64,000 nt of DNA, from contig NZ_JAQVCN010000024.1 of NCBI RefSeq assembly GCF_028689785.1, positions 1 through 64,000 of the forward strand. Reading direction: 5' to 3'. The position numbers and the translations under genes were made by a program. The DNA is from Zoogloea sp. GTDB taxonomy: Bacteria; Pseudomonadota; Gammaproteobacteria; Burkholderiales; Rhodocyclaceae. The notes below the pieces were generated by a model that saw nothing but the letters and a program-made list of their open reading frames with translations, had not been told where the DNA came from and did no database searches. Below are positions 1-64,000 of this stretch, piece by piece (position 1 is the first letter of the stretch; every line of letters starts with the position of its first letter).

Positions 1-110
1 TGAATCTCCTACGGCTCAATTCGACGGTCAAGGCCGGAATAAAGAACAAGCGCCTGCTCGCCTCCGCTTCCGATGAGTTCCGGGCGGAGGTGCTCGGGTT
101 TATGACGTAA
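1..110 (+). CDS. C-terminal end of an unidentified protein (cut by window edge)
   Basis: An open frame enters from the left edge (first full codon at base 3) and ends at TAA 108-110. The visible 35 residues are basic and finish with LASASDEFRAEVLGFMT. The frame reads like real coding sequence, with balanced composition and no internal stops. It converges on brxL. By position at the far side of a defence island it could be the tail of a transposase or another mobile-element gene, but I do not recognise the family and the fragment is too short to say. Confidence 0.4.
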   Translation, partial: NLLRLNSTVKAGIKNKRLLASASDEFRAEVLGFMT

Positions 111-593
111 CGGTGCGATTGCCCTGGGACGCCCAACACGAATATCAACATCGCGCTTACTCCGTGAAGCCGGTGCTTTGCAAAAGCAAGCTGCACTCCT
201 GCCACTGGCACATGCCGAAGCAAAACGCCACGCTGAAAGCGAGGAGGCGTACTTGCGCCGACGGATCAAATGGGCTCTATGTGCTTATTCATCTCGTCAT
301 ACGCCTATCTCAATGAATCAACTGCGCCGTGTAGCCGCGCTACGCTCACACCACCTCCTTCGGTACAAGGAATACATCACAGAATTGGCACAGGAGCTAT
401 GTTTGACGATAGATGCACGCTGCGCCTTCTCCCCACATCACCGGCAATCCAAAGGCATAGATGCCTGACTCTAGATCAATTAGCTGGCACAGACACTCGG
501 GTGCAGTACGCCAATCCCATTACACACGATTCCCCGCCCTGTATTCTTGCATGCAAAACCACTGACGACGCTGGCGGTGTAGTTCCTTTGGGG
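111..593. other. Intergenic region, no supported gene
   Basis: This stretch of 483 bases lies between the partial gene at the left edge and the 3' end of brxL. Several short overlapping frames exist on both strands, but none has a convincing ribosome-binding site, a recognisable motif or coding-like composition. Base composition is lower in GC than the core genome. No strong hairpin-plus-T-run terminator for the BREX operon could be picked out. It may hold decayed mobile DNA. Confidence 0.5.
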
Positions 594-2642
594 TCACTCG
601 GCCATGGCCTTCAACAGCGCATCGCGGGCGTCGGAGTAGAACTGAATGTCGATCTTGGTCGCCATGTCGTCGGACAAGTCGACCAACTGGCGCCGACACG
701 CCACCGGCATCAGCAGTGACGTCGCGCCTTTCTCAACGGCGATCTCGGCAATCGTGACGGCGTTGTGGATGAGTTCAATCGACCCACCGAGGTTGATCTC
801 GCCGACGATGATCAAGCCGCCACGTACGCTTCGCTTCAACAGCGACGTGCAAAGGGCCACCAAAGAGGCCACACCAAGCTTGGCACCAGACTTCGCCGCG
901 TCAAACGCCCGAAGCTGCACCGTGAACTCATGCTGCCGAGGATCTTTATCGCCAACCAACTGCAGCGACCTGGCGTACAAGTTCTGCTCGGCAAAGCCAA
1001 TGCTCTCGCGGAACGCGGGAGGAATGGGTTTGTTGAGCACCTTCAAGCCTGACCCGGGGCCTTCATTGACCTCGATGCGGTAGAGGCCCGAGTTTTCGTC
1101 GCCGCCGCCAGGGCTGATGGTCCACACCTGACCTGGCTCCAGCGGGTCGCCGCCAATGCTGTTGTCGCTTTGCAGCTCAGGCGTCGAGACAAACTTCTCC
1201 ACGCCATCGGCACCCATGATGTAGCTGAAGTGGGTGTTCCGAAACTCTGCGGCACCGACTCGTTTTTGTTGCTCTTTGACTCGGCGCCGCACCTCCATGG
1301 CGATGCGAACGGCCCATTCCAGGTCTTCGTCCGGAACCGGGGTATCTGAGTTCGGGTACAGCAGCTTGAGCAAGCCGCTGACTGTCTTGTTGACCGCATT
1401 CGTGTCTCGGCCAGACAGGGCGCCGCCAAAGAAGACGCGGTTCTGCAATTCGCTCACGCGGCTCTGATTCCGAAGTTGGCTCCAGCACTCGGATAGGAAG
1501 TCGCTGACCAGGCCGAAGTGGTTGGTGACCAAGTCCTTGTTGATCTTGGGCACATCCCAACCCGGCAGAAATGCGTGGATGCGGTCCATGAAAGCGGTGT
1601 CGTCGCGCATCTCTGGCGGCATGGGGCCAAACAAATGCCCCACACGCTGCTGGTGTTCCACATCGACATCGAAGTTGCCGACCAAGACGATGCTGCCGTC
1701 CGCGCGGATGCTCTCCTTGCCACGGCTGAACTCGCCGGACTCCATGTAACCCTTCATGATGTTTACGCCGTCCTTCTGGTCGAAGGAGATGCCTGACACC
1801 TCATCGAAGCAGACCACGTCGTACTGGCACACCAAACCCCGGCGGCCCTTGGCTGTGTTCTCCACGAACATCTTGGCCACAGTGGCCTTGCCACCTGAAA
1901 TCAGGTGGGCGTAGGGCGAAACCTGCTGGAACAGGTGGCTCTTGCCTGTGCCGCGCGGACCGAGCTCCACCAGGTTGTAGTTGCGCTCCACAAACGGCAC
2001 CATGCGTAGGAGAAGGGCATTTCGCTGGCGGTCGCTGAGCTCGCTAGCCTCAATGCCGATGGAGCGCAGTAGAAAGCGCTTCCATTCTTCGGAGGTGAAC
2101 GCCTCGCGGGCCTTGGCCAGGGTGTCCAACACGTCGCGCTTGGACAGCTGAATTTCTCGCAGCGACGTGATACCAAACGGACGCCCCTTGACCTCCTGAG
2201 CGATGGCCACATCAAACGTCACCCCCAGCTCGGCATAGAAGCCACCGGTCAACATACGTTCGTGTTGGTTGACCAGCTCGCTGCTGATCCGCACATCCGT
2301 CAGCCGCAGGCTCGGCAGGCTGGCCACGTACTCGCCCTTGTTGTCCACGCGCGCCGTCACGAGGTCGATGATCTTCACCTCGCCGGTTTCCAGCGCTTTG
2401 GCCTTGAAAAGCTCTTCCTCGCCGGCCCGCACCGTGCGGGACTTGAGTTGGCGTTGAACAATCTCCAGACCCTCGTCGATCTCCTCCTGATCGGTGCTTG
2501 CGCAATAGCGCCCAAGCATGAACTCGACAACGTAGGTGGGTACCGGAAATTGCCGACTGAAGGTACGGACCAAGTCTTTCCGGACCAAATACCCGTCCAG
2601 CACCGAGGCGGCTTTTTTGTCGATCTGATCCAATTCAATCAT
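594..2642 (-). CDS. brxL: BrxL, BREX Lon-like AAA+ protein
   Basis: This is the last gene of the BREX operon (682 aa). BrxL couples an AAA+ motor to a C-terminal Lon-like domain. Published work on related proteins describes a DNA-associated oligomer needed for phage restriction but not for host methylation. Visible here are a Walker A motif GPRGTGKS (about residues 228-235), a Walker B region VVCFDEVSG (about 277-285), a sensor-like asparagine in VLVGNFD, and a C-terminal Lon-fold region with SGAKLGVASLVAL and GEINLGGSIELI. The length is normal for type 1 BREX BrxL. The start lies 3 nt after the pglZ stop, and a GGAGGAGG ribosome-binding site sits inside the end of pglZ, so the two genes are co-expressed. 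Having brxL and no brxHI or brxHII supports type 1 BREX. Confidence 0.95.
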   Translation of the reverse strand: MIELDQIDKKAASVLDGYLVRKDLVRTFSRQFPVPTYVVEFMLGRYCASTDQEEIDEGLEIVQRQLKSRTVRAGEEELFKAKALETGEVKIIDLVTARVDNKGEYVASLPSLRLTDVRISSELVNQHERMLTGGFYAELGVTFDVAIAQEVKGRPFGITSLREIQLSKRDVLDTLAKAREAFTSEEWKRFLLRSIGIEASELSDRQRNALLLRMVPFVERNYNLVELGPRGTGKSHLFQQVSPYAHLISGGKATVAKMFVENTAKGRRGLVCQYDVVCFDEVSGISFDQKDGVNIMKGYMESGEFSRGKESIRADGSIVLVGNFDVDVEHQQRVGHLFGPMPPEMRDDTAFMDRIHAFLPGWDVPKINKDLVTNHFGLVSDFLSECWSQLRNQSRVSELQNRVFFGGALSGRDTNAVNKTVSGLLKLLYPNSDTPVPDEDLEWAVRIAMEVRRRVKEQQKRVGAAEFRNTHFSYIMGADGVEKFVSTPELQSDNSIGGDPLEPGQVWTISPGGGDENSGLYRIEVNEGPGSGLKVLNKPIPPAFRESIGFAEQNLYARSLQLVGDKDPRQHEFTVQLRAFDAAKSGAKLGVASLVALCTSLLKRSVRGGLIIVGEINLGGSIELIHNAVTIAEIAVEKGATSLLMPVACRRQLVDLSDDMATKIDIQFYSDARDALLKAMAE

Positions 2643-2645
2643 TCA

Positions 2646-4994
2646 TCATCCTCCTCCGCCGATCACGGTGTTTGCCTCGGCCACCAGCTCGCCCGATGCG
2701 CTGAGCAGGACCAGAAACGCCGCGCGGCCTTGCAGTTCTTCGTTTTCAACCACCACCGATGCTGTGCCGTTATCCTTGAGCGGCTTCAGGCTCACGACCA
2801 CGCTGGACGCCGGATCGCCCGCCTGGGTGCGAATGTCCAGGGACAGATTCGCGTACTGGCCGTCCACACCCACCGTGCAGCGCAAGCCCTTCCAAGCGAT
2901 GTCGGTGACCTCGGCCACTTGCTTGCCTGATGTGCTTCCGGCCCAGGTCACCACAAGATCCAGGGTGAGGCACTCCTGAAGGCTCAGCCCACCATGGTTG
3001 TAGTCCACCGATTTGCCATAGCAGCTCACACCGTCGGCCAGTGCGAACTGTTGGTTTGGATTCCAGTACCAGGGGTACAAGCGCTCACTAGTCGCAGCGC
3101 CTGGCTTAATCGAGGCACAACGCCCCCATTTGTTGTCGGTGAGATCCTTGGACATCTGAATCGTGGGTAATTTGCCAGGCATGAGTAGCCAGCCATGGTC
3201 GGTCACCACCCTGACGCTGTTCCAACCGGCAGCCAACAAGGCGCCGATGCGCTCTGCAATTTCTGCGAGAAGCGGGTCGATGTGCTTGGCCAGCTTCCAG
3301 CCTCGCGCATGACCCTCGCTGTCGATGTCGCCAAATTCGCACCACGCGTTGCCCTGGCCGTCACCGTTTTCTGTGCGCTCCAACACCTTCCATTGGTTGT
3401 CGTTCAGCAGCTTCTTTAAGTGGTAGCCGCCCTTTAGCGACTGGCCGGTGGCAGCAACGCAAGGCTCGAAGTCATCGCAGTCGTCAGAGCCACTGATCTT
3501 GGTCCGCACAGGCGAAGCAGCCGCCTTACCGGTCGCGGTCACACTGGGCAGCGCAGCCCAATGCATGGTTTCTGCCACGTGACAGCCACGGGCCTCCAGA
3601 GTCATCGAGAGGCGGCGAGCCACGTCAAGTCGCAGACCATCCACAAATAGCGTGCATTGCCGATCAACCTTATAGCTGGCCGGAGTCTCCGCTACACCCC
3701 CTCCCGGATAGGTCGTTCCATAAACCAGCTTTTGCAGATAGCGCGCAGACTCTTCCAGCCAGGGTAGATAGATGGCCCGCGTCGCCATCGTCACAGCGTC
3801 AACGTCCGACGCCCTACTAACGCACGCTAGTGCCGACAGCACCGCATCGTCGGCGCGCCAGCCCTGCGTGGCGTAGGCCACCTGCAAATCCGCAACCGCC
3901 CCCGCTGTCAGCGCCGTTCTGGTCACTTCTGCCATCACCGCCAGATGCTTGATCGCCATGGCCAGTGGCGACTCGCCAAGTTCCGTCCAAACAAACTCTC
4001 GGCGTGGCGCATGGGTCTTTTCGAGATCCAGGAGCCGCGTTCTCGCGTCATGCGCAGGCAAGTGATTCAACGCCAGCAAATCATTCTGGAGCGACTGCTC
4101 TTGCTCCGCGTTCCATTGCGGCCAACCGCCAAGCTTTTCTGCCGGCGTATCGAAGATGCCCAGGTCGGGCGGCTTGCACTGGCGGATTCGGTTCGGGAGG
4201 TTGGGGTAACGCTTCGGTGCTTCGCTGTATCGCTCCCACACCGAATGCCAGGGGCCTTCGCGCATCGCCAGCTTGCTGGCACCGGCCAGGACGCCATCGG
4301 CCTGAGGGTTGAACGCTAGCTGTGACTTGCAGACCTCCACAAGGGCCTTCCACTCGTTGGCGCCGCGCGTGGTCTGGAATGTGTCGCCCAGATCCAGCCA
4401 CTGCAGCAGGTCGCGCACCGGGTCGCCACCGGTCAACAAGGTGTTGAAGTAATCCTTGTCTAGCCGCTTGCCCTTCAACAGCTCAAGCTCTTCATCCAGC
4501 AGCCGGTACAGCGCCAGTTGCATGGCGTTCTTGGCCTCGTTGTCCTGGGCCACATCCAGACCCATGCCGCCTTGGTCCGACTTCAGGAAGGCCATGATGG
4601 TCCAGTCCTTGGCGTTCGCCTGTGACCAGATCACGCCCCGGTACTGCAGTTCAGCCAAGGGCTTCAAGAGGTCCGGACAGTCTTCGATCGCCCGCAAGTC
4701 CTGGCGGCTCACGCCGGGCAGGTAGAAAACTGGCACTCGGTCGGCAGGCAGGGTGACATCCGGCGCTTTGCCTGCGAGCACGCAGCGCAGCCAGATGGCG
4801 GGGCCGACGCGGCTCTCTGGCGCGTAGTCGCCCAGCACCAGCAGTTCAGCCAACTCGCTCTGCAGGCGCGGGATCACCGCCTCCCACTGGCGGTCCTTGT
4901 CGGGCCACAAGATGCACGAGGGCGCGATTTGAACCTCGGGGTTGAAGATAGCCGAGTCGCGCAGGGTTTTGATCAGGCACTCGATGATTCTCAT
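2646..4994 (-). CDS. pglZ: PglZ, BREX alkaline-phosphatase-fold protein (type B-like)
   Basis: PglZ (782 aa) is a core BREX component with an alkaline-phosphatase-like fold. Its exact substrate in defence is not settled. The central and C-terminal parts show family hallmarks: FVDGLRLDVARRL, a nucleophile-region threonine in LPSVTATGK, the metal-ligand block VVTDHGWLLMPGKLP, and the late histidine motif YNHGGLSLQEC. The VTDHGWLL form fits what I recall of PglZ type B of BREX-1. I chose the ATG at 4994 because it overlaps the HNH stop as ATGA. A longer frame reaches 5111 but runs through the HNH gene and has no better start. It is directly followed by brxL. Its close coupling to the nested HNH gene means the accessory block was fitted in without breaking pglZ translation. 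Confidence 0.93.
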   Translation of the reverse strand: MRIIECLIKTLRDSAIFNPEVQIAPSCILWPDKDRQWEAVIPRLQSELAELLVLGDYAPESRVGPAIWLRCVLAGKAPDVTLPADRVPVFYLPGVSRQDLRAIEDCPDLLKPLAELQYRGVIWSQANAKDWTIMAFLKSDQGGMGLDVAQDNEAKNAMQLALYRLLDEELELLKGKRLDKDYFNTLLTGGDPVRDLLQWLDLGDTFQTTRGANEWKALVEVCKSQLAFNPQADGVLAGASKLAMREGPWHSVWERYSEAPKRYPNLPNRIRQCKPPDLGIFDTPAEKLGGWPQWNAEQEQSLQNDLLALNHLPAHDARTRLLDLEKTHAPRREFVWTELGESPLAMAIKHLAVMAEVTRTALTAGAVADLQVAYATQGWRADDAVLSALACVSRASDVDAVTMATRAIYLPWLEESARYLQKLVYGTTYPGGGVAETPASYKVDRQCTLFVDGLRLDVARRLSMTLEARGCHVAETMHWAALPSVTATGKAAASPVRTKISGSDDCDDFEPCVAATGQSLKGGYHLKKLLNDNQWKVLERTENGDGQGNAWCEFGDIDSEGHARGWKLAKHIDPLLAEIAERIGALLAAGWNSVRVVTDHGWLLMPGKLPTIQMSKDLTDNKWGRCASIKPGAATSERLYPWYWNPNQQFALADGVSCYGKSVDYNHGGLSLQECLTLDLVVTWAGSTSGKQVAEVTDIAWKGLRCTVGVDGQYANLSLDIRTQAGDPASSVVVSLKPLKDNGTASVVVENEELQGRAAFLVLLSASGELVAEANTVIGGGG

Positions 4995-5590
4995 AACAGC
5001 CCCTGACGATTCGCTTCGTGCCAAACAAAAGGCGATTTCTTTCTTAGGTAGTCGGCTGGCAATCCGTGTTCGAGATAGTCTTGATACCAGCGCGCACGCA
5101 GCTCTCTGCATTGCGGATCGTCAAGCCCGAGCCGCCCAATGGTTTCTTCAACCAGTCGCATAGACACAGCATCTAAATCCGGATTCGGGTAGATGTGGCC
5201 AGTCGAAAGCTGCAAGCGGAACAGGTCAGGCGCGAGAAAAAACGGGTCCAGTACGTCGCTGTATTCACGTTTGCGACTGTTCATTGTTGAGCACGCCAAT
5301 CGGTAGTTGCTCCACTCATAGGCCAATCCCGCATGAGTGGATTTGGCAATAAAGTGATCCACGCTCCCACCACCCATCACACGCTCGAAAAAGACGCCCA
5401 GGTAGGCGCAAACCCCGCTATACGCTTGGTGCAGGTCTGTCAGACAGGCGCGCCAATAGGGCTCAATCTCCGCTTTGGGCGGCAAAGGTTGATTTAACGG
5501 AAACCCCTTTTTGTTGAGGTGGGCCAAGCCCTTCTGACGAACCTCGGCATCGAAAGCAGCGGGTTCCGGCTGAGCCGCCACCGGAATCAT
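4991..5590 (-). CDS. HNH-family nuclease, PtuB/McrA-like, lacking the usual zinc CxxC
   Basis: This is a 199-aa protein with one HNH (beta-beta-alpha-metal) core at about residues 60-107: CAYLGVFFER, then SVDHFIAKS (D78, H79), then YEWSNYRLACSTMNSRKREY (N95, N104). Family members pair this core with CxxC knuckles that bind structural zinc. Here the first is CAYL and the second CSTMN, so the zinc knuckles are absent while the catalytic D/H/N/N frame remains. I chose the ATG at 5590, which overlaps the stop of the upstream ATPase as ATGA. An AAA ATPase followed by an HNH protein is the layout of Septu (PtuA-PtuB) and related ATPase-nuclease defence pairs. The function as a DNA or RNA nuclease is inferred from family and position. 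Confidence 0.8.
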   Translation of the reverse strand: MIPVAAQPEPAAFDAEVRQKGLAHLNKKGFPLNQPLPPKAEIEPYWRACLTDLHQAYSGVCAYLGVFFERVMGGGSVDHFIAKSTHAGLAYEWSNYRLACSTMNSRKREYSDVLDPFFLAPDLFRLQLSTGHIYPNPDLDAVSMRLVEETIGRLGLDDPQCRELRARWYQDYLEHGLPADYLRKKSPFVWHEANRQGLL

Positions 5591-6882
5591 CGCAGCCACC
5601 CTTGCTTTTCGCCCACGTAGCGCCAACGAATCCAGAAGGGGTCGGTGTCTCCCAGCAGGCCACGCAACTTTGCATCCAGCGCTTTCGCTTTGGTGTGGTC
5701 GATCTCTTGCTCGGAGAGAATCTCAGCAGCCTCCTGCAACACCAGCTCTGACTCCAGAGAGCGGGCGCTGCCAAGGTCAAAGGCTTCACTCATCAACCAG
5801 CGAGAAGCATCACCCAGCCGAACAAAGGGCCGTTTCTTGAACTCCACGGTCGGCTGTTGACCGCTTTGAGCTGCAACCAAATCAAGATCAAACCAGGCAT
5901 CCATGGCCTCATCAAAGCGCGGCTCAACAGATGCCATCACCAGTGGGGAGTGGGTCACGGCAAGCAGTTGAACCTCTGCGCCAGCGATCAAGGACTGCGT
6001 CACGTTCAAGAGCGCAGGGATGATTCGGCGCTGCCACTTGGGATGCAGGTGTGACTCCACCTCATCGATCAAAAAGACGACCTGGTTGGTCGTCGGCTCT
6101 GAGAGCAACTTGGCCGCCTTCTGGTGTTCTTCCCAACACCAAACCAAGAAATAAGCCAGGGCAATCACGCGACGCATGCCGGACGACGCATGCACCACCG
6201 CTACATCCTTGCCATAGGGCATGCGGACGGTTGGCATGTCGCGTACGTCGTCCAGGCTGATCCGCGTCAGCTCTCCCGGCGATAGCTTCTCCGCGGTGTC
6301 AGGAGACAAGACATCAAGCACAGCACACAGGTTTTTGAATGCGGTGCCGTTCTCCTTCTGCCAACTCGCCCAATCCCGGATCAACCCATTGCAAAGCCAA
6401 TTGCCTTCCGTACCTGGCAAGCCATCCCAAACCTCTGTCGGGCTGAAAACATAGGCAGACGGACGATCCTGAACGTCCACTCCCCCTTGCGTGCGCCAGT
6501 AATTGCGAGCCGGGTCCCAAACGGCAAAGCCGCCATCTGCCATGGCATAAATGACCAGGCCGGGGTTTGCCGGACGGCCCTGCTGGCCCGTCCAAGCTTC
6601 GTCGCGTCGGGCGTAGCTGCTGACATATTCAACAGACCGTGATTTGCCGGTGAATGAGAAGTCAATCTTGGCGTCCCCATCTCCTCGGGGGAGCGCCTTC
6701 TTCCCCGAAGTCAGTTTGGGGTTGACCTCGGCAGGCCACTTTCTGGTCATGGACCACCAGGCGATATCCAGCAAAAAGCTTTTGCCCAGCCCGTTGTCGC
6801 CCGTGATCAGGTTCAGGCGCTTTCCAAACTCCAACTCGGTGTCGGCTGGGCCAAGGTTTGTCAGTTTCAAGTGCTTCAGCAT
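5587..6882 (-). CDS. AAA15/OLD-like ATPase, PtuA-type partner of the HNH nuclease
   Basis: This is a single-domain ABC/SMC-type ATPase (431 aa). It begins MLKHLKLTNLGP, and Walker A is GDNGLGKS (residues 28-35). An ABC-signature-like SSGMRRVIALAY precedes Walker B VVFLIDEVESHLHP, which is followed by the H-loop VTHSP. This order is typical of AAA15/AAA21 proteins found in Septu, Gabija-like, retron-associated and other defence pairs. There is no Toprim domain, so it is not a full OLD nuclease. The ATG at 6882 has an AGGGG-type ribosome-binding site. A longer in-frame start at 7029 would run across the preceding remnant ORF and the DUF932 stop and looks non-coding. It is coupled upstream to the 47-codon remnant and downstream to the HNH gene. 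It probably senses infection and licenses the nuclease (inference). Confidence 0.85.
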   Translation of the reverse strand: MLKHLKLTNLGPADTELEFGKRLNLITGDNGLGKSFLLDIAWWSMTRKWPAEVNPKLTSGKKALPRGDGDAKIDFSFTGKSRSVEYVSSYARRDEAWTGQQGRPANPGLVIYAMADGGFAVWDPARNYWRTQGGVDVQDRPSAYVFSPTEVWDGLPGTEGNWLCNGLIRDWASWQKENGTAFKNLCAVLDVLSPDTAEKLSPGELTRISLDDVRDMPTVRMPYGKDVAVVHASSGMRRVIALAYFLVWCWEEHQKAAKLLSEPTTNQVVFLIDEVESHLHPKWQRRIIPALLNVTQSLIAGAEVQLLAVTHSPLVMASVEPRFDEAMDAWFDLDLVAAQSGQQPTVEFKKRPFVRLGDASRWLMSEAFDLGSARSLESELVLQEAAEILSEQEIDHTKAKALDAKLRGLLGDTDPFWIRWRYVGEKQGWLR

Positions 6883-7019
6883 GGCTTTTCCCCTGTCAGG
6901 GCAAATAGTCTCATTACTTGGTCCACCAGCTTGATCGAACCGAGGAAGTACCCTGAGCCGTTCTCTCCGGCGCCATCGAAGAGCTGCGAGACCGGGTAGT
7001 TGTTGACCGACTTGATCAT
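6876..7019 (-). pseudogene. 47-codon remnant of a DUF262 (GmrSD-like) gene, still translationally coupled
   Basis: A short frame starts at ATG 7019, overlapping the DUF932 stop as ATGA, and ends at TGA 6876-6878 inside the start region of the ATPase gene. It encodes 47 residues. The first 15 (MIKSVNNYPVSQLFD) look like the N terminus of DUF262 proteins, and residues 21-29 (GSGYFLGSI) look like a later conserved DUF262 segment. The usual IPxYQR motif between them is missing. The simplest reading is an internal deletion joining two LFD-like sites, plus loss of the whole C-terminal part. What remains keeps the overlapping start and stop and so could still serve to couple translation of the ATPase. 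The DUF262 assignment comes from remembered motifs only. Confidence 0.5.
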
Positions 7020-7984
7020 AGGGACTCAATCACCTCCGCCGTTTGGCGGTAGTCGGCCAGGTAGCGGTCAAATGAGAAGTCGGGGTTCTTGATGGCCGAA
7101 ATGAAGTCGTCCATCCAACTGCCCGCCTTCTGCTGTAGGCCATGCATGCTGGCCTCCGGTGCTATCACGCCCGCGGGGCGCGACGCGTAGTCCGTCAGCA
7201 CGTTCAGCGCGGCATAGCCGTGCGGCCCCATCTCCGTGAAGTAAGCCTTGGTCAGGCTCTTAGCCTGGCCGCGCAAAGCCAGAAGGTCGTCTACGCGCCT
7301 TGGCTTTTCAACCACGTCTTTGGGCGCCCTGATGTCGAAGGCGCGGCACAGCAGGGCCAGCATCTCCTTCTCGGGCACGTGGTAGCGCTTGAGTTGGTGC
7401 AGCTTCTCGGTTAGGGCGGTTTCCAGCTTGCGGATGTCGCCGATGTTCTCGACGAAACGGTCCACTCGATCCATACCGCGCCGGGTGTGGGCGTAGCTAA
7501 ACTCGATGCTCTTGCTGCCAAAGATGATGCCGTTCAAACAGATCCAGCGGCAAAAGCCCAGCTCGAAGCGCAGCAGCCGGGTGCGGTTGTAGCTGTTGCT
7601 GATGCGCAGAAACGCCGTCCACTTGTCCCTCTCCCACGGCGAGAAGTCGGCGGTCTTGTGGATCAAGTCGATGTGGCAGAACGACCGGGTCTTAGGCATG
7701 GTGATGTTCAAGCACGCCATGTCGCCGATCTGCGTGGTGTGGAACACCTTCTTCATCACCTCGGCCGCCATGTCGTAGGCAGCCTTGTTCGTCACCAGCT
7801 CGTAGTCGTCGGTCACCACCGCAAAGGGGTTCTGTCGCTCCACATCCACCACCGCGAAGTGGCGCTTGAGCTGCTGATACTTCTCGAGGCCGTCTGCAGT
7901 GGGCATGAACAGGGGGAGCATCTCTACTGGGAAGAATGCCTCGGCAGGTTCTCTGGCCGTCCATGCTCGGGGGGCGGTCGTCAT
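7016..7984 (-). CDS. DUF932 (phage/plasmid-like TIGR03299-type) protein
   Basis: This is a 322-aa protein with the DUF932 core, seen in RISNSYNRTRLLRFELGF followed by CRWICLNGIIFG. Upstream is a conserved-looking block FAVVTDDYELVTNKAAYDMA. DUF932 proteins are common on phages, plasmids and islands, and their biochemical role is not established. The start lies 4 nt after the pglX stop, and the stop overlaps the next small ORF as ATGA. The gene is therefore the first of the extra block inserted between pglX and pglZ. No membrane segment or nuclease motif was seen. A role in DNA recognition or counter-defence avoidance would be speculation. Confidence 0.8.
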   Translation of the reverse strand: MTTAPRAWTAREPAEAFFPVEMLPLFMPTADGLEKYQQLKRHFAVVDVERQNPFAVVTDDYELVTNKAAYDMAAEVMKKVFHTTQIGDMACLNITMPKTRSFCHIDLIHKTADFSPWERDKWTAFLRISNSYNRTRLLRFELGFCRWICLNGIIFGSKSIEFSYAHTRRGMDRVDRFVENIGDIRKLETALTEKLHQLKRYHVPEKEMLALLCRAFDIRAPKDVVEKPRRVDDLLALRGQAKSLTKAYFTEMGPHGYAALNVLTDYASRPAGVIAPEASMHGLQQKAGSWMDDFISAIKNPDFSFDRYLADYRQTAEVIESL

Positions 7985-7988
7985 GGTC

Positions 7989-10900
7989 TTATGCCTTTCC
8001 CTGTTTGGCGCGAGCTGCGCACTTCTCGGCCAGCGTCAGGTGGTGATCGTTGATACGGTCGCCCACCTTGCCGCCGTATTGCAGGCCCAGCTCGTACCAA
8101 GGGGCCGACGGTACATCGCTGCCACGGTCTTTCCCCCACAGCTTGAGCTCTTTTGTTTTCGGATCACGGCTGGTTACTCGGTCTCGGAGCACGCCAGCAT
8201 CCTTTACCTTGATGTCCTCAACCAAAACAAAGGGGCGAATGTTGAGGCGAACCCCATCATTCAGATCGGGGTTCCAGCCGATGGGTTGTTCCTCGATGGG
8301 CTTCCAGCGCACGAAGATGTCGTAGGGCGCCTCACCTGCCAGGATCAACTCCAGGCGCTTCTTCAGCGCTTCGGCAGCGGCCAGCTTTTCCTGGGCGCCG
8401 TCGATGCCGTTGTCGGCATCGCGCTTCTGGCGACCAATCCAATCTTGTCCTAGATAGTTGTAAGTTAGCTTCTCAAGTGTCTTGTAGTTGAGCTTGTGAT
8501 AGTTCAACAGGGCAGAAAAACCATCGCTCAGGCCGTCCCATATGTGCCATACGAAGGGCCGGTTGCCGAAAAGCTTTCCATCACAGTGCTGTGTGAAGAA
8601 CTTGTCCCGCAGCCAGGTTTCGAGCGACTTGCCGCCGTGACCGACCGCTGTCAGCAGTTGTGCCAGGACATCATTGCTCCAATCAGTCCCGTAGGCATCG
8701 GCCAGCAGGTTTAATAGGCGATCGCTCGCAGATGCCTCTTGGCCTACTGGAGGAATGCAGACAATGCCGTCCTTGTCTGCATGGGTTGCTAGAGCCCTGC
8801 TGCTGGCGATCAATCTATAGGCATCGTCTGAAAGGTCCATCTTGCCGTCTGCCTCGGCGGGCCATTTGTAGCCAACTAGGCGAGCAACTGCGACCTGAAG
8901 TGGATCACTGGAAGTCGATGGGTGACCGTGGAAGATCCACTGAGTTGGGTTGTTTGAATAGGGTTTGGGAAGCCCGTCTGGGTAGCGCTCCTTTGCTACT
9001 CGCTCCCAATGTTCAACATCGAACGGGACCTTCACAAAGGTCTTGTTTGTTACCTTCAGTGCAGCATCAATCTGTCTGACGTTGACAAGGAATTCTGGAC
9101 TCGTGACATAACAAAACAGTGCGGCTTGATGATTTGGGTTTGAAGGAATGACCGCAGCTGCATTTTCGTCAAACATCTCTCCCTGATACAGGGTAGAAGG
9201 GAGGCCACGCATTTGTGTGATAGAGACCCCTTTTTTGGACCATGCCTTTGCACCTTTTACGTAACAGGATGGCTGTTGAACCATCGCGCCGTCACCGTTT
9301 TCCCACAACAGAACCTGGGATCGCCCTCCGAATTCCTCGCTGCGCTCTACCGAGCCTTGGTATGGAACCCATCCGTCAGAGATTCGTGGGAGCTCCCAGT
9401 GCTCGTGAATAAATCGGTTCAAGTCGCCGGTGGAAAGGCCTTTGAAGCCGTCCGCATAGCGGGAGAGCAAGATCGCGCCGTGAGCCTCTTCAAACGCAAC
9501 TCGAGCGTCTGGGTTATCCAATTGCCCCCTCTGTCTAACGTCGACCACCTCACCTGACCGCAACAACGTAGCCTTTTCCGCTGGCCGTTTAAGTGCGCTG
9601 GCATCTATGCCTCGAAGTCGAAAGTCATCGGTTGCTGAAGCGTGAGTCTGCGTCAGCAGGATGATGAATGCGCCAGCCGCCTGCGGGCTATCGAAGCCAC
9701 CTTCACCCAACCGGGCCAGGAGATTCCATTGCACACGTTTAAGCAGTGACTCGCGCTGTGCTTTGTAGGCAGTTAGAAAAAGCCAGTTCTGCGGCATAAC
9801 GATTTGCACTACGCCGTGGCCTTGATCGTATGCAAGCTCCAAGCAGCGTTCCAAGAAAACATTGGCTATGTCGCTTTTTGCCTCCGCGTAGTGGGCGGCG
9901 CAATACTGCTTTAAAGCATCACTTTGCCGACCTCTGGCCAGGTAAGGCACATTGGTTATGACGAGGTGGTAGCGTCTTTCTAACAGGCGCGCCGCTTCAA
10001 GTAATCCCTGCGCGCTTAGGGCTAATTCCCAGCGATCGTCATCTTCATTTATCAGACTGGCCGGGCGTTCAGTGGCTAGCGCTTTGCCTAGCAAGCTCGT
10101 CAATGTCGCGTAGCTGGACATTGCCAAGTCGTTCTTCAAGCTACGTGCCGGGTCCAGCAGGCTGCCAAGCAGTGGCGCATCGGAAAAGCTGGTATGCAAT
10201 TGGCGCAACTCTTGGCGCATGTATTCAACATTTGGAGCGTCGTCTGGAACTAGCGCTTCCCAGTCCTGCGCCTTGGCCGCGACCTTGAGGCCACAGCACG
10301 CGATATTGGGTGCCGGAATCTCTCGCACACCGAGCGGTTTGCCAGATGCATCTGGAAAGCGCCATGCCTCCAGGGCCACTGCGAACACCGCGATCTCCAC
10401 GCAGCGTGGGTCAAGCTCCAGCCCATGAATGTTCTCAGCAAGGACGCGACTCACCGCCTCCTTGGCGCTCAAGCCTTCCGCCGCCATGCGCATTGGCACC
10501 AGCATCAGGAAGGCGGCCACCAGGAAGTGACCCGAACCGCAACACGGGTCAAGCAGATTGAAGTCGGCCAGGGAGTCGGGCCAGCCCTCGAACTTGCCTG
10601 CGGCCGGGGTGCCGTCTTCCAGGGTGCGGAAGTAGTCGAGGTTGACGGGGCATGGCTTGCCCGGATGCCGGGTGGCCCACCAGGCGCCGAGCGAGTTGTG
10701 AAGCAGGAAGGCCACCATGTACGGCTCCGTGAAGAGCTGGGTGACGGCGGGCAACTCGTCGGCACCGATCTTCACCTCCGACTTGTTGATGCGGTCCTTG
10801 TTGTCGGCTTGCCAGAACTGGTACACCCAGCCCAGGCTGTCGCTGGCCTTGAACACCGCATCGGGCAAGTCCTTGAGCAGACGTTCCAGCTCGCTCTGGT

Positions 10901-11390
10901 GCTCGGGCGCAAAGTTCAGCTCGAATACCGGCGAGCCCGGCTTGAATACCTGCGGCAGCATGCGGGCGGCCAACTTGCCGGCCAGCTCCCAGCCGCTCTT
11001 GGCGCCTTCGTCGGGGGCCAGCTCATCGCACTCTTCGATGGTGACGGCCACGCCGTCGTACATCAGCAGGTTGTTGTCGGCCAGGAAGCGGGCGAACAGC
11101 ATACGGTGCCAGTGCTGGTAGGCCACTTCTTGCACCAGGTGCTGCACCTCTTGCTTGCCGTAAGTCGGGTTGGTGCTCTTCGAGTCGCGGGCGTCACCAA
11201 GCTGCTTGCCGTGGGTGCGCAGGCGGTTGCGAAGCGCCTTCTCGTCATCGCTCAGAAAGGCCTCAGGCTTGTCGTGGCCAACGCCCAGTTGGTCCACTGC
11301 CGCGTGCGCGGCAGCGTCAGCGACCGTGCGGGCTGCTTTGACGGTCTTTTCCAACGCGCTGCGCAGGTCTTTGTCGAGTGCTTGCATCAT
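7989..11390 (-). CDS. pglX: PglX, BREX adenine-specific DNA methyltransferase
   Basis: PglX (1133 aa) is the BREX methyltransferase that marks host DNA at a short non-palindromic site on adenine N6. It is also required for phage exclusion. The AdoMet motif I is LLDPCCGSGHFLVAAF (DPCCGSG at residues 281-287). The acidic loop follows as GLELDPRCVEIA. Catalytic motif IV reads VITNVPYLARG (NVPY, 480-483) where most N6-adenine enzymes have NPPY. A long C-terminal region after about residue 600 should carry target recognition. Two adjacent ATGs open the frame (11390 and 11387), and I kept the first. It follows brxC by 13 nt. The full length argues for an active gene. The motif IV substitution is the only oddity. 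Confidence 0.95.
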   Translation of the reverse strand: MMQALDKDLRSALEKTVKAARTVADAAAHAAVDQLGVGHDKPEAFLSDDEKALRNRLRTHGKQLGDARDSKSTNPTYGKQEVQHLVQEVAYQHWHRMLFARFLADNNLLMYDGVAVTIEECDELAPDEGAKSGWELAGKLAARMLPQVFKPGSPVFELNFAPEHQSELERLLKDLPDAVFKASDSLGWVYQFWQADNKDRINKSEVKIGADELPAVTQLFTEPYMVAFLLHNSLGAWWATRHPGKPCPVNLDYFRTLEDGTPAAGKFEGWPDSLADFNLLDPCCGSGHFLVAAFLMLVPMRMAAEGLSAKEAVSRVLAENIHGLELDPRCVEIAVFAVALEAWRFPDASGKPLGVREIPAPNIACCGLKVAAKAQDWEALVPDDAPNVEYMRQELRQLHTSFSDAPLLGSLLDPARSLKNDLAMSSYATLTSLLGKALATERPASLINEDDDRWELALSAQGLLEAARLLERRYHLVITNVPYLARGRQSDALKQYCAAHYAEAKSDIANVFLERCLELAYDQGHGVVQIVMPQNWLFLTAYKAQRESLLKRVQWNLLARLGEGGFDSPQAAGAFIILLTQTHASATDDFRLRGIDASALKRPAEKATLLRSGEVVDVRQRGQLDNPDARVAFEEAHGAILLSRYADGFKGLSTGDLNRFIHEHWELPRISDGWVPYQGSVERSEEFGGRSQVLLWENGDGAMVQQPSCYVKGAKAWSKKGVSITQMRGLPSTLYQGEMFDENAAAVIPSNPNHQAALFCYVTSPEFLVNVRQIDAALKVTNKTFVKVPFDVEHWERVAKERYPDGLPKPYSNNPTQWIFHGHPSTSSDPLQVAVARLVGYKWPAEADGKMDLSDDAYRLIASSRALATHADKDGIVCIPPVGQEASASDRLLNLLADAYGTDWSNDVLAQLLTAVGHGGKSLETWLRDKFFTQHCDGKLFGNRPFVWHIWDGLSDGFSALLNYHKLNYKTLEKLTYNYLGQDWIGRQKRDADNGIDGAQEKLAAAEALKKRLELILAGEAPYDIFVRWKPIEEQPIGWNPDLNDGVRLNIRPFVLVEDIKVKDAGVLRDRVTSRDPKTKELKLWGKDRGSDVPSAPWYELGLQYGGKVGDRINDHHLTLAEKCAARAKQGKA

Positions 11391-11403
11391 GGGGAATCAG
11401 GCC

Positions 11404-14400
11404 TCAGTGAAGGATGACCGGACCACTTTTCAGGGCCTGTGCGATGGTCTGTTTGGCGTCCAGCAGCCAGGCCTCGATGTCCTCAATGGTCTTGATAGTG
11501 CGGCTGGGCAGCTTGACGAACTGCGCCTTGGGCTCCATCAACTCGGCGGCTGCCACCAGCACAGCGTCAAAGCGTGAGTCGATGGCGGCCACGCGGTCGG
11601 CAAACGACGAAAGCGACAGCCGATCAACCGTTGCCAGCACCTCGTCGGTGTTGGCCACTTGCACCTTGGGTGCATCGGTCAAGGTGAGCTTTTGGGCGGC
11701 GAGCAGGGTGTTGCGTTGTTCGGGTTCCAACTGCTGCCAGTTGGTGTCGCCCTCCAGGCGCGCCATGCCGTTCTTGTGGCGGGTCTGGTAATCGGTATGC
11801 AGGCGGTTCAGTTCGTCGCGCAGCAACTGCGTTAGGCTGGCCACCAGGGGGGTGACAGGGTCGGGCTCCTCCAGCAGTTGGCGTTGCTGCTCAAGGTGTG
11901 TGACCTGCGCCACCAAGACTTCGGCACCCGACAAGCCGTTGGCCTGGGCCAGCAGACGCTTAAGCGTGTTCCAGGCGGGCAGGCGCTTGGCGATACGCTC
12001 GGCCAGATCCGTCCAGGTGTCGATCGCGGTGCTGAGTTCGTCGCGCTGGTTGTACAGAGCCAGCAGCTGCTCGTTGCCTGCCGTGAGGCGGATCTCTTCC
12101 AACCCCTTCATGTCCGGGCGTGCAGGAAGCGGGGCATCACCCCCAGCGCGCTCTGCCAACCTCTGCGCGTTGACCAGAAACTGCGGCACGTAGGCCTGCT
12201 CTTCGCCTGGCTTAGGGGTGGGACCGATCTTTTGCAGTACCTTGCGGATCTGGATGCGCTGCGCCGCCGAAACGGTTGCCGACTCGACCTTAAACATGGT
12301 CTTGCCGATGGCCTTGCGTTCCAGGTCCTTCGGGTCGATGGTCTGACCCTTATCATCCAGGGCGCGGATCAGCCCGGCCACCAGCAGCACCTGCAAGCCC
12401 CCGTCCACCGCGTCCCCCGGCCAGCCGTAGGTGGCGCCTTCGAAGTGCTTGCGGACGTCGATGCCCTTCTTGCCGCCGGCAATGAAGGCCAGGATAGCTT
12501 TGCACACCAGGTTCTTGGCGGGCTCGCCGTCGTCGCCCACACTCTTGAGTGCGTCCGGAGCCCCTTTCTGCGCCTTCTCGTAAACCTTGGGCCAACCGGT
12601 GTGGTCAGCGATGTGGAACTGCGGGTAGAGCCGCTGCAGTGCGTTGGTGGCTGCTTCCAATGCCATCTCCTGCAGGTCGGTGCCCAAGATCTCGTTGCCG
12701 CCGCCTTGGAAGACTCGGGCGCCCGAGAAGGCCTCTTGCAGCAGCTCGCGGATCTTGCCCTCAGCGGTCTGCTTGGTGGTCTCCATGGCCGAGCGGGCTT
12801 CGGTGCCCTCGGCGGTGTTGGGCACGCCGCGCTTATCCAGCGTGGCACTCGCCGCCTTGAAGTCGATCAAATAGTGGCGCAGATCGTCAGCCGAGCGCTT
12901 GGGGATGAACACGAACACGGTAGGTGACTGATTGCCCGCTTGGCGAGCGTCGGCACGTACCGAGCTCTCGTCGATGCTCCAGCCATCACGCACCCAGACG
13001 CAGACCTTCTCACTGGCGTCGCCCGGCAACTGCGCATCGAACACCGGGAAGATGTCGCGCGTGACCTTGGACGTGCCTTGCGTCAGCGACAGCTTGCGCA
13101 CGATCTCGCCGAAGCGGCGGCGGATGCGGTCGTCGCGCTCTGCGTCCACGCGGTGAGCCTCGTTGGCCAGGCTATTGCGCTGACTGAGGAACTCGTCGTT
13201 CCAGGCGGCGCTTTCCTCGGTCTGGATGCGGTACTCGTCACCCACCTTCATCAGCAGTTCGCACTTTTCCAGGATGCCGGGCAACTTGCTGCGTAAGGCG
13301 CTGGATCCCTGTGTCAGGTCTTCAACCAACAGGTCGGCCAGCGTGTCGAGCGTGGCGTGGATGCCAATCTCGTTGTTGCTGCTGGCGAGTTTGTTGACCA
13401 GGAACACTAGGCCGCAGGCTCGCGCCATCAGGCGTTGGTCCTCGGTCCCCTTGATCCAGACCATGGTCCGCTCATGAACCTTGCGCGGGAGGATGCGCGA
13501 CTGGAGCAGCTTGTCTGCCGCATCGAAGTAAAGGTAGTCCGCCGGCACGACGCTGCCGACCGGAGCGTCAACATTCGTCTGGATAACCTTGTGGATCATG
13601 GAGAGCTGGTTGCGCAACTGGCTGTCGGTGCCCGTCTGATCGAGCACGCGCAGGGTGTTCTCCCAAAAACGACGGCGCACCGGCAGGATCGGGTAGTCCT
13701 GTGGGAAGAACTGGATGTCATCAGGACGGTGGCCGATGGTGGTGCCGGCCAGGTGGCGCGAGATTTCGCCCAGGTTGGTTTGCATCACCTTTTCGACTGG
13801 TGCTTTGGCTTCGGGCTTCTTGGCCAGGATGACCTGGCGGATCACTGCATCGACGTCGGCGTCGGACAACTCAACGCGAACGGTGAAGCGGCCTTCGAGT
13901 TTCTTGAGGTTGGAGGTGCCGGTGACAGCGGTTTGGCCGGTGCCGATGAACAACATCTTGGCGCCGATGTTCTTGCAGCAGGCTTCGACCACCTCCTGCA
14001 CATCGATGGAGCGCTGGCTGTCCTCGCCGATGTACTGCTGCACCTCGTCCAGCACCACTAGGGTGAGCGGGAACTTGCCATCGCGGGTCAGTGCCTGGCG
14101 AATGCTTTTGAGCATGTCGCCGCTGGAGACATCCTGCACATAGGGGTACAGGTTATTCAGGGTCTCGACGCAGGACGCTGGCGACGTGAACAGGTTGGGC
14201 TTGGCCTTGGCCAGGGCTTCGTGCAGGCCCTCGGCCACGTAGAAGTTGTCGAGCTCTTCGTTCCAGTCGAAGCCGCTCTTCTCAACATGGCCCCGCACTG
14301 CGTCATAGATGCCTTCGTGCTGAAGCCACATGACAAAGCGTGCGACCGGGTACTGCTCGGGCAGGCCAACGGACTTGAACAGAATGCCCAGCAGGGCCAT

Positions 14401-14844
14401 GCGGACAGACTTGTCCCGCGAGCTGGAGCCCAGCGTGCCAGACGCCGCGTGCAGGCCGCCATGGCGTTTGGCCTGGGTGGTGAGCGCCTTCAACTGATCG
14501 CTCACGCTTTGGGGCAAGGTGGCAATGCCGCGTGCGGTGGCGCCGTCGTCGAATTTGCTGTCGACCCAAAGCGCCCGCAGCATCTTGACCAGGTGCGATT
14601 TGCCCGAGCCGTAGAAGCCGCTGACCCACGCGGCGGGCTGCTCGGCTTGCTCGATGTTCTTCAGGTAGACGTCGAGGATGTGCTCCAGGCCCTTTTCGTA
14701 CTGGCCATCGCAAACGAAGGTTTCGAGCTCGTACCGCAGCACGGACAGCGCCTGGTTGGTCTTCTCGTCGTTGACGCTGGCCACGCCCTCATTGACCAGC
14801 TTTCGGGTCGACGGATCCTTTTGGTAGATGTCACGATTGAGCAT
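11404..14844 (-). CDS. brxC: BrxC, BREX large P-loop ATPase
   Basis: This is the 1146-aa core ATPase of BREX. Walker A is VSGFYGSGKSHLVKML (GSGKS near residues 79-83). Walker B is LVVLDEVQQYIGE, followed by an arginine- and threonine-rich sensor region around LFIGTGQTAV. The rest is helical with a leucine-rich C-terminal part. BrxC/PglY proteins are essential for phage restriction and methylation in the BREX systems studied. Their mechanism is incompletely known, and they are thought to assemble with BrxB, PglX and PglZ. The gene lies 13 nt after brxB and 13 nt before pglX. Length and motif order match type 1 BrxC. Confidence 0.95.
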   Translation of the reverse strand: MLNRDIYQKDPSTRKLVNEGVASVNDEKTNQALSVLRYELETFVCDGQYEKGLEHILDVYLKNIEQAEQPAAWVSGFYGSGKSHLVKMLRALWVDSKFDDGATARGIATLPQSVSDQLKALTTQAKRHGGLHAASGTLGSSSRDKSVRMALLGILFKSVGLPEQYPVARFVMWLQHEGIYDAVRGHVEKSGFDWNEELDNFYVAEGLHEALAKAKPNLFTSPASCVETLNNLYPYVQDVSSGDMLKSIRQALTRDGKFPLTLVVLDEVQQYIGEDSQRSIDVQEVVEACCKNIGAKMLFIGTGQTAVTGTSNLKKLEGRFTVRVELSDADVDAVIRQVILAKKPEAKAPVEKVMQTNLGEISRHLAGTTIGHRPDDIQFFPQDYPILPVRRRFWENTLRVLDQTGTDSQLRNQLSMIHKVIQTNVDAPVGSVVPADYLYFDAADKLLQSRILPRKVHERTMVWIKGTEDQRLMARACGLVFLVNKLASSNNEIGIHATLDTLADLLVEDLTQGSSALRSKLPGILEKCELLMKVGDEYRIQTEESAAWNDEFLSQRNSLANEAHRVDAERDDRIRRRFGEIVRKLSLTQGTSKVTRDIFPVFDAQLPGDASEKVCVWVRDGWSIDESSVRADARQAGNQSPTVFVFIPKRSADDLRHYLIDFKAASATLDKRGVPNTAEGTEARSAMETTKQTAEGKIRELLQEAFSGARVFQGGGNEILGTDLQEMALEAATNALQRLYPQFHIADHTGWPKVYEKAQKGAPDALKSVGDDGEPAKNLVCKAILAFIAGGKKGIDVRKHFEGATYGWPGDAVDGGLQVLLVAGLIRALDDKGQTIDPKDLERKAIGKTMFKVESATVSAAQRIQIRKVLQKIGPTPKPGEEQAYVPQFLVNAQRLAERAGGDAPLPARPDMKGLEEIRLTAGNEQLLALYNQRDELSTAIDTWTDLAERIAKRLPAWNTLKRLLAQANGLSGAEVLVAQVTHLEQQRQLLEEPDPVTPLVASLTQLLRDELNRLHTDYQTRHKNGMARLEGDTNWQQLEPEQRNTLLAAQKLTLTDAPKVQVANTDEVLATVDRLSLSSFADRVAAIDSRFDAVLVAAAELMEPKAQFVKLPSRTIKTIEDIEAWLLDAKQTIAQALKSGPVILH

Positions 14845-14857
14845 GTTTTCCCCTTAA

Positions 14858-15409
14858 TCAGAATTCTTTGTCTGCGGTGATCGGCACGGCGAGGTAGTTC
14901 CAGCCGTCATACCCGTCAAGCAAGCGGTAGTTGTTGTCTTCGTAGCTACCGGGAAAGAACACCAGCAGACGGCCCTTCACCTTGGGCGCGAGCTTGTCCA
15001 CGACTTCCTTGACCTTCAAGAAGCCGAACAGAGAGCCCACGCCCTGCAGTGCCACAACAAACTCCTCGCTGACGTTCTCGTCTTGCAGGAAGGTCTCAAA
15101 CTCGGCTTCGATGTAGCTGAGGTACTTGGGCAGCAGCGTGGACAGGAGGTTGGGCTTTTGGAAGTAGCTCTTGGCATACCGTTGGGACGCCAGCCAGTTG
15201 GGGAACGAATCCGTCAAATCGAACAACGCCCAGTCATGACCTGCCGCACGGGTGGCGATCTCGAACTCGTCGACTTTGGCCCGTAGCCGCAGCTCTTCGG
15301 ACTCGTGATAGACGCAGAAAATGACGCGCTGGGCAGCGGCGGCGTCATCGCGCCAAGGCACAGCCACGTACTTGCTGTAGGACTGGGTCAATCGCTTAAT
15401 TCTGCTCAC
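14858..15409 (-). CDS. brxB: BrxB (DUF1788)
   Basis: This is a 183-aa protein of the BrxB/DUF1788 family, a small BREX core component. It begins MSRIKRLTQSYSKYV and contains the family-like stretch LLVFFPGSYEDNNYRLLDGYDGWNYLAVPI near the C terminus, where YRLLDGYDGWNY is characteristic. It overlaps the end of brxA by 14 bp and is followed by brxC after 13 nt, so its expression is tied to both. No catalytic motif is visible. A structural or bridging role between BrxC and PglZ/PglX is what has been proposed for the family. Confidence 0.92.
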   Translation of the reverse strand: MSRIKRLTQSYSKYVAVPWRDDAAAAQRVIFCVYHESEELRLRAKVDEFEIATRAAGHDWALFDLTDSFPNWLASQRYAKSYFQKPNLLSTLLPKYLSYIEAEFETFLQDENVSEEFVVALQGVGSLFGFLKVKEVVDKLAPKVKGRLLVFFPGSYEDNNYRLLDGYDGWNYLAVPITADKEF

Positions 15410-16196
15410 GGAGCCACTCCATTTCCTGCGCAGTGATCAAGTTCGGGAAAAGCACTTCGACCACCTGGCCGACGCGTTTGAGCGAGATCCAGCCCCGGCG
15501 CGAGGCGTCCTCGGCCAACTCGATCGTCTTTTCAAATGAACAGTCGAGCATCCGGGTGAAGTCACTCTTCAGCAGCGACTCGCCGCGCAGACCACTGACG
15601 TAGCCCAGAAGCAGTGCCAACGAGACCGTGCCTGGCGTCGCCACAGCACTGGCCCGCACCTTCCGGACGCGGCCAGCCAGGTGACCCGCCTGAGTCCAGG
15701 ACGAATTGATGTTCTGCGCGGTGGACTTGAGCGTGGCCTTGCTGAAGCGCCCAGGCTCTAGCGCATCGATGAACTCTTCCATCGCCTCACGGGTGACGGT
15801 GGCCCCTTCCTGGAAGCCCAAGGCAAAGGGAGCCGTGGCCCGAAGCAGGGGGTCACGTGCGTAGGCGCACAGCGCTGCCAACAATGGCTGTCCATCCACA
15901 TCGCGTTGCCAGAAGAAACGCAGGGCACGGAACACCAACACGCTAGCGTCGAGCGCGTAGAGGTCGGCCAGGTGCCGGAAGGTCAGCGTCCGCGTCTTGC
16001 CCGAGCGCTTGCCAAGGCAATTGGCAGTCTGAATGGCATCCAGGTAGTCGGCCTTGGCTGCGTTGGCAGCGTCCACAAAGGACAGCAGCGCGCGCAGCTC
16101 GGCGAGCATCATCGTCCGGGCGGTATGAACCCCGCCGCGCTCATAACTGAACCCGAGGCGCTCCAGCTTGTTGTTGTGCATGTTCTCTGCATTCAC
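15396..16196 (-). CDS. brxA: BrxA (DUF1819)
   Basis: This is a 266-aa BrxA family protein. BrxA homologues have a fold related to the RNA-binding antitermination protein NusB and bind DNA in vitro. The N terminus (KLERLGFSYERGGVHTARTMM) has the GFSYERGGVHTARTM-type signature typical of DUF1819, and the C-terminal half carries a helical region ending in FPNLITAQEMEWL. The ATG at 16196 was kept. A second Met five codons in (MHNNKL) is possible. There is a 40-nt gap after the dprA-like gene, one of the longest in the operon, and this may mark the junction between the added head module and the canonical brxABC block. Confidence 0.92.
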   Translation of the reverse strand: MNAENMHNNKLERLGFSYERGGVHTARTMMLAELRALLSFVDAANAAKADYLDAIQTANCLGKRSGKTRTLTFRHLADLYALDASVLVFRALRFFWQRDVDGQPLLAALCAYARDPLLRATAPFALGFQEGATVTREAMEEFIDALEPGRFSKATLKSTAQNINSSWTQAGHLAGRVRKVRASAVATPGTVSLALLLGYVSGLRGESLLKSDFTRMLDCSFEKTIELAEDASRRGWISLKRVGQVVEVLFPNLITAQEMEWLREQN

Positions 16197-16236
16197 GTTG
16201 GGGTAAGTCCTGGTGTTCAGTCGGCATCATCATGGG

Positions 16237-17640
16237 TTACTCGAAAAGGCTGCTCTGCTTGACGATGTAACCCGCTGGCTTCTTCTGCTTCTCGATCACG
16301 CCTTCATTGATAAGCCGCTGCAACCACGCCTTGGCTTGAGCAGTGGTCACGTCCAGGGCTTCCGCGACTTCGGCGTCTTTCATCGGGGCCTTCAGCAGCA
16401 GTTGAATCACGCCTCGGACGGTCGCAAACAGCGTGTCCGCTGGTGTTGAAGCCGCTGTCTCCATCGGGCTGGCTGCTTCGGGGGCGGCTTCAGGTGCCGG
16501 GGTAGCCGAAGCAGCTAGTTCCGGCGTTGGCTCAACCAGTTCATCGATGGGTGCAGCGGCGGGTGGCCGCACTGGCTCGCTCGGCGCTTCGATCGCCGGT
16601 GTTGTACCCGGAGTCGAAGGTGTCGTGGGTGCAACGCCCGACGGTCTGTCTTCGGAAAACAGTGCAAGGCCTGACTGCGGTGACGGCACCGGCGTGGGCG
16701 CAGCAACCTCGAACACAGCTTCGAACGTATCGGCGTCTTGCGGGTTCGGCCAGGGGAGCGCTCCCTTGCTGCGCAGGGCATCGAGTCCGGGAGACGAAGC
16801 TACCGTGGATCGAACGTACACAGACACGAACTTGAGCTTGTCCAGCTGCTCGACGGCGCCCGTCCAGGTGCCGCCCTTGTTCAGATCGGAGCTGACAACC
16901 AGGGATGCATCGGCCAGCGCGTAGATCAGCTTGTTGCGCTGCATTGCGTTGCCGACGTTGAACCCCACATTCGGGTCGTAGGGCGAAATCAGCACCAGTT
17001 GGCCATCGAGCAGCAGATTGCGGTGCTCGCGGTTCATGGTCGTCTTCTCCAGACTGTCCGCAAGCACGCCGCTGACCTTGCCGCCCGCGTCAAGCGCACC
17101 GCGCATGGCGGCCTGGTCGATGCCCTTGGCACCACCGGATACAAGCGTTCTTCCAGCCCGAGCCGCCAACCGGCCCACCGCCATCGTGTAGTCGATCAAC
17201 GAGTCGTCCACATGGCGAGAACCGACTACGGCGAGGCCGCCCGAATCCAGCAAGGCCATGTCGCCGCAGCCGTAGATGACCGCCGGGGCGTCTTCGCGCA
17301 GGCGGGCCTTCAGACGGCGGGGGTACTCTGCATCCGCGCGGCTGACCACCCAGATGGCGCGCGCCTGCCAACGTTCGATGACTTGGCTGAGGAGGAAGCC
17401 ACGCCCTAGCAAGCGCTGCAGACGAGCTTCATCAATCACAGGATGGCAGGCCCGCAGGAGGTCTGCCGCATCTGGTGACACGAGGTCCGCAGGCTGGCGT
17501 TGTATCTCCCACAGGTGACGCGCGAGGCGCTTGTATTCGCCGGGCGACAGGAGCTCCGATGACGATGTACTGCGCCCAGCGATCAGCGGCGCCGTCAGCA
17601 GCAAGATCGCCTGGGTGTTGGGGGACAGCGCGGGCGTCAT
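16237..17640 (-). CDS. DprA/Smf-like SLOG protein with C-terminal winged helix
   Basis: This is a 467-aa DprA-family protein. A SLOG/Rossmann domain is seen in [19 protein letters not shown], then [30 protein letters not shown], and [20 protein letters not shown], which follow the order of DprA nucleotide/ssDNA-binding motifs. A Pro/Ala-rich linker (roughly residues 290-390) leads to a winged-helix module ([36 protein letters not shown]) like the C-terminal domain of many DprA proteins. In competence DprA loads RecA on incoming ssDNA. SLOG proteins in defence loci are thought to bind nucleotides or ssDNA ends. I chose the ATG at 17640, overlapping the recQ-like stop as ATGA. This is not the housekeeping dprA by context, since it lies in a BREX operon and pairs with a helicase-PRTase fusion. 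Confidence 0.85.
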
Positions 17641-19730
17641 TCGTCGTGCCCCGTTTGAGAGAGCGCCATGGGGTAGACGTCGCCGCTTCCGCTCTTGCGC
17701 AGTAGCCACGCGGCCACGGTCAGCGTCCAGCGTGAGTCCACCATGTCATCGACCAGAATCACCGGCCCGTAGGGCACCGGCTGACCGTTGAGTGCCAGCG
17801 AGCCGTCGATGTTGCGCGCCTGCTGTGTGCTGTTTGCCATCGTTTTCTGTTCGGGCCTGGCGTCAGTTTTCGCGATGACCATATGAAACGGCAGACCCAG
17901 AGCCGCAGCCAAGCGCTTGGCAAAGTTGGGGACGAGATCGGGGTGCCGCAGCGAGGGCACGCACGTCACCCAGGTCGGTTTGGGCTGGGGGTTCCATTCG
18001 CGAATCATCTTCACGCACGCCCCAACCAGGTCGTCGGCAAACTTGCCGTCGTGGTATTTGCCTTGTCGGACCAGGCCCCCCCAACCAGCGTCACCCCATA
18101 TACACAGGGCTTTGCCGGGCTGCGCAATATGTTCATGTGCGATACCTCGTGGTCCCAATGGGGCAAGGAGGCCATACTTAGGCATGCCGCCCAACGGCCA
18201 CTGTTTGCGCGGTTGAATTGTTAAGCCAGTGCGCTGCAAGAATGCGGTCGCTTCATCAACCAATGCCTCGCCAACATGGGTCGGTAGTGGAGGAAGCATC
18301 GGGTCAGTGGCAGTTCCTGGATCGCCGTCGAGCGCCTCGACCAGGAAAGGCATGTGAGCACCAAATGGCAGACTGACGTAGTTCTCCATTTGTTGATGTT
18401 CGTCACGCCTCAAAGCAGTGAGTCGTTCTGCCCGCGTCCAGAATTCATCGCTCAACGTAGCGGCTGAGAGTTGCCACTTGCTGCCATCGAGGGCAATGGG
18501 AGACGAAGCCTCGAGGGAGAGAAGATCAAGCGTCTTTTCGATGCGAATCTTGCTCACATTGACTCGACTGAGAAGCTCTGGCATCGATAGCCCCTTTTCC
18601 TCGTCCTCGAGTGCCCCCAGAACACTGGCGACTTCCTCGCGGGTCGGGAACGCGCTTCGGATGAACCAGTCGGTGATGTTCGACTCTTCTTGACCGCTGA
18701 GCAGCACGCCGTAGGCGGACTCCAGCGCGCGCCCTGCGCGTCCCACTTGCTGGTAGTAGGCGACGACCGAGCCCGGCATCTGGTAGTGGATGACGAAGGC
18801 CAGATCGGGCTTGTCATAGCCCATGCCCAGCGCCGTCGTTGCGACGAGTGCCTTGACTTCGTTGTTGAGCAGCGCCTGCTCTAGAGCTTCCCTGCGGTCG
18901 CCAGCTTTGCCAGAGTAGGCCTCGACATTGAAGCCCTTGGTCTTGAGCCAGTCGGCAACTTGGTTAGCGTCTCGCACCGTCAGCGTATAGATGATGCCGT
19001 GGCCTTTCAGCGTTGCCAGCTGCTCTGCCAGCCAGGCAAGGCGCTCAGCCTGACTGGGTAAGCGGATCGTTTGCAGGGAAAGTGATGTCCGATTCAAGTC
19101 GCCTCGCGAGACGTCCAACTTCGGACCGAGCACGGTAGCAAGGTCCTCCATCACGCGATTGTTTGCCGTTGCCGTGGTAGCGAGCAGTCGCAGATTCGGC
19201 GGCAGTGTTTTGACGATCCGCTCCAGCAGGCGATAGTGAGGTCGGAAGTCATGTCCCCAGTCGGAGATGCAGTGCGCTTCGTCGATGACCAGCATCGAGA
19301 TCTGTGCCGCGATGCCGGCCAGTACCTGCGTGCGGAAGCGCTCGTTAGCCAGGCGCTCGGGCGAGATCAAAAGAATATCGATCTCGCCACGGGCAAGCTT
19401 GGCTTCTACCTGGGTCCAGCTGGAAAAATTGTCGGAGTTGAGCGTGGCGGCGCGAACACCCATGCGCTCTGCCGCGGCGATCTGGTTGCGCATCAGCGCC
19501 AGCAGCGGGGAAATCAGCAGCGCGGGACCGTTGCCGCTGTCGCGCAGCAGCTTCGTCGCGATGAAGTAGACGAAGCTCTTGCCCCATCCGGTCTTCTGAA
19601 CGACCAGCAGGCGGCCTCGCCCTTCGACGATGTGGCGAATCGCGCCTTCTTGGCCTCCACGGAAGGTTGCGTCGGCGCGTCCAGAGCCGATCCGGAGCAA
19701 CTCCAGCGCGCGTTGTGTGTTGTAGGTCAT
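17637..19730 (-). CDS. RecQ-like helicase fused to a ComF-like phosphoribosyltransferase domain
   Basis: This is a 697-aa fusion. The N-terminal half is a RecQ-type superfamily 2 helicase: motif I QKTGWGKS (47-52), DEAH box [16 protein letters not shown] (150-153), motif [12 protein letters not shown], and motif [14 protein letters not shown]. The RecQ zinc-binding cysteines and the HRDC domain are absent. The C-terminal 150 residues hold a type I phosphoribosyltransferase fold with the PRPP-loop signature [15 protein letters not shown], as in ComF/GntX proteins. Helicase plus ComF-like PRTase plus the coupled DprA gene mirrors the cytosolic competence set ComFA-ComFC-DprA. The start lies 1 nt after the brxR stop, so it is the first structural gene of the operon. 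It could unwind or process invading DNA ends. This is inference, as is any enzymatic role for the PRTase domain. Confidence 0.88.
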
Positions 19731-19731
19731 C

Positions 19732-20637
19732 TCATGGCTCTCCCTTGTTCTTTTCAGGAGAGCGGTAGCCCGGTGCCAACACGGCGTTCTTGACGCCGTA
19801 GAGCGCCAGCGGGTCCTTCAGCCACAGCCTGAACTCATGGTCACGAAGGCTATGGTCAGGCGAGCAGTCCACGCTCCACTTGCGCAGGATGTAGCCTGCT
19901 GTTGCCGCGCGCAGCTTCATGCGCAACGACCCGTCCTGCATCCCGTAGTCCATCGCAGTGATCTCCGGACGTGGCTGGTCCGGATGCGGAACAAGCTCAA
20001 GCTCCACGATGCGCGTCCACTGGATGTCCTGGTCGCTGAGTTCGTGCGCTTCGGGGATTTCTCCCTTCAGCACCCGGGGACGCCTGATCCGCGTGATCAC
20101 GAAGTCACGAAATTCCTGCGACTTCCGGTCGAAGGCCCGGACATGCCACCTCAGGCCGTTGTCGATCAGCGCAAACGGCACGACCTGGCGCTCGGCTTGG
20201 CCGTTGGATATAGAGTGGTACTCGATCGCCAGCGGGCACTCCTGGTGGATCGCCCGGGTCACGCTGGCCAGCACGTCCAGGTCCGGGTGAGTAAGCCGCG
20301 ATGGACTCTCGCAAGCCACCCAGGCCTTGAGCCGCATTGGCTCCCCGTCCCCGAAACCTTGGGTCAACCAGGACAGCACCCGTTCAGGGGGAAAGTCGAA
20401 AACCGCCTGGAAGTCCGGTCCGAGGACGTAGGTTTTGGCTTTGGAGTCGTAGTCGATGTTGCCCGGGGCCAGCTCTTTGTAGAGTGCCAGATCCCGGCTG
20501 GCCGCAGCCGACTGGATGCCAAAACGTGCGACCAGATCCTGGCGGCGGATCTCCCCGATGAAGCGCAAGCGCAACTCCACGAACGCGAGGCGGTCGCGCT
20601 GCGGCTGAGTGAGCTCTGCAAGCTGTTCGTTCAACAT
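19732..20637 (-). CDS. brxR: BrxR-like WYL-domain transcriptional regulator
   Basis: This is a 301-aa protein. An N-terminal winged helix (LAFVELRLRFIGEIRRQDLVARFGIQSAAASRDL) is followed by a WYL domain containing IEYHSISNG and RWHVRAFDRKSQEFRDF (WHV in place of WYL), then a C-terminal dimerisation-like part. This domain order matches BrxR, the repressor found at the 5' end of many BREX and other defence loci. The ATG at 20637 was chosen. A TTG nine codons upstream (20664) is an alternative. It is the first gene of the operon, so it probably autoregulates it by binding near the promoter at 20724-20753. The ligand of the WYL domain is unknown. Confidence 0.88.
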   Translation of the reverse strand: MLNEQLAELTQPQRDRLAFVELRLRFIGEIRRQDLVARFGIQSAAASRDLALYKELAPGNIDYDSKAKTYVLGPDFQAVFDFPPERVLSWLTQGFGDGEPMRLKAWVACESPSRLTHPDLDVLASVTRAIHQECPLAIEYHSISNGQAERQVVPFALIDNGLRWHVRAFDRKSQEFRDFVITRIRRPRVLKGEIPEAHELSDQDIQWTRIVELELVPHPDQPRPEITAMDYGMQDGSLRMKLRAATAGYILRKWSVDCSPDHSLRDHEFRLWLKDPLALYGVKNAVLAPGYRSPEKNKGEP

Positions 20638-20723
20638 CCTGAGGTTGCTCGTTCGAGTTAGCAAAGGCTTATGCGGATCATTTCAAAAGCATACGATCTG
20701 CACTATCGCGTGTCTACAAACGC

Positions 20724-20753
20724 GTTATAGTTTGTTGATCCGTCGCCTTACAA
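20724..20753 (-). promoter_or_regulatory. Putative sigma-70 promoter of the BREX operon
   Basis: On the minus strand a TTGTAA -35-like hexamer (20748-20753) and a TATAAC -10-like hexamer (20724-20729) are separated by 18 bp, about 85 bp before the brxR ATG. This is the best match in the AT-richer stretch upstream of brxR. No clear inverted repeat that would serve as a BrxR operator was identified beside it. Confidence 0.45.
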
Positions 20754-21299
20754 TAACTAATTTCTACGCCCTGAACTTCAAAGAAAGCGCAATTGGCATG
20801 TGCTTTCAGCGCCCAGCCCACCCGCGTCCACGAGAAAAGTTCTTGGGCCATGACCGATCTTTACGTTTGGGGCTGACGAAAGGAACTGCGACAGACTCGC
20901 CCGAACAGTGAGCGAATTGACGCGCCACCACCCGCAGTCTCATGAGTTTCTGACCGGAGGAGATGGCATCTAGGACATCTTTAAGCTGGCTTTTCTCCAC
21001 GGCATCGCACGCGGAGGCGGCGCGCTTTGCAGCAAGTAGCTTGGGGGTCGAGCCGTTCTGCGCCTGCGAGGGCCCCAGCGCGTCGAGCTTCAGGCAGCGG
21101 AGGGGTAACCTGCTGACTCATGAAGCCAGCCCCCAGAGCAGATCGACATGCTCTAGGTCATCGCGCGGAAGGCCATTGAGTTCGATGCCGATGTCCGTCG
21201 ATATCTACACGAGAGCAAAGCGAAGGCTCTCCCTGCGGCATCCAAGGCCTGGCCACTTGAGTTTCAAACAGCACTTCGCGTGCACCCGCCATCGCGCGT
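20754..21299. other. Non-coding or decayed DNA between brxR and the island end
   Basis: About 550 bp without a supported gene. GC is lower than in the flanking core sequence. Small frames occur on both strands, for example a 64-codon minus frame at 20806-21000 and a plus frame around 21170-21290 with coding-like phrases such as FDADVRRYLHESK, but none has a full domain or a good start. They look like relics of mobile-element genes. Confidence 0.4.
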
Positions 21300-21390
21300 T
21301 GGACAAAATTAATTGTCCCTAGCCTCATTTGGACAAAATAAATTGTCTCTAAAGGCGCCTTAGATGGACAAAATAAATTGTCCCTGCACA
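21300..21390 (-). mobile_element. Putative transposon terminus with three 21-bp repeats
   Basis: Three near-identical direct copies of the unit GGACAAAATAAATTGTCC start at 21301, 21331 and 21366 (variants AATTAATTGTCC and AATAAATTGTCT). Each is itself an imperfect palindrome (GGACAA...TTGTCC). Read from the core side inward (minus strand), the end begins TGTGCAGGGACAATTTATTT, so it has the 5'-TGT terminus and evenly spaced multiple binding sites typical of elements moved by TnsB, TniA or IstA transposases. The outermost base would be about 21390, 20 bp from the stop codon of the MFS gene. The partner end is not in the window, so the type and length of the element are unknown. Regulatory operators are the alternative reading. 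Confidence 0.55.
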
Positions 21391-21410
21391 GAAAAATTCG
21401 TTGGGGCGGC

Positions 21411-22610
21411 TCAGGCGGCAGCCGGGCGCCGCAGCGGCGGTGGCACCATACCCGAGGCGAGGATCAGCCACGCCAGGGCCAGGCCGACGCCAAGCAGGGA
21501 CACCGCACCGGCACCGACATGCTGGGCCAGCCAGCCGCCCAGGGCACCGCCCAGAAACAGCCCGATGGACTGCAGTGTGTTGTAGATGCCCAGGGCCGTG
21601 CCCTTGGCGTGGGGCGGAGCAATCCGCGAGATCCACGAGGGCTGGGTCGCCTCAAGCACGTTGAAGGCGATGAAGAACAGGGTCAGTAGAATGGCCAGTG
21701 GCCACAAGCCGGTGCCGCCCGAGAGGTAGAGGCCGGCCTGGACCACGAGCAGCAGCGCGATGGCGGAATTGAAGACTTTCTTCATGGCCCCCTTCTTCTC
21801 GGCCATGATGATGGCCGGCACCATCACCACGAAGGACAGCAGCACGGCGGGCAGATAGACCTTCCAGTGCTCGGTCATCGGCAGGCCAGCGGCGACCAGG
21901 CCGGCAGGCACCAGCACCCACATGGCGGTCTGCATGAGATGCAGGGCAAACACGCCAAAGTTGAGGCGCATCAGCTGACCATCGGCCAACACCTCGGAGA
22001 AACGCCCGGTGGCCCGGGGCACGGGCGGTGCGGCAGGCACGATGAAGAGCACGGTGAGCACGGCACCGACGGCCAGCGCAGCAGTGAGCCAGAACAAGCC
22101 ACTCATGCCGATCAGCGCATACAGCAGCGGGGCTGCGACCATCGACAAGGCAAACACCAGCCCGATGGAAGAGCCGATCATGGCCATCACCTTGGTGCGG
22201 TGCTGGTCGCGGGTGAGGTCGGCCGCCAGGGCCGTGACCGCCGCCGAGATGGCCCCGGCGCCCTGCAGCACCCGGCCGATGATGACCGTCTGCACATCCT
22301 GGGCAAGAGCGGCCACGGCGCTGCCGAGAATGAACAGCAGCAGCCCGAAGACGATCACCGGCTTGCGCCCGAAACGGTCGGACGCAGCGCCGAAGGGGAT
22401 CTGCAGGAAAGCCTGGGTGAGCCCGTAGGCACCGATGGCCATGCCGACCATCGCCACGTTGTCGCCACCGGGCATGCCATGGGCGTGCACCGCGAAGACC
22501 GGCAGAATGAGGAACAAGCCGAGCATGCGCAGAGCAAAGATCGCGGCCAGCGAAATGCCGGCGCGACGCTCGGCCGGGCTCATCTTGTCGTTGTTAGGAG
22601 AAGCCATCAA
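21411..22610 (-). CDS. MFS transporter
   Basis: This is a 399-aa major facilitator protein with about 12 hydrophobic segments. The loop 2-3 motif A is clear: [17 protein letters not shown]. The N terminus carries a short cytosolic leader ([18 protein letters not shown]). The substrate cannot be told, and it resembles drug or sugar-efflux MFS members such as YajR-type proteins. It is divergent from uvrA with a 63-bp spacer, an arrangement I know from many betaproteobacteria, where this transporter is usually followed by ssb. Here the next thing downstream is the transposon-like terminus and the BREX island, so its natural downstream neighbour has been displaced. Confidence 0.9.
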
Positions 22611-22673
22611 ACGTGCTGCGTGGGGAGGGGCAAGAGGCGTATATTAACAGGTTGCCCAAACCCCGAACGCTCC

Positions 22674-25508
22674 ATGGACGCCATCCGAATCCGCGGTGCC
22701 CGCACCCACAACCTGAAGAACATCGCGCTCGACATTCCGCGCAACAAGCTCACCGTAATCACCGGTTTGTCCGGCTCCGGCAAGAGCTCGCTGGCTTTCG
22801 ACACTCTCTACGCCGAGGGCCAGCGCCGCTATGTGGAAAGCCTCTCGGCCTACGCACGGCAGTTCCTGCAGCTGATGGAGAAACCGGACGTGGATCTGAT
22901 CGAGGGCCTGTCGCCGGCCATCTCCATCGAGCAGAAGGCCACCAGCCACAACCCGCGCTCCACGGTGGGCACCGTCACCGAGATCCACGACTACCTGCGC
23001 CTGCTGTATGCCCGAGCCGGCACGCCCCACTGCCCCGACCACCCCGAACACGCCCTGGAAGCCCAGAGCATCTCCCAGATGGTGGACGCGGTGCTGGCTC
23101 TGCCCGAAGAAACCAAGCTGATGATCGTGGCGCCGGTGGTCAGCGGCCGCAAGGGCGAGCAGGCCGACCTGTTCGTCGAACTGCGCGCCCAGGGCTTCGT
23201 GCGGGTACGGGTGGACGGCATCGTCCATGAACTCGACAACCTGCCGGTCCTCGACAAGGCCAAGCGGCACACCATCGAGGTGGTGGTGGACCGCCTCAAG
23301 GTGCGCCAGGACCTGCGCGGCCGCATCGCCGAATCCTTCGAAACCGCCCTCACCCATGCCGAGGGCCGCGCCATCGCCGTGGAGATGGACAGCGGCACAG
23401 AACACCTGTTCTCGGCCAAGTTCGCCTGCCCGGTGTGCAGCTTTGCGTTGGCCGAACTCGAACCGCGCCTGTTCTCCTTCAACAACCCGATGGGTGCCTG
23501 CCCCAAGTGCGACGGCCTCGGCCATGTGGATTTCTTCGACCCCGCCCGGGTCGTCGCCCACCCCGAACTGTCCCTGGCCTCCGGCGCCATCCGCGGCTGG
23601 GACCGGCGCAACCAGTTCTACTTCCAGCTCCTGGCCAGCCTCGCCAGCCACTACGGCTTCGACATCGAGACCCCCTGGGAAGAATTGCCCGAGCGTACCC
23701 GTGAAGTGGTTCTGCACGGCTCAGGCAAGGACAAGATTGCCTTCCGCTACCTGTCAGACGGGGGCAAGGCGGTGCTCAAGGAACATGCCTTCGAAGGCAT
23801 CATCCCCAACCTGGAACGACGCTTCAAGGAAACCGACTCCGTCGCCGTACGCGAAGAACTGGCCAAATACCGGGCCAACCAACCCTGCCCGGCCTGCCAC
23901 GGCACCCGCCTGCGCACCGAAGCACGCTTCGTGTTGATCGGCGGTCGAAACCTGTCCGAGATCAGCCGCCTGCCCCTGGGTCAGTGCAAAGCCTTCTTTG
24001 ACAGCCTCAGCCTCACCGGCCAGCGCGCCCAGGTGGCAGACAAGATCGTCTCCGAAATCTCCAGCCGCCTGCAGTTCCTGATCAACGTAGGCCTCGATTA
24101 CCTGTCCCTCGACCGCTCCGCCGACACACTGTCGGGCGGCGAAGCCCAGCGCATCCGCCTCGCCAGCCAGATCGGCTCCGGCCTCACCGGCGTCATGTAT
24201 GTGCTCGACGAACCCTCCATCGGCCTGCACCAGCGCGACAACGACCGTCTGCTGGAAACCCTGCGCCGCCTGCGCGACATGGGCAACACCGTGATCGTTG
24301 TCGAGCACGACGAGGACGCCATCCGCATGGCCGACTACGTGGTGGACATGGGCCCCGGTGCTGGCGAACACGGTGGCCAGGTAATCGCCGAGGGCACGCC
24401 GGAAGACGTGGCCGCCCACCCCGACTCCCTCACCGGCGCCTACCTGTCGGGCACCCGCAGCATTGCCGTGCCCACCACCCGGCACCGCCCCGACCCCGAG
24501 CGCATGCTGCGCATCAACGGAGCCACCGGCAACAACCTCCGCGACGCCAGCATCGACATCCCGGTGGGCCTGTTCACCTGCGTCACCGGCGTTTCCGGCT
24601 CGGGCAAGAGCACCCTCATCAACGACACCCTGTATGCCCACGTGGCCCGCCATGTAAACGGCAGCAGCATCGACGCCGCCCCGTGTACCGGCATCGAGGG
24701 GCTGGACCACTTCGACAAGGTCATCAATGTCGACCAGAGCCCCATCGGCCGCACCCCACGCTCCAACCCGGCCACCTACACCGGCCTGCTCACCCCCATC
24801 CGCGACCTCTTCTCCGGCGTGCCCGAAGCCAAGGCCCGCGGCTACGGCCCCGGCCGCTTCAGCTTCAACGTCAAGGGCGGGCGCTGCGAGGCCTGCCAGG
24901 GCGACGGCATGATCAAGGTAGAGATGCACTTCCTGCCCGACATGTACGTACCCTGCGACGTCTGCCACGGCAAACGCTACAACCGCGAAACCCTGGAGAT
25001 CCGCTACAAGGGCAAGACCATCTACGAAGTGCTGGAGATGACCGTGGAGCAGGCCCTGGAGTTCTTCAGCGCCGTGCCCATCGTCGCCCGCAAGCTCGAG
25101 ACCCTGATGCAGGTCGGCCTGGGCTACATCCGCCTTGGCCAGAGTGCCACCACCCTGTCGGGTGGCGAAGCCCAGCGCGTCAAGCTGGCCCTGGAATTGT
25201 CGAAACGCGACACCGGACGCACCCTCTACATCCTCGACGAGCCCACCACCGGCCTGCACTTCGCCGACATCGAGTTGCTCCTGTCGGTGCTTCATCGCCT
25301 GCGGGATCACGGCAACACCATCGTGGTCATCGAGCACAACCTGGACGTCATCAAGACCGCCGACTGGCTCATCGACATGGGCCCGGAAGGGGGCGATGGC
25401 GGCGGCACGGTGGTCGGCGCCGGGGCGCCGGAAGACCTGGCCGTCAATGCCGCCAGCCACACCGGACGCTACCTGGCCAGGCTGCTGGCCCCCACGGCCG
25501 CCCCCTGA
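22674..25508 (+). CDS. uvrA: UvrA, excinuclease ABC subunit A
   Basis: This 944-aa DNA-damage sensor of nucleotide excision repair acts with UvrB and UvrC. It opens [17 protein letters not shown], with the first Walker [13 protein letters not shown] and the second [12 protein letters not shown]. Two ABC signatures read [12 protein letters not shown] and [12 protein letters not shown]. Zinc-finger cysteines are present (CPVC...CPKC, CPAC, and CEAC...CDVC). The open frame extends 269 codons further upstream through the divergent MFS gene, but the ATG at 22674 gives the conserved UvrA N terminus. No LexA box of the CTGT-N8-ACAG type was found in the spacer. Confidence 0.98.
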
Positions 25509-25520
25509 CGCCCCTGAACA

Positions 25521-25586
25521 CCCCTAGTCCGGCCCGCATCCTTGAGGGACATCTCCCCCCAGGTGCCCGCGAGCCCGGACTATGGG
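25521..25586 (+). terminator. Hairpin after uvrA, possible terminator
   Basis: An inverted repeat (CCCCTAGTCCGG at 25521-25532 and CCGGACTATGGGG at 25575-25587) lies 13 bp after the uvrA stop. The arms pair over about 12 bp with a one-base bulge and further partial pairing inside. There is no T-run directly after it, so intrinsic termination is uncertain. It could also serve as an RNA-stability element. Confidence 0.4.
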
Positions 25587-26006
25587 GTATTATGACTTTA
25601 CCTAAATTGATATCCCGGCCCAGGGCGCTCGCCCGGGAATGCCGGTAGAAACACATACCGGAACATTTCATCTGGCGCCCCGCCCCCGCGCCCACGATGT
25701 CAAACCGCATCGCAGGCAACACATGGGATCACGTAGTTCGGGGGCACATCCTCAGGCAGTACTTCCCCCACCCGCAGGGCACAGCACCACCCCGTCGACC
25801 AGCGCGGGTACCCGCCTGAATCTCCCGCTCATCCGGCCCCAGTACCGCACTCCTCGGGAGCGGGCCGTAGAGCCCAGCACACCCGGCACCCAGCCCCACG
25901 CCTGCCTGTCCTCCATCGCGCCGAAAACCCGGCCGGACGCCCTACACCCGACAGGTGCAGCATGCCCTCGCAGTCAATTCGGCCAGGCCACCCCAGGAGC
26001 CCAGCC
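25587..26006 (+). promoter_or_regulatory. Structured leader upstream of the ANTAR regulator
   Basis: About 420 bp without a supported gene. An AT-richer patch at 25587-25612 could hold a promoter. It is followed by a GC-rich hairpin (GGGCGctCGCCC at about 25623-25634) and a perfect small stem CCGGTA/TACCGG with an 8-base loop (25642-25661). ANTAR proteins act on RNA hairpins in leaders, so the location before an ANTAR gene is suggestive, but the loop does not match the usual six-base ANTAR loop. Confidence 0.3.
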
Positions 26007-26609
26007 ATGAGCCCTGACACCACAACCCACCGCGCCCGCATCCTGTTGATCGAAGACGATCAGCAGTTCGCTGCCGCCCTCAGCCTCAGCCTCCAAGCGG
26101 CCGGCTATGAAGTCATGACCGCCAGCAGGGCTGAGGACGCCCTCGCTCTTCTCGGCCAGCTCAACTTCCAGCTTGCCATCCTTGACGAAAAGCTGCCCTG
26201 CTCCGCTCGGCTGGAACTCGCCCCGCTGCTGCGTGAGCAGTACCGCCTTCCCTTCATCATGCTCACCAGCTGCCGGGGGGAATCTTGCGTCGAGCGGGCC
26301 ATCATCGAGGGCGCACTGGCCTACGCCGTCAAGCCGGTGGACGCCCAGCAGGTGCCCCCGATGATCGCCACCGCGCTGGCTCGGGGGTCCGACATCGAAG
26401 CCCTGCGCGGCACCCGTGACCAGCTTCAGAATGCCCTGAACCAGGAGCGCGACATCAGCGTCGCTACCGGCATGGTCATGGTCCTGCTCGACCTGGAGCA
26501 GCCGGAAGCCTTTGAATTCCTGCGCCGTCAGGCTCGCTCCAGCCGACGCAAGCTCGGCGAACTCGCCCGCGAGCTGATCGCCAGCCGCGGGGTCGCCCTC
26601 AAGACATAG
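26007..26609 (+). CDS. Response regulator with receiver and ANTAR RNA-binding domain
   Basis: This is a 200-aa protein. The receiver domain (residues 10-125) shows the acidic pocket LIEDD, the phospho-acceptor aspartate in LAILDEKLP, the switch residue in MLTSC and the lysine in AVKPVD. A helical linker leads to a C-terminal ANTAR-like three-helix module (RDISVATGMVMVLLDLEQPEAFEFLRRQARSSRRKLGELARELI). ANTAR regulators bind RNA hairpins and prevent transcription termination, often in nitrogen metabolism. I chose the ATG at 26007 for its AGGAG ribosome-binding site. A start at 25962 is possible. It is followed after 150 bp by a broken GGDEF-EAL gene and a chemoreceptor. No cognate kinase gene is adjacent. 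Confidence 0.85.
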   Translation: MSPDTTTHRARILLIEDDQQFAAALSLSLQAAGYEVMTASRAEDALALLGQLNFQLAILDEKLPCSARLELAPLLREQYRLPFIMLTSCRGESCVERAIIEGALAYAVKPVDAQQVPPMIATALARGSDIEALRGTRDQLQNALNQERDISVATGMVMVLLDLEQPEAFEFLRRQARSSRRKLGELARELIASRGVALKT

Positions 26610-26757
26610 GAATTTCCACCGTAAACCCCCAGGCATGTTTCACCGCCGCCTGCCACGGCGACAGTAAAACGGGCCCCGCCCCCGCCCCAGACTGACTGCA
26701 GCCGACCGCCCACTGCGTACACCGCCCCGGGCGATGCGACATTTCACGCGGGGCACC

Positions 26758-28579
26758 ATGACTGCCAGTTCCCACCACCGACCGGAAGCCGAGGCCTCCT
26801 CCGGCGAGACGCTCAACGCTGCTGAGGCCACCTACCTCAACCGCGACGCCAACCCTTTCGTCCAGATCCTGGTCCGAGCCGTGGAGCAGACCGACGACGC
26901 CGTCATGATCACCCGTGCCGACGGCATCATCGAATACGTCAACCCGAGCTTCGAGCGCATCACCGGCTATCGCGCCGGCGAGATCGTCGGTCGCAGCCCC
27001 TCCATGCTCGCCTCCGGCATGCACCCGCCGGCCTTCTACTCCGAGCTGTGGCACACCATCGGAGCGGGGGAATCCTTCCGCAGCGTGTTCACCAACCGGC
27101 GCAGCAGTGGCGAGCTCTACTACGAGGAAAAGACCATCAGCCCCATCCGGGGTGCCGACGCCACGATCAGCCACTTTGTCGCCACCGGCAAGGACGTCAC
27201 CGCCCGCATCGCCGCCGAGCGCCGCCTGGAATACCTGGCCAACTACGATGCCCTCACTGGCCTGCCCAACCGCAGCCTGCTCCGCGACCGCCTCACCCAG
27301 GCCATCCAGCGCGCCCATCGCCAGACCAAAGCGGTAGCCGTGCAGTTCGTGGACCTGGACCGTTTCAAGCTCATCAACGACACCCTCGGCCACAACACCG
27401 GCGACCGGGTACTCATCGAAGCCGCCAGCCGCCTGCGCCAATGCCTGCGTGCCACCGACACGGTCGCCCGCCTGGGGGGCGACGAATTCATCCTGATCCA
27501 GGAAGACGTGGACAGCCCCGACGTGGTCGAACAGGTCGCCCGCAAGGTCCTCGAAGCCTTCGCCCCGCGCTTCCCGGTAGCGCCACCCCAAGGGCTCTTC
27601 GTCAGCGTCAGCATCGGTCTGGCCCTCTACCCCATGGACGGCCTAACCCCGGACGAACTCCTGATGCGCGCCGATCTGGCCATGTACCGGGCCAAGGAGG
27701 CCGGTCGCAACAGCTTCCGCTTCTTCGAGCCCGCCATGGACGCCAGCGCCATGCGCACCCTCACCCTGGAAGTCGCCATCCGCGGCGCCCTCGAAAACGG
27801 CGAGTTTGCCGTTGCCTACCAGCCCATCATCGACACCCACACCCAGCGCCCCATCGCCATCGAAGCCCTGCTGCGCTGGCACTCCCCCATCCACGGCACG
27901 GTGCCGCCCGATCACTTCATCCCCCTCCTCGAAGAAAACGGGCTGATCGTTCCAGTGTCGCGCTGGGCCCTGCGCGAAGCCTTGCGCCAGACACGCCACC
28001 TGCAGCAAAGCGGCCAGCCCGGCCTGCGCCTCGCCTTCAACCTGTCGAGCCGCCAGTTTCGCGACGTGGGCCTGCTCCAGGACGTCACCGCAGCCCTCGA
28101 CGAAACCGATTTCGATCCCCGCCTGCTCGAACTCGAACTCACCGAGAGCGCCCTCATGGACAACCCCGAGGCTTCCGCTGCGGTACTCGAAGCCCTACGC
28201 ACCCGGGGCATCCTCAGAGAATCCAGAACACTGATTGAACATCAATCTCGAAGCCCTACGCACCCGGGGCATCCGCTTGGCGGTGGACGACTTCGGCACC
28301 GGCTACTCATCCCTCGCCTACTTGATGCGCTTTCCGGTACGCACCCTCAAGATCGACCGCAGTTTCGTCCATGAGATGGAGCGCAGCCGGGAGGCAGCCA
28401 CCATCGTCCGCGCCATCGCCTCCCTGGCCCACAGCCTCGGCCTCGACGTAGTCGGCGAAGGCGTCGAGAACGTCGCCCAGCTCGCTCTGCTCCAGGAGCT
28501 GGGCTGCCACCACATCCAGGGCTTCCTGTTCAGCCGACCGCTCGCGCCCAACGAACTGGCCCTATTCTCCCTGGCCTGA
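26758..28579 (+). pseudogene. PAS-GGDEF-EAL c-di-GMP enzyme, frame broken near the EAL C terminus
   Basis: The gene encodes a PAS domain (DAVMITRADGIIEYVNPSFERITGY), a diguanylate cyclase domain with intact active site RLGGDEF, and a phosphodiesterase domain with an EALLRW motif. At about 28214 a 61-bp insertion shifts the frame: the first frame ends at 28374, and the proper EAL C terminus (VDDFGTGYSSLAYL, KIDRSFV, GEGVE, GFLFSRP) continues in another frame to 28579. Removing the 61 bp restores a continuous ORF. As it stands the product would keep PAS and GGDEF but lose key EAL residues, so it may behave as a cyclase only. The start at 26758 or 26734 is uncertain. Confidence 0.85.
28186..28274 (+). 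repeat. 28-bp direct repeat flanking 33 bp, cause of the EAL frameshift
   Basis: The 28-bp segment beginning CTCGAAGCCCTACGC occurs at 28186-28213 and again exactly at 28247-28274. The 33 bp between them include a small perfect hairpin, GATTGA-ACA-TCAATC (about 28233-28247). The unit of 61 bp is not a multiple of three. Recombination or slippage between the copies would delete 61 bp and restore the reading frame. Confidence 0.9.
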
Positions 28580-28625
28580 ACCGCCCGGCGCCCCCAACGA
28601 CAATGTTCCCGTGAGAGAGCACACC

Positions 28626-30245
28626 ATGACCAAGCTGACCACCGCCATGCGCCTGACCCTCGGGTTCGGCGTCCTGCTCGTCCTGCTCATCACCAGCAAC
28701 GGACTGGGCCTGCAACGCCTCGCCCTGTCCGATACGGCCATCGACGAGATCATCGACCGGGACTGGCGCAAGGCGGCCCTCATCAGCGACATCGAAGGGC
28801 TCGCCAACGCCAGCACACGGGCCGTGATGGGCCTGCAGTACAGCACCGATCGCCAAGGCGCCCTCAAGCTCATCGCCGACAACCGCGAACGCATCACAAC
28901 CAAGCTGAACGAACTGGATACCCTCGTCACTCACCCCGAAGGCTTAGCCCTGATGACCCGCATTCGTGACAGCCGCCAGCAGTTCGGTGAGTCGTTCAGC
29001 GCGGTGCTCAAGCTCATCGAAACAGGCAAGGACGACGAGGCCGCCCGCCTCATCGTAAGCCAGACCGTACCGGCGCTGGAAAGCGTGCTAGCCGGAATGG
29101 ACGCCCTGCGGGTATTCCAGGGCACGCTGATGCAGCAGGCCGGCGCAGACTCGCGGGCAACCTACGCCGCGTCCCGTAACCTGCTGATCATCGTGCTCGT
29201 CCTCGGTTCTGTCATCACGCTGGCCCTCGCCCGCTGGATCACCCTCTCGGTCACCCGCCCCCTTGGCGGCGAGCCCGACGCCGTCAAGGACATTGCCGAC
29301 CGCATCGCCGCGGGCAACCTCGGCACCGACATCACCGTGCGTCCCGGCGACACCGACAGCGTCACCGCCGCAATGAAATCCATGCAGGACAGCCTCCGCA
29401 GCATGGCCATCCAGCTAAGCAGAAACGCCGACGCCCTCTCCGACGCCGCCCGAGAGTTGGCCCTGAACGCCAGCCAGATCACCCACAGCACCGAACAGCA
29501 GAGCGAATCCGCCTCCGCGGTCGCCGCCGCCGTCGAACAGGTCACGGTAAGCATCGCCCACGTTTCCGACCGGGCCGACGATGCCCATGCCATCACTACC
29601 GAAACCGGCGGCCTCGCCGATGAAGGCCGGCAGGTCATCGACGAGAACGTCGCCGAGATGCGGCGCATATCCGACACCGTCGGCACCGCCGCCACGGTAA
29701 TCGAAACCGCCGGCAGCCAGGCCCAGACCATCTCCTCCATCGTTGGCGTCATCCGCGGTGTCGCCGACCAAACCAACCTGCTAGCGCTCAACGCAGCCAT
29801 AGAAGCGGCCCGGGCCGGGGAGCACGGGCGCGGCTTCGCCGTCGTCGCCGACGAGGTACGCACCCTCGCCGAGCGCACCGCCAGCGCAACCACTCAGATC
29901 GGCGCCATGATCAGCGCCGTCCAGGACAGCGCCAACGCCGCCGTCACCACCATGGGGCAAGCCGTCGAGCGCGTTGAAGCCGGCGTACTCAAGGCCGAGC
30001 AGGCCCGCGAGTCAATGTGCCGCATCAGCAACAGCACCGGCCGCATCGTCACCACCGTCGGCGAGATCTCCCTCGCCCTACAGGAGCAGCGCACCGCCAG
30101 TTCCGACATCACCAGCCACATGGAACGCATTGCTCAGATGTCCGAAGAGAACCACGCGGCCACCCGCCAGGCCGCCGAGACCGCCGACAACCTGGAAGAG
30201 CTGGCCCTCACGGCCCGCGAAACAGCCCGTCGCTTCCGGGTGTAA
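28626..30245 (+). CDS. Methyl-accepting chemotaxis protein
   Basis: This is a 539-aa chemoreceptor. TM1 is at residues 8-28, a four-helix-bundle-like periplasmic domain spans about 30-185, and TM2 is near residues 185-205 ([20 protein letters not shown]). A HAMP region follows ([25 protein letters not shown]). The signalling domain has the conserved hairpin tip [32 protein letters not shown]. The last residues lack a CheR-docking pentapeptide. I chose the ATG at 28626 over an upstream GTG at 28611. It lies 46 bp after the broken c-di-GMP gene. The ligand is unknown, though small-helical-bundle sensors often bind organic acids or aromatic compounds. Confidence 0.95.
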
Positions 30246-30304
30246 GACAGGCGTCCGTCAGCACAGGGAGTACACTAAAGCCCGTCGCAACTTCCTCCAC
30301 GCCC

Positions 30305-31213
<909 letters not shown>

Positions 31214-31292
31214 GCCGGCACCCGCTCCTGCCATCAGGCCGACGCACTGCGTCGGCTATCATGGCGCCCTCGCACCACTCCGGAATCCCGCC

Positions 31293-31979
31293 ATGACCGA
31301 CACCGTCCCCGACGTCCCCGCCGCCGCACCTGAAACCCGCTCCGGTTTCGATCTGGACGATTTCGAGGTGCGCGTCCTCGCCGTTCTCATCGAAAAATCC
31401 TTCGTCACCCCCGACACCTACCCCCTGTCGGTCAACGCCCTGGTCACCGGCTGCAACCAGCTCACCGGGCGCGAACCGGTGATGAGCCTGTCTGAAGCCA
31501 CCGTGCTGGCCACCCTCGACCGCCTCGTCGAACGCGGCCTGGTCACCCAGCGCCACCAGGCCGGCGCCCGCGTCGCCAAGTGGGAACACCAGATCCGCCT
31601 GCGCCACTCCCTCACCCCACCGATGCAGGCCGTGCTCACCATCCTGATGCTGCGCGGCGCCCAGACCGTGGGCGAGATCCGCGCCCGCTGCGAGCGCATG
31701 CACACCTTCACCTCCACGGCCGACGTGGAAGGCGTGCTTGAGCGCCTCAACGACAAGGGCATGGCCATTCAGCTGCCCAAGGCCCCCGGCACCAAGGAGG
31801 CCCGCTACACCCACCTGATGAGCGGCGAAGCCGCCGCCCAGCAAAGTTTCGAAACCGGTGAAAGCAGCGCCCCCCGCGGCGGCCGCGTCGGTGAGCTCGA
31901 AGAGGAAGTCCGCCGTCTGCGCCAGCAGCTCGAATGGCTGACCAACGAGTTCGAGGAATTCCGCAAACAGTTCCAGTGA
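31293..31979 (+). CDS. YceH family protein (DUF480)
   Basis: This is a 228-aa protein of the YceH/UPF0502 family: tandem winged-helix domains with the hallmark [20 protein letters not shown], then [15 protein letters not shown] and the second wing region [18 protein letters not shown]-terminal coiled coil ([25 protein letters not shown]) is typical. DNA binding is likely by fold, but no regulatory target is established for the family. It is followed 8 bp later by lgt, so the two may be co-transcribed. Confidence 0.9.
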
Positions 31980-31987
31980 GTCCAGGC

Positions 31988-32770
31988 ATGCTCGTCCACC
32001 CCCAGTTTGACCCCATCGCCATTTCCCTCGGCCCCCTGGCCGTACGCTGGTACGGCCTCATGTACCTCGTCGCCTTCGTCCTCTTCGTGATCCTCGGCCG
32101 CGTGCATGCCAGGCGCCGGCCCGAACTGGGCTGGGATGCCCAACAGATCGACGATCTGCTGTTCTACGGTGTGCTGGGAGTCATTCTGGGCGGACGGCTG
32201 GGCTACGTGCTCTTCTACAAGCCCGCCTATTACCTCTCCCACCCGGCCGAAATCCTGGCCGTTTGGCAGGGCGGCATGGCCTTTCACGGCGGTTTCCTGG
32301 GCGTGCTGGTGGCCATGTGGCTGTTCGGACGCAAGACAAACCGCCCCAGGCTCGCCGTCACCGACTTCATCGCTCCCCTGGTGCCCCTGGGCCTGGCTGC
32401 CGGGCGTCTGGGCAACTTCATCAATGGCGAACTGGTCGGGCGAGTCACCGACGGCCCCTGGGCCATGATCTTCCCCCAGGTGGACGCCCTGCCCCGCCAC
32501 CCCTCGCAGCTCTACCAGTTCGCACTGGAAGGGGTCAGTCTGTTCCTGATCCTGTGGTGGTTCTCGGCGAAACCCCGCCCCCGCGGCCTGATCTCAGCCG
32601 TTTTCCTGATCGGTTATGGCGGCTTCCGCTTCATCGCCGAATTCGGCCGCGAACCCGACGACTTCCTTGGCCTGCTCACCTTCGGCATGTCCATGGGCCA
32701 GTGGCTGTCCCTGCCGATGATCCTGGCCGGCCTCGCCATGGCGGCCTGGGCGGTGAAACGGCAGGACTAG
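31988..32770 (+). CDS. lgt: Prolipoprotein diacylglyceryl transferase
   Basis: Lgt (260 aa) is an inner-membrane enzyme that moves diacylglycerol from phosphatidylglycerol to the lipobox cysteine of prolipoproteins, the first step in lipoprotein maturation. It has seven predicted membrane segments. Conserved motifs are visible: [28 protein letters not shown], the Lgt signature [14 protein letters not shown], and HPSQLYQ. I chose the ATG at 31988, which gives the standard N terminus [24 protein letters not shown] frame starting at 31934 overlaps the preceding gene. Confidence 0.97.
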
Positions 32771-32771
32771 G

Positions 32772-32800
32772 GTCCTGGCCGGGCAGGCCCCGGCCAGGAC
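32772..32800 (+). terminator. Strong hairpin after lgt
   Basis: A perfect 12-bp stem (GTCCTGGCCGGG / CCCGGCCAGGAC) with a 5-base loop begins 1 bp after the lgt stop codon. There is no U-run after it, so it may act as a factor-dependent terminator or 3'-end stabiliser. The following 186 bp to azlD hold nothing I can assign. Confidence 0.6.
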
Positions 32801-32986
32801 GTGCAGCGGAATCGGATTGATCCGGAATTACGCAAGGCGCTGTGCGCGTTAGCGCTGGGAAGCGCCTCCCCCCGACCGGCTGGGTTCTCCAGGCACGAAG
32901 AGCCGCCCGGGGATAGTGATTACATACTTGGCGCGAACATAGCCCTGCGCAATGGGTGCCTGTCGCTCAGCATCTCCGGCACCACC

Positions 32987-33313
32987 CTAGCCGGGGATCA
33001 GATGCCCGAGCCCCCACAACACCCCCATGCCGGCGATGAAGGGCAGCCAGGGGTTGCGGAACAGCAGGGCGGCCAGCACCGCGGCCACGGCCGCCGCCAG
33101 CCGGGGGCTGAACAGGGTCAGCTCGCCACCCGACACGAAGATGTCCGGCGCCACGATGGCTGCCAGCGCCGCGGCCGGGGCATAACGCAGGGCCTTCTGC
33201 AGGGATTCGGGCAGGGCCGCTCGCTCACCCAACACGATGAAGCTGGCCCGGGGCAGGGTCGTCGCCAGGCCAAGCAGGATGAAAAGGCCCCACAGGGTCC
33301 AGTCGTAGTTCAT
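32987..33313 (-). CDS. azlD: AzlD, branched-chain amino acid exporter small subunit
   Basis: This is a 108-aa protein with about four membrane helices: LWGLFILLGLATTLPRASFIVLG, LRYAPAAALAAIVAPDIF, AAAVAAVLAALLF and the final hydrophobic segment. AzlD works with AzlC as a two-component branched-chain amino acid exporter. The ATG at 33313 overlaps the azlC stop as ATGA. The short size and the sequence PRASFIVLGE are typical. Confidence 0.9.
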   Translation of the reverse strand: MNYDWTLWGLFILLGLATTLPRASFIVLGERAALPESLQKALRYAPAAALAAIVAPDIFVSGGELTLFSPRLAAAVAAVLAALLFRNPWLPFIAGMGVLWGLGHLIPG

Positions 33314-34017
33314 GGCAGGTCCTTTCCGCGCCAGCTCTCGGCGGCAAAGCCCGCCGCAATGCCACCCACAATGGCCACGATCACTCCCAGGCGCAGGGGC
33401 ATGCCGCGCAGGGCCACGGCGAGGCCGCCGCCCACTAGGGCCGCCACCAGCATCGGCCGCACCCGGGCCATGGGTACCAGCAGCACGATCAAGGCGATGG
33501 TGGCCATGAACTCCAGGGACCAGCCCCGCGGGATCGAGCCCGCCGCCATCACCCCACAGAAGGCAAACAACTGCCACAGCAGCCAGGACCACAGGGACGG
33601 CCCCAGGTAATAACCCAGGCGCCAGTGCGGGTCGGGATGGGACAGCATCTTCTCCAGGCAGGTGGCGAAAGCCCCGTCGGTGAGCAGGTGGCCGGACAGC
33701 CAGCGTGCCCCCAGGGGCACGCCATGAAACCCCCGGGCGATGGCAGCACTGAAGATGATGAAGCGCAGGTTGAGCACGAACGCGGTGATGACGATCAGCC
33801 ATACCGGCGTGCCGGCGGCGATGAGCGGCAGGGTGCCGAGCTGGGCCGTGCCGGCAAACACGATCACATTCATGCCCATGGCCTGCAGCGGCGTAAAGCC
33901 GGCCCCGGCCATGGTCAGACCGGTAACCAGCGCCCAGGGGATGAGGCCGACGGACAGGGGCAGGAAGGCGCGAAAGCCCTCCAGCAAGCCGTCCCGGAAA
34001 CGCGGGGACATGCCCAC
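33310..34017 (-). CDS. azlC: AzlC, branched-chain amino acid exporter large subunit
   Basis: This is a 235-aa inner-membrane protein with about six hydrophobic segments and the family pattern LPLSVGLIPWALVTGL, GTAQLGTLPLIAAG, NLRFIIFSAAIA and HLLTDGAFATCLEKM. It forms the azlCD pair with the overlapping downstream gene. The permease exports branched-chain amino acids, and the range of substrates cannot be judged here. Confidence 0.92.
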   Translation of the reverse strand: MGMSPRFRDGLLEGFRAFLPLSVGLIPWALVTGLTMAGAGFTPLQAMGMNVIVFAGTAQLGTLPLIAAGTPVWLIVITAFVLNLRFIIFSAAIARGFHGVPLGARWLSGHLLTDGAFATCLEKMLSHPDPHWRLGYYLGPSLWSWLLWQLFAFCGVMAAGSIPRGWSLEFMATIALIVLLVPMARVRPMLVAALVGGGLAVALRGMPLRLGVIVAIVGGIAAGFAAESWRGKDLP

Positions 34018-34102
34018 TCCTTTCAGAATCGAGCGGGCGACCTTAGCACGCGCCCGTTTCCGGGGCTGTCGGGGTTAACGTGAAGGTCAACTCCGCCCCC
34101 CC

Positions 34103-34525
34103 TCAGCCCTCCGCCAGCACGCCCTGCAACACCAGCCCCCACAGGGCCAGCAGCACGAGGTTGCTCAGGGCAAACACAGCCAGCCGGTGATAGACGTTGT
34201 TGTAGCTGAGATGGATCAGGCTGTGCACCACCCGCAAGCCCACGTAGGCCCAGGCCAGGCCGAGCTGCAGCGCCGACTGTTGAGCCGTGACGAAACCGAT
34301 CAGCCCCACCACATAGAACAGCACCGGCAGCTCCAGCAGGTTCATGTAGTTGCGATTGGGCAGACACACCTCCGGCGGTACGGCGGCCGACTCGCCGAAG
34401 CGGAAATCGGCTGGCCTCACCCGCCCGGCCAGGCCGGCGCCGATGCGCCGGTAGGCGATCAACACCAGGATCAGGAAGGTCCACCCGGAGAGAGCGAACA
34501 GGGGGTACAGGATGGACGACTTCAT
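34103..34525 (-). CDS. MAPEG family membrane protein
   Basis: This is a 140-aa protein with four predicted membrane helices. The MAPEG hallmark is seen in the middle (NRNYMNLLELPVLFYVVGLI), followed by AWAYVGLRVVHSLIHLSYNNVYHR, where the RVVHSLIHL stretch is the best-conserved part of the family. Bacterial MAPEG members are related to microsomal glutathione transferase, but many are of unknown function. It lies 3 bp downstream of a GNAT acetyltransferase gene and is probably co-transcribed with it. Confidence 0.85.
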   Translation of the reverse strand: MKSSILYPLFALSGWTFLILVLIAYRRIGAGLAGRVRPADFRFGESAAVPPEVCLPNRNYMNLLELPVLFYVVGLIGFVTAQQSALQLGLAWAYVGLRVVHSLIHLSYNNVYHRLAVFALSNLVLLALWGLVLQGVLAEG

Positions 34526-34528
34526 GGC

Positions 34529-34969
34529 TCAGGCCGGCCCGTCGGCGGGGGGCAGCAACGCGAAGAAGTGATAGGCCGACTTGCCCATGCCCTCGCGCTC
34601 ATAGAAGCGGTGGGCGTCGGTGCGCTGCAGGCCGGAATCCAGGTGCAGCCGGGCGCAACCCTTGTCTCTGGCCAACTGGCGCAACCACGCCAGCATGGCC
34701 GCTCCGTGGCCACGCGAGCGCAGCTCGGGGGCCGTAACGAGATCATCGACATACAGGAAAGGCCCCCGCGCCAGGCTGTCACCCAGGCGAAAACCTGCCA
34801 CCACAGCCACACGCTCACCCTCAAGCCCGTAGGCCAGCCCATAGCCTGTCAGGGCCAGACTGCGGACCCGGGCAACGAAATCCGCCTCCTGCAGATCCGG
34901 ACGCAGGGCCTGCATCACCGCAAAACAGGCTGCAATCTCTGCGTCCGTGGACGCCACTCGCACTTCCAT
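34529..34969 (-). CDS. GNAT family N-acetyltransferase
   Basis: This is a 146-aa single-domain acetyltransferase. The GNAT order is clear: motif A in LYVDDLVTAPELRSRGHGAAMLAWL (the acetyl-CoA loop RSRGHG), then GCARLHLDSGLQRTDAHRFYEREGM, where the final H-R-F-Y-E-R-E-G stretch is typical. I chose the ATG at 34969, preceded by an AAAGAAG ribosome-binding site. The open frame to 35110 has no good start and overlaps the next gene. The substrate is unknown. Confidence 0.85.
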   Translation of the reverse strand: MEVRVASTDAEIAACFAVMQALRPDLQEADFVARVRSLALTGYGLAYGLEGERVAVVAGFRLGDSLARGPFLYVDDLVTAPELRSRGHGAAMLAWLRQLARDKGCARLHLDSGLQRTDAHRFYEREGMGKSAYHFFALLPPADGPA

Positions 34970-35057
34970 TCTTCTTTCCCTTCCATACGCCGGACGCTCC
35001 GGCCAGCGCGTCACGGTAAAGGCATCGCGCCGGCAGGGCAACGGTGTATGCCGCCCT

Positions 35058-35474
35058 TCAGCGCGGCTTGAAGGGCTCGAAGCGGGCCGTCTCGGTCTTG
35101 CCATCGGCAAAGCGCAGACTCACCAGGGCTTTAGTGGCCGGATCGGCGGTGTAGACCGCCGTACCCTCCAGCCGGTCACCGGCCGCTGCCAGGGGCACCG
35201 TGAGCTTACCGGCGGGCGCCAGCAGCACCACACTGCCGCTGGCGCCCGCCGGGGCGATCTTGCTGCCGCCATGGTCGGAGAGATAGACCTTCACTGGCGC
35301 CGGCTTGCCGCCGCGGGCATCCCGGGCCAGCACCAGTTCGATGTGATAGGCCCCGGCCATGCGCAGCTGGCCGCCGTGAGGGGCCTGCATGGCATCCAGG
35401 GTGGCGTCGTCGTGGGCCAGGGCCGGAGTGGCCGCAAGCAGGGCGGCGGCAAGGGTGAGGGCAATGCATTTCAT
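35058..35474 (-). CDS. Small periplasmic protein of the metal-efflux operon
   Basis: This is a 138-aa protein with a clear Sec signal peptide ([20 protein letters not shown]). The mature protein begins [21 protein letters not shown] and contains histidines in an HGG motif plus YHIEL. The rest is beta-rich. It is the last gene of the RND operon, and its start overlaps the pump stop as ATGA. It may bind or hand over metal in the periplasm, as small CusF-like proteins do, though there is no sequence match to CusF. Function is inferred from position. Confidence 0.7.
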
Positions 35475-38400
35475 GGAGCAACTCCTTTGATGGGGTTCAG
35501 GGGAGGGACGGCACTCGCCGCCCCGGGGCTTTCAATCAGAGCCGGCCCGCCGTAGCGGCGGAACAGCAGGGGTGTCAGCAGGGTGTCGAGCAGGGTCGAG
35601 CTGACCAAGCCGCCGAAGATCACCACCGCCACCGGGTGCAGGATCTCCTTGCCCGGCGCATCGGCAGCCAGCAGCAGGGGCACCAGGGCCAGGGCTGCGG
35701 TGAGGGCGGTCATCAGCACCGGGGTCAGGCGCTCCCGGGCACCGCGCAGGATCAGGGCGTCGCCGAAGGCCTCGCCCTCTTCTTGATGCAGGTGCAGGTA
35801 GTGGCTGATCTTGAGGATGCCGTTGCGGGTGGCGATGTCGGTGAGGGTGACAAACCCCACCAGCGCCGCCACCGAGAGGGGCTGACCGGACAGCCCCAGG
35901 GCCAGCACCGCCCCCACCAGGGCGGCGGGGATACCGACCATCACCATGGCCACCAGGCGCACCGAACGGTAGCGCCCGTACAGCACCAGAAACACCAGCG
36001 CCAGGGACAGGGCCGCCAGCCAGGCGATGCGCGCCTGGGCGTCTTCCTGGGCCTGGAACTGCCCTTCGATGCGCACCGACACGCCCTGGGGCAGCGGCAT
36101 GTCGGCCACCATCCCGCGCATCTGCGCCACCGCCTCGGAGAGGCTGCCGGCCACGTTGGCCGACACCACGATGCGGCGCCGGCCGTTGTCGCGGGCGATC
36201 TGATTGGGCCCGTCGCCCTCCTCGATGCGGGCCAGCTGGCCGAGGGGCACGCTGCCGCCCCCGGGCACGGCCACGGGCATGCTCGCCAGCCGTGCCGGGT
36301 CGCGCTCGTCATCGGGCAGGCGGATCACCAGGTCGAAGCGCCGCGCCCCGTCCACCACCTCGCCCACCCGCTCGCCGCCCACCAGGCGCGCCACCACGCC
36401 GAGCACCTCGGCCGGCGCCACGCCGTGGGCCGCCAGGGCCGGGTAGTCCAGCGCCACCCGCAACTGGGGGATGCGCACCTGCTTCTCGATCTGCAGGTCA
36501 GCGATGCCCGGAATGGCGGCAAAGCGCCCGCGCAGGTCTTCGGCCAGGCTGCGGATCTGGTCCAGGTCGTCGCCCTGCACCTTCACCGCAATCTGCGCCC
36601 GCACCCCTGACAGCAGGTGATCGAGGCGGTGCGCAATCGGCTGCCCCACCGACACGCCAGCCGGCAGGCGCGCCAGCCGCGCCCGGATGTCGGCGATGAC
36701 CTCGGCCCGCGGCCGCCCGTCGGCGCGCAGATCCACCTCCAGCTCGGAGCTGTGCACGCCCTCGGCATGCTCGTCCAGCTCGGCGCGGCCGGTGCGCCGG
36801 CCCACCTGCAGCACCTCGGGCACCCCGCGCACCAAAGTCTCGGCCAGCTGCCCGATACGGGTGGACTCGGCCAGGGACACACCGGGCTGAAGCAGCACGT
36901 TGATGGTCAGGGTGCCCTCGTTGAAGGGCGGCAGGAAGGTACGCGGAAAGAAGGGCACACTGGACCCCACAGCCACCACCAGCACCGAGGCCGCCACCAG
37001 CACCCGCCCGCTGCGCGGCAACGCCCAGCCCAGCAGGCGCGCCTGGGCATCCTTGAGGCGGGTCACCAGCGCCCCGTCCCCATGCCCGAGCTGAGGCATC
37101 CCGGGCAGCAGGAAGAAGCACAGCACGGGCGTCACCGTTACCGCCACCGCCAGGCTGGCCAGGATGGAGACGATGTAGGCCAGCCCCAGGGGCACGAACA
37201 AGCGCCCCTCCATGCCCGGCAGCGCAAACAGGGGCACGAACACCAGCACCACCGTCAGCGTCGCCAGCACCACCCCGGAGCGCACCTCGCTGCAGGCCCG
37301 GGCGATCACCGTCAGCACCGGCAGCGGCACGGGGCGCTGGCGGTTCTCCTTGAGCCGGCGCAGCACGTTTTCCACGTCCACCACCGCGTCGTCCACCAGC
37401 TCACCGATGGCAATCGCCAGGCCGCCCAGGGTCATGGTGTTGATGGACAGCCCCATGGCCCGGAACACCAGCACCGAGGCCAGCAGGGACAGGGGAATCG
37501 CCACCAGCGAGATCACGGTGCTACGGGTGTTCATCAGAAAAGCGAACAGCACGATCGCAACCAGGATGGCGCCATCACGCAGGGCCTCCTGCACATTGCC
37601 CAGGGCCGCCTCGATGAAGTCCGCCTGGCGGAAAAGGAAGCGCGGCTTGGCGATGCCCTGGGGCAGGTTGGCGGCCACCTCGTCGAGGGCGGCTTCCACT
37701 GCCCGGGTCAGGGCAATGCTGTCGGTGCCGGGCTGCTTCTGCACCGACACGATCACCGCCGGCCGCCCGTCGAAACCCGCACTGCCCCGGGCCACCGCCG
37801 GGGCAAAGCCCACCTCGGCCACCTGGGAGAGGCGGATCGCCACCCCCCGCGGGCTGCCCACCGGCAGGTTGGCCAGATCCTCGATGCGCCGGCTGCGACC
37901 CACTCCACGCACTAGCCACTCCTGCCCCTGGCGCTCCAGGAAGCCCCCCGCGCTGTTGGCGGCAAAGCCCGCCACGGCAGCCTCCAGCTGGTCCAGGCGG
38001 ATGCCCAGGGCGCGCATCTGCGCCGGGTCGGGCATCACCCGCCACTGCTTCACCCCGCCGCCGATGGGGATCACCTGAGCCACTCCGGGCACCGACAGCA
38101 GCCGCGGGCGCAGCACCCAGTCGGCGTATTCGCGCACCGCCATCGGGTTGGTGCTGGCCGGGTCGATGGGCAGGGCGATCAGCAGCACCTCGCCCATGAT
38201 GGAGGCGATGGGCCCCATCTGCGGCGCCACGCCGGCAGGCAGGCGCTCGCGCACGGCCGTCAGGCGTTCGGCCACGCTCTGGCGGTTGCGCCAGATGTTG
38301 CTGCCCCAGTCGAACTCCACATAGACGATGGACAAGCCGATACCCGACACCGAACGCACCCGGGTCACCCCCGGCATGCCATTCATGGCCGTCTCCAGCG

Positions 38401-38620
38401 GAAAGCTGACCAGTTGCTCGACCTCTTCCGGGGCCATGCCACCGGCCTCGGTCATCAGGGTCACAGTCGGCTTGTCCAGGTCGGGGAAGACATCCACCGG
38501 CAAGCTGCGCAGGCCCAGCATGCCGGCCACCATCAGGGCCAGCGCCCCGGCCAGCACCAGCACCCGGTTGGCCAGGCTCCAACCCACCAGGCGATCGAAG
38601 AGCGTCGTCGGGGCACTCAC
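35471..38620 (-). CDS. Heavy-metal efflux RND pump, CusA/CzcA family
   Basis: This is a 1049-aa inner-membrane pump of the HME-RND class. TM1 is near residue 20, with a large periplasmic loop beginning [29 protein letters not shown]. The TM4 block [25 protein letters not shown] contains charged residues for proton relay. A second periplasmic half follows, and the late block [17 protein letters not shown] is characteristic. The [14 protein letters not shown] form differs from classic CusA and CzcA, so metal specificity (copper, silver, zinc, cobalt, nickel or cadmium) cannot be assigned. The frame starts at GTG 38620, overlapping the adaptor stop. It operates with the adaptor and outer-membrane factor encoded upstream. 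Confidence 0.92.
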
Positions 38621-39714
38621 CGCACGCTCCCCAGCAGGTGGGCGCCCTGCACCACCACCCGCTCACCGGCGGCAAGGCCACTCAGCACCCGCACCCGGCC
38701 GGCGTCCAGCGCCGCCACCCGCAGCCGCCGCGGGGCGAAGCGCTCCGGCGCCTCGTGCACCCACACGCTCACCTCCTCGCCGTTGCCACCGAGGGCCTCG
38801 CGGGGCAGCACCACGGCCTTGCCGGCCGGCCCCTTGAGGCTGGCAAACACCTTCACCGGCTGGCCCACCGCCAGGGGCGGGGCGCCGGCCACGCGGAACA
38901 ACAGGGGCAAGGTGCCTTCCCGCAGGCTGCGCCCGCCCCCCGCAAAACGCAGCTCAAGGACAATGCCGCCTGCCTCGCCGCGGGCCGTATCCAGCCCCGC
39001 CATCAGGGCGGGGTCATAGGCCAGGGCCTCGACCATCAGGCGGTCGGGGCGCAGTACCTCGAACAGCTCGGCCCCGGCCTCGACCCGCTGCCCGGAGCTG
39101 GCCCGGGCCACCGCAACGACGCCCGCCACGGGTGCGCGCAGGGCCTCGCGCCCGTCCAGGGCCGTGCCCAGGGCGGCAAACTGGCGCGCCAGCCCGTCGG
39201 CCTCGGCCTGGGCCGCATCGATGTCCTTCTGCGCCACGCTGCCCTCCAGCCGGGCCAGCCGCGCCGCCCGCTGACGGGCGATGCCGAGCCGCGCCTCCAC
39301 CTCGGCCCGCGCCGCCAGCCGCGCCGAACGCTCCAGGGGCGGCAGGCTGGGGCGCAGCCAGGCCAGCACCTCGCCCGCCTTCACCGCCTGCCCGGGCAGG
39401 GGCAAGCCCCGCGGGCCGGCCTCGATGACGCCCTCAAAGGGCGCCTGCACACGCCCACCGGCAGAGGGGTCGGCCACCACCCGGCCGCTCAGCTCCACGC
39501 TGGCAGAAACTTCACTTTCCCGGGTCACCTGGGTACGCAACTGCCACAGGTGCTGGGAGGCCTTGGCCACCTGCAGCCGGCCGTCGGCCAGGCGCCGCGG
39601 GGCATCCACCGGCGAGGTCGCCGCCGGGGCCGTGTCGGCGGCATGTTGATGGCCTTCATGGGGCAGGCCGCTCAGGGGCCACAGCAGGGCCGCAGTCAGC
39701 AGTGTGCGCTTCAT
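38617..39714 (-). CDS. RND efflux periplasmic adaptor (CusB/CzcB family)
   Basis: This is a 365-aa membrane-fusion protein. It has a signal peptide ([16 protein letters not shown]) followed by a histidine-rich start ([11 protein letters not shown]) suited to metal capture, a barrel-sandwich region ([34 protein letters not shown]), a coiled-coil hairpin (residues about 125-175), and beta-barrel domains with [19 protein letters not shown]. The ATG at 39714 was chosen because it starts the signal peptide and overlaps the upstream stop. It links the inner-membrane pump to the TolC-like factor. Confidence 0.9.
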
Positions 39715-40226
39715 GCTGCAGCCCTCCGGCGACGCAGCCACAGCGCGCCGGCAGCCAACACGGCCAGCCCGCCGATGGTCGCGGGCAACATCACACGCCC
39801 AGGGGTCGGCACACCGGTGGCGGCTTCTGCCGGCAGCACCAGGGTGGCCGGCAGCAGATCCAGTGCGGTCCCCGCCTGCACGGTAAAGACAAGCTCATGG
39901 CTTCCCGGCCGGGCCAGGCCCGTGACATCGACCCGGTAGCTGCCGTCGCCGGCCGGCCGGGCCACGCTCTTCCAGGCGCCGGCCTCCACCTCGATCTGCG
40001 CGTCGGTGACCGGCGCGTTGTCGCTGCCCCGGTCCAGCCACAGCAGCATCTGCCCGCCGTCTACGGCGGCGACCAGATCGAAATCCTCACTTCGCGCCGT
40101 GGCGCGGGGTGACCAGCCGACCTCGGCAGCGGCCGGGGTAGTGCCGTGGTCGTGGCCTTCATGGGCCCCGGCCGGCAGAGTGATGAAGAAGATCGCCAGA
40201 GAGGCGATCAAGTTACGGGGGCTCAT
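39711..40226 (-). CDS. Exported, C-terminally anchored histidine-containing protein
   Basis: This is a 171-aa protein with an N-terminal signal peptide (MSPRNLIASLAIFFITLPAGA) and a mature start HEGHDHGTT that is likely to bind metal. A beta-rich domain follows (DGGQMLLWLDRGSDNAPVTDAQIEVEAG, then DGSYRVDVTGLARPGSHELVFTV), and a C-terminal membrane helix ends in RRRR. The middle resembles the FixH/YtkA type of immunoglobulin-like copper-handling domains, but this is only a loose impression. Its start overlaps the outer-membrane factor stop, and its stop overlaps the adaptor start. It is probably an accessory metal sensor or chaperone of the efflux system. Confidence 0.7.
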   Translation of the reverse strand: MSPRNLIASLAIFFITLPAGAHEGHDHGTTPAAAEVGWSPRATARSEDFDLVAAVDGGQMLLWLDRGSDNAPVTDAQIEVEAGAWKSVARPAGDGSYRVDVTGLARPGSHELVFTVQAGTALDLLPATLVLPAEAATGVPTPGRVMLPATIGGLAVLAAGALWLRRRRAAA

Positions 40227-41419
40227 TCGGCACTTCCCTTCAGGTAGTCGCGCCAGGCCTCGGCCTGTTCGCGGGTGTAGTGGGCGCGGAGGGCCGCGGT
40301 ATCGGCGTCGAAGGCGGCGGTGCGGGCCCGCAGCAGCGCCTCCAGGGGGCGCTCGCCGAGGCGCCAGGCGGTGTCGACCAGGCTCAGGTTGTCGGCGGCC
40401 AGGTGCTGGCGGGCCCGGGCGGCGTCTTCCAGACGGGCCGCGGTGGCGAGCTGGTCGGCGGCCTGGGCCCGGTCCTGCTCTAACTGGCTGCGCAACTGCT
40501 CGGCGGCCACGGTACGCTCGGTCACGGCGGCAATGGCCGCGGCCTCCCGGGCGGCGCTGCGCGGGGCCGAGGCCAGCGGAATGACCAGGCGCAGGCTGAC
40601 CGAGTCGCCATACTCGGCGCCGCTGGCGTCACGCTCCCGGCGCAGGCGCAGGCCCAGCTCGGGGTTGTCGCGCAGGCTCTGGCGGGTGCTGGCCAGGCGC
40701 GCCTGGGCCAGGGCCGTTGCCTCCCGGGCGGCCACCAGCCCGGGGTGGAGGGAGGCCGGAGTCTCTGCAACCGCCGGCCCCAGGGTGGGGGGCGGCGTGC
40801 TGCCGGCCAGCACCTGGAAGCGCCGGGCCAGCTCCTTCACCGCCAGGGCCTGCTCGGCCACGGCGGCCTCGGCGGCCAGGCGTTCGGATTCGGCCAGGTT
40901 CAGATCGAAGCGCGGCGCCTCGCCGGCCTTGACCCGCCGGGCCAGATCGTCAGCGAGCTGGCGAGCCACCGCCAGGCGGCGCTCGGCCACGCCAGCCTGG
41001 CCCGTGGCCAACAGCCAGGCCAGACGGGTGTCCACCAGGCGACGCGCCAGATCAAGGCGCAGGGCCTGACGCTCGGCATCAAGGGCGCGCAGGGCGACGG
41101 CGGCCTCGTTGCGGCGGGCCGCCGCCTGGCCGGGCAGCCACAGGGGCTGGGCATATTCCAGCTCCCACTCCTGGCGGCCACGGTTGTCGAAGGGGCGGTC
41201 GTTGCGGTTGGCGATACCCACCGCACCGGGGCCGGGCGCCCAACCGGCGGCCATCTCGGCCAGGGCGGAGAGCTCGTCCCGGCGGGCATCCAGGGCCCGG
41301 GCCGCGGGGTCGCGCTGCCAGGCGGCGTCGAGCAACTCGCTCAGGCCGGCGCTGGCGGGCCGCGCCGTCGCCACCAGGGCACAGCACGACAGCAAAAAGA
41401 GGGCGAACAGGCGTCGCAT
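40223..41419 (-). CDS. TolC/CusC-family outer-membrane efflux factor
   Basis: This is a 398-aa protein with a signal peptide (MRRLFALFLLSCCALVATARPASA) and a very alpha-helical, alanine-rich and arginine-rich body with the two-fold repeat of TolC proteins (for example LARRLVDTRLAWLLATGQAGVAERRLAVARQLADDL and the later RSQLEQDRAQAADQLATAARLEDAARARQHL). It lacks the lipobox cysteine of CusC. It is the first structural component of the RND operon and forms the channel across the outer membrane. I chose the ATG at 41419. The longer frame to 41482 has no signal peptide. Confidence 0.88.
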   Translation of the reverse strand: MRRLFALFLLSCCALVATARPASAGLSELLDAAWQRDPAARALDARRDELSALAEMAAGWAPGPGAVGIANRNDRPFDNRGRQEWELEYAQPLWLPGQAAARRNEAAVALRALDAERQALRLDLARRLVDTRLAWLLATGQAGVAERRLAVARQLADDLARRVKAGEAPRFDLNLAESERLAAEAAVAEQALAVKELARRFQVLAGSTPPPTLGPAVAETPASLHPGLVAAREATALAQARLASTRQSLRDNPELGLRLRRERDASGAEYGDSVSLRLVIPLASAPRSAAREAAAIAAVTERTVAAEQLRSQLEQDRAQAADQLATAARLEDAARARQHLAADNLSLVDTAWRLGERPLEALLRARTAAFDADTAALRAHYTREQAEAWRDYLKGSAE

Positions 41420-41520
41420 GAAATCCTCGCAAAGAAACGATGGAAAACATGCGGACGGCAGGTGGCGCGGCCCAGGGGCCACGCATCAAGGGGATAAAGC
41501 GGGAAAGGCTGCCGTCCGCG

Positions 41521-41910
41521 TCAGGCGGCAGCAGCTCTGGGGGGACGGTCGGGCTGGGGCGGAACGCGGGTAGCGCCGGGGAGCAGATCCCGTGCCACAC
41601 GCACCGGGCTGAAGGCCACGGCGCCGGAACTCACCGGCACGGAGAACAGGGAGAAGGCCACATGGTGGCACGCGCTGCAGTCATCGCAGCCGGCGTCGCC
41701 AGCAGCCGGGGGGTCAGGGTCGGGCGTTGCCGCGGTGGCCATGGCCTCATGGCAGTGCGCATGTTCATCCCCGTCCATCGACTGCGCTGCCATTTGCATG
41801 GCAGCCGCCTGCTCACCCGCCGTATGCCGGCAAAGGGGCGCAAAGCTGCCCGCCATGGCCTGGAGAGGCAGCAGGCACATCAGCAGCAGGACGAGGACAC
41901 GACGCAGCAA
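41521..41910 (-). CDS. Small exported Cys/His-rich protein at the head of the metal operon
   Basis: This is a 129-aa protein with a signal peptide ([20 protein letters not shown]). The mature part carries histidines and cysteines in [11 protein letters not shown] and [15 protein letters not shown], followed by a hydrophobic stretch and a basic, proline-rich tail ([13 protein letters not shown]). Such DUF2946-like proteins often precede heavy-metal RND operons. It lies about 100 bp upstream of the outer-membrane factor gene on the same strand. Metal binding is likely from the residues. The precise role is unknown. Confidence 0.65.
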
Positions 41911-42010
41911 GGGGGTGGCTCACACGATTGACGGCCGGATTGTAGCCGGGCTCTTGGCAGAGTGGGCAAACAGGATCAAAGTTCCCGCCGCCCATCCACG
42001 AATGCACCCC

Positions 42011-42226
42011 ATGACCGATCAGCCCAACAATCCCCTCCACGGCATCACCCTCGAAAGCATGCTCACCGAACTGGTGGAGCGCTACGGCTGGGACAGCCTC
42101 GGCAACCAGGTGAACATCCGCTGCTTCCAGTTCGAGCCCAGCATCAAATCCAGTCTCAAGTTCCTGCGCCGCACCCCGTGGGCCCGTGCCGAGGTCGAAG
42201 CCCTGTACCTGCGCCAGCGCCGCTAG
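42011..42226 (+). CDS. VF530 family DNA-binding protein (DUF2132)
   Basis: This is a 71-aa protein. The sequence [22 protein letters not shown] followed by [25 protein letters not shown] is the well-conserved VF530 signature and spans almost the full length. The family has a small helical fold described as DNA-binding. Its function is not established. I chose the ATG at 42011. An ATG three codons earlier (42002) is equally possible. Confidence 0.9.
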
Positions 42227-42245
42227 CCCGTCCTAAGCCGCGCCC

Positions 42246-42884
42246 ATGGCCGCCGAGTTCCACGTCCCGGTCTATTTCGACTACCTGGCCACTTTCAGCT
42301 GGGCCCTGTCGGGCGCCATCGTGGCCCTGCGCAAGCGTTGTGACATCGTCGGCCTGTTTGCCCTGGCACTGCTTACCTCGGTGGGTGGCAGCCTGCTGCG
42401 GGACGGCCTGTTCCTGCAGCGCACCCCGCCGGTACTCACCGACCCGGTATACCTGCCGCTGATCACCGTCGCGACCCTGCTCATCGCCCTGCTCCACCAG
42501 CGCATCGCCAACCTGCCGGTGGTGGACAAGCTGGTCAGCACCATTGATGCAGTGGGCACACCGGCCTTTGCTGTGGTGGGGATGCAGCTGGCCCTGGGTA
42601 CCGGCATCCCTTTGCCCGGGGTGGTACTGGTGGGGGCGGTGAGCAGCGTCGGCGGCGGCGTGCTGCGCGACGTGATCGTCCGCGATATCCCCTTCATCCT
42701 GCAGCCGGGGCAGTTCTTTGCGCTGGTGGTGCTGCTGGCCTGCCTGGCCTTCCTGGCCCTGACCCTGGCCCTGAAGGTGGACACCGCGCCCGCAGCCTGG
42801 GCCACCATCGCCCTGTTCTTCGTGGTGCGCATGCTCACCATACGCTACAACTGGCACACTCGCCCCCTGCTGCGCGACGACTGA
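42246..42884 (+). CDS. TRIC-like / UPF0126 membrane protein
   Basis: This is a 212-aa membrane protein with two repeated three-helix units: FDYLATFSWALSGAIVALRKRCDIVGLFALALLTSVGGSLLRD and LVSTIDAVGTPAFAVVGMQLAL followed by VGAVSSVGGGVLRDV. The GGxxLRD motif appears in both halves, as expected for the YicG/UPF0126 family, whose members are prokaryotic trimeric cation channels. It starts 20 bp after the VF530 gene. Confidence 0.9.
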   Translation: MAAEFHVPVYFDYLATFSWALSGAIVALRKRCDIVGLFALALLTSVGGSLLRDGLFLQRTPPVLTDPVYLPLITVATLLIALLHQRIANLPVVDKLVSTIDAVGTPAFAVVGMQLALGTGIPLPGVVLVGAVSSVGGGVLRDVIVRDIPFILQPGQFFALVVLLACLAFLALTLALKVDTAPAAWATIALFFVVRMLTIRYNWHTRPLLRDD

Positions 42885-42967
42885 AGGCCGGGCCGAACTT
42901 GCCGCTCCCGGCCCGGTCGGAGCCTTTACACCCTGCCGCGCCACCCCACTCCAGAGGGAGACACTCC

Positions 42968-43375
42968 ATGTCCGGAACGCCCACCGTCACCGCCGTCCTG
43001 CAGGAAGCCCCCTACCTCGTACAGCTCTCGGATGACCTGGGCCACACGTGGCCGGCCGACGAGCCTCTGGAGGTGGGCGGCGGCAACGTGGGGCCCGCGC
43101 CCGACCGCCTGATTCTCGGTGGCCTCGGCACCTGCACCGCGATCACCATAAAAATGGTCGCAGCCCGCCGCAACTGGCCCCTCACCGGAGTCCGCGTCGA
43201 AGTGCGGCTCAACCCGGGCGGCAAACCCGAAAGCGGCAACGACATCGCTCGCCGGGTTTTTCTGGAGGGCGAGCTAAGCGACGAACAGCGTGCCCAACTC
43301 CTCAAGATCGCCAACGCCTGCCCCATGCACAAGCTGCTTACCGGGGAAATCCGCATCCACACCGACCTGGGCTGA
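42968..43375 (+). CDS. OsmC family peroxiredoxin-like protein
   Basis: This is a 135-aa protein with the OsmC/YhfA fold. The first redox cysteine is in LILGGLGTCTAITIKMVAARRNWPLTGVRVEV and the second in ANACPMHKLLTGEIRI. These two cysteines form the hydroperoxide-reducing pair of the family. The start has a GAGGGAG ribosome-binding site. It is followed by a pirin gene after only 7 bp, a pairing that suggests a shared stress role. Confidence 0.9.
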   Translation: MSGTPTVTAVLQEAPYLVQLSDDLGHTWPADEPLEVGGGNVGPAPDRLILGGLGTCTAITIKMVAARRNWPLTGVRVEVRLNPGGKPESGNDIARRVFLEGELSDEQRAQLLKIANACPMHKLLTGEIRIHTDLG

Positions 43376-43382
43376 AGGGAGC

Positions 43383-44270
43383 ATGGCCATGAGCACCCGC
43401 ATCGAACGCATTGAGCCCCGCGAGGCAGACCTGGGCGAAGGCATGCGCGTACGTCGCGCCCTGCCCACCCGTCAACGCCGCATGATCGGCGCCTGGTGCT
43501 TCCTCGACCACGCTGGCCCGGTGGAGTTTGCTCCTGGCGGCGGCATGCACGTGGGCGCCCACCCGCACATCACCCTGCAAACCTTCACCTGGCTGATCGA
43601 CGGCGAAGTCTTGCACCGGGACAGCCTGGGCAATGAGCAGGTGATCCGCCCGGGGCAGGTCAATCTAATGACGGCCGGCCACGGCATCGTGCATACCGAA
43701 GACTCTCTGCCCGAAGCCCGACGTCTCCACGCGGCTCAGCTGTGGATCGCCCTGCCGCCGGACCAGGCCGACTGCCCGCCGGCCTTTGAACATCACCCCG
43801 TCCTGCCCCAGTGGGAACAGGACGGCTGCACCCTCACCCTGCTGGCCGGGCACCACGGCCAGCGGCAATCACCGGCACGCCTCCACTCCCCCCTGATCGG
43901 TCTGGACATCTGCTGCCGCAGCGCGGCCGAGCTTGATCTGCCCCTCGACCCCAGCTTCGAATACGGCATCCTGCCCCTGGAAGGCAGCCTGCACATCGGC
44001 GAAGAGACCTTCGACAGCACGGCCTTTGCCTGCTTCGACCCGGGCACCGACAGCATTCGCCTCCAACTTGCCGCCGACACCCGCCTGCTCGTCATCGGCG
44101 GCGTGCCCTTCGCCCAACCGGTACTGATGGCCTGGAACTTCGTCGGACACAGCCGGGAAGCCATCGTCGCCGCCCAGAATGACTGGGAAACCGGCAATCC
44201 CCGCTTCGGCCCCGTCGAGGGCAGCACCCGGCGCCTGGTCGCCCCACCCCTGCCGTGGATCGGAAGCTGA
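43383..44270 (+). CDS. Pirin family protein
   Basis: This is a 295-aa bicupin. The N-terminal cupin has the metal-binding set in HVGAHPHITLQTFTWLIDGEVLHRDSLG (two His) and the later GHGIVHTE block. The C-terminal cupin retains EYGILPLEGSLHIG. Bacterial pirins act as quercetinases or as redox-linked regulators. Which applies here cannot be told. It is coupled to osmC by a 7-bp gap and is followed by an old-yellow-enzyme gene, so the three may form a redox-stress operon. A start at 43389 is an alternative. Confidence 0.9.
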   Translation: MAMSTRIERIEPREADLGEGMRVRRALPTRQRRMIGAWCFLDHAGPVEFAPGGGMHVGAHPHITLQTFTWLIDGEVLHRDSLGNEQVIRPGQVNLMTAGHGIVHTEDSLPEARRLHAAQLWIALPPDQADCPPAFEHHPVLPQWEQDGCTLTLLAGHHGQRQSPARLHSPLIGLDICCRSAAELDLPLDPSFEYGILPLEGSLHIGEETFDSTAFACFDPGTDSIRLQLAADTRLLVIGGVPFAQPVLMAWNFVGHSREAIVAAQNDWETGNPRFGPVEGSTRRLVAPPLPWIGS

Positions 44271-44346
44271 GAGGCCCCGGCCACCGAACATCGGCGCACC
44301 CGCACACACCAAGCACTCTAACCACCCCACTCCGGAGAACTTGCCC

Positions 44347-45414
44347 ATGTCCGCCCTCTTCCAGCCGCTGCAGGCCGGCGCCGTGACGCTGCCCAACCGT
44401 ATCCTGATGGCTCCCCTGACCCGCTGCCGGGCCGAAGACGGCCACGTACCCGGCGACCTGATGGCCACCCACTACGCTCAACGCGCCAGCGCCGGCCTGC
44501 TCATCGCCGAGGCCACCATGGCCATAGAGGGCAACTCCGCCTTCTGGCACGAGCCAGGCATCCACTCGGCGGCCCAGGTGGCAGGCTGGAGGCAGGTCAC
44601 CGACGCGGTCCACAAGGCCGAGGGGCGCATCTTCCTGCAGATCTGGCACGGCGGCCGGGCCTGCCACCCGCTGCTCAACGACGGCGCCCAGCCCGTCGCC
44701 CCCAGCGCCCTCGCCATCCGCAACGACGAGGTGCACACCCCCGAGGGCAAGAAGCCCTACGTCACACCGCGCGCCCTGGCCGATGACGAGCTGCCCGGCA
44801 TCGTAGCCGGCTTCCGCCATGCGGCCGAAAACGCCCTCGCCGCCGGCTTTGACGGCATCGAGGTGCACGGTGCCAACGGCTACCTGCTGGATGAATTCCT
44901 GCGCGACGGCAGCAACACCCGCAGCGGCCCCTACGGCGGCCCCATCGAGAACCGCGCCCGTCTGCTGCTGGAAGTCATCGAAGCCTGCGTGGCGATCTGG
45001 GGTGCCGGCCGCGTCGGCCTGCGACTATCGCCCCTCAACAGCTACAACGACATGCGCGACAGCGACCCGGTGGCGCTCATCACCTGGCTCGCCCAGCGCC
45101 TCAACGACTACCCGCTGGCCTACCTGCACCTGATGCGCGGCGACTTCTTCGGCCAGCAGAAGGGCGACGTGCTGACCCCGGCCCGGGCCCACTACAAGGG
45201 CGTGCTGATCGGAAACATGGGCTACACCCCGCAGGAAGCCGCCAACGCCATCGAAAGCGGCCAACTCGACGCCGTGGCCTTCGGCACCGCTTTCCTCGCC
45301 AACCCCGACCTCCCCGCCCGCATCAAGGCCGGCGCCAGCCTCAACAGCCCCAACCCCGCCACCTTCTACTCCCCCGGCCCCGAGGGCTACACCGACTACC
45401 CCTTCATGCAGTAA
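44347..45414 (+). CDS. Alkene reductase, old yellow enzyme family (NemA-like)
   Basis: This is a 355-aa FMN-dependent TIM-barrel oxidoreductase. Visible are the N-terminal LPNRILMAPLTRCRA, FLQIWHGGRACHP, the substrate-binding HGANGYLLDEFLRDGSNTRSGPYGG, and the FMN-phosphate region near the end (DAVAFGTAFLANPDLPARIKAG). Members reduce alpha,beta-unsaturated carbonyls, nitro compounds and N-ethylmaleimide using NAD(P)H. It resembles the NemA branch. It is followed by a 28-bp palindrome that could end transcription. Confidence 0.92.
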   Translation: MSALFQPLQAGAVTLPNRILMAPLTRCRAEDGHVPGDLMATHYAQRASAGLLIAEATMAIEGNSAFWHEPGIHSAAQVAGWRQVTDAVHKAEGRIFLQIWHGGRACHPLLNDGAQPVAPSALAIRNDEVHTPEGKKPYVTPRALADDELPGIVAGFRHAAENALAAGFDGIEVHGANGYLLDEFLRDGSNTRSGPYGGPIENRARLLLEVIEACVAIWGAGRVGLRLSPLNSYNDMRDSDPVALITWLAQRLNDYPLAYLHLMRGDFFGQQKGDVLTPARAHYKGVLIGNMGYTPQEAANAIESGQLDAVAFGTAFLANPDLPARIKAGASLNSPNPATFYSPGPEGYTDYPFMQ

Positions 45415-45430
45415 ACGTCAGGCCCCACCC

Positions 45431-45458
45431 CGTGGGGTCGAATGAATTCGACCCCACG
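45431..45458. repeat. 28-bp palindromic repeat, copy 1
   Basis: This perfect inverted repeat has arms CGTGGGGTCGAAT and ATTCGACCCCACG around a 2-base centre, 16 bp after a stop codon. A near-identical copy lies at 61163-61190 and a diverged one at 60106-60131, so it behaves as a dispersed REP-like family. It may double as a bidirectional terminator. Confidence 0.8.
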
Positions 45459-45477
45459 AGCCAGCTTCACGTGGGCT

Positions 45478-45506
45478 CTTGAAACCTGCAGACGCGGTTC
45501 CCATAT
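45478..45506 (+). promoter_or_regulatory. Sigma-32 (RpoH) heat-shock promoter of the hsp20 pair
   Basis: CTTGAAA (45478-45484) and CCCATAT (45500-45506), separated by 15 bp, match the sigma-32 consensus CTTGAAA-N13-15-CCCATnT. It lies about 55 bp upstream of the first small heat-shock protein gene, as expected. Confidence 0.85.
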
Positions 45507-45560
45507 CGGAGACAGGGGCAGCCATGGTGTGCTGCCCGTGTCAGACGAGGAGGAATCCAC

Positions 45561-46004
45561 ATGTTCTACCGATCCCTGTTTCCCCGCGATGTGTTCGCCG
45601 AGCTGGACCGTATCCAGCGCGGTCTGCAGCAAGGGGGTGGCGACCTGTCGCCGAGCATTCGCGGCAGCGCCCGGGGTGGCTATCCGGCCCTGAACGTGGG
45701 CAGCACGGCGCGCTCGGTGGAGATCTACGCCTTCGCCCCCGGCATTGACCCGGCGACTCTGGATGTGCAGCTCGAGAAGGGCGTACTGACCATTGCCGGC
45801 GAGCGCGCCGGGGTGCTCCCGCCCAAGGACGCCCCAGCCACGGTGCATATCGACGAGCGTTTTTCAGGCCGTTTCCGCCGGGTGGTGACCCTGCCCGACG
45901 ACGTGGACCCGAACGCCGTTGAAGCCCGCTACACCGACGGCGTGGTGCACGTCAGCGTGCAACGCAAGGCCGCCAGCCAGCCCCGCCGCATCCACGTCCA
46001 GTAA
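45561..46004 (+). CDS. Hsp20/alpha-crystallin small heat-shock protein (first of two)
   Basis: This is a 147-aa ATP-independent holdase that keeps unfolding proteins soluble. The N-terminal arm begins MFYRSLFPRDVFAELDRIQ. The alpha-crystallin domain covers about residues 45-140 (YPALNVG...VEIYAFAPGIDPATLDVQLEKGVLTIAGER, then FSGRFRRVVTLPDDVDPNAVEARYTDGVVHVSV). The C-terminal I-x-I motif is weak (RIHVQ). It has a strong GAGGAGG ribosome-binding site and a sigma-32 promoter upstream, and is followed after 12 bp by a second hsp20 gene. Confidence 0.95.
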   Translation: MFYRSLFPRDVFAELDRIQRGLQQGGGDLSPSIRGSARGGYPALNVGSTARSVEIYAFAPGIDPATLDVQLEKGVLTIAGERAGVLPPKDAPATVHIDERFSGRFRRVVTLPDDVDPNAVEARYTDGVVHVSVQRKAASQPRRIHVQ

Positions 46005-46016
46005 GGAGTCCCGACC

Positions 46017-46406
46017 ATGAGCGATAACGCTACCCTGCGCCGCCCCGAGCAGGCCGAAACCTCCCCCCGCGCCACCGAGGCGCTCCAGCCCCCTGTGGAT
46101 GTGGTCGAGGACAGCGCCGGCATCACCCTTTACGCAGATCTGCCCGGCGTGCCCAAAGACAGGCTGCACCTGCATGTGGAAGCCGACACCCTGACCATCG
46201 AGGGCGAGATCGCCCTGCCGGCGCCGGAAGGGCTGGAGCCCTTCCATTCGGAAGTGGGGCTGGCCCGCTACCGGCGGGTGTTCACCCTGTCCAAGGAGCT
46301 GGACGCCGAGCGGGTAGCAGCCGAGTTCGTCCAAGGCGTGCTTACCCTGCGCATTCCCAAGGTGGAGCACGCCCAGCCCCGGCGCATTGCCGTACAGGTG
46401 GGCTGA
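46017..46406 (+). CDS. Hsp20/alpha-crystallin small heat-shock protein (second of two)
   Basis: This is a 129-aa paralogue of the preceding gene, and the two probably form mixed or partner oligomers. The alpha-crystallin domain reads PPVDVVEDSAGITLYADLPGVPKDRLHLHVEADTLTIEGE, then YRRVFTLSKELDAERVAAEFVQGVLTLRIPKVE. The N-terminal arm is short. It is co-transcribed with the first hsp20 from the sigma-32 promoter. It ends 10 bp before the convergent sensor-kinase stop. Confidence 0.94.
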   Translation: MSDNATLRRPEQAETSPRATEALQPPVDVVEDSAGITLYADLPGVPKDRLHLHVEADTLTIEGEIALPAPEGLEPFHSEVGLARYRRVFTLSKELDAERVAAEFVQGVLTLRIPKVEHAQPRRIAVQVG

Positions 46407-46415
46407 GGCACGCAG

Positions 46416-49169
46416 CTACAGGCCGCGGAGGTGCCGCTCCAGCCACTTGAGCACGACCTGCAACAGCAGGTCGGGCTCGACGGGCTTGGGGATAAAGTCG
46501 TTCATGCCCGCCTGGAAGCAGCGCGCCCGGTCTTCGGCAAAGGCATTGGCCGTCATGGCGACGATGGGCGTGCCGGCTCGCCCTGCCATGGCGCGGATCT
46601 GCAGGGTGGCCTGCAGGCCGTCGAGGCGAGGCATCTGCATGTCCATCAGGATCAGCGCGTAGTCAGTGGCGGCGGCCATCTCCACCGCCACCTGGCCGTC
46701 CTCGGCAGTGTCGATGAGCAGGCCGGTTTCGGCCAGTATCTCCACGGCGATCTCCCGGTTGATCTCGTCGTCGTCCACCAACAGGATGCGCTGCCCGGCA
46801 AAGTGCTCGCCGAGCAGGGCCTCCGCCTCGTTCGGGTCGGGCAGCAGGCCAGTCACCGGCTGAAACACGCCCCGGGCAAGGCGGGCGGTGAACCAGAAGG
46901 TGCTGCCCACCCCCAACTCGCTCGACACCCCGGCGACGCCACCCATCAGGGCTGCCAGCTTGCGGGTGATGGCCAGACCCAGGCCGGTGCCGCCGTATTC
47001 CCGGGTGGTTGAACTGTCGGCCTGCTCGAAGGCCCAGAAAATCTGCCCGAGCTTGTCCGGGGCAATGCCGATTCCCGTGTCCTCCACCTCGAAGCGCACC
47101 AGCAGGCCGGCGGTGTTCTCCTCCACCAGCCGGGTGCGAAGATGGACGCGCCCGCCTTCAGCGGTGAATTTGACCGCATTGCTGCCATAGTTGAGCAAGG
47201 CCTGCTGCAGGCGGGTCGGGTCGCCCAGCAGGGGGGGCAGCCCCTGCTGCAGATCCACGGCCAGCGTCAGGCCCTTGGCCACGGCCCGGTCGTGAAGCAT
47301 GGCGACCACGTTGTGCACAACGGCGTCCACCACCACACCAGTGCGCTCCAGGCTCAGTTTGCCGGCCTCGATCTTGGACAGGTCGAGCACCGCGTTGATG
47401 ATCTCCAGCAGGTGCTGCCCGGCGGTCTCGATCTTGTCCAGGCGCTCGGCCTGGTCCGCGCTCACCCCGGAGCGGCGCAACAGGTGGGTCATGCCGGTGA
47501 TGGCGTTGAGGGGGGTGCGGATCTCGTGGCTGGTGTTGGCCAGGAAGGCGCTCTTGGCCCGGCTGGCCGCCTCGGCCGCCTCCTTGGCGTGGGCCAACTC
47601 CATGGTGCGCAGGGCCACTTGCTCTTCGAGAAGGCTGTGATGGGCGGCGAGTTCCTGCTCCATCACCCGCCGGGCCGTCACATCCTGGCCGATGCACAGC
47701 AGGCCAGCAAGGCTCCCGTCAGGCCGCCGGATGGCCCGGTTGGCCCAGCGCACATACACCCGCCGGCCGTCCCGGGTGATGTTCTCGTTTTCGTTGTGCT
47801 CGCCGCTGGCCGGGTCGGTAATGATGGCGCTCAGCATTTCGCTCAGGTCACGGCCGCTGTGCTCATCCCGCGTCGGCAAGATGGTGCCGATCACGCTGCG
47901 GCCCACGATCTCGGTAGCGGCATAGCCAAAGAAACGCTCGGCGCATTCGTTGAAATAAGTCACCGTACCATCGGGCGACAGGCGCAGGATTAGCGCGTTG
48001 GCGTTCTCCACCAGCTCCCGGTACTGGGCCTCCCGGGTCTGCAGAGCCGCCTCGGCCGCCTCCCGCTCCCCCATCTCTCCCCGTAGCGCCCGGTTGAGCC
48101 CACGCACCTTGGCCACCACGCCCAAAGCCACCAGCAGGGCCACCAGCGACGCCACCAGGGCCACCACCAACCAGGGCGGCACCCGGGTCGAGGGCTGTGC
48201 GTCGTACAGGAAATCCCCCAGCTCGAACTCCTTCGGCAGCTTGCCCTGGCGCACATACACATCCACCACGTGGCGCCAGCGGCCGGGGCTCATGTAGCCC
48301 GCCTCGACGATGTCCGGCCGGGTCAGTTCGCGGATCTGGGCTGCCTCGAACAGCAGGTGCTCCCGGGATTTTCCCTGGGTGTTGTAGTCGGCCAGGATCT
48401 GGTCGGTGAGCGCCTCCGGATTGGCCAGCGCGTACACGAGGCCACGCAAGGTCGCGTCGCGGAAGGCGGCCACCACCTGAGGCCGCGCCGCCACCGCAGC
48501 ACGGGACGAGAACAGCATGTTGCCGAACAGATCAATGCCCGCTGAACGGGGGGTCAGCAGAAGGAACTGGTGCTCCCGCCCGCGGATCAGGAAGGGCTCA
48601 TTGGACAGGTACACGGCCTCGGCCGCCACCTTGCCCGCCTCCAAGGAATCAAGAGTCCAATCGGCCTGATCGACCAGCCGGATCTGTTCCGGGGACAGGC
48701 CGGAGGCACGCAGAAAAGCCTCGATCTCGTCGCGGGTGTGAGGGTCAACCGACACAGGCCGGCCGGCCAGATCGAGCACGCTCTTCACCCCCATGTCCCG
48801 GGACGCCAGCAGGGCCAGGGGCGAGTGCTGCATCATCGTTGCCAGGGCCACCACCGGCTGCCCCCGGGCCCGATCCACCACCAGGGCCGAAGTACCCACC
48901 CCGAAATCGGCGCGCCCCTCGACCACCTCCTTCATCACGTCCACACCGGGCCCGCCCTCTACCAGCCGCACATCCAGCCCGCGAGCCTGGTAATAGCCCT
49001 GGCGCTCGGCGGCATAAAAGGCCGCAAACTCGAATTGATGCTTCCAGTTGAGCTGCACCACCACCGTCTCGACAGCGCCCACACGCGCGGCCGCCAAGCA
49101 CAGCGCCAGACACAGCCAGGCCCGCAGGCCTCCCCAATGCACAGGCAAACCACCCTCCCCGCCCCGCAC
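46416..49169 (-). CDS. Hybrid sensor histidine kinase with NMT1/THI5-like periplasmic sensor
   Basis: This is a 917-aa protein. A signal-anchor segment is followed by an ABC-type substrate-binding domain of the NMT1/THI5 class ([32 protein letters not shown], then [20 protein letters not shown]), a membrane helix near residue 345, a PAS domain ([34 protein letters not shown]), a HisKA domain with the phospho-His in [14 protein letters not shown], an ATPase domain ([30 protein letters not shown]), and a receiver with the acceptor in LILMDMQMP. It therefore probably senses a small molecule bound in the periplasm, perhaps a pyrimidine-like or sulfonate-like ligand. No output regulator is adjacent. 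Confidence 0.92.
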
Positions 49170-49262
49170 ACCGCGCAGGCCTTGATGTTTCCGTTCGATT
49201 ACAAGACGCGAGCTTAGTCACCGGAGCCACGGGTGGCGAGGGCGACCGCACAGATCTCCGAC

Positions 49263-50171
49263 TTAACGCCGGCTCTCGGCGTGGCCCGGATAGGCGATGA
49301 TGGTGTCAATCAGTGCCCGAGTGAAGCTGGGCAGCGAATCGCCGCGCCGGGTCAGCACAAAGCGGTCGCGGATCGCCCAGCTCTCGTCGAGGGGCTTGGT
49401 GACGATCTTCATGGTGCGGCTGTGCCGGCGAGCCGCCGATTCGGGCACGATGCCGATGCCCACCCCGGCCTCCACCATCCGGCATACCGACTCGAAGTTG
49501 CTCACCTGGACGCGGATGTGCAGCCGGTGGCGCCCCTTCTGCATCAGGCTGTTCACGAAGTTCTGCAGGGTACTGCCATCGTGGAGGCCGATGTAGTCGT
49601 AGTCCATCATGTCGGCAAAGCACACCGACTCCCGCGCCGCCAGGGGGTGCCCCGGCGCCACGGCGAGGATCAGACGGTCGGTGCTGAAATGGTGCTTCTC
49701 GAGCCCGTCCGCATCCACCGCCCCTGACACGATGCCCAGATCGGTGGTGCCATCGAGCACCCCGCGCACGATCTCGCCGGTGAGGCGCTCCTGCAGGTCC
49801 ACGTCCACCTGCGGATGCCCGGCCAGGAAGGTAGCCAGCACCTCGGGCATGAACTCGGTCACCGCAGTCGTGTTGGCAAACACCCGGATATGCCCCTGCA
49901 CCCCTTCGCCGAAGCGCTGCAGGTCGCTCTTCATGTGTTCGATCTGCCCCAAGATGATGCGCGCGTGCTGCAGCAGGCTCTGCCCGGCCGGCGTCAGCGC
50001 CACACCCCGGGGGGCCCGGTAAAGCAGGCGAACCCCGGCCTGGCTCTCCAGCTCCTTCACCCGCGCACTCACCGCCGGCAGGGACAGGTGACTGCGTTCC
50101 GCCCCGCGGGTAAGGCTCTTGCTTTCGGCAATATGGATGAACAGGCGCAGGTCGCGCAGATCGATGTGCAT
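49263..50171 (-). CDS. LysR family transcriptional regulator
   Basis: This is a 302-aa LysR protein. The N-terminal winged helix reads LRDLRLFIHIAESKSLTRGAERSHLSLPAVSARVKELE. The C-terminal effector domain begins GHIRVFANTTAVTEFMPEVLATFLAGHPQVDVDL. I chose the ATG at 50171. The frame is open to 50357, but the extra residues do not look like protein. It is divergent from the four-gene cassette starting at 50373, so it probably controls it from the 201-bp spacer. The effector is unknown. Confidence 0.92.
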   Translation of the reverse strand: MHIDLRDLRLFIHIAESKSLTRGAERSHLSLPAVSARVKELESQAGVRLLYRAPRGVALTPAGQSLLQHARIILGQIEHMKSDLQRFGEGVQGHIRVFANTTAVTEFMPEVLATFLAGHPQVDVDLQERLTGEIVRGVLDGTTDLGIVSGAVDADGLEKHHFSTDRLILAVAPGHPLAARESVCFADMMDYDYIGLHDGSTLQNFVNSLMQKGRHRLHIRVQVSNFESVCRMVEAGVGIGIVPESAARRHSRTMKIVTKPLDESWAIRDRFVLTRRGDSLPSFTRALIDTIIAYPGHAESRR

Positions 50172-50372
50172 GAAAGACGGTCCCGATGGCTCAAGCCCCA
50201 TAGCGTCGCACGGCGCCAGGGAAAATGTGGGCTTGAATGCACGCCACCCCGCTTGGGATGCACCGAAACCGGCAGGTCCGGCGTCAAGTCGGCCCATCGA
50301 AATAGCGCAAATCTGTAACACTTTGTTCGCCGACCAGTATCGTGCACCCACGTGCAAACAATCTCACAGGCC
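50172..50372. promoter_or_regulatory. Divergent spacer between LysR gene and the OGT cassette
   Basis: These 201 bp separate the divergent start codons. An AT-richer patch around 50297-50341 should contain the promoter(s), but no hexamer pair or T-N11-A LysR box stands out enough to fix coordinates. Confidence 0.3.
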
Positions 50373-52379
50373 ATGAGCGCACACATCCCTTCCCACAAGC
50401 TCGACAAACTCTACGCGCTATTTGCTGCGAACCAGTTCGAACAGCTTGAGCGGGCCGCCCGGGACTGCACACGCCGCCATCCCGCAGTGGCGGCCGGGTG
50501 GCAGATGCTTGGCGTGTCCTTCCTGGCCCGCGAGCACGTCGAGGCCGCCCGCCCACACCTGGAGCAGGCCGCCCGGCTGGCGCCGGACGACGCGACCATC
50601 CGAGACAACCTGGGGCTGATCTACACCCGGCTGGGAGACACTGTGGGCGCCGACGCCCAGTTCGCCCGGGCCACCCGGCTAGACCCGCTGATGGTCTCGG
50701 CCTGGGTCAACCGGGCCCAGTGTGCCGCGCAGGCCGGCGATCCGGGCAAGGCCGAGGCCTTTGCGCGCCAAGCCTTGGCCATCAACCCACGGCTGGCCGA
50801 TGCCCACCTCAACCTGGGCAACGCGCTGCGTGATCTCGGGCGCTGGGACGAGGCGGATGAGAGCTACCGCACGGCCACGCTGTGCGCCCCGCCCGGCTGG
50901 ATCGAGGCGAGCCTCAACCTGGGCAACCTTTACGACATGCGCGGACGTTTTGCCGAGGCGATCGCCGTGCTGGAACCCCTGACCACCACCGCAGCCCCGG
51001 ACTGGCGGGTGCTCACTGCCCTGGGCCGGGCTTGCTCGATGTCCGGTATCTCCCCCGCCGCCCGCGATCACTTTGCCCGGGCCATCGCCCTCAACCCCGC
51101 CGCCCACTCAGCCCACAGCGGCTACCTGTACCAGCTGATGCACGACCCAGGGGCCCGCGCCCAGGACATCTTCGCCGCCCACTGCCGCTTCGGACAAACC
51201 CTGGAAGGGGCCGTACCGGGGCGCCCACCAAAGCACGCCAACCCACGCGACCCCGAACGCCCGCTGCGCATCGGCTTTGTGTCGGGCGACCTGCGCGAAC
51301 ATGCCGTCGCCTATTTCATGGAGCCCATGCTGGCGGCGCTGGGGCAACGCGGCCTGCACCTGACCGCCTATTCCAACCGGGCCCACGAAGACAACGTGAG
51401 CGCCCGCCTGCGCCAGCTGGTGCATGGATGGCACAGGGTCGCCAGTTGGAGCGACACGCGCCTGGCCGGGCAGATCCAGGCCGACCGCATCGACATTCTG
51501 GTGGACCTCTCCGGCCACACCGCGGACAACCGCCTGCCGGTGTTTGCCCTGCGCCCGGCACCGGTGCAGGTCACCTGGCTGGGGTATTCGGGCACCACGG
51601 GCATGCGCAGCATGGACTACCGCTTCGTCTACACCCTCACCGCGCCCCCGGGCCGGCTGGACGCGCAGTTCACCGAGAAGCTGGTGCACCTGCCCTACGC
51701 CATGAGCTTCAAGACCGACCCCGACGCCCCGGAGGTCGGCCCCCTGCCGGCCCTGGCCCGTGGCCGCTTCACCTTCGGCAGTCTCAACCGGCTCAACAAG
51801 ATCAGCCCCGAATGTATCGCCCTGTGGTCCCGCGTGCTGCGGGCCCTGCCCGATGCCCGCCTGCTGGTGGGCGCCGTCTCCGGTGCCGAAGCGACCGAAC
51901 GCCTGCTTGCGCAGTTTGCGGCCCGGGGCATTGGCCCGGAACGCCTGGACCTGCGCCCACGCCTGCCCACCCAAGACTACCTGGCCCTGCACAACGAGAT
52001 CGACCTGCTGCTCGACACCTTTCCCTACGCCGGCGGCACCACCAGCAACCACGCCCTGTGGATGGGCGTACCCACTCTCACCCTGGCCGGCAGCACCCTG
52101 GCCCAGCGCCTGGGTGCCGGCATCATGGGCAAGGTGGGGCTCTCGGACTGGGTAGCCGAAAGCGAAGACGAATTCGTGGCCCGAGCCCAGGGCGCTGTCG
52201 CCGATCTGCCCGCCCTGGCCAGCCTGCGCCAGTCCCTGCGGGAGCGCCTGATGCACTCCCCCAACCTGAGCACCGCCAAGGTGGCCGACAGCGTGGCCCT
52301 GGCCTTCCGCATCATGTGGCAACGCTGGTGTGCCGGCGAAGCGCCCCAGCCCATCATCCTGCCCCGCTTCGAAGCATGA
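50373..52379 (+). CDS. TPR protein with SPINDLY/O-GlcNAc-transferase-like domain
   Basis: This is a 668-aa protein. The first 260 residues form about six tetratricopeptide repeats (for example IRDNLGLIYTRLGDTVGADAQFARATRLDP and ADAHLNLGNALRDLGRWDEADESY). The rest is a GT41-type glycosyltransferase: RIGFVSGDLREHAVAYFMEPML, IDILVDLSGHTADNRLPVFALRPAPVQVTWLGYSGTTGMRSMDY, FTFGSLNRLNKISPECIALW, and LLLDTFPYAGGTTSNHALWMGVPTLTL. Bacterial GT41 enzymes glycosylate proteins or build polysaccharides. The donor here is unknown. The ATG at 50373 was chosen over a GTG at 50352. It overlaps the next gene by ATGA. Confidence 0.9.
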   Translation: MSAHIPSHKLDKLYALFAANQFEQLERAARDCTRRHPAVAAGWQMLGVSFLAREHVEAARPHLEQAARLAPDDATIRDNLGLIYTRLGDTVGADAQFARATRLDPLMVSAWVNRAQCAAQAGDPGKAEAFARQALAINPRLADAHLNLGNALRDLGRWDEADESYRTATLCAPPGWIEASLNLGNLYDMRGRFAEAIAVLEPLTTTAAPDWRVLTALGRACSMSGISPAARDHFARAIALNPAAHSAHSGYLYQLMHDPGARAQDIFAAHCRFGQTLEGAVPGRPPKHANPRDPERPLRIGFVSGDLREHAVAYFMEPMLAALGQRGLHLTAYSNRAHEDNVSARLRQLVHGWHRVASWSDTRLAGQIQADRIDILVDLSGHTADNRLPVFALRPAPVQVTWLGYSGTTGMRSMDYRFVYTLTAPPGRLDAQFTEKLVHLPYAMSFKTDPDAPEVGPLPALARGRFTFGSLNRLNKISPECIALWSRVLRALPDARLLVGAVSGAEATERLLAQFAARGIGPERLDLRPRLPTQDYLALHNEIDLLLDTFPYAGGTTSNHALWMGVPTLTLAGSTLAQRLGAGIMGKVGLSDWVAESEDEFVARAQGAVADLPALASLRQSLRERLMHSPNLSTAKVADSVALAFRIMWQRWCAGEAPQPIILPRFEA

Positions 52380-53491
52380 ACCGCCCGCCCCTTTACGTCA
52401 CCCAGCCCGCCCTGCCCGACCTGGCCGACTTCGAGCCCATGCTGCGCGAGATCTGGGCGTCCCGGCGGCTCACCAATGGCGGGCCCTACCACGACCAGCT
52501 CGAAGCCGCGCTGGCCGGCTACCTGGCCGTGCCCCAGGTAAGCCTGCTGGGCAACGGCACCCTGGCCCTGATGCTGGCCCTCAAGGCCCTGGACGTGGAA
52601 GGCGAGGTCATCACCACGCCCTACTCCTTCGTCGCCACCACCCACGCCCTCCTGTGGAGCGGCTGCACCCCTGTGTTTGCCGACATCGACCCGGCAAGCC
52701 TCAACCTCGACCCCGCCGCCGTGGAAGCCGCCATCACCCCTCGCACCCGGGCCATCCTGGCCGTGCATGTGTATGGCCGCCCCTGTGACACCGCCGGGCT
52801 GCAGGCCGTGGCCGATCGCCATGGCCTGCGCCTGATCTACGACGCCGCCCACGCCTTTGGTGTGCAGCTGGACACTGGCAGCCTGCTGGCCGCGGGCGAC
52901 GCCGCGATCCTCAGCTTCCACGCCACCAAGGTCTTTCACACCTTCGAGGGCGGCGCCATCGCATGCCGTGACGAAGCCCTCAAGGCCCGCATCGACCTGC
53001 TGCGCAACTTTGGCTTCAAGGGCGAAACCCGGGTGCTGGCCGCCGGCATCAACGCCAAGATGAACGAGCTCCAGGCCGCCTTCGGCTGCCTCAGCCTGGG
53101 CGGCATCAACGCCGAGATCGAGGCCCGAGCCCGGGTGGCCGCCCGCTACGACGCCGCCTTTGGCAACCTGCCCGGCCTGCGCCTGCTGGCCCCTCTGCCC
53201 GGCGTGGCGCGCCACAATCACGGCTACTACCCGATCTTCGTAGCACCCGGCTTTGCCCTGGGCCGCGACGCCCTGTACGAACAACTGCGGGCCCAGGGCA
53301 TCATCGCCCGCCGCTACTTCTACCCGCTGATCAGCGACTTTGACATGTACCGCAGCGCTCCCGGCGCCGACCACCTGCCCATCGCCCGCCGCATGGCCGA
53401 CAGCGTGCTGTGCCTGCCCCTCTACGGCGCCCTGAGCGACGACGAGGTGAGCCGGGTGATCGCCGCCGTGACCGCCGCCGCCCGCCCCTGA
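52376..53491 (+). CDS. DegT/DnrJ/EryC1 family aminotransferase
   Basis: This is a 371-aa PLP enzyme. It carries the family blocks LLGNGTLALMLALKALDVEGEVITTPYSFVATTHALLWSGCTPVFADIDP, LIYDAAHAFGV, the PLP-lysine block SFHATKVFHTFEGGAI, and NAKMNELQAAFG. These enzymes transaminate nucleotide-linked keto-sugars. This suggests that the neighbouring transferase uses an amino-sugar or that a novel amino compound is made. The ATG at 52376 overlaps the OGT-like stop, so the two are translated together. Confidence 0.92.
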   Translation: MNRPPLYVTQPALPDLADFEPMLREIWASRRLTNGGPYHDQLEAALAGYLAVPQVSLLGNGTLALMLALKALDVEGEVITTPYSFVATTHALLWSGCTPVFADIDPASLNLDPAAVEAAITPRTRAILAVHVYGRPCDTAGLQAVADRHGLRLIYDAAHAFGVQLDTGSLLAAGDAAILSFHATKVFHTFEGGAIACRDEALKARIDLLRNFGFKGETRVLAAGINAKMNELQAAFGCLSLGGINAEIEARARVAARYDAAFGNLPGLRLLAPLPGVARHNHGYYPIFVAPGFALGRDALYEQLRAQGIIARRYFYPLISDFDMYRSAPGADHLPIARRMADSVLCLPLYGALSDDEVSRVIAAVTAAARP

Positions 53492-53518
53492 ACCCTGAAC
53501 CCTGCCCGGAAACCGACC

Positions 53519-54919
53519 ATGGACAACACCAGCCGCCCCATTGCCGACTACGCCGTGGCCATGCAGGCCGCCCCCCTGCCCGGGGGCTCCGCCGACGCCG
53601 TGACCCGCCACCTGATCGACTCGGTGGCCTGTGCCTTTGGCGCCCTCGGCGCCCGCCCGGCGCGGGTGGCCCGCACCATTGCCGGCACCGCCAGCAGCAG
53701 CACTGGCGCCTCGGTGTTCGGCCTGGCCCAGCCCACCACCCCCGAATACGCCACCTTCGCCAACACGGTGATGGTGCGCTACCTGGACTACAACGACACC
53801 GGTAACGGCGGCCACCCCAGCGACATGATGTCCGGCGTGCTGGCCCTGGGCGAAGCCCGCGGGGCCAGCGGCGCCGAAGTCATCCGCGCCATCCATGCAG
53901 CCTACGAAACCTACGCCGCCATCCGCCGCGGCGGCCTGTATGGCAACCTGCTGCGCAACAAGCATGTGGACCAGATCTACGCCACCCTGGGTGCCGTGGT
54001 GGGCGCCGGCGTGATCCTGGGCCTGGACCACGAACGCATGGGCCACGCCATCGCCCTGGCCCTCACCCCCAACATCCCCATGCGCGTCACCCGCACCGGC
54101 CTCATCTCCGACTGGAAGGGCTGCGCCACCGCCCACGGCACCATGAACGCCGTGTTCGCCGCGCGGCTGGCCGAGCAAGGCCTCACCGGCCCCGACCGGC
54201 CGTTTGAAGGCCTCGCCGCCTTCTACGAGATGCTGGGCATCCCACCCCTCGACCTGTCCACCCTCGGCCAGCCCCGCAACGGGCTGTCGGCCCTGCACAG
54301 TACCGGCCTCAAGTACTACCCCGCCGACTACAACGGCCAGGGGCCCATCGCCCTCGCCCGGGCCCTGCGCAGCGAAGCCGCCCTGGACGACATCGACCAG
54401 ATCATCGTGGCCGTGCACTGGGGCGGCCTGCACGCCATCGGCGGCGGCGCCGGCGACCACGACGAAAAGTGGGACCCGCAAACCCGCGAAGTGGCCGATC
54501 ACAGCATGGCCTACCTGGTGGCCGTGGCCCTGGTGGATGGCGACGTGACCGTGGACAGCTTCAGCGAAGCCCGCATCAGCGACCCCGCCCTGCGCCCGCT
54601 GATGCAGAAGATCACCGTGATCGACGACCCCGAAATCACCGCCGAACACGCCGGCGAGCTGCCCCGCTGGCCCTCCCGGGTCGAGCTGGTGCTCAAGGAC
54701 GGGCGCCGCCTGGGCCGCGCCTCCGGGCCGCCCAAGGGCCACCCCCTCAACCCCATGGACGATCACGAACTGGAAGCCAAGTTCTGGCGCATGGCCGACC
54801 GCGCCCTGCCCCGCGAGCAAGGCCGGATCTGGCTCGAAACCTTGTGGTCCTTCGCTGGCCTGGACGACATCCGCCCCCTGATGAGCCTGTACCGCAGCCT
54901 CGCCGTGCCCGCCGCCTGA
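53519..54919 (+). CDS. MmgE/PrpD family protein
   Basis: This is a 466-aa protein related to 2-methylcitrate dehydratase and cis-aconitate decarboxylase. Motifs include HLIDSVACAFGALGA, DYNDTGNGGHPSDMMSGVLALGEARGASGAEVI, and LALTPNIPMR, followed by KGCATAHGTMNAVFAARLAEQGLTGPDRPFEG. In a propionate context it would be prpD, but no prpBC genes are near. Instead it sits between a DegT aminotransferase and an ATP-grasp enzyme, so a dehydration or decarboxylation step on an uncharacterised intermediate is more likely. Confidence 0.85.
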   Translation: MDNTSRPIADYAVAMQAAPLPGGSADAVTRHLIDSVACAFGALGARPARVARTIAGTASSSTGASVFGLAQPTTPEYATFANTVMVRYLDYNDTGNGGHPSDMMSGVLALGEARGASGAEVIRAIHAAYETYAAIRRGGLYGNLLRNKHVDQIYATLGAVVGAGVILGLDHERMGHAIALALTPNIPMRVTRTGLISDWKGCATAHGTMNAVFAARLAEQGLTGPDRPFEGLAAFYEMLGIPPLDLSTLGQPRNGLSALHSTGLKYYPADYNGQGPIALARALRSEAALDDIDQIIVAVHWGGLHAIGGGAGDHDEKWDPQTREVADHSMAYLVAVALVDGDVTVDSFSEARISDPALRPLMQKITVIDDPEITAEHAGELPRWPSRVELVLKDGRRLGRASGPPKGHPLNPMDDHELEAKFWRMADRALPREQGRIWLETLWSFAGLDDIRPLMSLYRSLAVPAA

Positions 54920-54927
54920 AGCCCACC

Positions 54928-56037
54928 ATGCCCACCACGCCCGCCCCCTGCATCCTGTTTCTCTCCGGCGCCAGCCTGGTCGGCCAGAACATCCTGTCGG
55001 CCCTGGCCGGCCGCCGCGCCGGGCTGCACCTGGCCGCCATCAACAGCGTTGCCCACGAACCCGCCCTGTTCGACTTTGACGAAGCCTTCCTGGCCGGCAA
55101 GCTGAAAGACGACCCCGACGCCTTCGGCCAGCGTTTCGACCAGATCGTCGAAGGCCTCCAGCCCCGCCTCGTCATCCCCTGCCGCGACGACGACGTGGCC
55201 TGGCTGGCCGCCCGCGCCCACGCCCGCCCCAACCCGGCCCTCCCCTTTTTGTGCGGCGCCCCCGGCCCGGCCCTGGCCATGCTCGACAAGGCCGCCAGCG
55301 CCGACCTGTCGGCCCGCCACGGCCTGCCCTACGCCGCCACCCTGGCCACCGACACCGACGCCGCTCGGCTCATGGACTTTGCCGCCCGCCACGGCTACCC
55401 CCTGATCGCCAAACCCCGCCAGGGCTTCGCCTCCCGGGGCGTCTTCCTGGTGCACAACGAAGCCCAGCTCGCCCGCCTGGCCGGCCGCCCCGACACCATC
55501 CTGCAGCGTTACCTGGGCGACCGCGCCGAGGCACAGGCCTACCTGGACGGCATCGCCCGCGACGGCATCCCCCTCTTCCACAGCTTCGAAGCCGACAAGC
55601 ACTCCATTCAGGCCTTCATCGCTCCAGACGGCAGCCTCAAGGGCATGCTGGCCACCCGCCACGCCATGCGCCAGGGCCGCAGCGAACACGTCGCCCGCAA
55701 CGACGACCCCGCCCTGATCGCGCTCGGCCAGCGCTGCGCCCAGGCCTTTACCGCCGAAGGCTGGCGCGGCCCCCTCAACATCCAGTGCCAGCGCACCCCC
55801 GAAGGTGACTACGCCATCTACGAATACAACGGCCGCTACACCGGCGCCACCGGCGCCCGCCAGCTGCTGGGCTACGACGAAGTGGGCATGGGGCTGGAAC
55901 ACTTCGGCGGCATCCGGCTGCCGGAGAGCCCGGCACCGGAACACTGGCCGGACGCAGTGCAACGCCTTCCGGTGAGCCGGGCGGTGGAGGCGGGCTGGGC
56001 GGAAAGATTGGCGCAGACAGGACACTGGCGGGGGTGA
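54928..56037 (+). CDS. ATP-grasp family ligase
   Basis: This is a 369-aa protein. An N-terminal pre-ATP-grasp Rossmann part (ILFLSGASLVGQNILSALAGRRAG) is followed by an ATP-grasp fold: PLIAKPRQGFASRGVFLVHNEAQL (ATP-binding lysine and flexible loop), a linker, and the metal-binding end NIQCQRTPEGDYAIYEYNGRYTG with the paired acidic/Asn residues. These enzymes form amide or thioester bonds between a carboxylate and an amine. Its substrate is unknown. I chose the ATG at 54928, 8 bp after the PrpD-like stop. It is the last gene of the cassette. Confidence 0.85.
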   Translation: MPTTPAPCILFLSGASLVGQNILSALAGRRAGLHLAAINSVAHEPALFDFDEAFLAGKLKDDPDAFGQRFDQIVEGLQPRLVIPCRDDDVAWLAARAHARPNPALPFLCGAPGPALAMLDKAASADLSARHGLPYAATLATDTDAARLMDFAARHGYPLIAKPRQGFASRGVFLVHNEAQLARLAGRPDTILQRYLGDRAEAQAYLDGIARDGIPLFHSFEADKHSIQAFIAPDGSLKGMLATRHAMRQGRSEHVARNDDPALIALGQRCAQAFTAEGWRGPLNIQCQRTPEGDYAIYEYNGRYTGATGARQLLGYDEVGMGLEHFGGIRLPESPAPEHWPDAVQRLPVSRAVEAGWAERLAQTGHWRG

Positions 56038-56100
56038 TGGGCGATACCACGGGCCACCCGACTGAAGGCCGCCCCGGGGTTCCGCCATCCTTATTCAGGA

Positions 56101-56456
56101 CTATTGAATACCGACTGGGATCGTGTCCTGGGCCGTCGTGATGTAGCGGCTTTCTGAGCTGCCTGTCCGGCAGTCACGCAGCAGCGTAACCCGGCAGTGG
56201 CGGATGTAGTAAATATTGGCCCGCTTGGAATGAAGGATGGTTTTGAGATCAGAGGGGGCAAATGTGTCCATGGCGTGGCACGGGTTGTCTGTGCCATCAG
56301 AGTCCCATGGCATGACGCAATTCGACAGTGATCCAGTGCACTCGAATCCAGTGGCTTCGTGAGTTCAACTTCGCTTAGCTGAGAACCATCGGTTTCTCCC
56401 TTGTCACCCACCGCGCTACAACTGCAAGCAGCAACCACACCAAGGCCGGCGATCAT
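56101..56456 (-). pseudogene. Candidate frameshifted small lipoprotein gene
   Basis: On the minus strand a frame starting MIAGLGVVAACSCSAVG has a plausible lipobox (VAAC) and runs through DGSQLSEVELT. A second frame then picks up a protein-like stretch (GFECTGSLSNCVMPWDSDGTDNPCHAMDTF, then NIYYIRHCRVTLLRDC) to a stop at 56101. Joining them requires one frameshift near 56370. GC is lower than in the neighbours. No homologue is recognised. This is the only gene-like content in the 469 bp between the ATP-grasp and methyltransferase genes. Confidence 0.35.
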
Positions 56457-56506
56457 GTGAAACCCCTCGGCCAAGGTGAGTCACCGATGACGCACCCACA
56501 TCCCCC

Positions 56507-57118
56507 ATGCCCCCTCCCCTCTCCGCCACCATCATCCCGCTCTACGACCGCCACGCCGACGCCTGGCATCGGCACCGGTCGCCCCATGCGTCACTGGAAG
56601 AAGCCTGGCTGACGCGCTTCTCCGCCGGCCTGCCCGACGGGGCCTGCGTGCTGGATCTGGGCTGCGGCACGGGTCAACCGATGGGGCGGTGGCTGGCCCA
56701 GCAGGGCTTTGCAATCACCGGCGTCGACAGCTCGGCGGCGATGCTGGCGCATGCCCGTGCCCTGCAGCCCGCCCAGGAGTGGGTGCAGGGCGACATGCGG
56801 ACGCTCGCGCTAGGGCGCAGCTTTGCCGGCGTGCTGGCCTGGGACAGTTTCTTTCACCTGAACCACGCGGATCAGCGGGCGATGTTTCCTGTCTTTGCGG
56901 CGCACGCGGCGCCAGGAGCGATGCTGATGTTCACCAGTGGGCCGTCCCACGGCGAGGCGATCGGGGAGTTCGAGGGGGAGCCACTGTTTCATGCCAGCCT
57001 GGCGCCGGAGGCGTATCGGTGCCTGCTGGACGCGCATGGCTTCGAGGTACTCGACTTTGTGCCGGAGGACCCGGCCTGCGGCTGCCATTCGGTCTGGCTG
57101 GCCCGTTGCCTGGGGTGA
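56507..57118 (+). CDS. Class I SAM-dependent methyltransferase
   Basis: This is a 203-aa methyltransferase with the Rossmann motifs CVLDLGCGTGQPMGRWLAQQGFAITGVDSSAAMLAHAR (motif I and the acidic end of strand 2), VQGDMRTL and LAWDSFFHL. The size and the DSFFHL post-motif resemble small-molecule methyltransferases. The substrate is unknown. It is a stand-alone gene between the cassette and the LysE exporter. Confidence 0.88.
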   Translation: MPPPLSATIIPLYDRHADAWHRHRSPHASLEEAWLTRFSAGLPDGACVLDLGCGTGQPMGRWLAQQGFAITGVDSSAAMLAHARALQPAQEWVQGDMRTLALGRSFAGVLAWDSFFHLNHADQRAMFPVFAAHAAPGAMLMFTSGPSHGEAIGEFEGEPLFHASLAPEAYRCLLDAHGFEVLDFVPEDPACGCHSVWLARCLG

Positions 57119-57223
57119 CTGCCAGGCCACCATCATCGCCCGGCAGCCCAGTGCAATTTCCTTCAATACCCCGCCTCCCCCCAAGCCCCACCATGCCCTA
57201 CCCCGACTTTCCGGATTACGCGC

Positions 57224-57817
57224 ATGGATCTCTCCCTCATTCTTCCGATGTCCGCCTTTGCCCTGGCGGCTTCGCTGTCGCCGGGGCCGGTGAATATGGT
57301 GTGCCTGGGCAGCGGGACGCGGCATGGCGTAAGGGCGAGCCTGGGCTTTGTGAGCGGTGCCACGCTGGGTTTCATCGGCCTGTTTGTGGCAGTGGGGCTG
57401 GGGCTGGCCGGAGTGTTGCTGCGCCAGCCCGGGCTGGCGGCGCTGATGCGCTGGGCGGCGGTGGCCTTTCTGCTCTACCTGAGCTGGCAGCTGGCCCGCG
57501 ATTCGGGTGAGCTGGCGGGCAGGGATCAGGACACGCCGCCGGGTTTTGTGGCCGGTGCGCTGATGCAGTGGCTCAACCCCAAGGCCTGGCTGGCGGCGGC
57601 GTCGGGGGTGGGTGCCTACACCCATGCGGCGCGGCCCGAGGAGCTGGCAGTGTTTGCCGGGCTCTATGCGCCGATCTGCTGGCTGTCGCTCGGCTGCTGG
57701 GTGTATGCGGGCGCGGCCTTCCGGCGCCTGAGCACCACGCCGCGGGTCTTACGCCGGCTCAACCGGGGCCTGGCGGCCCTGCTCGCCGGGAGCTGCGTCT
57801 TTCTGCTGTGGCCCTGA
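57224..57817 (+). CDS. LysE/RhtB family amino acid exporter
   Basis: This is a 197-aa inner-membrane protein with about six hydrophobic segments. The LysE signature is clear: LAASLSPGPVNMVCLGSGTRHGVRASLGFVSGATLG, and later ALMQWLNPKAWLAAASG. It overlaps tail-to-tail by 69 bp with the AraC regulator on the other strand. An AraC-type regulator paired with a LysE exporter usually controls it. Confidence 0.9.
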   Translation: MDLSLILPMSAFALAASLSPGPVNMVCLGSGTRHGVRASLGFVSGATLGFIGLFVAVGLGLAGVLLRQPGLAALMRWAAVAFLLYLSWQLARDSGELAGRDQDTPPGFVAGALMQWLNPKAWLAAASGVGAYTHAARPEELAVFAGLYAPICWLSLGCWVYAGAAFRRLSTTPRVLRRLNRGLAALLAGSCVFLLWP

Positions 57818-58621
57818 GCTCCGGCGGTATTGCCGGGGGGTAAGGGCCAGGAGGCGCTTGAACATGCGCTGAAAATGGGGCTGATCGGCAAAGCCGCTGT
57901 CGAGGGCGGCATCCACTATTGCCCGCCCCTGGCGCAGGGCCCGCTGGCCCCGCTGCACCCGGCGGTTGATCACGTAGGCGTGGGGCGTCATCCCGAAGTG
58001 CTGCTTGAAGCGCCGGATCAGGTGCCCGGGGCTCACCCCGGCCCGGCGGGACATGGCCTCCAGGGACATGTCTGCGGCGGCGTGATCTCCGCCCAGGTAG
58101 TCGGCCAGGGCCTCCAGCTTGGCGGGAATGTCTGGCGCCTCGGCGGTGCCGAGCCGGGGCAGCAGCAGGGCCAGGAAGTCGAGCAGCGCATTCTCTTTGG
58201 CGGCGGCGGGCAGGCCCGGGTCGAACAGCCTTGCGGCAAGGCTTAAAAAGGCATTGAAGACCTCGGGCGCGCGCATGACGTCAGGGGCCAGATCCTGCCA
58301 GTCGGGCGATGCCGAAAGGCCCAGCCGAAAGCGCTGCGCGGCCAGCCAGCGTGCGTCCAGGTACAGCATGAGATAGGCCCAGGGCCGGCCTTCGATGGGG
58401 TTGCAGACGTGCATCCGGTCGGGGTTGATGCAGACCAGCGTGCCCGCCTCGACCTGGTGCACCCGGTCGGTCAGCACAAAGGTGCTCTCACCCCGGGTGA
58501 TGGCGCCCATGGACCACTCCAGGTGGCTGTGGGGGGCATAGCAGAGGCTGCGCCCGTCTTCCACCTGGCGCAGCTCCACAAAGGGCAGCACCGGGTCTCG
58601 CCAGAAAACGGATTGGCTCAT
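57749..58621 (-). CDS. AraC family transcriptional regulator
   Basis: This is a 290-aa protein. The N-terminal cupin-like sensor has APHSHLEWSMGAITRGESTFVLTDRVHQVEAGTLVCINPDRMHVCNP, and the C-terminal double helix-turn-helix has SLEAMSRRAGVSPGHLIRRFKQHFGMTPHAYVINRRV, then DAALDSGFADQPHFQRMFKRLLALTPRQYR. I chose the ATG at 58621. The frame is open to 58957, but that part is the shadow of the MOSC gene. Its start overlaps the MOSC stop (ATGA), and its 3' end overlaps the convergent lysE gene. Confidence 0.92.
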   Translation of the reverse strand: MSQSVFWRDPVLPFVELRQVEDGRSLCYAPHSHLEWSMGAITRGESTFVLTDRVHQVEAGTLVCINPDRMHVCNPIEGRPWAYLMLYLDARWLAAQRFRLGLSASPDWQDLAPDVMRAPEVFNAFLSLAARLFDPGLPAAAKENALLDFLALLLPRLGTAEAPDIPAKLEALADYLGGDHAAADMSLEAMSRRAGVSPGHLIRRFKQHFGMTPHAYVINRRVQRGQRALRQGRAIVDAALDSGFADQPHFQRMFKRLLALTPRQYRRSSGPQQKDAAPGEQGRQAPVEPA

Positions 58622-59265
58622 TGCTTGAGCCAGGTGAGGCGCTGCACGATCTTGTCCCGCCAGGCGCGGGCCAGCCCGGGGATGTCGGCCAGGCGCGCCA
58701 GCTCGGCCAGGGGCGGGCGGTGGGTCTGCCACAGCAGCTGGGCTTCGCGCAGGGTCGGGGCCTGGGGTGCGGCGTGCAGCAGGTCCAGGGTGTCGCCGGG
58801 GCTCACATGGCCGGGCTGCACCACACGCCAGTACCAGCCGGTGAGCAAGTGCTCGGCGATGAAACCGGCCATGCCGTCGGCGCCAAAGCGCTCGTCGATC
58901 TTCCAGCAGGGGTTGCGGGGCTGGCACACCTGCAGCACGGCGCTGCCCAGTTGCCACAGCTCGCCGATGCGCACGTCGGCTTCGTCCAGGTCGGGGGTGG
59001 ACAGGTTCTCACCGAGGGCACCGGGCACGAGTTGTGCGGCGGCTTCCGGGAAGCGCTCGGCAAGGCGGGGGTAGTGCCGGGCGGGGTAGAGATGCACGGC
59101 CTTGTCGGGCCCGCCATGGACGCGCCGGTCGGCCTGCTGATCGCCGGCAAAGCCCTCGGGGCCCAGGGCGATGGGCGCGTCCACCCGGGTCTTGTACATG
59201 CCGGTGGGGCGCCCCGTTTCGGGCAGCGGCCGGATGCCGCCAGTGAAGAGGGTGATGCGGGCCAT
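58618..59265 (-). CDS. MOSC domain protein (YiiM-like)
   Basis: This is a 215-aa protein with the MOSC beta-barrel: PEGFAGDQQADRRVHGGPDKAVHLYPARHY at the start and GALGENLSTPDLDEADVRIGELWQLGSAVLQVCQPRNPCWKI, where the conserved cysteine (PRNPCWK) would hold the molybdenum cofactor. YiiM-type proteins reduce N-hydroxylated compounds. The C-terminal 3-alpha extension is present. It is coupled to the downstream araC gene by ATGA overlap. Confidence 0.9.
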   Translation of the reverse strand: MARITLFTGGIRPLPETGRPTGMYKTRVDAPIALGPEGFAGDQQADRRVHGGPDKAVHLYPARHYPRLAERFPEAAAQLVPGALGENLSTPDLDEADVRIGELWQLGSAVLQVCQPRNPCWKIDERFGADGMAGFIAEHLLTGWYWRVVQPGHVSPGDTLDLLHAAPQAPTLREAQLLWQTHRPPLAELARLADIPGLARAWRDKIVQRLTWLKQ

Positions 59266-59295
59266 TGGGTTTCCTGCTGTGTCTTGGGTGGGGGC

Positions 59296-60069
59296 CTATT
59301 CGCCCCTGAATTCCGGTTTGCGCTTTTCCTTGAAAGCCCGGATGCCTTCGGCGTAGTCCTGGCTGTTGTACACCACCCGACGCAGGCCCTGGATGCGTTC
59401 GAAGTCTTCGGGCGACATGGTATGGGCACCGGCGAGGATGCGCAGCTGTTCCTTCATCACCGAGATGGAGAGGGGCGCGTTGGCGGCGATGCGGCGGGCG
59501 ATGGCGTAGGTGGTTTCTTCCAGGTCGGTGGCATCGGTCACGTGGTTGATGATACCCAGGCTGCACAGGCGCTCGGCCGGGATGGGGTCGGCAGTGAAGA
59601 GCATCTCCTTGGCCAGGCGCAGGTTGGCGGCATTGAGAAAGGTGAGCAGGCCGCCCACGTTGTAGGGCACGTTGAGGCGGGCCGGAGTGGCGGCGAAGGT
59701 GGCGTCGCGGGCGGCCACGATGAGGTCGCAGGCGAAGGCGGCTTCGCAGGCACCGCCCCACACGCTGCCTTCGATCATGGCGATGATGGGAGCGGGAAAA
59801 GTCTCGATCTCGCGCACCAGCTTGCGCAGGGGGTCGCGCCAGGCCAGGGGGTCGAGGCCGGCGGCGGGAAGCTCTTCGATGTCGTGGCCCGCCGACCAGA
59901 CCTTGCAGCCAGCCCGGGCGCGCAGCACCACGCAGCGCACGCCTACGGCGCGGAAGGATTCTAGGGCGGTGGCAAAAGCCTGAACCATCTCCTCGCACAA
60001 GGCATTGCGGCGGGCTTCCCGGTTGAGGGTGAGGGTGGCGATGTGGTCGGTAATGTCGATCTGCAGCAT
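59296..60069 (-). CDS. scpB: Methylmalonyl-CoA decarboxylase (crotonase family)
   Basis: This is a 257-aa crotonase. It follows E. coli ScpB (YgfG) closely as I recall it: NALCEEMVQAFATALESFRAVGVRCVVLRARAG, KVWSAGHDIEELPAAGLDPLAWRDPLRKLVREIETFPAPIIAMIEGSVWGGACEAAFACDL, and the C-terminal block GAHTMSPEDFERIQGLRRVVYNSQDYAEGIRAFKEKRKPEF. ScpB converts methylmalonyl-CoA to propionyl-CoA and CO2. The usual partners (scpA mutase, argK GTPase, scpC transferase) are not nearby, so it is an orphan here. A generic enoyl-CoA hydratase is the alternative. Confidence 0.85.
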   Translation of the reverse strand: MLQIDITDHIATLTLNREARRNALCEEMVQAFATALESFRAVGVRCVVLRARAGCKVWSAGHDIEELPAAGLDPLAWRDPLRKLVREIETFPAPIIAMIEGSVWGGACEAAFACDLIVAARDATFAATPARLNVPYNVGGLLTFLNAANLRLAKEMLFTADPIPAERLCSLGIINHVTDATDLEETTYAIARRIAANAPLSISVMKEQLRILAGAHTMSPEDFERIQGLRRVVYNSQDYAEGIRAFKEKRKPEFRGE

Positions 60070-60105
60070 GGGGGGGCAAGGTAGAGGTGGTGTGCCATTC
60101 TAGGC

Positions 60106-60131
60106 CGGGTTGGTCGAATGAACTCAACCCG
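60106..60131. repeat. Diverged copy of the 28-bp palindrome
   Basis: Arms CGGGTT and AACCCG surround a core GTCGAATGAA shared with the copies at 45431 and 61163. Pairing is imperfect. It lies between the scpB start and the EamA stop. Confidence 0.5.
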
Positions 60132-60147
60132 ACGAAAGGCGCGGCCG

Positions 60148-61044
60148 TCAGCCCTTTTTGCCGACCAGCATCACCCCTGCCACCACCAGCGCGCCGCCGA
60201 GGATCTGGAACAAGCCGATGGTTTCATCAAGGATGATCCAGCCCAGGAAGAGGGTCACTACCGGGCCAAGGGTGCCGATCAGGGACACGGGGCCGGCCCC
60301 CATGCGGCGGATGGCTTCGGACACCATCCACACCGGCAGCACGGTGGAGAACAAGGCCATGGCACCCGCCAGCAGCAGCACCGGGGCGGGCTGGACGAGC
60401 AGCCCCAGGGGCCGGGTGAGGGCAAAGTGGGCCAGGCACAGCAGGCAGGCGGCGGTGCTGGCCCAGGCGGTGACCCGGGCCGCGCCCAGCCGGCCGACGG
60501 CCTGGCCGTTGCCCATGAGGTAGAGGGCGTAGGACACGGCGCTGCCGAACACCAGGCCACCGCCGATGAGCACGTCGTGCATGTCGCCGGCCACGTGCAG
60601 GTCATGGGCCACAGCCAGGGCGATGCCCGCATAGCACAGGACGATGGAGCCCAGGGCCCGGCGCGTGATGCGCTTGCCCAGGAAGATCGCCGACAGCACC
60701 ACCACCAGGGTCGGGTAGGCAAACAGGATCAGCCGCTCCAGGGCGGCGGAGATGTATTGCAGACCCACGAAGTCCAGGTAGCTGGCCAGGTAATAACCGG
60801 TAAGGCCGAGGCCCAGCATCAGGCCGATATCACGCCGCCCCATGGGCTCGGGCTTGCGGGTGCGCTGGTCGTGCCAGCCCAGGGCCAGGAAGAAGGGCAG
60901 CGAGAAACCCATGCGCAGGGCCAGCAGGGTCACCGCATCCACGCCATAGGGGTAGGCCAGCTTGATGAGGATGGCCTTGAAGGAGAAGCCCACTGCGCCG
61001 AGGACGGCAAAGAGCAGGCCGATGTGGTTGCCGGGGGAGTTCAT
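60148..61044 (-). CDS. EamA/DMT family transporter
   Basis: This is a 298-aa inner-membrane protein with ten hydrophobic segments arranged as two EamA repeats: an N-terminal half from AVLGAVGFSFKAILIKLAY to the helix preceding GKRITRRALGSIVL, and a C-terminal half ending in SLIGTLGPVVTLFLGWIILDETIGLFQILGGALVVAGVMLV. The repeated LGPV/E-x-I pattern is typical. Drug/metabolite exporters of this family have varied substrates, and none can be assigned. Confidence 0.9.
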   Translation of the reverse strand: MNSPGNHIGLLFAVLGAVGFSFKAILIKLAYPYGVDAVTLLALRMGFSLPFFLALGWHDQRTRKPEPMGRRDIGLMLGLGLTGYYLASYLDFVGLQYISAALERLILFAYPTLVVVLSAIFLGKRITRRALGSIVLCYAGIALAVAHDLHVAGDMHDVLIGGGLVFGSAVSYALYLMGNGQAVGRLGAARVTAWASTAACLLCLAHFALTRPLGLLVQPAPVLLLAGAMALFSTVLPVWMVSEAIRRMGAGPVSLIGTLGPVVTLFLGWIILDETIGLFQILGGALVVAGVMLVGKKG

Positions 61045-61162
61045 GGGGCAGGCGCAGACGGCCGGAGTTCACAGACCTCCATTAGGCCAGCCGGGCCCCC
61101 CTGAGGGAATGCGTATGTTCCGAGGAGGGGGTTAGGAAATGGTGAAGGGTCGGGGCTGCTTT

Positions 61163-61190
61163 TGTGGGGTCGAGTGAATTCGACCCCACA
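61163..61190. repeat. 28-bp palindromic repeat, copy 2
   Basis: Arms TGTGGGGTCGA and TCGACCCCACA surround GTGAAT. It differs from the copy at 45431-45458 at the outer base pair and at one internal position. It begins 10 bp after the mhpC stop codon, so it may act as a terminator. Confidence 0.75.
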
Positions 61191-61199
61191 GGGGGATGC

Positions 61200-62063
61200 T
61201 CAGTGCGTCAGGAAATCCAGCACCATGCGGTTGAACTTGTCGGCGTGTTCCCACTGGGCCCAGTGGCCGCAGCGGTTGAAGATGTGCAGTTCGGCATTGG
61301 GCATGCCCCAGATCAGGCGCAGGCCCACGTCCATGGGCACGAAGCGGTCGTCGCGGCCCCAGATGACCAGGGCCGGGGCGGTGACTTCGCCCAGGCGCGG
61401 CCCGAAGTCGGGGAACTGCTTGGGATTGGCGGCGAGGCTCTTGACGAAGTTGTCCAGGTGGTCGCGGCGGGCCAGCATGTTGTCCAGGCGGGCCTGGAAG
61501 AGCTCTTCGGTGAGGCTGCTGCTGTCGAACACGAAGACGGCCATCATCTTCTTGAGGTTCTCGATGGTGGGCTCGCGGTAGAGGCCCTGGAGCAGCTTGA
61601 TGCCTTCGGTGGGCATGGGCACGAACTGGCTGGGGCCGCCGGTACCGCCGCCCATCAGCACCAGCTTGCCGACCCGCGCGGGGTTGGCCAGCGCAAAGGC
61701 CACGGCGCTGTGGCCGCCCATGGAGTTGCCGATGATGTGCACCTTGTCGAGGCCCAGGCCGTCGAGCAGGCCCTTCAGGGCGCGGGCGTTCAGATCAGAC
61801 CGGGAGCCGGTGCATACGATGGGGTCGCTCTTGCTCCAGCCCGGGCAGTCCATCAGGATCACCCGGTAGCCGGCATTCGCCAGGGGTTCGATGTTGCGGT
61901 TGAAGTTGGCCCAGCCGCTGGCGCCAGGGCCGGAGCCGTGGAGCATGACCACCGTCTCGGCGCCTTCACCGATGTCGTTGTAGTGCAGTTGCAGGTCCAG
62001 GTCGCCTTCGTGGATGCGGATGAAGCGGCTGGTGGCGGCTTCACTCAGGGTGGGGGTGCTCAT
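61200..62063 (-). CDS. mhpC: Meta-cleavage product hydrolase (MhpC type)
   Basis: This is a 287-aa alpha/beta hydrolase that matches E. coli MhpC closely over its length as I recall it: [39 protein letters not shown], the nucleophile elbow [37 protein letters not shown], the catalytic Asp in [13 protein letters not shown] and the His in CGHWAQWEH. MhpC hydrolyses 2-hydroxy-6-oxonona-2,4-diene-1,9-dioate in the 3-(3-hydroxyphenyl)propionate pathway. The other mhp genes are not in the window, so the substrate may be another meta-cleavage product. It may share an operon with the hemerythrin and livFG genes upstream. Confidence 0.9.
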
Positions 62064-62099
62064 GGGGTTGTCCTTTCAATCCGGTTGCAATGCAGTGGG

Positions 62100-62681
62100 T
62101 CAGCCTTCGTAAGGGCCGGCGCCAAAGCCGATGGGGGGGGGCGCCGAGGCCACCAGTTTGGAGAAGACGGCAGCGAAGTCCTCGCCGGGCAGGCTGCCCA
62201 TGCTGTTGCCCATGGCGGCCAGCTCGGCGTCGATCTCGGCCCAGTCATCCGGGGTGAAGTGCTTGCGCAGCAGGGGCAGGATCTCGCGCTCTTCGAGGAT
62301 CATGTGGTTGCGGTAAAACTCAGCGTAGGTGTCGAAGGCCGCCGACAGGCCGGCCACGTCGGCCGGGTTCTTCTCGAAGGCGTCCAGCGCCTTTTCAAGC
62401 AGGGCGATGCGCTCGGCTGTGCCGGCGTGCTGGCGGAAGAGCTTGTCGAGCAGCTCCCGCCCCTCGTCGGTACGGGCGGCGAGGCGGCCGAAGAGCAGGC
62501 GGTCTTCCTTGGGGTGATGCTGCTGCTCGGGGTAGGCCTCCAGGTAATCCACCATGCCGCGCAGCAGCTTGATGTCGGGCTGGAGACGGCCAGCGGCTAT
62601 CTCCTTGAGCATGAAGCGGACAGCGTGGAGGATGGCCGCCAGGGATTGATGTTCGTCCGCCAGGACTTGCAGTGCGCGCAT
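62100..62681 (-). CDS. Hemerythrin-domain protein
   Basis: This is a 193-aa four-helix-bundle protein with iron-ligand motifs in order: LADEHQSLAAILH, then QQHHPKEDRLLF, then RQHAGTAERI, then YRNHMILEEREILPLLRKHF. The spacing fits a diiron (hemerythrin/YtfE-like) site. It may bind oxygen, nitric oxide or iron. I chose the ATG at 62681, which gives the MRALQVLADEHQSL start. It lies between mhpC and the LivF gene on the same strand. Confidence 0.9.
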   Translation of the reverse strand: MRALQVLADEHQSLAAILHAVRFMLKEIAAGRLQPDIKLLRGMVDYLEAYPEQQHHPKEDRLLFGRLAARTDEGRELLDKLFRQHAGTAERIALLEKALDAFEKNPADVAGLSAAFDTYAEFYRNHMILEEREILPLLRKHFTPDDWAEIDAELAAMGNSMGSLPGEDFAAVFSKLVASAPPPIGFGAGPYEG

Positions 62682-62700
62682 GGGCGTGTCTCCGGTAAGG

Positions 62701-63456
<756 letters not shown>

Positions 63457-63457
63457 C

Positions 63458-64000
63458 TCAGACACCTCCCAGGTAGGCTTCGAGCACGGCCGGGTCCTGC
63501 TGGACTTCTTCCGGCAGGCCTTCGGCGATCTTCTCGCCAAACTCCATCACCACCACCCGATCCACCAGGCTCATCACGAAGTCCATGTCGTGCTCGACGA
63601 TGAGCACCGCCATGCCTTCGGACTTGAGGCGCCGCAGCAGCTCGGAGAGGGCCTGCTTTTCCTTGAGGCGCAGGCCGGCGGCGGGCTCGTCGAGGAGCAG
63701 CAGGCAGGGGTCGGAGCACAGGGCACGGGCGATCTCGAGGATGCGCTGCTGGCCCAGGGCCAGGCTCCCGGCCTCGGTGTGCATGAACTCGCCCAGGCCC
63801 ACCCGCTCCACCTGAATGGCGGCTTCACGCAGCAGGCGGGCCTCGTCGGCCCGGTCGAGGCGCCAGGCGGCGGGCAGCACGCCCCGGCTGCCGCGCATGT
63901 GGGCGCCGATGGCCACGTTTTCGAGCACGCTCATCTTCGGCAGCAGGCGCACATGCTGGAAGGTACGGCTCATGCCCAGGGCGGCGATCTCCCGGGAGCT
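63458..64000 (-). CDS. livG: Branched-chain amino acid-type ABC transporter ATPase, LivG (cut by window edge)
   Basis: The C-terminal 180 residues of a LivG-type ATPase are visible: [26 protein letters not shown] (Q-loop region), a signature-like [15 protein letters not shown], Walker [12 protein letters not shown], the H-loop VEHDMDFV, and the typical end [14 protein letters not shown]. The N terminus with Walker A is beyond base 64000. It is the partner of livF. Confidence 0.9.

Follow-up and report, generated by a model that had tools for sequence, protein, structure and literature searches.

The window, by which we mean the whole 64-kb stretch of DNA analysed, carries on its minus strand a complete type 1 BREX operon (brxA, brxB, brxC, pglX, pglZ and brxL, identified by PADLOC profile search), and the gene pair psyrT and psyrA occupies positions 16237–19730 between a WYL (BrxR-type) regulator gene and brxA (Table 1). 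The pair and its neighbours are confirmed as a real arrangement that far exceeds chance. The WYL gene, psyrT, psyrA and brxA all lie on the minus strand, with a single nucleotide between the WYL gene and psyrT and 40 nt (16197–16236) between the psyrA stop and the GTG of brxA, in agreement with the position behind the BREX regulator and ahead of brxA given by an earlier, sequence-only reading of this DNA. The psyrT frame (19730–17637) starts with ATG and encodes 697 residues. The following frame (17709–16237) encodes 490 residues if read from GTG, but it more likely starts at the ATG of 17640, whose overlap with the psyrT stop reads ATGA, and the protein then has 467 residues. Homologues L009 and L141 back the ATG at 20637 as the start of the WYL gene. 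The PtuA-like and PtuB-like cargo between pglX and pglZ was assigned from NCBIfam matches that both lie under the curated cut-offs.

Table 1. Features of the psyrTA locus and its BREX operon in window coordinates
Feature	Position	Strand	Basis
WYL (BrxR-type) regulator	19732..20637	-	ATG at 20637; ORF extends to TTG at 20664
psyrT (rqlH), RecQ-like helicase–PRTase fusion, predicted toxin	17637..19730	-	PADLOC PsyrT, RecQ family
T47-G-W-G-K51-S52 of PsyrT, Walker A motif	19575..19592	-	invariant, 38 aligned homologues
DEAH box D150-H153 of PsyrT	19272..19283	-	D150, E151, H153 invariant, A152 nearly, 38 homologues
PRTase domain, PsyrT C terminus (about residues 480-697)	17640..18293	-	model and Foldseek
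PRPP-binding motif of PsyrT, V657 to residue 669	17724..17762	-	homologue alignment and profile
ATGA overlap, psyrT stop/psyrA start	17637..17640	-	sequence; predicted translational coupling
psyrA (rqlI), DprA-like predicted antitoxin, 467 aa	16237..17640	-	PADLOC PsyrA; model
PsyrA Rossmann domain of DprA/SLOG type (around residues 100-300)	16741..17343	-	Pfam residues 114-294 (490-aa reading)
Winged-helix-like C-terminal domain of PsyrA (about residues 400-460)	16261..16443	-	Pfam FaeA 2.3e-4
Stretch missing in G385, inside psyrTA	16357..19668	.	BLASTN blocks meet at L163:10734; scar read
brxA	15396..16196	-	PADLOC BrxA 3.3e-106
brxB	14858..15409	-	PADLOC BrxB 2e-81
brxC	11404..14844	-	PADLOC BrxC, 1686.6 bits
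pglX	7989..11390	-	PADLOC PglX, 1639.4 bits
PtuA-like ATPase and PtuB-like HNH cargo, pglX–pglZ gap	4991..7029	-	NCBIfam PtuA 2.9e-17, PtuB 2.5e-6
pglZ (type B)	2646..5111	-	NF033450 3.6e-286
brxL	594..2642	-	PADLOC BrxL 1.5e-296

PsyrT matches the PADLOC PsyrT profile nearly from end to end (E 4e-273; protein residues 1–696, profile 1–687 of 689). Its helicase part is recognized by Pfam DEAD (2.7e-23) and Helicase_C (2.5e-15) and, above cut-off, by the NCBIfam RecQ family model TIGR00614 (3.2e-68). Because Pfam gave no PRTase match in PsyrT at E ≤ 0.001, the C terminus was probed by fold. An AlphaFold model of residues 468–697, built from a 38-sequence alignment, reached a pLDDT of 90.4, and its first Foldseek match is H. 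pylori ComF (7p0h, E 3.9e-5, TMq 0.48, rmsd 11.5), followed by APRTs, HPRTs, PurF and ShosT (8zvd). The TM-scores are modest (0.33–0.48), and the 50 matches listed are PRTases, PRPP synthetases or proteins without other name. The RecQ-family match and this fold thus bear out the helicase fused to a ComF-like PRTase that the sequence-only reading had proposed, and the concern that the C terminus might lack a PRTase fold is removed. The ten-residue PRPP loop is nearly invariant among the 38 aligned homologues (D661, D662, S666 and W668 invariant, D665 nearly so) and aligns with PRPP synthetases in a sequence profile; by motif, D665 corresponds to D663 of RqlH.

PsyrA matches the PADLOC PsyrA profile over positions 3–396 of 398 (E 1.1e-138) and Pfam DNA_processg_A (1.1e-34), and the top structural matches of its model are DprA (3uqz) and ShosA (8zva), so that the predicted DprA fold is upheld. 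The Rossmann domain carries an 11-residue motif and a QRNK motif, and GSR and RN residues are common to PsyrA and DprA sequences; in the model, a low-confidence linker is followed by C-terminal helices and strands at high confidence. PsyrA misses the curated DprA equivalog cut-offs (TIGR00732, 88.5 of 191.15 bits; NF008007, 60.7 of 495), and its match to the ShosA profile (2.8e-25) is far weaker than that to the PsyrA profile.

With a RecQ-like helicase bearing Walker A and DEAH motifs, a C-terminal PRTase fold with a PRPP motif, and a gene for a DprA-like putative antitoxin directly 3' of the predicted toxin gene and overlapping it, the locus has the features of PsyrTA. Judged by the near full-length profile matches of both proteins, the pair is of the PsyrTA (RqlHI) toxin–antitoxin kind and not a DNA-uptake kit. 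Both of its proteins resemble those of PsyrTA/RqlHI of P. syringae and ExPEC nearly end to end, and the gene order and the motifs of helicase and PRTase are the same; PsyrT from a P. syringae strain (L066), which falls in the same starred six-row set of the tree, shares 74% identity with that of the window. The difference is that the window pair follows a BrxR-type WYL gene and precedes brxA of a BREX operon. ShosTA is a PRTase toxin system without helicase. The window pair shares its PRTase-plus-DprA logic, 8zva and 8zvd being among the fold matches, but membership was rejected because PsyrT carries a RecQ-like helicase.

The sequence-only reading had seen in the two genes the set of natural transformation (ComFA, ComFC and DprA), which would recognize or process incoming single-stranded or broken DNA. 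A ComF-like PRTase fold, a DprA fold with GSR and RN residues as in DprA, and a helicase in the set are indeed common to the window pair and to a comF operon plus DprA. In natural transformation, however, the ComFA-type helicase is separate from ComFC, whereas the window helicase, which is RecQ-family and not the ComFA of the competence set, shares one polypeptide with the PRTase. As the best families are PsyrT and PsyrA and the DprA cut-offs are missed, the transformation set was rejected, and a competence-like role is very improbable. The RqlHI authors had already drawn the comF/DprA analogy in 2015 and could not detect transformation (PMC4670107). PsyrA could nonetheless bind single-stranded DNA within an antitoxin sensor.

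According to the same report, RqlHI is a toxin–antitoxin pair in which RqlH is counteracted by RqlI, with which it interacts (PMC4670107). RqlH toxicity is described there as PRTase-dependent; the D663A and DIVD663EVME variants did not notably affect growth or SOS and modestly affected viable counts, the PRTase domain alone was insufficient, and helicase-dead RqlH was still harmful (PMC4670107). For PsyrTA of E. coli NILS69, an expression test gave no detectable protection, and its strain had a growth defect (PMC12409345).

The WYL regulator (Pfam WYL, 4.1e-13) is homologous to solved BrxR-family proteins. Its best PDB match is 7qfz (E 1.3e-89), deposited as 'WYL domain-containing protein' and presumably BrxR of E. 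fergusonii; its sequence matches to the named BrxR 7t8k and to CapW 7tb6 have E-values of 4.8e-23 and 1.5e-29. A regulator of BrxR type is expected to bind inverted repeats at its promoter. Short inverted repeats lie upstream of the gene (20713–20738 and 20783–20807), none of them common to L163, L141 or L009, and the comparison with these three loci found no common operator. Promoter and terminator scans gave nothing above chance (promoter-like sites, 2 observed and 1.1 expected; terminator-like sites, 5 observed and 5.3 expected). On pEFER, brxA is controlled by a promoter upstream of brxR that BrxR represses (PMC9122601).

We surveyed PsyrTA loci in other genomes. All 369 genomes and all 14 controls give a match to the PADLOC PsyrT profile, presumably owing to RecQ, so that this profile by itself is unsuited to genome counts and the PRTase part was used for them: it matched 14 genomes, and the window and the surroundings of 11 were examined (G613 and G516 left out). 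In the class sample 8 loci were counted (L119, on a 3.2-kb contig, and L142 left out). Eleven plasmid records span 80% or more of PsyrT, and three of these (H1, H3 and H4) were inspected. Gene calling relied on a simple ORF script, with which psyrT was not called in L025 and L076. None of the 32 matching phage records covers at least 80% of the PsyrT query, the matches listed being to the helicase part only.

Seven PsyrTA loci stand at BREX operons, all co-directional and in four positions: before brxA (the window), between brxC and pglX (L190, where BrxC and PglX match more weakly, at 124 and 224 bits), between pglX and pglZ (L018, L080, L167 and L174) and after brxL (L022). On a quick PsyrT tree (97 rows of at least 560 aa, one of them, L199, long; SH-aLRT only), the BREX label changes six times, at least five of them forced by starred branches. 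Operons of type I R-M and of Hma are further places where PsyrTA stands; its entry into BREX and other anti-virus operons has taken place independently on several occasions. Of the 25 loci at which BREX, type I R-M or Hma genes lie nearby, 24 are co-directional, the nearest system gene is less than 150 nt away in 16, and system genes flank the pair on both sides in 12. A TmtA-like gene is another neighbour of PsyrTA, and the pglX–pglZ gap also holds PtuA/PtuB-like, GmrSD-like and MkoA genes.

In Solimonas, a type I restriction operon is preceded by a WYL–psyrT–psyrA cassette, and psyrTA is found elsewhere without a WYL gene. Together with the loss of psyrTA in the congener G385 (below), these loci support well that the pair is a separable module, as the sequence-only reading had surmised from the 40-nt gap; with the WYL gene it forms a portable three-gene cassette. 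The Figure 2 legend of a study of Acinetobacter BREX structures names genes called recQ and dprA, which are there neither recognized as PsyrTA nor given a function (PMC10117892); in a comparable Acinetobacter plasmid, psyrT and psyrA lie between pglX and pglZ. E. coli holds relatives of another kind, located at gntU–asd in 3 of 3 loci inspected. Of 53 E. coli genomes that match a query spanning the psyrA–hsdR junction, 51 cover it to 80% or more.

Neighbouring BREX, type I R-M or Hma genes were detected at 19 of the 80 best-scoring GTDB PsyrTA loci, which are not a random draw, and at none of 20 control loci that are RecQ-like. These controls score about 330 to 365 bits against the PADLOC PsyrT profile and were taken as RecQ; they come from class-level genomes, two from G139 and one 16 kb long, not matched to those of the 80. 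No such gene was detected nearby in the other 61, nor in 17 of the 27 loci whose 10-kb flanks are complete. Proteins of the studied loci served to build the R-M and Hma profiles, and the window together with these loci the BREX profiles, so that other systems and divergent members are under-counted. Within the genus the picture differs: PsyrT occurs in 3 of 23 genomes, each time at a BREX operon; it is present in three of the five genomes where BrxC matches strongly and in none of the 18 others. As to whether the pair lies mostly outside defence loci, which would have spoken against the sequence-only reading, the outcome is mixed.

One congener, G385, has the same BREX (BrxC 93% and PglZ 98% identical to the window, six core reading frames open) with psyrTA deleted, both gene ends remaining as a scar. 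The place of the pair in the operon, with the WYL gene on one side and brxA on the other, could suggest true BREX subunits needed for methylation or exclusion. Its absence from the intact G385 operon led us to reject a core subunit; moreover, the stretches examined hold no PsyrT at the G202 BREX (BrxC 63%) and no PsyrTA at the second BREX of the window genome, and we give this idea hardly any weight.

A passenger or addiction module, which rides mobile, insertion-tolerant BREX and R-M operons or stabilizes the island with no defensive cooperation, would explain the simultaneous loss of both genes in G385 with BREX kept. It would also account for neighbours as unrelated as type I R-M, Hma and a TmtA-like gene, for loci without a detected neighbour, and for a pglX–pglZ gap that accepts PtuA/PtuB-like, GmrSD-like and MkoA genes. 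Co-direction in 24 of 25 loci, with 16 within 150 nt of a system gene, goes beyond what loose cargo would need, although operon-disturbing insertions would be purged too; the conserved E. coli psyrA–hsdR junction also speaks against a passenger but may only reflect recent common descent. We regard a passenger as possible, if on balance doubtful.

The reading we favour, and consider probable, is that PsyrTA of the window is a genotoxic, abortive backup module co-expressed with BREX under the WYL regulator. PsyrT, a helicase carrying a PRTase, would be genotoxic if unrestrained, and DprA-like PsyrA would bind and restrain it. The ATGA overlap suggests that the two are made together, and since the cassette stands at the 5' end of the BREX operon, psyrTA and BREX probably share the WYL regulator and its promoter. 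Phage DNA, damage or an anti-restriction protein would disturb PsyrA or the helicase; the PRTase would then be released and the cell stopped once BREX has failed. The trigger may be more complex, given that the RqlH PRTase alone is insufficient and helicase-dead RqlH is harmful. T7 Ocr is one inhibitor of BREX (PMC12839542). In favour of this reading count the profile matches and folds, the RqlHI results, the close co-directional layout, the pEFER promoter, the recurrence of PsyrTA at BREX operons, the 19 of 80 loci set against 0 of 20 controls, the distribution within the genus and the accepted theme of BREX backup effectors. Against a backup role count the 61 of 80 loci without a system neighbour, the G385 loss, the NILS69 result, the second BREX without PsyrTA, the E. 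coli gntU–asd loci and the absence of promoter or terminator signals above chance.

Another possibility is that PsyrTA guards methylation-based defence in general. As a suicide switch built on a PRTase and not on a nuclease, it would embed itself again and again in BREX, type I R-M and Hma operons and be set free upon inhibition of the host system or upon binding or damage of that system's DNA substrate. In the WYL–psyrTA cassette, guard and guarded system would answer to a single regulator. PrrC is regarded as acting in this way for restriction. PARIS is regarded as another such guard (PMC12839542). We consider so general a function unlikely.

Backup effectors embedded as accessory genes in BREX operons are an accepted theme; those listed in one section of a 2026 survey are nucleases, whereas the window pair is PRTase-based, and the main text of that survey does not mention RecQ, DprA, PRTase, phosphoribosyl, PsyrT, SLOG or ComF (PMC12839542). 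Collectively, our findings replace the competence reading with a toxin–antitoxin reading and present restriction-like operons as one kind of place where PsyrTA keeps landing. Since one BREX occurs in two strains found in nature, of which one has psyrTA and the other lacks it, the question of a backup role is directly testable; if the backup reading is true, a PRTase-based candidate would join the BREX backup effectors, which are nucleases in that section of the survey (PMC12839542).

The sequence-only reading had noted a helicase, a ComF-like phosphoribosyltransferase (PRTase) and a DprA protein in a gene pair behind the BREX regulator, and this observation is confirmed. The upstream frame, PsyrT (697 aa), belongs to the RecQ family of helicases and has DEAD and Helicase_C domains (Pfam, NCBIfam). 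Pfam detected no PRTase in its C terminus, and residues 468-697 were therefore modelled with 38 sequences (pLDDT 90.4). The top Foldseek match of the model is Helicobacter pylori ComF (7p0h), with E 3.9e-5, a TMq of 0.48 and an rmsd of 11.5. Next come PRTases for adenine and hypoxanthine, then PurF, PRPP synthetases and the toxin ShosT; TM-scores are modest throughout. In the sequence profile of the PRTase domain, a motif of 10 residues aligns to PRPP synthetases, and D661, D662, S666 and W668 are invariant across the 38 rows of the alignment. Around columns 490-500, the alignment of PsyrT homologues shows a CxxC motif in many relatives, which is absent from the window's group. The downstream protein, PsyrA, has a DprA fold by Pfam and by a predicted model searched with Foldseek; its assignment as DprA proper was rejected, as curated cut-offs were not reached.

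By profile matching, the pair is identified as the PsyrTA (RqlHI) toxin-antitoxin system, which is already known: PADLOC matches PsyrT with E 4e-273 over profile positions 1-687 of 689, and PsyrA with E 1.1e-138. As described in passages of Russell and Mulvey (PMC4670107), RqlH is genotoxic via its PRTase domain, which is insufficient by itself, helicase-dead forms are still harmful, and RqlI, which is homologous to DprA, binds RqlH and counteracts it. The same passages draw the comF/DprA parallel and report transformation as not detectable in the authors' hands; the competence-like interpretation therefore repeats an analogy already drawn for this known family, and it does not hold for this pair, given the PsyrTA match and a second protein that is not DprA by curated cut-offs.

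Coordinates of the psyrTA region and of the segments compared with it
Feature	Location	Strand	Remarks
psyrT-psyrA	window 16237-19730	minus	two long overlapping frames
psyrA start (likely)	window 17640	minus	ATG; 4-base overlap with the helicase gene
Cargo between pglX and pglZ	window 4991-7984		DUF932 protein (Pfam 1e-10) and PtuA/PtuB-like ATPase-HNH pair, below curated cut-offs
pglX	window 7989-11390		compared with L163:15700-19050 of congener G385
Segment absent from G385	window 16357-19668		
Similarity to Solimonas sp. SE-A11	window 20641 to 16226		two blocks
Tni/Tns-type genes beside G385 BREX	L164:8356-16872		
Segment aligning to the G385 Tni/Tns-type region	window 127-483		

A WYL regulator gene, whose closest solved relative is 7qfz (E 1.3e-89), lies 1 nt upstream of psyrT, psyrA stops 40 nt ahead of brxA, and the type 1 BREX operon that follows is complete, its PglZ being of type B. 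A second BREX operon of the same genome, on contig C105, has all six core genes, a BrxC 45% identical and no PsyrTA.

Natural loss of the pair is seen in G385, whose BREX is the window's BREX (BrxC 93%, PglZ 98% identity) and in which no PsyrT match was found when 23 same-genus genomes were searched. BLASTN blocks from both sides join at one G385 base. What is left between the WYL gene and brxA is roughly 62 nt from the start of psyrT and 120 to 135 nt from the end of psyrA, the two remnants being in different reading frames. Since both gene ends remain, loss in G385 explains the scar better than gain in the window. Toxin and antitoxin went together, as expected of such a pair, while the WYL gene is retained and the six BREX core frames are still open. 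PglX is only 75% identical, with the remaining core proteins at 92-98%, a pattern that would fit an exchange of target specificity. G385 also has an additional GmrSD-like gene at the pglX-pglZ cargo site. Beside its BREX lie TniQ/TnsD-, TniB- and TnsA-type genes (Pfam), among them a 728-aa frame with no Pfam hit, followed by a putative SSB frame recognised by eye; the BREX island may be Tn7-like cargo.

The pair is also portable. In Solimonas sp. SE-A11, similarity at the DNA level extends from the WYL start to slightly beyond the psyrA stop and no further, and hsdM, hsdS and hsdR come next; genome G070 has only psyrT and psyrA in common with the window. These comparisons indicate a three-gene cassette, WYL-psyrT-psyrA, containing a two-gene one, psyrT-psyrA. 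In genome G200, the WYL protein is 96% and PsyrT 86% identical, with a divergent TmtA-like gene upstream. No homologue of the window's WYL protein was found in the seven BREX loci compared, some with short upstream sequence; an Acinetobacter plasmid has a WYL gene ahead of brxA.

Among the best 80 GTDB loci, 19 have system genes near PsyrT (type I R-M 12, Hma 4, BREX 3), as do 10 of the 27 with full 10-kb flanks, against 0/20 RecQ-like control loci (Fisher p 0.011 and 0.0025, respectively). Such neighbours occur in 1/8 loci of a class sample, 1/11 of a phylum sample and two of three plasmid records inspected. Seven BREX-linked loci, the window and genome G389 included, have PsyrTA at four positions: ahead of brxA in the window, in the brxC-pglX interval of L190 (a weaker BREX call), in the pglX-pglZ interval of L018, L080, L167 and L174, and downstream of brxL in L022. 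In every case PsyrTA shares the strand of the operon. The BREX label changes six times on a 97-sequence PsyrT tree, at least five changes being forced by starred branches. With the three system types pooled, PsyrTA is co-directional with its neighbours in 24/25 loci (binomial p 1.5e-6, for non-independent rows); the nearest system gene is less than 150 nt away in 16, and system genes flank the pair on both sides in 12. In three loci (L067, L074, L041) it sits between HmaB and HmaC, with a PtuA/PtuB-like pair ahead of HmaB in the first two. One near-identical pair occurs in 53/5426 E. coli genomes, and a query across its hsdR junction is at least 80% covered in 51 of 53 matching genomes (a set counted separately).

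Some results speak against a link to defence. Most of the best 80 GTDB loci stand alone, no BREX, type I R-M or Hma gene being detected near PsyrT in 61. In a more sensitive E. coli search, 40 evenly spaced rows were taken from 1850 records, and 21 of them are a pair of ~67% DNA identity; three loci were inspected from this kind and from the rows that match only in the helicase, and all three lie between gntU and yhgN-asd. In one of them, from E. coli O157:H7 WS4202, the psyrT homologue is annotated in RefSeq with a frameshift and an internal stop, while its dprA-like partner is intact and bears no such mark. In the expression test reported in PMC12409345, NILS69 PsyrTA gave no detectable protection, and the carrier strain grew poorly.

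Family, folds, motifs, gene arrangement, mobility and natural loss are established by the analysis. For a defensive role, the mechanism that we propose is that a single promoter would drive psyrTA and BREX in the window, phage attack would set PsyrT free, and freed PsyrT would back up BREX. The simplest rival explanation, still plausible, is that psyrTA is a passenger or addiction module. An Acinetobacter BREX figure legend names genes called recQ and dprA (PMC10117892); the main text of a 2026 survey of BREX accessory effectors does not mention RecQ, DprA, PRTase, phosphoribosyl, PsyrT, SLOG or ComF (PMC12839542), and among the papers listed by literature searches no title or abstract opening presents PsyrTA as a recurrent BREX insert. 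PsyrTA within the BREX operon is a known pair in an arrangement worth testing.
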